From Oscillospiraceae bacterium (GTDB lineage Bacteria > Bacillota > Clostridia > Oscillospirales > Ruminococcaceae), in the NCBI GenBank assembly GCA_017427265.1, contig JAFRTG010000013.1, positions 1 to 33,036 of the forward strand: a stretch of DNA of 33,036 nucleotides, written 5' to 3'. Shown here in pieces: positions 1-33,036 of the stretch. A program made the position numbers and the translations under genes. Every line of letters starts with the position of its first letter. Position 1 is the first letter of the stretch. The notes beneath the pieces are model-generated. The model made no database searches and was not told the DNA's origin. It was given only the letters and a program-made list of their open reading frames with translations.

Positions 1-826
1 CGACACGCACAACTTCATAGCGGACTTTGAGTATGTCGAGATTTCAATCCACGCTCCCCGTGTGGGGAGCGACGCGCGGAAATTTCGGCAAAAAACAAAA
101 AAGAGCTTATTTCAATCCACGCTCCCCGTGTGGGGAGCGACCTGCTGCACCACGTCGCTTGCATAAATATTTGTACCATTTCAATCCACGCTCCCCGTGT
201 GGGGAGCGACAACGAGCTGGGGCAGCCGGATAATAAAGCGCTTTTATTTCAATCCACGCTCCCCGTGTGGGGAGCGACTGCCTGCATATCCATTGCTATC
301 ACTCCTGATAAACTATTTCAATCCACGCTCCCCGTGTGGGGAGCGACCGGCTGCATTTTGTTCCGCCTTTTCTTCAATGCCTTTATTTCAATCCACGCTC
401 CCCGTGTGGGGAGCGACCTGACCGTGGACGACGACGGGCTGGCGATCAGGGTATTTCAATCCACGCTCCCCGTGTGGGGAGCGACAAACGCCTGCGCGTC
501 GCTTACGGAATGACGCAGGAAATTTCAATCCACGCTCCCCGTGTGGGGAGCGACAAATAGACCGCCGCCAGCCGTCGCTTTCCGACCTATTTCAATCCAC
601 GCTCCCCGTGTGGGGAGCGACTGCGTGTCTGCCACGCAAAATTTGCTAGTCTGCATAATTTCAATCCACGCTCCCCGTGTGGGGAGCGACGACTTCCGGA
701 GCATACAGCGACCTGACTGGAACACCATTTCAATCCACGCTCCCCGTGTGGGGAGCGACATTCCGCCCGGCGATTACGTTCTCACAATGACGCATTTCAA
801 TCCACGCTCCCCGTGTGGGGAGCGAC
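1..826 (-). CRISPR. Type I-C CRISPR array, 12 full repeats, continues past left edge
   Basis: Twelve full copies of an identical 33-bp repeat begin at 41, 109, 178, 246, 315, 385, 453, 522, 589, 658, 727 and 794; bases 1-4 are the end of a thirteenth. The 12 spacers, including 5-40, are 34-37 bp and all different. Read on the minus strand the repeat starts GTCGC and ends ATTGAAAT, with an 8-bp stem CGCTCCCC/GGGGAGCG and a 4-base loop, leaving 11 bases after the stem. This matches the type I-C repeat class and its 11-nt crRNA 5' handle. Orientation follows the cas genes, so the newest spacer should be 760-793. Several spacers read as open protein-coding sequence, as expected from phage or plasmid genes, but no source could be assigned. 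Short reading frames across the array are artefacts. Confidence 0.98.
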
Positions 827-986
827 AGCAAATATGCCGGAACTGAGAACGCTTTCAGCGAACGCAGTCAGCATATCTGACAAATTTCCGGTTTCTATTC
901 CGGCGGAAACACCGGTCCGACTGAGGATTCCTTCGCAAAACGCGGTGCGAATCCCCCATGCTTTTTCTGTGCGCTTACGGTTCGCA
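827..986 (-). promoter_or_regulatory. CRISPR leader
   Basis: These 160 bases lie between the cas2 stop codon and the first repeat and hold no plausible gene. In type I-C loci the leader lies here and carries the array promoter and the signals for spacer insertion. The stretch contains a bulged GC-rich inverted repeat around 889-915. I could not pick out a convincing -35/-10 pair. The role follows from position and family knowledge. Confidence 0.75.
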
Positions 987-1277
987 CTACAGGATCAGCG
1001 GCTCATCCATTTTGAGCGTCTCCTTGGCACCGTGATGCTCAGCCTTCGCGCGCTGACTGTCATTCAGAAAATAAAAGCGCAGAGAATCCTTGCTGCTGTC
1101 GATCTCTCCGAGCAGCTTGGCTTTCAGCATACGCCACTGCGCCGCATCTGCCTCACATTCAAATACGGAATTCTGCACGCGGATTCCGTAATTGACGCAG
1201 ATTTTTGCAATTCGCCGCAGCCGTTTTCTGCCCGCGGCATCTTCGGTACTGACGTCGTAGGTAATCAGTATAAACAT
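987..1277 (-). CDS. cas2: CRISPR-associated endonuclease Cas2 (type I-C)
   Basis: 96 residues, the usual Cas2 size. The N-terminus MFILITYDVST is the typical first beta strand of the ferredoxin-like fold, with the conserved Asp at residue 8, followed by the basic helix GRKRLRRIAKIC and the strand containing VQNSVFE. Cas2 forms a dimer that bridges two Cas1 dimers in the integrase that inserts new spacers. The ATG lies three bases after the cas1 stop codon, so it is probably translated by coupling at the end of the operon. The gene is intact and borders the leader on its 3' side. Confidence 0.97.
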   Translation of the reverse strand: MFILITYDVSTEDAAGRKRLRRIAKICVNYGIRVQNSVFECEADAAQWRMLKAKLLGEIDSSKDSLRFYFLNDSQRAKAEHHGAKETLKMDEPLIL

Positions 1278-1280
1278 AGG

Positions 1281-2312
1281 CTATTTCCATAAAAACGGCG
1301 GATATGCGTCCAGATCGCCGCGCAGATACCGCGCAAGCAGCAGCGCCTGCACATATGGCAGCATTCCCCACTGCACCTTTTCATCGAGAAACGGATGGCG
1401 CAGCTCATCGTCCTTGCGCTTCTGCCATGCCCCGATAAACGCCCGCCGGCCGTCCTCGTTCAGCAGAACCGCGCCGTCCTCGCGCACATCAAAATGCTTT
1501 GCTTCCGCGATTTTTTTATTGATGAGCGTCAGAACAAATCTGTCACACATCTGTGCGCGGAATTCCTCAACCAGATCAAGCGCCAGCGACCTTCTGCCCG
1601 GTCTGTCCGTATGCAGAAATCCGACATAAGGGTCAAGCCCGACGGCCTCCAGTGCAGACGTACACATGCCTGTGCAGAGCGCATACGCAAACGAAAGCAG
1701 CGCATTGACACGGTCAAGCGGCGGACGGCGGTTCCGTCCGGTAAAACGGAAATCCTCCTTCTGCTGCAGAATCATGTCGTCAAAGACAGAGAAATAAACG
1801 CTTGCTGCTTCTCCTTCGATGCCGCGCAGTGCATCGGCGTCCGCGGCATGGATCGCCTTCTCAATCGCTTCCTGCAGATATGCAGATTTCGATTTGAACA
1901 GCTCTGCATCAATCCGCATTCCGTGATCGCGCACGGTGCGTTCAAGCGTCCATTTGCTGTTATAGAGCTTTGCCGCGATCATGTTCCGCGCAATGCCGAG
2001 GCTTTTCTCCGGCGCATCGGCAATGCGGTACTGCGTCCGCCGCAAAAGCACATTTCCGTTGACTTCGCCCTCGGCCCGCGCCAGAAATTTGCCGTTGCGG
2101 GACATGAACACCAGCTCCCGCGATTCGGATACGCATTTGCCCATCAGTGCAGGGCTTGCACCGGAACAGCCAAACGCCATAATGCGTTCCAGATTATGCA
2201 GCGGAACCCGCGCAATTTCCTTTCTGTCCGCAGAAATGACGACGTTTTCGCCGTCCAGCGAAAGGTATCTGTCCGGTGTTGTGATGTAGAGTGTGTTGAG
2301 CAGTTTTTTCAT
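1281..2312 (-). CDS. cas1: CRISPR-associated integrase Cas1 (type I-C)
   Basis: 343 residues, a normal type I-C Cas1. It has the beta-rich N-terminal domain (MKKLLNTLYITTPDRYLSLD) and the helical catalytic domain with the expected metal ligands: Glu in RGIEGEAASVYF, His in VGFLHTDRPGR and the acidic stretch LALDLVEEFR. Together with Cas2 it catalyses spacer integration. Its ATG overlaps the cas4 stop codon in an ATGA, which fixes the start and indicates translational coupling. No truncation or missing catalytic residue is visible. Confidence 0.98.
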   Translation of the reverse strand: MKKLLNTLYITTPDRYLSLDGENVVISADRKEIARVPLHNLERIMAFGCSGASPALMGKCVSESRELVFMSRNGKFLARAEGEVNGNVLLRRTQYRIADAPEKSLGIARNMIAAKLYNSKWTLERTVRDHGMRIDAELFKSKSAYLQEAIEKAIHAADADALRGIEGEAASVYFSVFDDMILQQKEDFRFTGRNRRPPLDRVNALLSFAYALCTGMCTSALEAVGLDPYVGFLHTDRPGRRSLALDLVEEFRAQMCDRFVLTLINKKIAEAKHFDVREDGAVLLNEDGRRAFIGAWQKRKDDELRHPFLDEKVQWGMLPYVQALLLARYLRGDLDAYPPFLWK

Positions 2313-2971
2313 GGATCATCGTCTCTCAGTGCTTCTGCGAGATAGTCCGCCGCGCTGCGCCTGCTTTCCAGCACAGGCAGACAGATATCCTTCAGAGAGC
2401 AGGCATTGCAGGCTCTTGTTCGTTTCACCTTCGGCGTATGCTGACGCCGGAACAGGGTATGCATTTCCGCGATCATATCCCTTGTGCGCTGCCGGAGTGC
2501 CGCATCCAGCGGAACCGCCAGCCGTCTGCGCGTCTCTCCGTAATACAGATATGCCTGCGGAATCTCACAGCAGAACATCTCCTCAAGACAGAGCGCCTGC
2601 GCGCAGAGCTGCACGGCATCGCAGTCATTTTCCTTCGGCTTTCCGCGTTTATATTCCACCGGAATCACCTGATAGGTGCCGTCCAGCCCGTTGATCTGAA
2701 TGCCGTCTGCGGCTCTGCGGAATTCCACAATGTCACATTCCCCGCTGATGCCAAGCTCCGCAGACGAAACCTGCATGGCGCGTGTTATCGTCACATCGCC
2801 GCGCTTTTCCCGGAAATCGCTGTCATGTGCGTGCTCATGCATGAGTCTGCCGTCGGCCGTGCGGAAATTTTCCGCCCATTGCTGTTCAATATGAATCAGC
2901 GCCCACTGCCGGCGGCAGAACGCAAAATGCTGCAGCCCGGAGAGCATCAGGTATTCGTCCTCGCGGAACAT
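2309..2971 (-). CDS. cas4: CRISPR-associated exonuclease Cas4
   Basis: About 220 residues with a RecB-family nuclease core. The first iron-sulfur cysteine lies in FCRRQW near the N-terminus and the other three in CNACSLKDIC near the C-terminus. Between them are the nuclease motifs GECDIVEF and IPVEYKRGKPKENDCDAVQL. In type I-C systems Cas4 trims prespacers and helps select the PAM and orientation together with Cas1-Cas2. I chose the ATG at 2971 (MFREDEY), which overlaps the cas7 stop as TGATG; a GTG one codon earlier is possible. The stop overlaps cas1. Confidence 0.96.
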   Translation of the reverse strand: MFREDEYLMLSGLQHFAFCRRQWALIHIEQQWAENFRTADGRLMHEHAHDSDFREKRGDVTITRAMQVSSAELGISGECDIVEFRRAADGIQINGLDGTYQVIPVEYKRGKPKENDCDAVQLCAQALCLEEMFCCEIPQAYLYYGETRRRLAVPLDAALRQRTRDMIAEMHTLFRRQHTPKVKRTRACNACSLKDICLPVLESRRSAADYLAEALRDDDP

Positions 2972-3825
2972 CACATCAGGTCAATGATCTCCGGCTTCAC
3001 GCCGTCGATCTCAGCAATCGTGACTTCATAGTCATCAAAGCTGCGCGGCGACGAAACACCGTCCTTCAGCCTGATGTTCAGCGCACGGTGCACCTTAGCC
3101 GAGCTGACCTTCGGTGTCTTGCAGTCATGCTCCCACCAGTACACGCGGCAGACCTCCATGCTGCCCTCCGGTCTTGCCGAGGATGCGTCGTTCTCAAACA
3201 GCGTGCAGAGCGCCTCCCTGATCTTGGCGGCATCCTCTGCGGAGAAGCCGGTCTTTTCGGCAAGCTGGCAGTTGATGCTGCCGTGAATGACATACAGCCC
3301 GAAGGAAACGCGGTGCTTCATGCCCATTGTATCGGAGGCTTTTCCCGCTTTGTCGCTCTCGCCGTTGACGCTCTTGGTGATCTGCATACTGATGATGTCA
3401 ACCGGCGACACGCTGACCGCCTGCTGCACGCTGACCGGTCCGCGCACGCCGACGGAAACCGGATCGCCCTTGAATGCAAACACCTGCCCGAAGCTGCGCA
3501 CGTCAATCCATTCCGCACAGGCCGCCTTTGCAAATTCCTCGCGGTTGGTGTTCTTGCCGTTCATAATCGCCTTGAGCGCTGCATTCTGACTTGCCCTCGC
3601 GTGCAGGGAATCGCAGCCGTCATCGCAGCGGTCATCGGACTGCACAAAGATTTTCTCGCCCATATCCTGCAGGCGGTTTCTGATCTTGCGCTTGATGCAC
3701 ACATCCGAAATCTCGCCGCAGCCGTCGAAGGCTTCACGGGGGCGGTTGCCGTTGAGCGGGTCGCCGTTGGGGTTTGCGTTCGTTGCGGTGACGATCACCG
3801 AGAAATCAATTTTACGGTCAAGCAT
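2971..3825 (-). CDS. cas7: Cascade backbone subunit Cas7 (Csd2, type I-C)
   Basis: 284 residues, the usual size of type I-C Cas7. It opens with the diagnostic DFSVIVTATNANPNGDPLNG segment and then NRPREAF, which begins the RRM-like RNA-binding core. Several copies coat the crRNA spacer in Cascade. A strong GAGGAGG ribosome site precedes the ATG, fitting a subunit needed in excess. Only three bases separate it from the cas8c stop codon, and its own stop overlaps the cas4 start. Intact. Confidence 0.97.
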   Translation of the reverse strand: MLDRKIDFSVIVTATNANPNGDPLNGNRPREAFDGCGEISDVCIKRKIRNRLQDMGEKIFVQSDDRCDDGCDSLHARASQNAALKAIMNGKNTNREEFAKAACAEWIDVRSFGQVFAFKGDPVSVGVRGPVSVQQAVSVSPVDIISMQITKSVNGESDKAGKASDTMGMKHRVSFGLYVIHGSINCQLAEKTGFSAEDAAKIREALCTLFENDASSARPEGSMEVCRVYWWEHDCKTPKVSSAKVHRALNIRLKDGVSSPRSFDDYEVTIAEIDGVKPEIIDLM

Positions 3826-3828
3826 AGT

Positions 3829-5721
3829 TTATTCCTCCTCATTTTTTCTGTCGTTTTCCGACTTCTTGTAGATTTCAGCATTGAAATGATGATAACCGAG
3901 CAGATATGCCGGAGAAAGCGGACTGTTGTCCGAAAAATCATTGAGCTTGAATTTTGACATCACTTCATTCAGCATCTTCTCATAAAAGATGCTCTTTCCG
4001 CCGAGCTTATTCATATAAACGCGAAGCTGGTTTTCGATTTTTGCCCATGTTGATGACGGTCGGTTGGCAAACATGCTCCAGTAGCGCTTTGCATTGGTGA
4101 CACGCGCTTTCAGATCGTTTTCGTCGTATGTTGCGCGCTCCGCCGCATCTGCAATGGCAAGCAGGCAGCCGAACAGATAGCTGCGGTCGGTTTCATTCGG
4201 ATCAAAAGCCATAGAAATAATCCCTTCCTTTCGGTCAATATTCTGCTTGCGGATCATGCCGCAGGCGGTTTCCAGAACAGTGCGGTGATTGTAGCTGTGC
4301 TCATACGCAAGCGGATTCGATGCCTTTTTCACCAGATTCCGCACGATATCCGCCGGCAGATGCCGCCCCTGCGTTATGCACGGGAGCAGACGCAGCACAT
4401 TGTCCTTGATGATCTCCGGCTTTGCTTCCAGAAAGCCCTTGCCGTTCTCCATGCCGTATGCACAACTGATAATTTCCCTGACCGCAAACGAATTCGGGCA
4501 GGAGATTTTCCGCTTTGCATAAAACCGCAGGGCAGCCGTTTCAGCGTGCCACCGGACAAGCTGCTCCAGCAGGCGGGAATGCTCCAGCTCCTCGTAAATG
4601 GCAATGGAAAGCCGTCCGGTCGTTGCCGCATCCACGCCCATGAGCATGACCTTTGACTGTATATCAAAATCCTTTGTGCCGAAAATCCGCTTGCGCAGAA
4701 AATCGCGGTAAAGCGGTTCGGTATCCGGCGTGACGGTTTCATCAAAGCGCTCGTCATCATCGTCATCATCCGGCGCATATGCGGCCTGCATCATCTCCGG
4801 CGGATCGGCAAAGCTGCTTGTCCACACGATCAGCTGCAGTGTATCAAACTGCATGGATTCCTTTCGCTTGCCGGATTCCTGCACGCTGATGCCCTGCCGC
4901 TGAATCAGCCAGCGCAGTGCATTGTGCATCTTCTGCGAGAAATCATAGCTCACAGCGATTGCTTCGTTTTTATCCTGAAATCTGCCGCGATAGGTAAAAC
5001 CGCTTTCATCATTGGCGGAAATCAGCTTTGCCTTGTCGCCGGTGTTGCGGATTTTCGACGGATGCTTATAGGTAAGCGGGGCTGTTTCACCGGTTGCATA
5101 ACACAGACCGTTTTCGTCGCTTTCGCTGCCGTTCCATGCAGTGAAGCAGCGATACAGCGATTTGTCCAGCCATGTTTCCGGCGTCTCGCCGCCCCATACC
5201 CGGAAGCGAACAAACGCATCCGCCTGCGCAATGCCCGCAAGCATGACCTTTTCAGCCAGCTTTCCGGTGCTTTCGTCCGGTGTCAGCACATGGCTGTCGA
5301 TCAGGTCTTTCATCAGCGTCCCCTGCGAGATATACGCATACACTGCATCCACCGAAGGATGCGTATACGGGCTGTCATGCCATCGTCCGAGCTGTTCCAG
5401 ATATGCGCCGTAATGCGGCAGATTGTTTTTGCCGGTATATGCATGATAATCGCCGCAGAGATAAATGAGTTTATCGGCAAGCGGCATTGCACAGACACCG
5501 CTTGTCCGTCCGCCGGAATCCTCCGTCACGGGAATGATCGTATTCAGCCCTTCCTCCTTGCTCAGTGCCCGCGCCGATTCAAAGCTGCCGTCCTGTTTCA
5601 GCGTCACCTCAATCTGCGCATTCGCCGTTGAATGCGAAACCGGCAGCAGCACCGTGCCGTCATTGTGCTCCTGACCGCACTGCTGCTCATAAACCTGATA
5701 AAGCTCCTGCGTCCAGCTCAA
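3829..5721 (-). CDS. cas8c: Cascade large subunit Cas8c (Csd1)
   Basis: 630 residues, consistent with Cas8c/Csd1. The N-terminus WTQELYQVYEQQCG and the following region with VSHSTANAQIEVTL are typical, and the long helical C-terminal third ends in the LSPAYLLGYHHFNAEIY segment common in the family. The large subunit recognises the PAM and helps recruit Cas3; in type I-C an internal start within this gene often makes the separate small subunit Cas11c, but I could not identify such a start with confidence. The ATG overlaps the cas5c stop by four bases (ATGA). Confidence 0.96.
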   Translation of the reverse strand: MSWTQELYQVYEQQCGQEHNDGTVLLPVSHSTANAQIEVTLKQDGSFESARALSKEEGLNTIIPVTEDSGGRTSGVCAMPLADKLIYLCGDYHAYTGKNNLPHYGAYLEQLGRWHDSPYTHPSVDAVYAYISQGTLMKDLIDSHVLTPDESTGKLAEKVMLAGIAQADAFVRFRVWGGETPETWLDKSLYRCFTAWNGSESDENGLCYATGETAPLTYKHPSKIRNTGDKAKLISANDESGFTYRGRFQDKNEAIAVSYDFSQKMHNALRWLIQRQGISVQESGKRKESMQFDTLQLIVWTSSFADPPEMMQAAYAPDDDDDDERFDETVTPDTEPLYRDFLRKRIFGTKDFDIQSKVMLMGVDAATTGRLSIAIYEELEHSRLLEQLVRWHAETAALRFYAKRKISCPNSFAVREIISCAYGMENGKGFLEAKPEIIKDNVLRLLPCITQGRHLPADIVRNLVKKASNPLAYEHSYNHRTVLETACGMIRKQNIDRKEGIISMAFDPNETDRSYLFGCLLAIADAAERATYDENDLKARVTNAKRYWSMFANRPSSTWAKIENQLRVYMNKLGGKSIFYEKMLNEVMSKFKLNDFSDNSPLSPAYLLGYHHFNAEIYKKSENDRKNEEE

Positions 5722-6470
5722 AGGTCATCACCTCCCAGCAGGTCAAGCTCCGGCTCATCCAGTCCGGAGAAGTTTCCGTGCGCCTGACCGAACGGCTTGA
5801 TTTCCATTTCCTTGATATGCCGCTTGACCGTGCAGTCCTTCGGCGGCAGAAATTCGATGATGCCGTTTTTCATGACCGGCTGCCAGAAGCGCACGGTCAT
5901 AAGTCCCCTGTCATCGTCGTTTTCGGCTTCGTCCGCATAGGTAAAGCCGTGCAGCATCAGACTGTACGGAATCTCGCCCGTGCCGTCATATGCGCTCTCA
6001 CCCGCGCCGAACGAACACGGCTCGACATAGCCCTGACACTCCCGCGTGCCGAGGAAAATGTCCCGCCTGCCGCCGCGCTCGATCATGCGCTTTGCAATAT
6101 TGTGGTGCTTGTGCTCATTGCGGTCGCATTCCAGCTCCGGGCGGTTCGGATTCCACTCAAAATGCGCGCGCACCTGATAGCAGACATCCTCCAGATAGGT
6201 ATAGTACGCGAGATCGTTTCCGCCGCCGTATTTGATCGGCCGGATGCCCTTGCGCACCGTCCGGATCGGGTTCATCACGCGCACTTCGTCTATGAACCAC
6301 ATCAATGTGGGCTTCCAGTATACGCTGTGCAGGATGCCCTTGAGCGCTTCGTAGGTCGGAATCATATAGGTGCAGCGTTCGCCGCCCGTGCGGGTCAGCA
6401 CATCGGTGAACAGCGCATATTTTCCGCTGACCTGAAACTCGACCGTGTTGCGGTGCTTCGGTTTGTCCAT
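5718..6470 (-). CDS. cas5c: Cas5c, crRNA-processing subunit (Cas5d/Dvulg type)
   Basis: 250 residues. In type I-C systems, which lack Cas6, Cas5c cuts the pre-crRNA at the base of the repeat hairpin and then caps the 5' handle. The sequence shows the RRM-like start NTVEFQVSGKYALFTDVLTR, the IPTYEALKGILHSVYWKPT helix region and the glycine-rich IRPIKYGGGNDLAYYTYL stretch typical of the subtype. The ATG is preceded by an AAGGAG ribosome site and lies 27 bases after cas3. No cas6 is seen in the window, which agrees with this protein doing the processing. Confidence 0.96.
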   Translation of the reverse strand: MDKPKHRNTVEFQVSGKYALFTDVLTRTGGERCTYMIPTYEALKGILHSVYWKPTLMWFIDEVRVMNPIRTVRKGIRPIKYGGGNDLAYYTYLEDVCYQVRAHFEWNPNRPELECDRNEHKHHNIAKRMIERGGRRDIFLGTRECQGYVEPCSFGAGESAYDGTGEIPYSLMLHGFTYADEAENDDDRGLMTVRFWQPVMKNGIIEFLPPKDCTVKRHIKEMEIKPFGQAHGNFSGLDEPELDLLGGDDL

Positions 6471-6497
6471 ATCGGATCACTCCTTTCGTGTATTGTA

Positions 6498-8888
6498 TTA
6501 CAGAATCAGTATTTCGTGCTCGCCGCCTTCCAGCGTGATGCCGAAATCGGCGTGATAAAATCGTTTGTCAAGCAGCTTCACGACGGTCTTTCCGCACGGC
6601 AGATCATACAGTGCACGTTCGTCCGCAAGCCTGTGCTCGGTTCCCGCATAGATGCTGACAGCAAATTTCTGCGCCTGACGCAGCAGCCTGACGGTCTCAC
6701 CGGGATTCTGCTCGCTGCCGAGTGCCGCAATCAGCGTTTCTGCCTCGGCATTGTACGGCACAATCACATTGGTCGTGCGGGAATCAATCACCTCAAAAAG
6801 CGAACCCGCCGTTTTGAAGGCCTGCCCGCAGAATTTCAAATGTGGATTTCTGGTATCTGAAATGCGGTGCCGGTTCAGTGACAGCAGATTGAGCAGATCC
6901 TGATCCGCTGTATTATTCAGCGGATACCGCAGCACATCCCTGAAATTGCGGTTCTGCGCATTCCGGTACAGCTTGCGGAAATAATCCGACATCAGCGGCA
7001 CACTGAGAAAATCCGTATCCGCCGGCATATTGAGCATTTCCGCCGAGATGTTCTGCGCCTCCTTGATTTCCGCAAGGCTGCCGAGCTGTTCCTCATAGAG
7101 CTTCAGAATATACACCGGACATTCCCTGTGATACTCGCCGTTCCGGTTGCAGCGCCCCGCTGCCTGCGCTGCATTGTCCATGCCCGCCATCGAACGCACC
7201 ACGCATCCGAATGAAATATCCACACCGGCCTCAATCAGCTGTGTTGTAACACAGATCACAGGTTCCTGTGCGGCAAGCGCCTGCTTCATCTCGCTGATTT
7301 TTTCACGGCGGTGCTGCGGGCACATATTTGTGCTGAGATGATAAACCGCTGCACCGGCTGTATCCTGCAGACGCTGATACAGCGCCTTCGCCGAGGCCTT
7401 CGTATTGACGACTACCAGCAGACTGCCGTTTGCGGAGAACTGTTCCCTGCAGAAGGCCGCAGCCTCATCATAGGAATAATCCCCTTTTTTCTGCTGATAG
7501 ATCAGCTTTGTGCGGTGGAAAGTTTCAAAATCCGCCGCCGTATCCCCTGTCATGCTGCTGTTCTCATCCAGCAGCAGCGGAAAGCTGCCGAGCAGATCGA
7601 ACGGCGGCTGCGTCGCCGAGCAGAGGACAACCGTGCTGCCACAGACCCGCGACAGAAAATTTATGGCCAGATTAAACATGTACACGCATTTCAGCGGCAC
7701 AGACTGCACCTCGTCAATGATGATGACCGCACGGGAAAGCCGATGCATCCGCCGGACAGCGCCTGTTTTCCCGGAAAAAAGCGCATTCAGGAACTGCACC
7801 ATCGTCGTCGCAATGACCGGAGAATCCCATTTTTCTGTCCGGAGCTCATATTCATGCAGAAGGCCGTCATCCTCGGATACCTCGGCAAGCATATTGGAAT
7901 GATGCTCCAGAAACGCGGTTTCTCCTGCGATTTCACGGATCACATCGCTGTTCTGCTCCAGAATGGACATGAACGGCGCAACGTAAATGATCTTTTCGGC
8001 TGAATGCTTTCCTGCGTACTCAATCGCAAAACGCAGCGAGGAAAGTGTTTTGCCGCCGCCCGTGGGCACAATCAGTCTGCAAATCTGCACATCGTGTGCC
8101 GCAAACGCAGCGCACCGGTCTGAAATGCTTTTTCGCTGCAGAGAAATTGCATCTGTTCTGCCCGCGAAAGAATCCAGCTTCTGCTGCATCCGCTGATGCA
8201 TGTCCTGCCAGAGCCGGGCAGTATCAAATTCCGCTTCCGTTTTCGTTCCGGACATAAAATCAGCGGTATTCGTGCGGTCTGCGTCAATCAGAACAGACTG
8301 CAGCAGACGTTCCAGCATTCCGAGATAAAAAGCGAAGGATTCTTTCTTTCGTTTATCGTCAGCGTTCAATTCAGAAAGCTGCCGCAGTTTTTTTCGGAGC
8401 GCGGTGACCTCCGCAGCCGCAGCCGCAAGCGCAGTACGGATATCCGGCAGAAACGGCGTTTCCTGAAGATTCTGCACGATTTCCGAATAGTATTTTTCCT
8501 TTGCAATCCGGATATGATAAATGTCTTTTGCATCATCGTCCGCCCAGTCGTGAAGTCCGTGATGCGACAATATGACACGGCCGATCAGGGATGCTGTTTT
8601 TTTCAGATTTTTGTCATCCGTCAGTTCTCCGGCAGCCTCGATATATTTTGCGCCGGCAAAGCTGTGATCGAGCTCGCCACGCCGGAAATCCGTTTGCTGA
8701 TGAATATAGGCGTCAAAGTCAGCAGTCAGCTTTCCGATATCATGCAGGCGTGCAGAAAGCTCTGCCGTTTTTGAAAGCAATATCTTTGCGGCATATTTTG
8801 CTGCAATTTCAGCTGTTTCACAGCAATGATCCGATACCCTCTGTTCCATGCCGTCCGCCGGACGAATGTGCGCAGTATGCTGCATCAT
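6498..8888 (-). CDS. cas3: CRISPR-associated helicase-nuclease Cas3 (HD + DExH)
   Basis: About 796 residues. The N-terminal HD nuclease has His21 and the RLHDIGK motif at residues 47-53, then the ILSHHGLHDW segment. The superfamily 2 helicase follows, with Walker A VPTGGGKT near residue 276, the DEVQ box in VIIIDEVQSV near 391 and LCSATQPP as motif III. The C-terminal half contains VVVNTKASAKALYQRL and the motif VI region QAAGRCNRNGE. Cas3 unwinds and degrades target DNA after Cascade binding. Two ATGs are adjacent (8888 and 8885); a good AAGGAG suits either. First gene of the operon, directly behind a consensus promoter. Confidence 0.97.
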   Translation of the reverse strand: MMQHTAHIRPADGMEQRVSDHCCETAEIAAKYAAKILLSKTAELSARLHDIGKLTADFDAYIHQQTDFRRGELDHSFAGAKYIEAAGELTDDKNLKKTASLIGRVILSHHGLHDWADDDAKDIYHIRIAKEKYYSEIVQNLQETPFLPDIRTALAAAAAEVTALRKKLRQLSELNADDKRKKESFAFYLGMLERLLQSVLIDADRTNTADFMSGTKTEAEFDTARLWQDMHQRMQQKLDSFAGRTDAISLQRKSISDRCAAFAAHDVQICRLIVPTGGGKTLSSLRFAIEYAGKHSAEKIIYVAPFMSILEQNSDVIREIAGETAFLEHHSNMLAEVSEDDGLLHEYELRTEKWDSPVIATTMVQFLNALFSGKTGAVRRMHRLSRAVIIIDEVQSVPLKCVYMFNLAINFLSRVCGSTVVLCSATQPPFDLLGSFPLLLDENSSMTGDTAADFETFHRTKLIYQQKKGDYSYDEAAAFCREQFSANGSLLVVVNTKASAKALYQRLQDTAGAAVYHLSTNMCPQHRREKISEMKQALAAQEPVICVTTQLIEAGVDISFGCVVRSMAGMDNAAQAAGRCNRNGEYHRECPVYILKLYEEQLGSLAEIKEAQNISAEMLNMPADTDFLSVPLMSDYFRKLYRNAQNRNFRDVLRYPLNNTADQDLLNLLSLNRHRISDTRNPHLKFCGQAFKTAGSLFEVIDSRTTNVIVPYNAEAETLIAALGSEQNPGETVRLLRQAQKFAVSIYAGTEHRLADERALYDLPCGKTVVKLLDKRFYHADFGITLEGGEHEILIL

Positions 8889-8929
8889 TATGCTCCTTTC
8901 CTGTTTTTGGCACTGAATTGTAGATTATA

Positions 8930-8958
8930 ATTATATCATATTACGAGATTTATGTCAA
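8930..8958 (-). promoter_or_regulatory. Consensus sigma-A promoter of the cas operon
   Basis: On the minus strand TTGACA (8958-8953) and TATAAT (8935-8930) are separated by exactly 17 bases, a perfect housekeeping match, about 40 bases before the cas3 ATG. This suggests strong basal cas expression. I see no clear operator around it. Confidence 0.9.
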
Positions 8959-9028
8959 CAATCCGATGTGCAGATTTTTGCGCATCTGCGGGAATTCGTC
9001 GTTTTTTGTCGAATGCCGGACATAGGCC

Positions 9029-9058
9029 GGCATATTCCGAAAGGCTGCCGCATACATC
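9029..9058 (+). promoter_or_regulatory. Sigma-E-like sporulation promoter before the cwlD remnant
   Basis: GGCATATT (9029-9036) and CATACATC (9051-9058) are 14 bases apart. The Bacillus mother-cell sigma-E pattern is roughly ATATT, 13-15 bases, CATACAnT; only the last base differs. B. subtilis cwlD is known to be transcribed under sporulation control, so the promoter and the gene fragment support each other. It also overlaps the right arm of an inverted repeat (9013-9019/9027-9033). Confidence 0.6.
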
Positions 9059-9086
9059 TCTACTAACAAATCTCAGAGGTGATGAT

Positions 9087-9272
9087 ATGGATGCAGTGAC
9101 AAAGCGAATTGTCCGAAAAAGTGCGTTTCTGTTTTTTCTGCTGACGGTCAGCGTGGCAGGGCTTCATGCATGGATGCTGCATACGCAGCAGGATCAGCCC
9201 GCCGCCCGTATGACGGCCGCGGATCAGACACCGGTCATCGTGCTGGATGCCGGGCACGGGGAATCAACTTAA
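9087..9272 (+). pseudogene. cwlD: 5' fragment of a CwlD-like N-acetylmuramoyl-L-alanine amidase
   Basis: The open frame codes for 61 residues: a short cytoplasmic start, one membrane segment or uncleaved signal (about residues 12-28, SAFLFFLLTVSVAGLHAW), a linker, and then TPVIVLDAGHGE, which is the first strand and first zinc-binding His of the Amidase_3 fold. The frame stops three codons later. Intact family members are roughly 230 residues, so most of the catalytic domain is gone. Just after the break another frame reads INLNI, which resembles a later block of the family, suggesting an internal deletion rather than a simple stop. The start is set by an AGAGGTGAT ribosome site. In Bacillus CwlD makes muramic lactam in the spore cortex. 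Confidence 0.8.
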
Positions 9273-9404
9273 ACATAGTCAAATTCAGCGAAGCATCGCC
9301 TGCCCAACGACGGTCAATGCCGATACGATTTATGTGCCAAAGCACATCAGAATTCGCTTTGCAGGCGACAAAATACTTTTAAAGAACAACTCTTGCATAA
9401 ACAA
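9273..9404. other. Short gene-free stretch after the cwlD break
   Basis: No intact gene. Besides the possible INLNI remnant at its start, the minus strand carries an open, protein-like segment (reading LWHINRIGIDRRWAGD, about 9300-9350) with no start codon or ribosome site. I do not recognise it; it may be debris of another gene. Confidence 0.4.
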
Positions 9405-9439
9405 AAAGCAGGTGCACGTTTTTCGCGTGCACCTGCTTT
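9405..9439 (-). terminator. Rho-independent terminator of the ABC exporter operon
   Basis: A 14-bp perfect stem (9405-9418 with 9426-9439, core AGCAGGTGCACG) with a 7-base loop lies directly after the minus-strand permease stop codon and is followed on that strand by a T-rich tail (CTTTTTGTTT). Confidence 0.9.
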
Positions 9440-9440
9440 A

Positions 9441-10154
9441 TTATCTGACATACCGTTTCCAGAAAACAACGCCTGCAATCAGGAGCAGTACGGCACACCA
9501 GAGGCCCTGCAAAGCGATACCCTGCTCAACCGGAAGATATGCGGGCATCTCCATAATCATAAAGCTATTCATGGAAGCGAGCACCGGCAAATACCGCATC
9601 ATACTACTATATTGCAGCAGCAGACTGCCAAGGCCCAGAATCATGGAAATCAGAATTGCGATGGATACAATCTGCGAGCGCGTCAGAATCACGATTGCGG
9701 CAGTGAGCAGCGTGAGTTCCAGCGTGGAAAGATATGCCGGAATCATGCAGCGGATCAGTGCTGTAACGGATTCGGTGCCGTATGCAAAGTGCAGCGTCAG
9801 AACGGAAATCAGGCTGACTGCAAACAGCAGTATCACTGTCCAGATAAGAATGCAGGTGAGCTTTGCGGTAAAGAACCGGAATCGCTTCGGAACGCAGAGA
9901 AAATCTGTCCGCAGGGTGGAACTCAGGTATTCCTGCCCGAAATACAGCGCCGCAAGTACACAATATCCAATCTGTCCGAGATAGAAGCCCTGCATCATTT
10001 TACTTCTGTAAAGCAGATCGCCGGCTTCTCCTGCAAATGAATCAAGCGTTAGTACCATTGCAGGTATAAAAATCAAAACACCGGCTGTGCAGAGCAGCAA
10101 CCAACGGTTATATGCAAATTTGAGGCATTCACTTTTTATACAAAATCTGTGCAT
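9441..10154 (-). CDS. ABC-2 type exporter permease, second subunit
   Basis: 237 residues with about six hydrophobic membrane segments (residues near 18-35, 58-76, 100-122, 138-158, 165-182 and 212-232) and the layout of an ABC-2 permease. The C-terminus ends FWKRYVR, a positive-inside tail. It overlaps the upstream permease gene by one base (TGATG), so the two are translationally coupled and probably form a heterodimeric channel with the ATPase encoded at 10939-11658. Such three-gene sets commonly export or remove antimicrobial peptides, as in BcrAB or lantibiotic immunity FEG transporters; that substrate is inference. Last gene of its operon, followed by a terminator. Confidence 0.85.
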   Translation of the reverse strand: MHRFCIKSECLKFAYNRWLLLCTAGVLIFIPAMVLTLDSFAGEAGDLLYRSKMMQGFYLGQIGYCVLAALYFGQEYLSSTLRTDFLCVPKRFRFFTAKLTCILIWTVILLFAVSLISVLTLHFAYGTESVTALIRCMIPAYLSTLELTLLTAAIVILTRSQIVSIAILISMILGLGSLLLQYSSMMRYLPVLASMNSFMIMEMPAYLPVEQGIALQGLWCAVLLLIAGVVFWKRYVR

Positions 10155-10945
10155 CAGTATTCTCCACGTAAATCACGTCTTCGGAAGAGCAGATATGCTG
10201 CAATTCCCATCACGGCCACCCAGAGCAACAGAACCAGAATGTTCTGTGCAGGATGAGCGGTCAGCATGGATTCAGAGCTCGCAATCAGTCTGTTTGCCAG
10301 TGAAACAGGCAGCAGACGGCAGAAGGAAAACTTCTCAGCGAGCAAATCTCCGACATTATATGCCTGAATAATCAGGAACAGCAGCGGAAAGACCGCGTTC
10401 CGGCATAAAAAGGCCATGACATAGGCCAGCACTGTCAAAAGCGTCAATGCGGTGATGCTAAGCACAATATAACGCCAGACCTCTGCATTAAAGATCAGAG
10501 GACGAAGGCCTTGTACGCCGAAGGTCTGGTGCGTAACCGTAATTGTCAGAATGACGGAGACAGCTGCAAGAATCAGTGCATGCAGTGTCAGCGCCAGCGT
10601 CTTGGAAAAGAACACATGCTCCTTTTTTCCGAGCGAGAGCAAGGTCGTACGCAAACAGTGCTGCTTATATTCTGCAGCTCCAATTACGGCGCCAAGAACA
10701 ATCAGCGGAATCGTGCTGAACAAAATGACATCGAAACCCATAAAAGCGAGCGGCGGCATTGCCTCAATCAGATCCGGACAGGTTTCCGGTGTTGCATCCA
10801 GCCCGACGGCGAGATTCTGCTTTGCGGAGACAAATGCGAGAAATCCCTGTGCAGCGGTTACAAGAATTGCAACAACCATCCAGACCGTTGTGCTGCGGAT
10901 CTTAATGAGCTCGCTATGCAGCTTCTGCCAGAAACCGGTTACCAT
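10154..10945 (-). CDS. ABC-2 type exporter permease, first subunit
   Basis: 263 residues. After the cytoplasmic start GFWQKLHSELIKIRSTTVW there is a first membrane segment, a longer outside loop (about residues 42-65), then five more segments. The ELIKIRST start and GAVIGAAEYKQHCLRTTLL segment after the second helix are typical of ABC-2 permeases of the antimicrobial-peptide exporter kind. Its first seven bases overlap the ATPase gene. Together with 9441-10154 and 10939-11658 it makes a full exporter. The substrate is not visible from sequence. Confidence 0.87.
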   Translation of the reverse strand: MVTGFWQKLHSELIKIRSTTVWMVVAILVTAAQGFLAFVSAKQNLAVGLDATPETCPDLIEAMPPLAFMGFDVILFSTIPLIVLGAVIGAAEYKQHCLRTTLLSLGKKEHVFFSKTLALTLHALILAAVSVILTITVTHQTFGVQGLRPLIFNAEVWRYIVLSITALTLLTVLAYVMAFLCRNAVFPLLFLIIQAYNVGDLLAEKFSFCRLLPVSLANRLIASSESMLTAHPAQNILVLLLWVAVMGIAAYLLFRRRDLRGEY

Positions 10946-11658
10946 GATACATTGTCCCCTTCCGTCAGGCTGAAGAACAGATCCTCTAGGGAAGGCAGCT
11001 TATCCATGACGCTGTTCAGTGTACCCTGTGCTGCGATTTCACCGTGATTGATGATAACAACATCATCCGTAATGGTTTCGACCTCAGAGAGCATGTGTGA
11101 GGAGAGCAGAACCGTTTTGCCGTTCTCAGCCTGCTTCCGGATAAAGTTTCGGAACCAGCGGATACCGCCGGGATCCAGACCGTTTGTCGGTTCATCGAGG
11201 ATCAGGAACTGCGGATCGCCGAGCAGCGCAGCAGCAATCCCAAGACGCTGACCTTCTCCGAGCGAAAGGCTGCCGATCTTGGACATCGTTTTGTGTGCAA
11301 TGCCGGTGTTCTCTGTTACCTCTGGAATGCGGGATTTCGGAATTCCGTTGCTGACAGCGATGATGTGCAAATGCTGCCGCACCGTTCGATCATTCGGTGC
11401 ACCGATACCATCGAAGCAGGCGCCGACCTTCTTCAGCGGATTCTCCCACTCTGCATAGGGCTTTCCTTCAATCAGGACGGTACCCTCGGACGCCGAATCC
11501 AATCCGAGCAAAATGCGGAGCGTTGTACTTTTCCCAGCGCCGTTCGGTCCGAGGAAAGCCGTAATTCTTCCTTTTTTCGCTTCAAAAGAAATATGCTTCA
11601 GGATTTGTTTGCTGCCATAATGTTTGCTTACATTTTGAATCTGGATTGTCTGTTCCAT
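10939..11658 (-). CDS. ABC exporter ATP-binding protein (antimicrobial-peptide exporter type)
   Basis: 239 residues with all nucleotide-binding motifs: Walker A GPNGAGKST near residue 38, the signature LSLGEGQRLG near 132 (a variant of LSGGQ), Walker B FLILDEPTNGLDP near 158 and the switch His in LLSSHMLSE. The closest family known to me is the BcrA/lantibiotic-immunity group (CcmA-like COG1131). It is first in a three-gene operon with a GGAGG ribosome site and its own promoter at 11690-11718. It is divergent from a LytTR regulator, and the paired LytTR-like boxes between them suggest that regulator controls it. Confidence 0.93.
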   Translation of the reverse strand: MEQTIQIQNVSKHYGSKQILKHISFEAKKGRITAFLGPNGAGKSTTLRILLGLDSASEGTVLIEGKPYAEWENPLKKVGACFDGIGAPNDRTVRQHLHIIAVSNGIPKSRIPEVTENTGIAHKTMSKIGSLSLGEGQRLGIAAALLGDPQFLILDEPTNGLDPGGIRWFRNFIRKQAENGKTVLLSSHMLSEVETITDDVVIINHGEIAAQGTLNSVMDKLPSLEDLFFSLTEGDNVSW

Positions 11659-11689
11659 AGAACCGCCTCCTAAAAAAATTTACAGCTCT

Positions 11690-11718
11690 ATTATACGGCG
11701 AATCATTGGTAAACACAA
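11690..11718 (-). promoter_or_regulatory. Promoter of the ABC exporter operon
   Basis: On the minus strand TATAAT (11695-11690) sits 17 bases after TTGTGT (11718-11713), which matches only the TTG part of the -35 consensus. A weak -35 next to upstream activator boxes is the layout expected for an activated promoter. Confidence 0.65.
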
Positions 11719-11727
11719 TGACTCCGG

Positions 11728-11761
11728 AACAGCTTGCAGGCTGAACGGAATAACTTGCAGG
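11728..11761. promoter_or_regulatory. Candidate LytTR-type double binding site
   Basis: Two 13-base direct repeats, AACAGCTTGCAGG (11728-11740) and AATAACTTGCAGG (11749-11761), are identical at 11 of 13 positions and start 21 bases apart, two helical turns. LytTR regulators usually bind paired direct repeats of about 9 bases at this spacing. The first copy fits the loose LytTR consensus at about seven of nine positions, the second less well. The pair lies between the two divergent promoters, ten bases from the -35 region of the exporter promoter. Confidence 0.6.
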
Positions 11762-11780
11762 ATTCCGCACATGGTTTTCA

Positions 11781-11809
11781 TTGACAGAACCGGCGATAAA
11801 TGGTATAAT
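11781..11809 (+). promoter_or_regulatory. Consensus sigma-A promoter of the LytTR operon
   Basis: TTGACA (11781-11786) and TATAAT (11804-11809) are separated by 17 bases, a perfect match, about 40 bases before the TTG start of the regulator gene. Confidence 0.9.
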
Positions 11810-11848
11810 AAAAACCACTCAAGATGGCGTAGAAACGGAAGTGATTGA

Positions 11849-12295
11849 TTGAAAATAAAGCTGAAAGTTTCCGAAGAAAAGTATCGAGAAATCGCAGATG
11901 AACTGAGCGCAAAGGGAATTGAGATAAATGAACAGGCAGATCTGATCCTGATAGAGCGCAATGCTTCGGCAAACTATCTGATCGGAAAAAGAGATGAGGA
12001 AATCTACCGATTGAACACCGCTGATATTTCCCATATTGAAAGCTTTGCACATGATGTGATTGCATATACGGACAGCGGTGCCTTCAAGATCAATGAGCGT
12101 CTGAAAGCACTGGCTGTCATGCTTGATCCGAATGTGTTTATCCGAGTCAGCAATTCTGTGATTCTCTCAGTGAATCATATTCAGAGCATAAAGCCTGCAT
12201 TTACGCAGAAATTTATTGTTACGATGAAAAGTGGAGCAAAGATCGACGTAACAAGAAGCTACTACTATATTTTCAAAGAGTTTTTCGGAATCTGA
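11849..12295 (+). CDS. LytTR-domain DNA-binding regulator without receiver domain
   Basis: 148 residues. The C-terminal 100 residues form a LytTR domain: ISHIESFAHDVIAYT, then FIRVSNSVILSVNHIQSI and a final DVTRSYYYIFKEFFGI. The first 45 residues are a short alpha/beta segment, not a response-regulator receiver, so the protein is a one-component LytTR regulator. No ATG fits; the frame starts at a TTG six bases after GGAAGTGAT. Such stand-alone LytTR proteins often pair with a membrane protein in the same operon, and here the next gene is one. It probably binds the double box at 11728-11761 and controls itself and the divergent exporter; this is inference from layout. Confidence 0.88.
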   Translation: MKIKLKVSEEKYREIADELSAKGIEINEQADLILIERNASANYLIGKRDEEIYRLNTADISHIESFAHDVIAYTDSGAFKINERLKALAVMLDPNVFIRVSNSVILSVNHIQSIKPAFTQKFIVTMKSGAKIDVTRSYYYIFKEFFGI

Positions 12296-12307
12296 AAGGT
12301 GATGTAT

Positions 12308-12916
12308 ATGAATATCAGCGTTATGATTGTAGCAGCTGCTGCCGGAATTGGTGTGCTGTCTGCTGCTGCAACCTGTATTTACCGTGCAGGATATGAAAAA
12401 GTCATCTCCGCCCGGCTCGCGGCGGGTGTAACTGCCGGTCAGAAGCGCAGAACAATGCTGCCGCCTTTTGCGGTTTTCTGGATATCCGCCGCGGTACTCA
12501 GTGTCCTGCTGTTAATGTTTCTCTCTGTGGTTTCGGTTTCTGCGACAGAAGATGCGGAGACGCTGCGCGTGAGCAAATGCAGTGCAGAGGGCATCACTGG
12601 AATGTTGGATGAACAGCATGAAATCTCCGGTTATGACAGACATACCGTTCAAGATGGCACGTTTCAGTTTGTATGCTATGTGCAGAATCAGATCGGCGAT
12701 ACGGCATTTCCGCAGATTCTGCTTTATGTGGAAAGCGGGGAACCGTTCTCGTATCAGTATCAGCTGTGCGCCCCCAAGGAGACACGCCTAACGGATGCAC
12801 AGCAGGGGGCTTCCGGTTGGTATGCTGTGAACTGTGAGAAATGTTCCGGAAAGCTCCGCTTTATTTGCGAAAATAATACCGGGAGCGGCAGCGTTGAAAT
12901 CGCCATGCCGCAGTAA
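12308..12916 (+). CDS. Membrane protein of unknown function, partner of the LytTR regulator
   Basis: About 202 residues, not recognised as a named family. It has two membrane helices, residues near 3-24 and 55-78, separated by a basic cytoplasmic loop (YEKVISARLAAGVTAGQKRRT), and then about 120 residues predicted outside the cell ending in a beta-rich stretch with two cysteines (NCEKCSGKLRFICEN has three). The ATG at 12308 is preferred because AAGGTGAT precedes it at a normal distance; an ATG two codons earlier is too close. The gene starts 12 bases after the LytTR stop, so it is in the same operon. A sensor that holds or releases the regulator is an appealing guess without direct support. 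Confidence 0.75.
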   Translation: MNISVMIVAAAAGIGVLSAAATCIYRAGYEKVISARLAAGVTAGQKRRTMLPPFAVFWISAAVLSVLLLMFLSVVSVSATEDAETLRVSKCSAEGITGMLDEQHEISGYDRHTVQDGTFQFVCYVQNQIGDTAFPQILLYVESGEPFSYQYQLCAPKETRLTDAQQGASGWYAVNCEKCSGKLRFICENNTGSGSVEIAMPQ

Positions 12917-12944
12917 GAGCCTGGAACGGAACGTGAATATACAA

Positions 12945-12979
12945 GCACCGCCGCCTGACTTCCAATCAGACGGCGGTGC
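12945..12979 (+). terminator. Hairpin after the LytTR operon
   Basis: A 14-bp stem with one mismatch (12945-12958 with 12966-12979, GCACCGCCG/CGGCGGTGC) and loop CTTCCAA. The T-tract is weak (TTCAGTTTG). Nearly the same 29-base hairpin occurs at 30322-30350, so this is a repeated terminator form in this genome. Confidence 0.7.
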
Positions 12980-13102
12980 TTCAGTTTGTAGATAAAGTGG
13001 TATCTGCGATTTGTACACTCAAGAGCAAGCTGATCGAAGATATTGCAAGCGTCCGTTTCACGCCCGTTTCAGATCATTCTGTCCCATCGGCAAACCTTTC
13101 TG

Positions 13103-14194
13103 TTACTGTGCAGCCACCTGACTGTCGGCTTCCATCAGCTGCTTGTTCAGCTTCATGCTCCGACACGCCGGCAGTTCCTTGCAGGCATCATCCGGAGAGC
13201 GGCTTTCAAAAATCTTATCATCATCGACAAAGCAGTACTCATGACTTACCGCGCCGCCGATCTCCTGCCAGTTTTCGTCCAGCGGATCGTCCCAGGTCAC
13301 GTCCACCCAATAGGACTCTCCATCCAGCTCAATCCAGTTCCACGCATGACCGTTGTCCTTCATAGTCAGCTTTGAAAGCAGAAGCTCTGCGGCGGAAACC
13401 TTGATATCGCCGTGCGCGTAAACGCACTTCACGCCAAGCTCCCGCATCAGATACTGATACGTCACGGAATAGCCCATGCACACCGCGGAGTGCTCCGCCA
13501 GCGCACCGTAAACCGTGTGGCAGAGCTGATATTCCTGCGACTCGCTGCCCGGCACATCATAGGTGATCAGCTGCACAAGCTGATCATGGACATACAGTGC
13601 CTTGTCAAAATCACTACCGTGCTTCGGCGCACCGTCCAGAAGCCGCTTTGCCTCCTGTTTCAGTTCACGGTACATCTTCTTTGCAGGCATATGCGCAAAT
13701 TCCTTCACGCGCTGAAAATTCACCGTGGTTGTCCGGCAAATCTCCGTTCCGTCCTCTGACATCGTCAGAACCGGCTCCACGCCGGAAATCCAGAACAGCT
13801 CCGGATAACGGCTTTTCAGCTCGTCTGCCGTCGCGCAGGTGATCTGAAAGACCTGATCTGCGGTGTTGCATTTCAGAATATCGGTATCGAATTTGAACGA
13901 GTCCTCGACATCGTCCGCGGCCTCATACATAATCTCCAGCAGACGTTCATTGGGTCCTGTGTTGACCGGCTCGGCATAATGCGGACGGTATAAGCAGTTC
14001 GGATCCATGCCGAAGTTCCACGGCCAGTGCAGCAGCTTTTGTGCAAGCTCGCCGCCGAACAGCCTGATTGCAAGGATCAGTGCAATCAGCGTCACCGCCC
14101 CGACCTTCAGCCAGAACTTCCGAAGCAGCTTCTTCCGGATGCGCGTCTGCACCTCCGCTTCAATGACTTCGTGGCCCCATTCAATCTGTTTCAT
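13103..14194 (-). CDS. Membrane-anchored transglutaminase-like protein
   Basis: 363 residues from the ATG that follows GAGGGG (MKQIEWGHEV); an upstream start would add 14 residues but lacks a ribosome site. One membrane helix near residues 31-48 follows a basic cytoplasmic stretch, and the rest is probably outside. The C-terminal half has a transglutaminase/protease core: Cys239 in SAVCMGYSVTYQYL, His283 in NGHAWNWIEL and Asp298 in YWVDVTWDDP, in the proper Cys-His-Asp order. Relatives in Clostridia are thought to act on cell-wall or surface proteins as cysteine proteases or crosslinkers; which applies cannot be told. Single gene with its own promoter. Confidence 0.85.
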   Translation of the reverse strand: MKQIEWGHEVIEAEVQTRIRKKLLRKFWLKVGAVTLIALILAIRLFGGELAQKLLHWPWNFGMDPNCLYRPHYAEPVNTGPNERLLEIMYEAADDVEDSFKFDTDILKCNTADQVFQITCATADELKSRYPELFWISGVEPVLTMSEDGTEICRTTTVNFQRVKEFAHMPAKKMYRELKQEAKRLLDGAPKHGSDFDKALYVHDQLVQLITYDVPGSESQEYQLCHTVYGALAEHSAVCMGYSVTYQYLMRELGVKCVYAHGDIKVSAAELLLSKLTMKDNGHAWNWIELDGESYWVDVTWDDPLDENWQEIGGAVSHEYCFVDDDKIFESRSPDDACKELPACRSMKLNKQLMEADSQVAAQ

Positions 14195-14287
14195 GATGCC
14201 CCTCACTTTGTCCCTGTGTGCCCGGAAAGCAGGCACTTGTTTCCGCAGTTTCCGCGGCGGATTCTGCCCGCCGTGTGCTGTGGCTTT

Positions 14288-14315
14288 ATTATACCATATT
14301 CCGCAAAAAATTCAA
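14288..14315 (-). promoter_or_regulatory. Promoter of the transglutaminase-like gene
   Basis: On the minus strand TTGAAT (14315-14310), 16 bases, then TATAAT (14293-14288), some 90 bases before the chosen ATG. Confidence 0.65.
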
Positions 14316-14438
14316 TGGGAGATAAAAATGAGGGAGTGGACTCTTCACGGTTTTTATGCACAACACCGGCTCGTCAATACAAAAGTTCGACCAAAAAACT
14401 TTAATTTTGGCTCATCACAGGTTTATCGACAGTCTGAA

Positions 14439-14460
14439 ACGGAGCCCCGCGGGGCTCCGT
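14439..14460. repeat. 22-bp perfect GC-rich inverted repeat
   Basis: ACGGAGCCCC, GC, GGGGCTCCGT reads the same on both strands and would form a strong hairpin. No intact gene ends next to it, so it may be the terminator of a lost gene. The stretch 14195-14479 otherwise holds only the promoter at 14288-14315. A plus-strand frame starting at 14328 has a ribosome-like GGGAG but no recognisable protein. Confidence 0.5.
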
Positions 14461-14479
14461 TCGTATTCTTTCTCAGAGA

Positions 14480-15214
14480 ATCGCAGCCGATGCCGCATCC
14501 TTTGACGAGTACCTGCAATACGGCGGATTTCCGGTGATCGGCATCAGTCAGTTTGATACGCACACGGCATATCAGATCGTGGACGGCATCTACGCTTCCG
14601 TTATCACACGCGATATCTCCAAGCGTCACCGCATCCGCAACAAGGAATTATTTGACCGCGTTGTGCGGTATATCATCGAAAATGTCGGCATGACCTTCTC
14701 GGCGAATACAATTGTCAAATATCTCAAGAACGAGAAACGCACATTGTCCGTCGAAACAATATACAACTATCTGAAATGGCTCGGCGAGGCATTCATCATC
14801 TATCCCTGCAAACGGTACGACCTGCAAGGCAAAGAAATACTAAAAACACAGGAGAAATATTACCTTTCAGATATTTCGCTGCGTTACAGTCAGATGGGCT
14901 ACGACAGCAAAATGCTTTCCGCAATGCTGGAAAATGTAGTCTATCTGGAATTAAAGCGCCGCGGATATGAGGTGTTTATCGGCAAAAATCAGACGAAAGC
15001 GATTGATTTTGTTGGTGTGCGGCGCGAGGAGCGTATCTATGTGCAAGTCTGCGACCGATTGCCCGACAATTCAGACCGAGAAACTGCAAATCTGATGGAG
15101 CTGCGTGATCACTACCACAAATATGTGGTCTGCCGCGATCCGCTTGCATCCGGCAATGACAACGGTATTGAAATCGTCAATATTGTCGATTTTCTGCTTC
15201 GGGATAAATGGTAA
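14480..15214 (+). pseudogene. C-terminal half of a DUF4143 (AAA family) ATPase
   Basis: The frame is recognisable from about 14480 (ADAASFDEYLQYGGFP) to the stop. It contains the typical middle of the family, ISKRHRIRNKELFDRVVRYI, then the winged-helix-like segment FSANTIVKYLKNEKRTLSVETIYNYL and the DUF4143 C-terminal nuclease-like part with YLELKRRGYEVFIG and KAIDFVGVRR, ending NIVDFLLRDKW. Intact proteins are around 400 residues and begin with an AAA ATPase carrying Walker A and B; that half is absent. Upstream of 14480 the same frame turns into unrelated sequence. The first possible start is a GTG at 14534 with no ribosome site, so the fragment is probably silent. Confidence 0.85.
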
Positions 15215-15281
15215 AAATGAAGGGGTGCCGCGTTGACAATGCCAACAACTTAAGCGTTATAGCATATACCCCGCATAAAAA

Positions 15282-15660
15282 TCAAATAGAATCGTTCAGT
15301 TGCTTTCGGACACTTGAAGTCCGATCCATACAAAATGCCTTCAGTTCCTGACAGCCCATCTGGGACTCCTCCAGGGAGAAGAATGCTGTCGGATCTTTTT
15401 CCAGATAAGGTTCAATCAATCTGCAGGCGGAATCGATTTCCTTTTCGAAACGACCGGATTCAAAGTATTCTGCTGCTAGTTTTTCGATAATTGCATGATA
15501 CATGTCAAGACTATCTTTCTCCTCAGTGATCCATGTCCACATCGGGTGTGTTCAATGGAATCTGACCTATTGCCTGTATTTCTCTGCAGCTGCAGAGAAG
15601 GCAATTCATCAGTAACGCAGCTGCTGTTACAGCCCATGCCTCTTTTCTTCGCAGTACCAT
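15282..15660 (-). pseudogene. Internally deleted CotH-like protein gene
   Basis: Two pieces lie in different frames. From 15660 the minus strand starts an ATG after GAAAGG and reads a lipoprotein-style signal with ALLMNCLLCSC, running 45 codons to a stop near 15520. Overlapping it in another frame, 15542-15282 reads MWTWITEEKDSLDMYH, then EKDPTAFFSLEESQ, and ends FCMDRTSSVRKQLNDSI. That is the usual tail of the CotH kinase family, where DPTAF and the closing SVRxQL motif are conserved. Several hundred residues that should lie between are missing. An 86-residue gene could be called at 15282-15542, but it has no ribosome site and is better read as the tail of the deleted gene. Confidence 0.7.
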
Positions 15661-15855
15661 CAGTAGACCTTTCTGCCATTCTTCTCCGGCTACAATTATT
15701 CTTAGTTCTTTGCTTCAGCAAATGCCAATTTAGTCTGTGCAGGAATAAAGCCGGAACGCATCCTGCCTTCAGCCCCATAGGACTCTTCATCCGCGTTTAA
15801 CAGGCATCAACTATTCTGCTCTGTTTATAATGTATTACCGCTCAACAGCAGAAGA
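15661..15855. other. Gene-free stretch with a possible gene tail
   Basis: On the minus strand a short frame ending at 15702 reads RMRSGFIPAQTKLAFAEAKN, like the natural end of a protein, directly upstream of the CotH remnant. CotH genes are often preceded by a VTC-type polymerase gene in these bacteria, but the match is too short to assign. Confidence 0.3.
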
Positions 15856-16641
15856 TTACTCGTAGATGATACCACCGACCCAGGAGATACGGTAGCCTTC
15901 CGGCGTATTGAGAATGTTGAAGGACTGCGTCATCGTAGCAGCACCCATGTGCGTATACGTTCCGGTAACGGTAAAGCCTTCTGTGGTTACATTTGAAAAC
16001 TGGAGATCGTCCCAGTTCCAGGTATCTGAATATGCGCCGCCTCTGCCGGCCTGCCGGACATAAAGATTGTCATTGATGGGAAGGAAGAGCGGCATCTCGC
16101 CCTCTAAAACCATTGCGTGCATTTCTGTATACGCCTCATGAATCAGCGTTTTTGAAAGGACCTGTTCAACATCCGCAACGCTCTGCAGCTTCGGATCAAG
16201 AACCATCAGATACGGCCACTGAGCTCTGACTTCACTGAGCTGCGTCTCATCGATTTCTACACAGCCAGCGCCCAGACCGTCATAAAGGTCCATATACTCC
16301 GTAATCAGCTGCTTGGAGATATTCTTCATCTCTGCTTCGCTAAGGCCTGCCGGAGTAGATTCGGTCGTCTGAACTGCCGGTGCCTCGGTTGCAACAGCCG
16401 GAGCAGTGGTCTGAGTTTCTGCTGCAGGCGCCTGTGTAATGTTGACATTGATGTCACCGTTGGAATCAACGGAAACGTCAACATTCTGATCATTGACAGA
16501 AATGTCTGCGCTGTCGAGGACGGAGGCTGCGATATTCGCTGCCTGCGATACGGTATCATCCGTTACGTTAATGCTGCATCCGGTCAGTGCTGTGCAGAGC
16601 AGAGTGCTCAGTGCTGCAAGTGCGATCATATTCTTTTTCAT
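15856..16641 (-). CDS. Secreted lipoprotein of unknown function
   Basis: 261 residues from the ATG eight bases after AAGGAG; 17 further upstream codons are open but lack a ribosome site. The start MKKNMIALAALSTLLCTALTGCS is a clear lipoprotein signal with lipobox LTGC, Cys22 being the lipidated residue. A low-complexity linker rich in Ala, Thr and Pro (about 85-115) joins it to a C-terminal domain of roughly 140 residues with the segments AEMKNISKQLITEYMDLYDG and GRGGAYSDTWNWDDLQF. That domain resembles small NTF2-like or DUF-type extracellular modules, but I cannot name it. Single gene; a TATAAT lies at 16715-16710 on the minus strand. Confidence 0.8.
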   Translation of the reverse strand: MKKNMIALAALSTLLCTALTGCSINVTDDTVSQAANIAASVLDSADISVNDQNVDVSVDSNGDINVNITQAPAAETQTTAPAVATEAPAVQTTESTPAGLSEAEMKNISKQLITEYMDLYDGLGAGCVEIDETQLSEVRAQWPYLMVLDPKLQSVADVEQVLSKTLIHEAYTEMHAMVLEGEMPLFLPINDNLYVRQAGRGGAYSDTWNWDDLQFSNVTTEGFTVTGTYTHMGAATMTQSFNILNTPEGYRISWVGGIIYE

Positions 16642-16799
16642 AGTAATTACTCCTTTTTCATTTAAATGTTTTCGGATTACCGATTGGCTCACCGGTTGTT
16701 TACAATTGCATTATAGCATGTTTCAAAATGGAATGGTGCAGAATTACAGATTTGTAATTGCAGGATAAAAAGGCGCTTAAGCACAATACGAAAAGAAGT

Positions 16800-16834
16800 C
16801 AGGAGTATGTTCAGGATACAAGAGCATACTCCTG
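16800..16834. repeat. Inverted repeat, possible terminator of a lost gene
   Basis: CAGGAGTATG (16800-16809) pairs with CATACTCCTG (16825-16834) around a 15-base loop. It is followed by CTTCAATTT on the plus strand and ACTTCTTTTC on the minus strand. The neighbouring genes point away from it on both sides, so it does not terminate either. Confidence 0.5.
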
Positions 16835-16929
16835 CTTCAATTTATCTATAAAATGGCTCAGCTAAAAGAACAGCCTGTGCCCGCAGTCGGTTTCAGGATA
16901 CGTAGCAACATATTCTTTTTCAATGTCCA

Positions 16930-16958
16930 TTGCTTTTTTCGCTGGAATATGATATAAT
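16930..16958 (+). promoter_or_regulatory. Promoter before the ECF sigma gene
   Basis: TTGCTT (16930-16935), 17 bases, TATAAT (16953-16958). The start codon follows about 100 bases later, so the transcript has a longish leader. Confidence 0.6.
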
Positions 16959-17061
16959 CGGGGGCGAAATTATTTTTTGGAAAATGTAATCGGCAGCGCA
17001 CAGTTTCAGTCGTATATAGTGAAAGTGCTTTTGAAAATGTCCGGAGAGGAGGATAATCCGC

Positions 17062-17616
17062 TTGAATCACAAAGAACTGATCCAGCTTTATTTTAACCGC
17101 GATGAACAGGCTTCCGCGGAAACATACCGTCAGTTCGGCGGTTACTGTTATACGATCGCCAACAATATTCTCGGCAATGCACAGGATGCTGAAGAATGCG
17201 TCAACGATGTCCTGATCCGTCTTTGGGAACGGATCCCGCCGAACAGACCAGATAATTTCTATGGGTACATCACAGTACTCACGCGTCGGATCGCCTGTTC
17301 CCGCTTCACCGCTGCCCGTGCAAAGAAACGCGGAGGAGGAGAAGCGGCTGTCGCGTTTGATGAGCTGAATGAATGTGCAGGCAATGATTCTGTTGATGAG
17401 CAGATTGACAGAAAGGCGCTCGGCGAGTCGCTGAATGCATTTCTCGGCACATTGAAGCCCGATCACCGCGCAATATTTATGCAGCGCTACTGGTATTTCT
17501 GTTCCGTTGAAGAGATTGCCAAGAATCTGCACCTGACAAAATCAAAGGTAACTGTCACACTGATGCGGACCCGCACCAAACTCCGGAATTATTTGGAAGA
17601 GGAGGGATTCTTATGA
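17062..17616 (+). CDS. ECF-type RNA polymerase sigma factor
   Basis: 184 residues with only the two essential sigma-70 domains. Region 2 spans about residues 20-90, with ILGNAQDAEECVNDVLIRLWERI and the RIACSRF end. Region 4 spans about 130-178, with LKPDHRAIFMQRYWYFCSVEEIAKNL and a helix-turn-helix KSKVTVTLMRTRTKLRNYL. Translation starts at a TTG preceded by AGAGGAGG. The next gene overlaps by four bases (ATGA) and codes for a single-span membrane protein, the usual place of an anti-sigma factor. The pair is probably an outside-to-inside signalling unit; the regulon is unknown. Confidence 0.93.
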   Translation: MNHKELIQLYFNRDEQASAETYRQFGGYCYTIANNILGNAQDAEECVNDVLIRLWERIPPNRPDNFYGYITVLTRRIACSRFTAARAKKRGGGEAAVAFDELNECAGNDSVDEQIDRKALGESLNAFLGTLKPDHRAIFMQRYWYFCSVEEIAKNLHLTKSKVTVTLMRTRTKLRNYLEEEGFL

Positions 17617-20075
17617 AGACGGAAGATCTGATCGAGGCGCTGAACCTTGTCTCGCAGGATTATATCATGGAAACAAGACCTGAATCGGCTCAGCATTGTG
17701 AATCCCGCAAGCAAAAGTGCGATGCCGCAGGCGTTACGAAGCAGACCACATTCTCCCGCAGCAATGCAGCACCGGGAAAGGATCATACATTGAAAACGAA
17801 CACAATTACGCACACACACCGTATCATGAAAGGGCTTGCCGCTGTCGCTGCCTGTGCCGTATTTATCTGCGGCGGATGGATGATCCTGAAGTTGAAAGAT
17901 CAGCAACAGATCGGCATGGTGGATGCATCTGTATCGGAAAGCAATTCTGACAGTCTTACTGAAAGAATAGAAGAGATTCCGCAGGGAGAACCGAATTTTC
18001 TCGGCGGACAGGGTGAAATCCATGTGCTCGGTTCTCAAAGCTTCATGTATGATGATACCCGATTCTATTTCGACGGCGGCGTCTGCTATGCAGAACGCAC
18101 TGACAGTGAATTGACGAAATATCACTCCATGCCGGCGAAAACGACGCAGTTCCTGAGTAAACTGTTCTATGACGGCAATCGGTTTTATTATGCAAAGGAA
18201 CACAGCCTTTATCCTGTCGCAACAGACGGCACGATCTCAGAAGCACCGTTCTTTACGCTGACTGATGATATGCTGCCGTATGGATTGTCCGTTTCCTCTT
18301 TTGGCTTTGATAATAACTGTATCAGCGTTTACAAAATGACAGATGACGCCGTGCTGATTCAGATAGCTGGTAATCAGTCAACTGATTTCTGCTGCATTCA
18401 GGCAGTCTGTCACACAGACGGCACGGTGAATCTTCTGACCGGAAACAACCGTTACGGTTATATTGCGAACGCTGAGGACGGCAGCATTTTTGCCGAATCC
18501 TGGAACAGTGACGGCGAAGGTATCGTGATTACCCGCATCGGAACAGACGGTTCTGAGAAAGCATACACCCGCTTTTCCGGTGCCATGAATTATGTGCGGT
18601 ATATGGCGCAGCACGGTGACAAACTCTATATTCTGCTCAACACCGGCCCTGATGATCACCCTACGCTGGAATACAGCGTGCTTGATCTCAATGAGCCGCA
18701 TGAAGTCAGCAATCTACAGTGTTTCAGCGAATCTGATGCGCAGTGGATCAAGTATGCCTTTTCAAACGGGCAGCAGGATTTTGTCGTCAAAACGGAACAG
18801 AAAGAAAGCGGTGCAGTGCTTTACGGCACGGACACTTCCTGGGAGAATCAGCAGGAGCTTATCCGTGCTTCCGATTTCGGCAGTGAAGGCGTTTTTCTTG
18901 CCGATGCGGATGAAAACTATGTCATCCTTGCACTTTATGAGTCACAGTATGCAGTCTATGATCTCAGATCCGGAAGCACACAACTGTTCCGAGCAGACGG
19001 CACGACAGACGGAGACACGGGCGAAACAGAAACGCTTCATGTGGACGAATCGCTGTATTGCGAACTGGATCCGGGCTTTACCGGAATCAATTTCCTCGGC
19101 GGTCAGGGTTCGCTGCATATTCCGAAGAGCGGCAGCCAAATCCTCTGGTATGATGACACATATTTCTATTTTCCTGCCGGATGCTTCCCGCGTTACAATA
19201 ATATTATGACGTCGTTTCCGGCAAAAACAGGTCTGGCAGAAGACTATGAGATGGGAAGGATTATCAGCTCAGGTGACCGGCTGTTTATCATGAAAGACGG
19301 CGTTGTAAATCTGATTGACAGCAGCGGCGGCCTGACACCGTTCCTGCGGCTTGCAGATGCCGGGCTGACAGGCGATGCACATTTCATTTCTCATATCAGC
19401 CGGATTGGGGATTACATTCTTTTCCCATGCAGAGGCACATATTCCGGCATGGATTCCTGTGCGTATATCTGGACAGATTCAGACGGAAATATTCTGGAAA
19501 TCAAATCCGGTTTGCCGTCCAACACGGAATTTATCGAATGCAAATCCGATGATCCCGATGATGATTCCTCTGCCGGGTATTACATGGCTCCCGATACCGG
19601 AAATCAGATACATCGCATTGCACTGCCGGGTTCTGATGAAGCACAGACAGATTTCACGCTGCCCGGATACAGCCCCAACATGGAGCCGCAGCATCTTTTC
19701 GTGAGAGCTTACGGCGACAGGATCTTCTATTTTGATCAGGATGGAAACTACTGTGCATTCGAACCGGATACCGGTGAAAAATCCGTCATTCTGGGCGCAG
19801 ATTTGCATGCCGCCGGTTTTGAACTGAATCTTCCGGTCATAAACGACAAGCTCTATTATATGCTGACAGACCCGTTCAGTGAAGAACCGCTGCAAACGGA
19901 TATCATGCAGCTCGATCTGAATACAGGTGAAACGCAGAAGATCCTGTCCTTTGATCAGTCATATATCAGCAGTCCTCCGAACCTTTCCGTATACAGTAAT
20001 CTGCTATATATCCAGACAAGCGCTAAATTCGTTCTGTACAATCCAGAAACAGATGCACTGTTCCGGCTGACATAA
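17613..20075 (+). CDS. Putative anti-sigma membrane protein with duplicated extracellular propeller-like region
   Basis: 820 residues. The first 70 residues are cytoplasmic and start MKTEDLIEALNLVSQDYI, a style common in sigma-linked membrane proteins; they could bind the sigma factor. One membrane helix lies near residues 73-93 (GLAAVAACAVFICGGWMIL). The remaining 700 residues are outside and hold two copies of one module, starting at NFLGGQGEIHV (residue 128) and NFLGGQGSLHI (residue 493), each followed by a YDDT-x-FYF motif and a PAKT motif about 30-45 residues later. Short strands of the type GDRLFIM and NDKLYYML suggest a beta-propeller, as in DUF5050-like proteins. It overlaps the sigma gene, fixing the start. 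The ligand is unknown. Confidence 0.8.
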   Translation: MKTEDLIEALNLVSQDYIMETRPESAQHCESRKQKCDAAGVTKQTTFSRSNAAPGKDHTLKTNTITHTHRIMKGLAAVAACAVFICGGWMILKLKDQQQIGMVDASVSESNSDSLTERIEEIPQGEPNFLGGQGEIHVLGSQSFMYDDTRFYFDGGVCYAERTDSELTKYHSMPAKTTQFLSKLFYDGNRFYYAKEHSLYPVATDGTISEAPFFTLTDDMLPYGLSVSSFGFDNNCISVYKMTDDAVLIQIAGNQSTDFCCIQAVCHTDGTVNLLTGNNRYGYIANAEDGSIFAESWNSDGEGIVITRIGTDGSEKAYTRFSGAMNYVRYMAQHGDKLYILLNTGPDDHPTLEYSVLDLNEPHEVSNLQCFSESDAQWIKYAFSNGQQDFVVKTEQKESGAVLYGTDTSWENQQELIRASDFGSEGVFLADADENYVILALYESQYAVYDLRSGSTQLFRADGTTDGDTGETETLHVDESLYCELDPGFTGINFLGGQGSLHIPKSGSQILWYDDTYFYFPAGCFPRYNNIMTSFPAKTGLAEDYEMGRIISSGDRLFIMKDGVVNLIDSSGGLTPFLRLADAGLTGDAHFISHISRIGDYILFPCRGTYSGMDSCAYIWTDSDGNILEIKSGLPSNTEFIECKSDDPDDDSSAGYYMAPDTGNQIHRIALPGSDEAQTDFTLPGYSPNMEPQHLFVRAYGDRIFYFDQDGNYCAFEPDTGEKSVILGADLHAAGFELNLPVINDKLYYMLTDPFSEEPLQTDIMQLDLNTGETQKILSFDQSYISSPPNLSVYSNLLYIQTSAKFVLYNPETDALFRLT

Positions 20076-20119
20076 TCCGCCCAAAGCATTCAGGTGCATC
20101 CAGATGACAGCCCGATGAA

Positions 20120-20287
20120 TCAGCATTTGCGTTTTACGAAATTTACCAGCGATTTTACATAAGAGCAGCCACAGGATTTTTTCGATCCTGTGGCTGCTCT
20201 CAGCTTCATGTCATTTTCTGTAATGCGTTTGGTAGAGGCTTTTAATGTCAGCAGAGCATCATTGGCACTGTCCTCACCGAGTGGCAT
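20120..20287 (-). CDS. Possible small protein or gene remnant (55 residues)
   Basis: A short minus-strand frame reads MPLGEDSANDALLTLKASTK and continues RITENDMKLRAATG before entering the strong hairpin at 20162-20200, which it translates as KKSCGCS, and ends a few codons later. The first 35 residues look like genuine coding sequence, and the frame stays open ten codons further upstream. No ribosome site precedes the ATG, and a gene that reads through a terminator-like hairpin is suspicious. Most likely it is the truncated end of a lost gene. I do not recognise the family. Confidence 0.25.
   Translation of the reverse strand: MPLGEDSANDALLTLKASTKRITENDMKLRAATGSKKSCGCSYVKSLVNFVKRKC
20162..20200. 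terminator. 16-bp perfect hairpin after the anti-sigma gene
   Basis: AGAGCAGCCACAGGAT (20162-20177) pairs perfectly with 20185-20200 around a 7-base loop TTTTTCG. It lies about 90 bases after the plus-strand stop codon. There is no T-tract directly after the stem on either strand, so termination would be weak or rely on the hairpin itself. The rest of 20076-20396 shows no intact gene. Confidence 0.55.
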
Positions 20288-20396
20288 AAAGGGAATGCAT
20301 TTTACCGAAAAAATCTGTCAAGAGAACTTGCCTGCTTTCCGTGATGAAGAAAACGAATTTTTGGAATAATGCACGTATTCCATTTTTCCTCTATTC

Positions 20397-20425
20397 TTGT
20401 CCGTCCAGAAATGCTATGATATGTT
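20397..20425 (+). promoter_or_regulatory. Probable promoter before the reductase-like pseudogene
   Basis: TTGTCC (20397-20402), 17 bases, TATGTT (20420-20425). A second -10-like TATGAT overlaps at 20415-20420. The match is moderate. Confidence 0.4.
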
Positions 20426-20429
20426 CAGA

Positions 20430-20452
20430 TCACATAACACGCGGTCATGTGA
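20430..20452. promoter_or_regulatory. Operator-like inverted repeat
   Basis: TCACAT (20430-20435) and ATGTGA (20447-20452) are perfect inverted half sites separated by 11 bases, directly after the predicted -10 and before a GGAGG ribosome site (20473-20477). This is where a dimeric repressor of the TetR or similar type would bind. No regulator gene is next to it now. Confidence 0.45.
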
Positions 20453-20485
20453 ATCGAAAAATCATAAAATACGGAGGTTTTTATT

Positions 20486-20563
20486 ATGACGGATTTTTTA
20501 AGAGAATTTCGGGACGGCATCACAAAGCCGGCATGCTCCGATTGTTATTCTGGTCGGCAATAA
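20486..20563 (+). other. 25-codon frame joined to the deleted reductase gene
   Basis: A good GGAGG ribosome site is followed by an ATG that reads MTDFLREFRDGITKPACSDC and stops after 25 codons. The reductase-like homology begins in another frame inside this stretch, near 20527. This looks like the 5' end of one gene fused out of frame to the middle of another by a deletion. Confidence 0.5.
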
Positions 20564-21353
20564 TCCTGAAGCTGCTGATATGGAGCGCGAAATACTGGCG
20601 TTATCAGAATCTCCGAAAACTGTACTGTTTGGTTTTCAGGGAACAGCCGGTGTGCGCAGTACGGATCGTGTAACCTGCCTGCACGTCGGCAGCAGCGCTA
20701 TGACAATCGGCGGACTGCACCGTGCACTGAATGCAGATGAACAAAGCCTGCTGCATCGTACGTTCGGGAATTCCGGCTATAAGCTGGCGTTTGAAGATGA
20801 TATGGAAGGCTGGCTGTACTGTCACACTGCTTTTATCCTTCCGATCGTTTACCTCAGCTATCATTATGGCTGTAACCTGCGGAATGCTGACGGAAAAGAT
20901 GTCTCCGCCATGATGAAAGCCGCCGAGGAAGCCTACAGTCTGATTGATGCCTGCGGAATAAAAATCCGTCCAAAGGGGGATGCGGATTATTTCAGAAGCA
21001 AGCCGAAGCTGGCTGTTCTGAAAGCGATCATGTATATCATAAGTCAGACAAAGCTCGGAGAATTGGCTGCGACCGACCATTGCAGAAATGCAGCCACTGA
21101 AATGGAATGGTTGGATGCGGCTTTTAAAGCACTGCGGCAGGCGCATCCCGAACAGGAAATGCCGGAATGGGAAAAGCTGCGAAATGCAATGCCGTCATGG
21201 GAAGAAATCCATGATACCTATGACCACGGGACTAAAATTACAGTATATGATCCGTCAGTGAAGCGAAAAAAAGCAACCGCAGTCTTGTTGCTTGCAGGCG
21301 GATTGGCTGCGGCTGTCTGCATTTATAAGAAGCAAAAGAAGAATGATTTATAA
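20502..21353 (+). pseudogene. Ketopantoate reductase-like protein (ApbA/PanE family), N-terminus deleted
   Basis: The frame is open from 20502 and recognisable from HAPIVILVGNNPEAADMEREI, then SPKTVLFGFQGTAG, VGSSAMTIGGLHRAL and the helical C-terminal domain including KAIMYIISQTKLGELAATDH and LDAAFKALRQAHPEQEMPEW. It ends in a hydrophobic segment and a basic tail (AVLLLAGGLAAAVCIYKKQKKNDL). This layout fits COG1893 reductases from Clostridia. The N-terminal Rossmann domain with its GxGxxG NADPH motif, about 100 residues, is missing. An ATG at 20580 has no ribosome site. The remaining part cannot bind NADPH in the known way, so it is probably dead. Confidence 0.75.
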
Positions 21354-21380
21354 CATACAAGATCAATCATGAAAAATTCA

Positions 21381-21421
21381 GGCACCCCCTTACCGATATA
21401 AGGCAAGGGAGTGCCGTTTTT
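21381..21421 (+). terminator. Rho-independent terminator of the reductase-like gene
   Basis: GGCACCCCCTT (21381-21391) pairs with AAGGGAGTGCC (21405-21415) with one mismatch and is followed by GTTTTTC. It lies about 30 bases after the stop codon. Confidence 0.85.
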
Positions 21422-21451
21422 CATGTACAACTGAGATTGCGTTCTGATCGC

Positions 21452-21996
21452 TTACTCAGCGTTTTCCTTGCGCCGGATAATCCCGGAGCGCTTGACTAAG
21501 AGCAGAAGCCGAAGCCGATCATTGCCAATGCGCCCATTACCGCAAGCATACCAGCAGCCGAATTGTTTCCTGTCTGCGGAAGATTCACTTCGGCGTTCTC
21601 GGCATCTACGCCGACACCTGTCTTTGGATCGATGGTGTAGGTATCCAGCACCTTACTTTCTTTATCGGTGATCGTGATCTCGTAGGTGCCGTCTTCTTTT
21701 ACAAGCAGTGATGCGTTTGTTCCGGTCACACCGTTCTTGCTTTCATAGTCGTGCTTTGCCCAGCTGCAAAGCTCCTCATCGGAAGCAATATGGTTGGATT
21801 TATCGACCGGTATGATTTCTTCCGTACCGAAAACAGGAGCAAGCGTTCCTTGTTTCCAGGAATTCAGGTCAGAACCGTCATTGGTATAGAACAGGAAATG
21901 AGAAAGCCCCTCTTTGTTATGCTCGGTCATGTCCTCAAGGTAGGTGCTGACATCTTTCAGTATTTCGGTCATATTTGTTTTGTTGGTGTTCAGCAG
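21452..21996 (-). pseudogene. C-terminal part of an LPXTG surface protein, with a frameshift in the anchor
   Basis: The coding frame begins without a start in LLNTNKTN (about 21996), passes the ATG at 21972 and continues as an extracellular domain (TYLEDMTEHNKEGLSHFLFY, then YEITITDKESKVLDTYTID) to the sortase signal LPQTG with a following hydrophobic span GMLAVMGALAMIGFGF. There the frame stops after two further codons. In the frame reached by restoring one base, the sequence goes on as LLLVKRSGIIRRKENAE and a stop at 21452, exactly the hydrophobic end and charged tail a sortase substrate needs. So the gene has lost its N-terminus and carries a one-base frameshift in its anchor. Confidence 0.75.
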
Positions 21997-22121
21997 ATTT
22001 TTACATATAGTGACTCTTTCTCAGTTTCCAGCATCCGGACAGACTGCTGTGCTGCCTGCAATTTCTCTTTCAGCCGGTTCATGCGCCGCCGGATAGACAT
22101 GATAAAGTTCAAAGTTTCCAT
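21990..22121 (-). pseudogene. 43-codon coiled-coil fragment
   Basis: The minus strand reads METLNFIMSIRRRMNRLKEK, followed by a charged coiled-coil segment that ends ETEKESLYVKIC and a stop. Only a weak ribosome site precedes it. Just upstream, the plus strand at about 22197-22250 holds an open tail reading QLKKEKETLYDELNAKRG, whose EKE-x-LY-x-L pattern resembles this fragment's end. Both may be pieces of the same kind of small coiled-coil protein in opposite orientations. Family unknown. Confidence 0.35.
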
Positions 22122-22330
22122 GTAATGCGTTCCTGCTGATGTTTCAGGATACGTTGCATATGACATAGTCAGCGGCCTGCACCTGTAATTCGTCAGCTCA
22201 AAAAAGAAAAGGAAACGCTTTATGATGAGCTGAATGCAAAACGGGGATAGATTGTTGCAGAATTTACTAAGTAAAACGATTGAAAAACATTAAAACCATA
22301 ATGAAAATATTATGGAAATAATTTGCCGCC

Positions 22331-22359
22331 TTGACAAATGGACTACAATATGCTATAAT
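22331..22359 (+). promoter_or_regulatory. Consensus sigma-A promoter of the bacteriocin locus
   Basis: TTGACA (22331-22336), 17 bases, TATAAT (22354-22359): a perfect match, about 155 bases before the exporter ATG. No other promoter of comparable quality was seen through 30293, so it may serve the whole locus. Confidence 0.9.
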
Positions 22360-22441
22360 TATTTCTGACAATAATATTTATGCCTTTTTTTACTCATTGT
22401 AATTGAAGGAGCGAAAACAAAGTACAAAAAGTGAGTAGAAC

Positions 22442-22476
22442 CAGTTAATTATTTTATAACTGATTTTTTGTTTTTT
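22442..22476 (+). promoter_or_regulatory. Attenuator-like hairpin in the exporter leader
   Basis: CAGTTA (22442-22447) pairs with TAACTG (22457-22462) and is followed by a long T-rich tract (ATTTTTTGTTTTTTA). The stem is short and AT-rich, so termination would be partial. It lies inside the untranslated leader of the bacteriocin transcript. Confidence 0.45.
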
Positions 22477-22521
22477 ATCAATTTCACATTTTACATTTGA
22501 TTTTCAGAAAGAGAAATATTA

Positions 22522-24771
22522 ATGAGATATACTTATATAAAACAACATGACGCAACTGATTGTGCGGCTGCATGTCTTGCGATGGTATGCCTGCACTACA
22601 AAAAAGAAACTACAATAACGCAGCTTCGTGATATGATGGGAACGGATCTGAAAGGAACGAACCTGATAGGTCTGTCCCAGTGTGCAGATGCACTCGGGTT
22701 TGTCTCTCGGGCGATTCGTGTTGACCGTGAAAATTTCCTGACTGATTTTACTTTGCCGTGCATTGCAAACGTTATTACCAAAGAAGGCTTGACACATTTT
22801 GTAGTTGTCTTTAAGAAAATTCGGCAGAAAAAAAAGGATTATGTGATTATCGGAGACCCTGCAAAGGATCTGATGAAAATCACACTGGATGAATTCTACG
22901 AAACATTTACCGGAACTTTGCTTTTGCTGAAACCGGATGCACGGTTTGTTTCGGGAAAAAACGAAAAAGGCAAGATCTTCAACCGGTTTCTGAAATTGCT
23001 TCTTCCTCATAAGAAACTGTTTGCCTATTCCATTATTGCATCTGTTATTTTGACTATACTTGGCATTGTTTCCTCACTCTTCAATAAGATTTTGATGGAC
23101 GAAATTCTGCCATACAAACTGAAAAATCCGCTGCTGCTTGTCGTAATTGTATTTGGACTTCTCGCAGTTGTACAGACTGTCATCGGATTTGTCCGCCAAT
23201 GGATGATGATTTATCTCTCGCAGAAAATTGATATTCCACTACTGCTTGGCTACTTTGAACATATTTACAAGCTTCCGATGAAGTTCTTTGCATCGAGAAA
23301 AACAGGCGATATTATCACACGATTCAGCGATGCCTTCACAATCAAAGATATTTTCACGAACATAGCACTGACACTAATCATGGATGTCGCCATGGCGATC
23401 ATCACGGGCATTATTTTGTTCAATATGAATCTTCCGCTGTTCGGCATCATTCTTTGCCTGACGATTTGCAGTATTCTGCTTGTTTTTATTTTCAAGCATC
23501 CATATAAGAAGATCAATGAAGAACAGATGCAGCAATCCTCTGTGCTGAATTCTCAGATTATCGAAGGTCTCCGCGCTGTTGAAACGATCAAAGGCAATGC
23601 AAATGAGGAGACTGAACTGGAAAATATCGAAAAGGAATATATCAAGTCATTACGAATTGGAGTCAAGGAAAGCATGCTTTCCAATGTACAAGGCTCCATT
23701 TCTAACCTGATCTCGACAGCCGGCAATCTAATCATTATGTATTTTGGCATCAGGCAGGTCATTGACGGAAAGCTTACTCTAGGCTCTTTGATGGCATTCA
23801 CCACAATGGCTGGCTATTTCATGGATCCTGTCGGCAGACTGGTCGGTTTACAGCTGCAGATTCAGGAAGCGAATATTTCTATGAAGCGTCTGACCGAAAT
23901 TATGGATTCTGAAACAGAGCAGAGCGATGGCAACTACACAGAACTGGAATCCTTCGACGGTGATATCGAGATTAACAATGTCACATTTCGCTATGGCAAC
24001 AGAAAACCTGTCCTGAACAATATCTCGTTTACGATTCCAAAGGGAAAAAAGGTTGCGCTTGTCGGCGAAAGCGGCAGCGGAAAATCCACGATTGCAAAAT
24101 TGCTGCTGAAATACTACGAACCGGAAAGCGGCGAAATTCTGGTTGACGGCATGGATCTAAACGAAGTGGATAATGAATCTCTCCGCAAAACAATCTCTTA
24201 TGTGCCGCAGACGATAGAGCTGTTTTCCAAAAGTATTTATGACAACATCCGCGTATCCAAAATGAATTCAACGCTCGAAGAAGTGAAGCAGGCTGCAAAA
24301 GAAGCAGATGCACATGAATTTATTAAGAAGCTACCGATGCAGTATTACACCTATCTGCAGGAAGCCGGAAACGGATTGAGTGGCGGCGAGAAGCAACGCA
24401 TTGCGTTGGCAAGGGCGTTCCTGAAAAAAAGCAATTTCTATATTCTTGATGAATCAACGAGCAATCTGGATTTTGCGACAGAAAACATCATTTTCGATAT
24501 GATTTACAACAAATTTCGGAACAAATCTATGCTGATCATCGCGCACCGTCTTGCTACGGTCAAAAACTGTGATCAGATTCTGGTTCTGGATAAAGGTGAA
24601 ATTGTCGAACAGGGCACCCATGAAGAACTGCTCGAAAAGGGCGGCAGGTACAAGCGGCTCTGGGAGATGCAGCAAGGCAATTTTATTATCAAAGAAGAAG
24701 AACCATCACCGCAGTCTGAGCATGTTGCAGAAGTCATTGAAGATGACGACGACACTTTGGTTTATACTTAA
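22522..24771 (+). CDS. Peptidase-containing ABC exporter (C39 type) for double-glycine peptides
   Basis: 749 residues in the order peptidase, membrane domain, ATPase. The C39 cysteine protease covers residues 1-130: Gln8 and Cys14 in QHDATDCAAACL, His92 in LTHFVVV and Asp112 in IIGDPAKD, all catalytic positions present. Six membrane helices follow (about 155-450). The ATPase has Walker A GESGSGKST near 515, signature LSGGEKQR near 617 and Walker B FYILDESTSNLD near 640. The enzyme cuts leaders after Gly-Gly and exports the cores, as in LagD or ComA. The three next genes have such leaders, making them the obvious substrates. An HlyD adaptor in the same cluster completes the exporter. Confidence 0.97.
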   Translation: MRYTYIKQHDATDCAAACLAMVCLHYKKETTITQLRDMMGTDLKGTNLIGLSQCADALGFVSRAIRVDRENFLTDFTLPCIANVITKEGLTHFVVVFKKIRQKKKDYVIIGDPAKDLMKITLDEFYETFTGTLLLLKPDARFVSGKNEKGKIFNRFLKLLLPHKKLFAYSIIASVILTILGIVSSLFNKILMDEILPYKLKNPLLLVVIVFGLLAVVQTVIGFVRQWMMIYLSQKIDIPLLLGYFEHIYKLPMKFFASRKTGDIITRFSDAFTIKDIFTNIALTLIMDVAMAIITGIILFNMNLPLFGIILCLTICSILLVFIFKHPYKKINEEQMQQSSVLNSQIIEGLRAVETIKGNANEETELENIEKEYIKSLRIGVKESMLSNVQGSISNLISTAGNLIIMYFGIRQVIDGKLTLGSLMAFTTMAGYFMDPVGRLVGLQLQIQEANISMKRLTEIMDSETEQSDGNYTELESFDGDIEINNVTFRYGNRKPVLNNISFTIPKGKKVALVGESGSGKSTIAKLLLKYYEPESGEILVDGMDLNEVDNESLRKTISYVPQTIELFSKSIYDNIRVSKMNSTLEEVKQAAKEADAHEFIKKLPMQYYTYLQEAGNGLSGGEKQRIALARAFLKKSNFYILDESTSNLDFATENIIFDMIYNKFRNKSMLIIAHRLATVKNCDQILVLDKGEIVEQGTHEELLEKGGRYKRLWEMQQGNFIIKEEEPSPQSEHVAEVIEDDDDTLVYT

Positions 24772-24895
24772 CGGTGAATACGCTTTGTGCAGAAAAAGCG
24801 TTCACATATCATGATATGGTCTGCAACATATCATTTCAACACATACTCATTTTATTTTTTACATGGATACAAAAATGTATCGGAAAGGACTAAAA
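24772..24895 (+). promoter_or_regulatory. Precursor 5' element, copy 1 (two hairpins with complementary loops, plus SD hairpin)
   Basis: Hairpin 1: ACGCTTT (24780-24786) with AAAGCGT (24795-24801), loop GTGCAGAA. Hairpin 2: ATGATATG (24811-24818) with CATATCAT (24827-24834), loop GTCTGCAA. The loop cores TGCAGA and TCTGCA are exact complements. Hairpin 3: GATACA (24866-24871) with TGTATC (24876-24881), loop AAAA, directly before the ribosome site GGAAAGGA. A 12-bp palindrome ATATCATGATAT (24806-24817) overlaps hairpin 2. The element begins right after the exporter stop codon and is nearly identical to copy 3. Confidence 0.7.
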
Positions 24896-25237
24896 ATGGA
24901 AATGACTTATAATGGCACATTGGTAATGCCCAAGAACTTCGTTGTTGTTGACGAAGAAGAAATGACATATACAAACGGAGGCGAACACTATCAAGTATTT
25001 ATCCCGGCTTCTGTTTGTGGTGATTTAGCCAATTACGGCGTTGCTGCAAGTGCAGCAGTATTAGCTTTGTGTGGCCCGATTCCAGGAGGTGGAATTATTG
25101 CAGGAGTTGCCACTGGTACTGCATATGCAGCGCTTACTGCGTATTATGCTCTTGCGTCAAAACATAATGGAATGACATTGCACGTTTACACAGTTGGAAA
25201 CACTCCTGTTGCATGGGTTCCTGTAATTAACTGGTAA
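24896..25237 (+). CDS. Double-glycine bacteriocin-like precursor 1
   Basis: 113 residues. The start is the ATG after GGAAAGGA; an earlier in-frame ATG at 24863 lies in the SD hairpin region and has no counterpart in the other two copies. Leader: 29 residues beginning MEMTYNGTLVMPKNF and ending EEEMTYTNGG, a clear C39 cleavage site. Core: 84 residues starting EHYQVFIPAS, rich in Ala and Gly (AASAAVLALC, GGGIIAGVATGTAYAALTAYYAL), with two Cys (core positions 12 and 30) and ending WVPVINW. The hydrophobic middle with small residues is typical of pore-forming class II bacteriocins. No known family is recognised, and the core is long for the class. Confidence 0.85.
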   Translation: MEMTYNGTLVMPKNFVVVDEEEMTYTNGGEHYQVFIPASVCGDLANYGVAASAAVLALCGPIPGGGIIAGVATGTAYAALTAYYALASKHNGMTLHVYTVGNTPVAWVPVINW

Positions 25238-25242
25238 CCAGC

Positions 25243-25344
25243 CTTTTCTTGCGTTCACATGTATTGATATGGTCTGCAACATATCATTCAGCACAATGTT
25301 ATTATTTATTAATAGATACGAAAACGTATCAGAAAGGAAAGAAA
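25243..25344 (+). promoter_or_regulatory. Precursor 5' element, copy 2 (diverged)
   Basis: It keeps the GCGTTCACAT block, hairpin 2 (TGATATG 25265-25271 with CATATCA 25280-25286, loop GTCTGCAA unchanged) and hairpin 3 (GATACG 25315-25320 with CGTATC 25325-25330, loop AAAA) before AGAAAGGAAAG. The left arm and loop of hairpin 1 are missing, so the loop-loop pairing seen in copies 1 and 3 cannot form here. Confidence 0.65.
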
Positions 25345-25683
25345 ATGGAAATGCCTTATGATGGCGCATTAGTAATGCCCAAGAATTTCGCAACAGTTGA
25401 CGAGGAAGAAATGACCTATGTCGACGGTGGACTATCAATTCAACATGAGTGGTGGGGATTCCGTTTAGATCTCACCGCGCAAGAATGCACTGATATAGCC
25501 ATAGCGGGTGGCACTGGAGTTACTATAGCAACGATTAAAAATCTTATCCCCAATAAAGCATTACAGATAATCTTGGCTGTGGCTGAGGGCTACCTACTTC
25601 TGTGCGGCAACCATAACGGTGCATTTTTAATTTACAGCCCGTTGATTCCGACTATGACAACTGGTCTTATGATCAAGTGGTGA
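25345..25683 (+). CDS. Double-glycine bacteriocin-like precursor 2
   Basis: 112 residues. The leader MEMPYDGALVMPKNF to EEEMTYVDGG matches precursor 1 at most positions. The 83-residue core starts LSIQHEWWGFRLDLTAQECT and is unlike that of precursor 1 until the end: a Gly-rich helix (IAIAGGTGVTIATIKNL), a second helix (ALQIILAVAEGYLLLC), then LIYSPLIPTMTTGLMIKW. It has two Cys. The C-terminal ends of precursors 1 and 2 are both proline-containing and finish in a Trp (VINW, MIKW), hinting at a distant relation or paired action. The ribosome site is AAAGGAAAG. The stop codon sits in a TGATTT-TTCG-AAATCA hairpin. Confidence 0.84.
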   Translation: MEMPYDGALVMPKNFATVDEEEMTYVDGGLSIQHEWWGFRLDLTAQECTDIAIAGGTGVTIATIKNLIPNKALQIILAVAEGYLLLCGNHNGAFLIYSPLIPTMTTGLMIKW

Positions 25684-25721
25684 TTTTTCGAAATCATCTT
25701 AAAAATCAGAATAGCTCTCAA

Positions 25722-25843
25722 TAACGGTGAGTACGCTTTGTGCAGAAAAAGCGTTCACATATCATGATATGGTCTGCAACATATCATTCAGCACAATCTT
25801 ATTATTATTAACAGATACGAAAACGTATCAGAAAGGAAAGAAA
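25722..25843 (+). promoter_or_regulatory. Precursor 5' element, copy 3
   Basis: Nearly identical to copy 1 over its first 75 bases. Hairpin 1: 25733-25739 with 25748-25754, loop GTGCAGAA. Hairpin 2: 25764-25771 with 25780-25787, loop GTCTGCAA. Hairpin 3: GATACG 25814-25819 with CGTATC 25824-25829. The closing pair of hairpin 3 is G-C here and A-T in copy 1, a compensatory change. Confidence 0.7.
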
Positions 25844-26203
25844 ATGGAAATGACTTATGATGGCGCATTAGTAATGCCCAAGAGTTTCGCTGTAGTTGAC
25901 GAAGAAGAAATGACATATGTTGATGGTGGAAGCTGGTCAGGAGCGCTGTTCAGAGACAACGTTGTCGGAGGCGTTCAGAGAGCAATTGCAAATTACAAAG
26001 GACCGATTCTTGCACAGTGTGGAATTACACTTTCTGTTGTAAAGGGATGGTGTGCCTATAGCTATTCATGGCTCTGTGCTCATATTGGATGGAAGGTCGT
26101 TAAGATTGCTTCGATCGTTGGCGGAATAATTGCAGGTATTGTTGCAGCCGCTTCCTGTGTTGCTGCGGTCTACATCATGGGAACTAGAAAAGTTTTTTGC
26201 TAA
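25844..26203 (+). CDS. Double-glycine bacteriocin-like precursor 3
   Basis: 119 residues. The 29-residue leader (MEMTYDGALVMPKSF to EEEMTYVDGG) differs from the other two at only a few positions. The 90-residue core starts SWSGALFRDNVVGGVQRAI and carries five Cys: in AQCGITL, GWCAYSYSWLCAHIGW (two), AASCVAAVYI and the final residue. A long hydrophobic helix IASIVGGIIAGIVAAASCVAAVYIM lies near the end, followed by a basic tail GTRKVFC. Several cysteines could form disulfides outside the cell. The core shares no clear sequence with precursors 1 and 2. The ribosome site is AAAGGAAAG. Confidence 0.84.
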   Translation: MEMTYDGALVMPKSFAVVDEEEMTYVDGGSWSGALFRDNVVGGVQRAIANYKGPILAQCGITLSVVKGWCAYSYSWLCAHIGWKVVKIASIVGGIIAGIVAAASCVAAVYIMGTRKVFC

Positions 26204-26226
26204 TATTTGACATCAGATTTCACAAA

Positions 26227-26262
26227 GATTCGGGTCTCATATTCATATATGAGACTCGAATC
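26227..26262 (+). repeat. 16-bp hairpin between the precursors and the downstream genes
   Basis: GATTCGGGTCTCATAT (26227-26242) pairs with 26247-26262 with one G-U wobble and a TCAT loop. No T-tract follows, so it is not a standard terminator. It could stabilise the 3' end of a processed precursor mRNA or partly stop transcription. Confidence 0.65.
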
Positions 26263-26286
26263 TCTCATGGCATGAAAGGAATAATC

Positions 26287-27399
26287 ATGAAAGATAAATG
26301 GTATATCTTGTTTATCATTGCATACATTACATACATGTGTGGCTTCTTGGATTTTTCTACTTTTTTCACCCAATCGCTTAATGAATTAATCAGATCGCTG
26401 ATTTCTTCAATCATATCATTTGTCTTTGTTATTGCCATATATTTTGATATGGTCTCCATCATAAAGATAGTATATAACAAAATACATCACTTAGAAAACA
26501 CGATAGTTGTTTTTTTCCCGTTTATAGTGTTTAATTATCCGAAGAAATCTGTTACACTCAGTCTGGATATTACTGTATTTTTCAATACGTTTTACCCTCG
26601 TAATCTGTTGTGCGATAGTTCTAAAGGATACAATGAAATTAGAACTGAAATTATTCGGTATGAAAAAAATGTTTTGAATTTAGAAAGATTATTTGTTGCC
26701 TGCGTTTATTTTGTTTTATTTATTTTCAGAAGGTATTTTTTTTCGGTTTCTCTTTTGTTCTTTTTCTTGACCCTACGGGATATTCGGCTCATAAACAATG
26801 ACTTGATTGTTGGCAGCATCTATCGAATTGATAATACAGCGAGTTTTGAAGTACAAACATTACTTGCGAAGCAATTATGTTTATATAGCTCTTGGAATTC
26901 TCCGATTTATACAGAATATGTAAATGACCTTAGCGGTCATCTTTCAAACGATACTGTTACTGTAAATAGTATTGAGTTTCTTTCCTTAGATTTGTTTGTA
27001 TCAGGCACAGATTTTTTTAATAAGAAGCACTGGGTTTCTATAAAACCGATTCTGATAGACAATTATGCATTTGGCAATGATTTTACTACTCCGCTGAATA
27101 ACGCTTTATGGTCATTTTACCGTTTAGTTTTTCTTTATGCTATTATTGGGCATAACGAAAAGATTAAAGCGGAGATGTTTTCTAAATTTGAAGAAATTAA
27201 AAGTAATTGTACAGGTGCAGGATCAAAAATAATGAATAATTACTTGGACAGATTTATGGACAATCACAGTCCTGAATATGTTCTATGCAATCTAAAAAAA
27301 TACATTGGGATTGATAAAATTTTCAGAGATTCACCGACAGGCAAAGCAGCAATCTTAAATATTATGAATAAACTTAGGGAGGATGTTGTCCATGAATAA
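26287..27399 (+). CDS. Unknown membrane protein of the bacteriocin locus
   Basis: 370 residues, not recognised. Hydrophobic segments lie near residues 6-22, 40-62, 70-84 and 135-161; the last 200 residues are soluble and mixed alpha-helical (EKIKAEMFSKFEEIKSNC, PEYVLCNLKKYIGID). I looked for an HExxH site-2 protease motif, common in bacteriocin-cluster membrane proteins, and found none. The start is the ATG six bases after AAAGGA. The gene is clearly AT-richer than the genes left of 22260 and overlaps the next gene by eight bases. Its place straight after the precursors suggests immunity or a role in export, but nothing in the sequence proves this. Confidence 0.75.
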   Translation: MKDKWYILFIIAYITYMCGFLDFSTFFTQSLNELIRSLISSIISFVFVIAIYFDMVSIIKIVYNKIHHLENTIVVFFPFIVFNYPKKSVTLSLDITVFFNTFYPRNLLCDSSKGYNEIRTEIIRYEKNVLNLERLFVACVYFVLFIFRRYFFSVSLLFFFLTLRDIRLINNDLIVGSIYRIDNTASFEVQTLLAKQLCLYSSWNSPIYTEYVNDLSGHLSNDTVTVNSIEFLSLDLFVSGTDFFNKKHWVSIKPILIDNYAFGNDFTTPLNNALWSFYRLVFLYAIIGHNEKIKAEMFSKFEEIKSNCTGAGSKIMNNYLDRFMDNHSPEYVLCNLKKYIGIDKIFRDSPTGKAAILNIMNKLREDVVHE

Positions 27400-27862
27400 A
27401 ATTGAACTGGCATACAACAAAACTTTGAAATTATCAAACGTTTTGATTTTTGAGATTAAACTGAATGAAGAAACCAATATTGATAGAGAAATTACGCAGA
27501 TGGAAAACTTCATTAAATCAAAAGGTGCAATCCCAATTGGTCCGTTAATCCAAAAAACTGTATATCAAACTGGTGAATCCGGAGAACCCGTTATCAGAAT
27601 CTATTTAATGAGGCAGGTAAACACTTTTATTTATAAAATTGAATCACCTTATACAATGGAGTCTGTTATCCGCGTAAGGAATTGTGCTTATGTCAGATAT
27701 ACTGGTCCAGAGGAAAAAATAAAATTTGGTTACGATAAGATAAATGTTGATGCTTTTGAAAAAGGGATTGAACTTGCCAATGAAAACTACACTATTTTCG
27801 TTGATAAGCAAGACGACACCATCATAGCTGATATTTTCGTGGAGAAGAAATCCGATGACTAA
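27392..27862 (+). CDS. Small soluble protein of unknown function in the bacteriocin locus
   Basis: 156 residues from the ATG after GGGAGG. No membrane helix or signal peptide. Mixed alpha/beta, with segments LSNVLIFEIKLNEETNIDRE, SKGAIPIGPLIQKTVYQTG, VIRIYLMRQV and the end ENYTIFVDKQDDTIIADIFV. The pattern is loosely like GyrI-type ligand-binding domains or DUF5085 proteins, which share a GPL block after a central helix, but the similarity is weak. It overlaps the genes on both sides by eight bases and is therefore translated with them. A cytoplasmic immunity or sensing partner is possible. Confidence 0.7.
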   Translation: MNKIELAYNKTLKLSNVLIFEIKLNEETNIDREITQMENFIKSKGAIPIGPLIQKTVYQTGESGEPVIRIYLMRQVNTFIYKIESPYTMESVIRVRNCAYVRYTGPEEKIKFGYDKINVDAFEKGIELANENYTIFVDKQDDTIIADIFVEKKSDD

Positions 27863-28979
27863 AAAGACAATCAAAAACATTGTAGACTTAAAAGACAGCC
27901 GTCTGCTCTATGAAAAGGAGCTTCCGCCGTTTGGCTATATGATTGTGTCAATCACCGCAATTCTTCTGATTCTGGTTTTGATATGGAGTCTGAAAACGCC
28001 GAAAACCTATGTAGTTAAAAGCCAGGGTATTGTGGAAAGCACAAACAAAAACTTTATCATGTCTCCGTTTACCGGCAAAATTAGCAGGATGAATATTTCT
28101 GAAGGAAGCTTTGTTGATGAAGGTGATGTGCTTTTTACAGTTGAAAGCACAGAACTCGATTTGCAGGAAGAACAAATCAGTGGACAGATTAACGTTTACA
28201 GCGAAAATGTCAGCCAGCTGAAAAAGCTGGAGCAGTCCATTATGGACGGGGAGAACCTCTTCGACATTACAAAAGCGAATGACAGACAGTATTATAATCA
28301 ATATGAAGCCTATATGAGCCAGATCAAGCAAAACGATATAGATACCAGTACCTATAAAGCCTATGGTTACTCAGATGCGCAGATCAAAGCTGAGCTTGAT
28401 AAAAACAATGCAAAGATCTCAGAAATCTATTATTCTACGCTGAAATCCATAGATGAAAGCATCACACAGTATGAAACTGAGATCGAAAAGCTAAAGGTTC
28501 AGAACAATGCAATTGCGAACGGGCAATCAGAATATCAAGTTCTTGCAAACACCTCCGGCATTGTTCATATGATCAATGAATATAAAGAGGGTATGGTCGT
28601 TCAGGCAGCTGGTGCTATCGGAAGCATCGCAAACGAAAATGATCAATATATTGTGACGGCTTACCTCAACGTGAATGACAGACCAAGGGTTTCTTTGGGC
28701 GATAATGTCAATATCGAAGTCGTCGGACTTGCACAGAATACTTACGGCAATCTGAAAGGTAGGCTGCTCTCTGTTGATAATGATATTTCAACAAGTCAGA
28801 ACGGTGAACAGAGCTTTTTTAAATCAAAAATCGAAATTGAAACACCCTATCTGATCAGCAGTAAGGGCAACAAAGTAAACATCTCCAACGGCATGTCAGT
28901 CGAAGCAAGAATCATTTATGATGAGCTTACCTATTTCGATTATTTGCTTGAATCGTTGGGATTACTAACGAGGGAATGA
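27855..28979 (+). CDS. HlyD-type adaptor protein of the bacteriocin exporter
   Basis: 374 residues. The N-terminus is cytoplasmic, then one membrane helix near residues 26-45 (YMIVSITAILLILVLIWSL). A half lipoyl-type domain (VVKSQGIVESTNKNFIMSP, GKISRMNISEGSFVDEGDVL) leads into a coiled coil of about 120 residues, and the second half follows with ANTSGIVHMINEYKEGMVVQ. A beta-barrel ends the protein. This is the layout of LcnD/ComB accessory proteins, which assist C39 exporters in Gram-positive bacteria. Its ATG overlaps the previous gene, and the next gene starts three bases after its stop. Confidence 0.93.
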   Translation: MTKKTIKNIVDLKDSRLLYEKELPPFGYMIVSITAILLILVLIWSLKTPKTYVVKSQGIVESTNKNFIMSPFTGKISRMNISEGSFVDEGDVLFTVESTELDLQEEQISGQINVYSENVSQLKKLEQSIMDGENLFDITKANDRQYYNQYEAYMSQIKQNDIDTSTYKAYGYSDAQIKAELDKNNAKISEIYYSTLKSIDESITQYETEIEKLKVQNNAIANGQSEYQVLANTSGIVHMINEYKEGMVVQAAGAIGSIANENDQYIVTAYLNVNDRPRVSLGDNVNIEVVGLAQNTYGNLKGRLLSVDNDISTSQNGEQSFFKSKIEIETPYLISSKGNKVNISNGMSVEARIIYDELTYFDYLLESLGLLTRE

Positions 28980-28982
28980 TTT

Positions 28983-30293
28983 ATGAAGAAAACGATTTGT
29001 ATTGCGCTTTCTGCTCTTGCATTCTGCGCAATGCCATTCCATATAAGTGCTGAGGAAGCTGAGCAATTGCCTCCCGAATCATCTGCAAATCCATCTGTTG
29101 CTGAAACAGGAGAGAAACCAGATCAAACCGATGCACCGAGCCCCGATCTTCCGGTTGCAGCCGTTGAGCCGCTGGTAACAGATTATCCCTATGATTCGGC
29201 TTTCAGCATTCCCGAAACAGTGTACATTCCTGTAGAAAGCATAGAACTTGCTGAATTTAAAACTAAGATGTACGTAGAGGAAACGCAGAATCTTTCTGCT
29301 ACTGTCAGTCCGTCAAGCGCTACAAATCATGATGTAAGCTATTCATCCTCCAACACCCGTGTAGCCACAGTCAGTGCTGGCGGCAAGCTGACAGCTGTAG
29401 GAAAAGGAACTTGCCAGATCTATGTTTCCTGCGATAATTACAGTGTCTATTATCCGTTGACTGTTAACGTCAAAACTGAATCGATCGAAGTTGTGAGCAA
29501 ATTTATCGTTCTCAAACCAGGTGAACAATTGGATTTGGAGGCAGCAGTACAGCCTGCAGAAGCCCCACAGGAACTAAAATTCAAATCAGATGACGATTCT
29601 GTTGTACAAGTCAGCGAAGGCGGAATTCTGACTGCTGTTGCAACCGGAAGCACATCTGTGATTGTATCCAATGAGGACGATACAATCCTCGTGAACGTAA
29701 TTGTCAGCACGGACAAGGAAGCAGCCCTGATTCAGAATCCAGAAGAGTCGGACGATGCTTCTGATTCACAAAAATCTGACAGCCTTGCAAAACAAATCCG
29801 CGAGACCAACGAGCGTGAAATTATCGTAAAGAATCTGAGTTGCATCTCCTCCGAAGTGTTAAAAGCACTTTACGGAACCGATAAATCACTGACCGTCGAT
29901 CTGGAAGAATACACGCTTTCTATCCGCGGGCAGGATATCTTCAATGCGAACAACGAAATTAACACAAAACTTGAACTGGCTGATATGGATAGCGGCATGC
30001 TTGTGACTTTGGGAGAGGAAAACCTTCCTGGCACCATCAGCATTGCACTGAAAAATGCACCAAAGAAGTACAAGTATTTCTACCTTGTCAGTCCGAGGGA
30101 CGGTGTGTATCAAGCATTAAACTCATTGTCTGATAACACGTTCAAAGTTAGCAGTATCGGGCAGTATTTGCTCTCCACTAAAAATATGAACCGCAGAAAG
30201 ATCAATATTGTGTGGGTTCTGGGTGGCATTGGCGTGATTTTTCTGCTTTCTCTCATTTACATATTTACGAAGAAAAAATATTGGTTTTGGTAA
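28983..30293 (+). CDS. Membrane-anchored protein with two bacterial Ig-like (BIG2) domains
   Basis: 436 residues. Signal peptide at 1-23 (MKKTICIALSALAFCAMPF), a Pro/Ser/Glu-rich linker to about 75, then two BIG2 domains: about 80-160, with SPSSATNHDVSYSSSNTRVATVS and LTAVGKGTCQIYV, and about 165-240, with LKPGEQLDLEAAV and LTAVATGSTSVIV. A further domain of about 140 residues of unknown type follows, and a membrane helix near 411-430 with a short basic tail anchors the protein. It lacks an LPXTG motif. Last gene of the bacteriocin transcript, three bases after the HlyD gene. A surface protein at this position might help release, immunity or binding of the peptides; this is a guess. Confidence 0.88.
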   Translation: MKKTICIALSALAFCAMPFHISAEEAEQLPPESSANPSVAETGEKPDQTDAPSPDLPVAAVEPLVTDYPYDSAFSIPETVYIPVESIELAEFKTKMYVEETQNLSATVSPSSATNHDVSYSSSNTRVATVSAGGKLTAVGKGTCQIYVSCDNYSVYYPLTVNVKTESIEVVSKFIVLKPGEQLDLEAAVQPAEAPQELKFKSDDDSVVQVSEGGILTAVATGSTSVIVSNEDDTILVNVIVSTDKEAALIQNPEESDDASDSQKSDSLAKQIRETNEREIIVKNLSCISSEVLKALYGTDKSLTVDLEEYTLSIRGQDIFNANNEINTKLELADMDSGMLVTLGEENLPGTISIALKNAPKKYKYFYLVSPRDGVYQALNSLSDNTFKVSSIGQYLLSTKNMNRRKINIVWVLGGIGVIFLLSLIYIFTKKKYWFW

Positions 30294-30319
30294 CCATAGT
30301 AAATACGAAATACATATAT

Positions 30320-30354
30320 AAACCGCCGCTTGACTTCAAATCAGACGGCGGTTT
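30320..30354 (+). terminator. Terminator of the bacteriocin locus
   Basis: AAACCGCCG (30320-30328) pairs with CGGCGGTTT (30346-30354), with further inner pairs TTGA/TCAG-type and loop CTTCAAA; a TTTCTC tail follows. It is the second copy of the hairpin form found at 12945-12979. Region 30294-30509 holds only this and the next terminator. Confidence 0.8.
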
Positions 30355-30465
30355 CTCATATTCTCTATCCGATGTCCCCTCTCCCGGCGAGCTCCTGCGC
30401 ACCAGAACAGAACACTGTTTCCTGTGCAAATGTTTTCTGAGGCGTTGGTTCGTCTGAAAAGCAAA

Positions 30466-30486
30466 GCGCCCGGCATGGCCGGGCGC
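30466..30486 (-). terminator. Terminator of the P-type ATPase gene
   Basis: GCGCCCGGC (30466-30474) pairs perfectly with GCCGGGCGC (30478-30486) around three bases, followed on the minus strand by TTTGCTTTTC, just after the ATPase stop codon. Confidence 0.85.
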
Positions 30487-30509
30487 AAATAGCAGATAAC
30501 CTGTTCCAA

Positions 30510-32795
30510 TTATACCCACTCATGATTCAGCTTCATATAAATACGCTTCAGAATCTGCGCAAGGATTGTATAGACGACCATCAGACCTGCAAGCCAAATC
30601 ATATAAGACGGCACCATGACCGGCAGATCAAACAGCGTTGCTATTCCTGTAAATCCGATCAGCAGCGTTGCAATGACAACAAGCAGGGTTGAAATACTGA
30701 GCTGAACCGATGCACGCTCTTTGATAAACGGTACTTTCGGTGTGCGGATCGTATGAATTACCACCGTCTGCGAAATGACGCCGAACATAAACCAGCCGTT
30801 CTGGAAGAAGCCTGCCAGCGACTCGTTATTGAAGCGGTAAATAAACCAAAGAACGAGGAAGCAAAGTACATCAAGCACGGTGCTGAGCAATCCGAAAATC
30901 ACCATAAACTTTTTGATGCCAGGAATGTTCCACTTCTTCGGCAGACGGATACTCTCATCTTCTACATGATCAAACGGCATACCGAGCTGCGCGAAATCAT
31001 TGAGGATATTCTGCACAAGAATGTGGATCGGCAGCAGCGGGAGGAACGGCAGGAAGATGCTTGCAATCAGCACAGAGAACATATTGCCGAAGTTGCCGCT
31101 GACCGACATTTTCAGATACTTCGACATATTCGCAAAGGTGCGGCGGCCTTCAATGACACCTTCATCCAGCATATTGAGGTCTTTTTCCAGCAGGATGATA
31201 TCCGCAACTTCCTTTGCAATATCGACCGCGGTATCAACGGAAATGCCGACATCAGCCTGTTTCAGCGGCAGGCTGTCGTTGATGCCGTCGCCCATATAGC
31301 CAACCGTATGCCCGTTGGTCTGGAACGCCTTGACCACGCGCTGTTTCTGATACGGCGACAGTTTCGAGTAGATATGACATTTTTCGCAGGCGGCAAGCAG
31401 TTCTTCATCGGTCATCGCCTCGACCTGTGAACCGGTCAACGTATATTCCGTCGGAATGCCGAGCCGTCCGCAGATGTTGATCGCAACGCCCTCGGTATCG
31501 CCTGTCAGGACGACCGTGCGAACACCGTTCTTCTGCAATGCCTTGACTGCCGATTCTGCAGAGGGCTTCGGCGGATCGAGGAAGCCGACAAAACCAATCA
31601 GAACCATATCGCTTTCATCATCCACGCCGAAATGCTCGATATCGTGGATATTGTTTTTCTGTGCAACGGCAATCACACGGATGCCTTCGAGATTGTTTTC
31701 TGTTGCGATCTTCTGTGCGTTTTCGATCAGTTCCGGCGTGATTGCTTTGACTTCGCCGTCAATTTCGATATGGCTGCAGATCGAGAGGATTTCCTCGACA
31801 GCACCCTTTGTCACAAGCTGCCGCTTGCCGTTTTTATCGCGCAGCACAACGCTCATGCGGCGGCGGCTGAAATCAAACGGGATCTCATCCTCACGCACAT
31901 AGGTCTCTTTCAGATAGGAAAGCTCCTCTTTTTCGCCGCGGTTGATGATCGCAACATCCATAAGGTTTTTCAGTCCGGTCTGGAAGTAGCTGTTCAGGAA
32001 TGCATGACGCAGCACGCGCTTGTCCTCACGCCCGAGCACATCCATATACTTTTCCAGCACAAATTCATCCTGTGTCAGCGTACCGGTTTTGTCGGTGCAG
32101 AGAATATCCATTTCACCGAAGGTCTGAATCGAACCGAGACGCTTGACGATTGTCTGCTTCTTCGACATGTTGACAGCGCCCTTTGCAAGCGACGAGGTCA
32201 TGATAACCGGCAGCATTTCCGGCATCAGACCGACTGCAATCGTGATGCCGAACATCAGCGAATCGAGCCAACTGCCCTTTGTGATGAAGTTTGCAATGAA
32301 GATGATCGGCACCATGACAACCATGAACTTGATAAGCAGACTGCTGATCGAATTGATATTGCGTTCAAAGCTGCTCTTATCCTGATAAGTATTCAGGCTT
32401 TTCGCCATACTGCCAAGATAGGTGCGGTTTCCGGTTGTCAGAATGACCGCTTTTGCACTTCCGGAGATGATATTGCTGCCCATGAAGCCGATATTGTCAA
32501 GCTCTGTAATGTCATCGCCAACTGGATCGGGACCGGCAAATTTCTCGATCGGATTGCTTTCTCCGGTCAGCTGCGATTGATCAATAAAGAGGTCTTTTGT
32601 CTCAATAAAACGCACATCGCCGGGGAGCATATCACCGGATGCCAGTTTGACGACATCGCCCGGAACGGCATCTTCTATGTCGATTTCCATGCTGCTGCCG
32701 TTTCGGATAACATCTATTTTATTGGAGATCATGTTTTGCAGCTTTTCCGCGGCACTGTTGGATTTTTCCGTCTGTACAAAGGAAATGTCAAATAG
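30510..32795 (-). pseudogene. mgtA: Mg2+-type P-type ATPase (MgtA family), N-terminus missing
   Basis: The frame is recognisable from about 32795 (ISFVQTEKSNSAAEKLQNMI) to the stop. It contains the actuator loop with LFIDQSQLTGES, the PEMLP membrane motif (VGLMPEMLPVIMTSSLAKG), the phosphorylation site DKTGTLT near residue 213 counted from the ATG at 32732, the hinge VGYMGDGINDSLPLKQADVG and six C-terminal helices. PEMLP and overall order point to type IIIB magnesium transport ATPases, usually about 880-900 residues. The first 130 or so residues, with the N-terminal tail and helices 1-2, are absent; upstream the frame reads WLFD and a stop. The 740-residue remainder probably cannot transport. 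Confidence 0.88.
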
Positions 32796-32850
32796 CCATT
32801 AAGTAACCCCACACAATAGGCAGAATCAAATTCGATAATAGAAGATATGC

Positions 32851-32881
32851 AAAAAGCAGAGTAAGTGCCGCTCTGCTTTTT
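32851..32881. terminator. Bidirectional terminator
   Basis: AAAAAGCAGAG (32851-32861) pairs perfectly with CTCTGCTTTTT (32871-32881) around a 9-base loop. A-tract and T-tract make it active in both directions, insulating the gene starting at 33020 from the ATPase side. Confidence 0.8.
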
Positions 32882-32932
32882 ATATTGTACTTTAACTAGT
32901 CTTTCCTCAAGCCAAATAAAAAGCGCGAATTA

Positions 32933-32962
32933 TCGACAAAAAATGACAAAACATGGTATAAT
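32933..32962 (+). promoter_or_regulatory. Promoter of the gene entering at the right edge
   Basis: TCGACA (32933-32938), 18 bases, TATAAT (32957-32962), about 58 bases before the ATG at 33020. Confidence 0.6.
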
Positions 32963-33019
32963 AGAAGTGCAAGGAAAAAGGCAGAAAACGAGGAAAAAGC
33001 TTGCACTTTGGAGGATACC

Positions 33020-33036
33020 ATGTATAAATTCAAGAG
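33020..33036 (+). CDS. Start of a gene cut by the window edge, possibly a transposase
   Basis: ATG after a GGAGG-type site (TTGGAGGATACC), reading MYKFK before the sequence ends. Some IS1182/IS5-like transposases of Clostridia begin in a similar way, and the position beside a truncated gene would fit an insertion sequence. Five residues are not enough to decide. Confidence 0.4.

Follow-up and report, generated by a model that had tools for sequence, protein, structure and literature searches.

A clostridial peptide-export locus of the subtype exporting MAM, with three large cores behind near-identical leaders

The window (the whole stretch of DNA analysed, 33,036 nt) contains on its forward strand a peptide-export locus of a known kind, namely of the subtype exporting MAM, a protein of the health-linked gut bacterium Faecalibacterium that has been much studied for its anti-inflammatory effect and is a leading candidate effector of this organism. 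We give an even chance to the reading in which a MAM-type peptidase-containing ABC exporter locus carries three bacteriocin-like cargos, a DUF5085-like protein holding them and a 370-aa protein providing protection; a bacteriocin function of the cores is plausible, and the cargos are probably membrane-active. The export genes of MAM appear to be a single clade within a larger family in which cargos are exchangeable and are accompanied by immunity-like genes and a DUF5085-type partner, and therefore partner–cargo binding and the membrane activity of the cargos are directly testable. A DUF5085-like gene beside a C39 exporter gene may also serve as a genome-mining handle for large GG-leader peptides missed by the bacteriocin models tried.

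The operon is probably driven by a promoter-like site at 22331..22359, which matches the sigma-70 consensus at 12 of 12 positions, with a 17-nt spacer and a TG preceding the second hexamer; since 27 promoter-like sites were counted in 22100-30600, where shuffles average 22.8, only this perfect site is notable. The 749-aa exporter (22522..24771) combines a C39 peptidase, a transmembrane and an ATPase domain (PF03412, PF00664, PF00005), that is, a peptidase fused to an ABC transporter, as in peptidase-containing ABC transporters (PCATs). It scores 601.3 bits against TIGR01193 (cut-off 523.85) in the NCBIfam scan, retains motifs that we take to be the active-site and ATPase residues, and is the single match to the C39 peptidase family in the whole assembly. 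Its best solved-structure matches, 4ry2 and 8vp3, are presumably both PCAT1 of Clostridium thermocellum, a comparison that concerns the exporter alone. Further downstream are an HlyD-family adaptor (27855..28979; PF13437, E 7.3e-17) and an Ig-like protein (28983..30293; two Big_2 stretches, PF02368, E 8.1e-22), with one hydrophobic segment towards each terminus (residues 3 and 406), which we read as a putative signal and membrane anchor. Family and structure matches thus bear out the exporter and adaptor named in the earlier note, as well as its statement that a modification enzyme is absent: none of the eight operon proteins matched such a family in Pfam or NCBIfam. In the same scans the 370-aa and 159-aa proteins had no family over the cut-off.

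The three precursors each start with a 29-residue leader ending in Gly-Gly, as had been claimed, and the claimed core lengths of 84, 83 and 90 aa are likewise correct: precursor 1 (24896..25237) has 113 aa, precursor 2 (25345..25683) 112 aa, and precursor 3 (25844..26203) 119 aa. All are preceded by a repeated upstream box (24769..24895, 25251..25344 and 25722..25843, respectively) with the direct repeat ACATATCAT-N13-ACATATCAT, situated at 24804-24834, at 25257-25287 (a copy with three mismatches) and at 25757-25787. The repeat has three matches in the window versus a shuffle mean of 0.07, the three copies being duplicates and hence not independent; genome-wide, beyond these three, we observed four matches with three mismatches versus one for the reversed control, which we read as chance. 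The leaders carry V(-12), E(-8), M(-7) and GG, in agreement with the PCAT leader consensus as quoted in PMC12184118, and show the general GG-leader pattern (hydrophobic residues at -12, -7 and -4, Glu at -8), with the exception of Thr at -4 in precursor 1. Hence the exporter–leader logic proposed earlier holds. The MAM leader motif MMMPANx(8,11)VxGG, given in PMC12184118, is absent from the window leaders, which read VMPKN or VMPKS. A single-sequence query (E up to 10) found no leaders elsewhere in the assembly besides these three.

At the DNA level, the leaders are 79, 84 and 90% identical in pairwise comparisons, a 126-nt block and a 56-nt block each occur three times, and the box of precursor 3 agrees with that of precursor 1 at 99% identity over its first 67 nt. 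The three stretches of leader and upstream DNA are nearly the same, and the core DNA is mostly dissimilar; it looks as if one leader cassette had received new cores. Pieces of exporter genes lie between or beside the cassettes in three other loci (L037, L106 and L125).

The cores had been described as three unrelated ones, which stands for core 3 and fails for cores 1 and 2. The latter two are distant relatives, as sequence comparison supports weakly but repeatedly: their pairwise alignment has z 4.5, with one of 500 shuffles as good, and a profile of core 1 with its L037 relative finds core 2 at 19.0 bits, with none of 1000 shuffles as good. For core 3 versus cores 1 and 2, two profiles detected no relation (of 1000 shuffles, 768 with one profile and 232 with the other did equally well); this separate family has one relative, L096:1408-1749, from another bacterial family and with a similar leader. 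Among 371 class genomes core 3 had matches in 16 others at E up to 0.05; one of them (G605) covers the whole core, and the remainder match only in part, lie within long reading frames or are interrupted. The core 3 profile matched, among 194 genomes of the family of G605, that genome itself and seven more weakly, and the whole precursor 3 was found in three of 197 family genomes, its own included, the other two matching chiefly via the leader. The profile of cores 1 and 2 recovered, in 295 order genomes, both window cores and five other genomes (E 0.001-0.009). Precursor 3 gave seven pattern matches and no relative in viral contigs, and no match in plasmids. The suggestion that the peptides lie beyond known families agrees with the profile searches of the cores, in which no curated family exceeded its cut-off: Pfam Bacteriocin_IIc (PF10439) reached 11.1-15.7 bits (cut-off 27.1), NCBIfam yielded no bacteriocin family and, for precursor 1 only, antiporter models far under the cut-off, and PADLOC gave nothing at E up to 0.1. 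The cores are hydrophobic and rich in Gly and Ala. A model of precursor 1, of modest confidence, comprises a strand, helices and a strand hairpin.

A strict glycine zipper, defined as (G/A/S)xxxGxxxG or GxxxGxxx(G/S/T) in the core, is present in core 1 (GxxxGxxxG) and core 3 (SxxxGxxxG) and absent from core 2; shuffles of these two cores also bear one at frequencies of 0.32 and 0.37. Outside Faecalibacterium, 26 cores (the window's three included) contain 48 such motifs versus 21.2 in shuffles (0 of 1000 as many), and the number of zipper-bearing cores, 14 of 26 versus 10.5 expected, is not significant (83 of 1000 shuffles).

The soluble 159-aa protein (27383..27862; the start may be 27392) is a remote DUF5085 relative, to judge from matches of its family members, the reverse search and the predicted fold. 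DUF5085 matches 7 of 27 family members (E up to 1; best E 3.3e-5) and a GyrI-like family one of the 27 at 1.4e-4; hits of 15 further families, each to no more than two members (best E 0.0099), we consider noise. The window's own protein has no match to DUF5085 (PF16895, Pfam cut-off 30 bits) at E up to 1. In the reverse search, six DUF5085 matches, one over the cut-off, were found in 5 of 236 class genomes, and the 159-aa profile matched all six. Three of them, judged by eye, adjoin a C39 gene and small GG-leader ORFs, and three are not beside an exporter; a seventh place of this type, in L026, was found via the 159-aa protein itself. The AF2 model (6 sequences, pLDDT 89.5, element order E-H-E-E-E-H-E-E) predicts a duplicated strand-helix-strand-strand fold, as in DUF5085 and GyrI-like proteins. 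The family profile had no significant match among solved structures; PDB 9rtm, an AraC effector-binding domain, appeared at E 2.1 with six sequences and was gone with 27, and we do not count it as evidence. The system is patchy in its distribution, the 159-aa protein being found in 7 of 394 order genomes. According to PMC12744356 and PMC10434224, DUF5085 proteins of type VII systems bind or neutralise glycine-zipper toxins inside the producer: ExiB binds the EsxX glycine zipper in the cytoplasm (PMC12744356), and TipE neutralises TelE (PMC10434224).

The 370-aa protein (26287..27399) has four hydrophobic segments, is predicted to be a polytopic membrane protein, and sits in the slot where many relatives have hydrophobic ORFs; by position and topology it is a candidate self-protection protein. 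Among 295 order genomes it had, besides itself, two weak interrupted matches, and the fetched loci held no relative, the 379-aa slot protein of L071 included. An ORF with a hydrophobic segment directly follows the precursor in 16 of 23 cases outside Faecalibacterium versus 1 of 23 inside, and such ORFs of the relatives could be immunity genes. In L031 one of two precursors has such an ORF. In L032 the slot is occupied by an M50 peptidase, according to a match that narrowly exceeds the cut-off.

Because MAM, an abundant Faecalibacterium envelope protein, is served by the same set of export genes, a role other than an antimicrobial one is a real competitor to the preferred reading: the cores could leave through the MAM-type exporter and assemble on the cell surface as MAM-like proteins of the envelope or of host interaction, with no killing activity. 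We regard this main rival as a serious and rather improbable one. The 43 loci fetched with the 159-aa protein alignment and the window make 44, of which 26 have all four export genes (C39 in 34, HlyD in 35, the Ig-like protein in 31, and the 159-aa protein, by construction, in 42). The order C39, 159-aa protein, HlyD, Ig-like anchored protein is the same in the window and in 20 of 20 Faecalibacterium loci, whose homologous proteins are 61-66, 40-47, 41-44 and 30-37% identical to the window's for C39, the 159-aa protein, HlyD and the Ig-like protein, respectively. The Faecalibacterium cluster is described as mam, PCAT, HlyD, an Ig-domain protein and a third hypothetical ORF (PMC8836110), and MAM is reported to be the most abundant envelope protein, forming a lattice-like array (PMC12184118). 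The leader ends are near-identical (EMTYV-x-GG in precursors 2 and 3), and large cores are common to both, 98-131 aa in 25 unique MAM-like ones. With a MAM profile, core 3 outscores every one of 250 shuffled versions of itself, and it shares with MAM a C-terminal A-x-Y-x-(M/L)-G pattern; moreover, in the near relative L030 neither of two precursors is followed by an immunity-like ORF. However, no window core is a detectable MAM homologue: core 3, the best at E 0.28 (1 of 1000 shuffles of four tested cores scored higher) and hhalign probability 7.8%, was tried as a remote one and is not established as such. In the exporter tree, L031 (sheep omasum), L030 and L043 share a group with the window exporter, and the Faecalibacterium exporters form a clade of their own. 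The window also differs from the MAM locus in its three precursors, the repeated upstream boxes and the 370-aa membrane protein, which fills the slot after the precursors.

Unlikely, in our estimate, are ordinary multi-peptide class II bacteriocins accompanied by a 159-aa regulator or small-molecule-binding GyrI-like protein that holds no cargo. GyrI-like folds are in most cases tailored to small molecules (PMC12744356), and the pneumococcal rtg locus contains the GyrI-like RtgX (PMC7018657); on the other hand, Pfam and NCBIfam found no DNA-binding domain in the 159 aa, the gene overlaps the hlyD start by 8 nt, and the action of ExiB and TipE on glycine-zipper toxins (PMC12744356, PMC10434224) argues for a cargo partner. 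Still less probable, and in our opinion hardly to be expected, is that the cores act as pheromones (secreted signals) or have a chiefly regulatory function. Peptide pheromones are among the exports of some PCATs (PMC8836110), each precursor is preceded by direct repeats spaced 22 nt apart, and a LytTR protein is encoded at 11849-12295, but its gene is 12.5 kb distant and the repeats are copies of each other. Of the ten proteins scanned at 20580-30293 none matched a kinase or receptor family, and known GG pheromones are far shorter than the 83-90 aa cores.

In the preferred reading, with bacteriocin-like cargos, the 159-aa protein would bind the cores in the cytosol, sparing the producer membrane. 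The C39 domain would cleave off the common leader behind Gly29, and export of the core would be the task of the transporter together with HlyD and the anchored Ig-like protein facing the wall; leader cutting and export are established for C39/PCAT systems, and the part of the Ig-like protein is our assumption. The exported cores might then hit the membranes of competitors, singly or together, the 370-aa protein possibly shielding the producer. The cargo genes would be swapped as cassettes, with leader and upstream DNA retained and cores replaced, a process to which the observed repeat pattern points. More tentatively, and with clear doubt on our side, the MAM-carrying exporter may be one branch of a clostridial machine that usually carries membrane-active bacteriocin-like cargos, kept harmless in the cytosol by a DUF5085-type partner much as type VII glycine-zipper toxins are. 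On this view MAM would descend from such a cargo, or be a cousin of one, and would have been tamed: with its immunity gene lost, it would have become a surface protein.

Parts of this arrangement are found in other systems. EsxX and TelE, with ExiB and TipE, likewise have a DUF5085-related soluble partner and polytopic membrane proteins nearby, protective for EsxX and not for TelE, but they are LXG toxins using another secretion machine (PMC12744356, PMC10434224). The Cdz system of Caulobacter, as described in PMC5380434, has leader-bearing glycine-zipper proteins, type I secretion, a small membrane immunity protein and surface-retained killing; it is Gram-negative, and the account given there describes no DUF5085-like or Ig-like partner. 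The rtg locus of Streptococcus pneumoniae also combines a PCAT, an accessory protein and several GG peptides, and differs in its Rgg-type regulation and in a gene table without an Ig-like protein (PMC7018657). RtgX is listed there without a role as a 'GyrI-like hypothetical protein', resembling the 159-aa protein by description, and five of the seven GG peptides have downstream genes that the authors likened to immunity genes (PMC7018657).

The genes under study form a compact plus-strand run from 22331 to 30293, which starts at a promoter-like site perfectly matching the consensus (22331-22359, plus strand) and comprises, in this order, the C39 exporter (22522-24771), three precursors (24896-25237, 25345-25683 and 25844-26203), a 370-aa membrane protein (26287-27399), a 159-aa soluble protein (27383-27862), HlyD (27855-28979) and an Ig-like (Big_2) protein with a hydrophobic segment near each end (28983-30293). 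The leader and core lengths claimed in the earlier note (29 residues, and 84, 83 and 90 residues) were matched exactly. The assembly (3.8 Mb, 49 contigs) contains one C39-family match, and the three leaders are the only leader matches in it (single-sequence query). The locus is of a known kind, a peptidase-containing ABC transporter (PCAT) with GG-leader cargo; what is new here is an exporter of the type associated with MAM, the anti-inflammatory protein of Faecalibacterium, together with a DUF5085-type (PF16895) partner and two core families absent from the libraries searched.

Family-library scans reached no curated family for any of the three cores. Core 1 has a relative in a locus of an uncultured Eubacteriales (L037; 34.1 bits, 0/1000 shuffles as good), and the profile of this pair matches core 2 (19.0 bits, again 0/1000). 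Hence the earlier description of the cores as unrelated is not borne out for cores 1 and 2, which are distant relatives, and stands for core 3, for which profile tests against shuffles detected no relation to either. A relative of core 3 (L096:1408-1749) was found in another family of the same class (pairwise E 3e-8; beaten by 1/1000 shuffles in the profile test). Although the query was the core alone, with the leader left out, this relative has a similar leader of its own, whose end reads EEMTYIEEG (Glu-Gly in place of Gly-Gly), and one base 3' of the gene starts an ORF of 82 aa that encodes two hydrophobic segments. We take both features as independent support for the relationship. The predicted model of core 1 (five sequences, pLDDT 69.9, modest confidence) shows a strand and helices and ends, at the C-terminus, in a hairpin of strands. 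Cores 1 and 3 contain one glycine-zipper motif each, a motif also present in about a third of the shuffles of either core, and core 2 contains none.

At the DNA level, the upstream and leader segments are more similar between the precursors than in 300/300 shuffles, whereas core DNA is at shuffle level in two pairs (152/300 and 180/300 shuffles as good) and marginal for cores 1 and 3 (4/300); the similarity drops at the Gly-Gly codons, within one or two 15-nt blocks. The cassettes look recombined, since the upstream boxes of precursors 1 and 3 agree at 99% over their first 67 nt and yet the two leaders share 84% identity. In L037 and two further loci (L106, L125), cassettes of a precursor and a membrane protein are separated or flanked by fragments of the exporter gene (confirmed by tblastn), which suggests cassette capture via recombination at the exporter gene. 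We infer from these sequence comparisons that the cores were probably exchanged behind a retained leader.

A single scan of genome contigs with the alignment of the 159-aa protein yielded 43 related loci, 20 of them from Faecalibacterium. Among the 44 loci including the window, all four export genes are present in 26, C39 in 34, HlyD in 35 and the Ig-like gene in 31, several contigs ending inside the locus; the 159-aa protein, being the query, is by construction found in 42. The system is patchy: the 159-aa protein turned up in 7 of 394 genomes of the order. All 20 Faecalibacterium loci have the four genes in identical order, and in 14 of them the leader profile finds a precursor within the fetched stretch. 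In the exporter tree (32 rows) these 20 make up a single clade with full support, and the window is grouped with L031, L030 and L043. According to PMC8836110, mam lies near a PCAT and a cluster that encodes HlyD and an Ig-domain protein together with a third hypothetical ORF, and in some strains elsewhere in the chromosome; we identify this third ORF as the 159-aa protein.

Pfam DUF5085 is matched by 7 of 27 members of the 159-aa family (best E 3.3e-5) and GyrI-like by one (E 1.4e-4); each of 15 further families matches one or two members (E 0.0099 or worse), and the window's own protein has no Pfam match. In its predicted structure (six sequences, pLDDT 89.5), the elements follow the order E-H-E-E-E-H-E-E; this duplication of strand-helix-strand-strand is also described for the DUF5085 proteins ExiA and ExiB in PMC12744356. 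In the reverse search, Pfam DUF5085 hit six places in 5 of 236 genomes of the class, one above the curated cut-off. The profile of the 159-aa family recognises every one of them (E-values calculated on the ORF sets of single loci); three adjoin both C39 and short ORFs with a GG leader, these leaders being recognized by eye and not flagged by the leader profile, and a search with the 159-aa protein as the query turned up L026 as a further place of this kind. In the literature searched, DUF5085 is mentioned in five papers, none of which deals with PCAT loci to judge by titles and starts of abstracts. Among the matches listed, no paper joins DUF5085 and PCAT loci, apart from the nearest prior hint, RtgX, a "GyrI-like hypothetical protein" in a table of the pneumococcal rtg PCAT locus (PMC7018657).

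In the cytoplasm, ExiB binds a type VII toxin at its glycine zipper, protection from outside being given by polytopic membrane proteins (PMC12744356); TipE neutralises TelE, and the membrane protein neighbouring TelE gave no protection (PMC10434224). By analogy with ExiB and TipE, we propose that the 159-aa protein would hold the cargo. Zipper motifs are enriched both outside Faecalibacterium, the window's cores included (48 vs 21.2 in shuffles, 0/1000), and inside it (46 vs 21.7, 3/1000), the core rows being partly homologous. Counted by cores that bear a zipper, the excess is significant in Faecalibacterium (19/23 vs 11.1 expected, 2/1000) and not elsewhere (14/26 vs 10.5, 83/1000). These counts lend support without amounting to proof.

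For the cores, bacteriocin-like action is the likeliest reading. Alternatively, they may have a role at the cell surface, as has been suggested for MAM. PMC12184118 reports MAM to be the most abundant protein of the envelope and quotes its leader, which is shared by the Faecalibacterium precursors of the related loci. In the same source, 95.33% of the sequences bearing this leader motif belong to Faecalibacterium, and the leaders of the window do not fit the motif as given there. For the bacteriocin-like action, the position of a possible immunity gene was assessed by a crude measure, the longest ORF of at least 45 aa starting at most 250 nt after the precursor. Outside Faecalibacterium (the window apart), 16 of 23 precursors have such a follower with a hydrophobic segment; in Faecalibacterium one of 23 has it, 13 lacking any follower and 9 having one without such a segment. 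In the window it is present after one of three, namely as the 370-aa protein; in the near relative L030 it follows neither of two precursors. Two proteins in this slot, L032:6759-7907 and L071:6696-7835 (about 380 aa), resemble the 370-aa protein in size and position; one belongs to the M50 peptidase family, just above the cut-off, the other matched no family, and the L071 protein does not align with the 370-aa protein.

At L122:8005-10385, a DUF5085-type gene above the Pfam cut-off adjoins four ORFs of 171, 184, 111 and 89 aa, which may be another kind of cargo, no C39 exporter being found in the 16 kb read. The compact loci L125 and L126 combine a DUF5085-like gene with C39 and several ORFs of 60-101 aa that bear GG leaders (by eye), an arrangement like that of classical class II bacteriocins. 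Closely preceding the operon are an ORF of no known family (20580-21353, plus strand) and a minus-strand ORF (21496-21972) that weakly matches an LPXTG-anchor model (TIGR01167, 16.3 bits against a cut-off of 15.9). A LytTR DNA-binding protein (11849-12295; PF04397, E 6.3e-19) could be a candidate regulator of the 22-nt-spaced direct repeats preceding the precursors. At 130-900 and 1281-8888 (minus strand), a repeat-rich stretch resembling a CRISPR array adjoins ORFs that, by eye from the ORF list, resemble type I-C cas genes.
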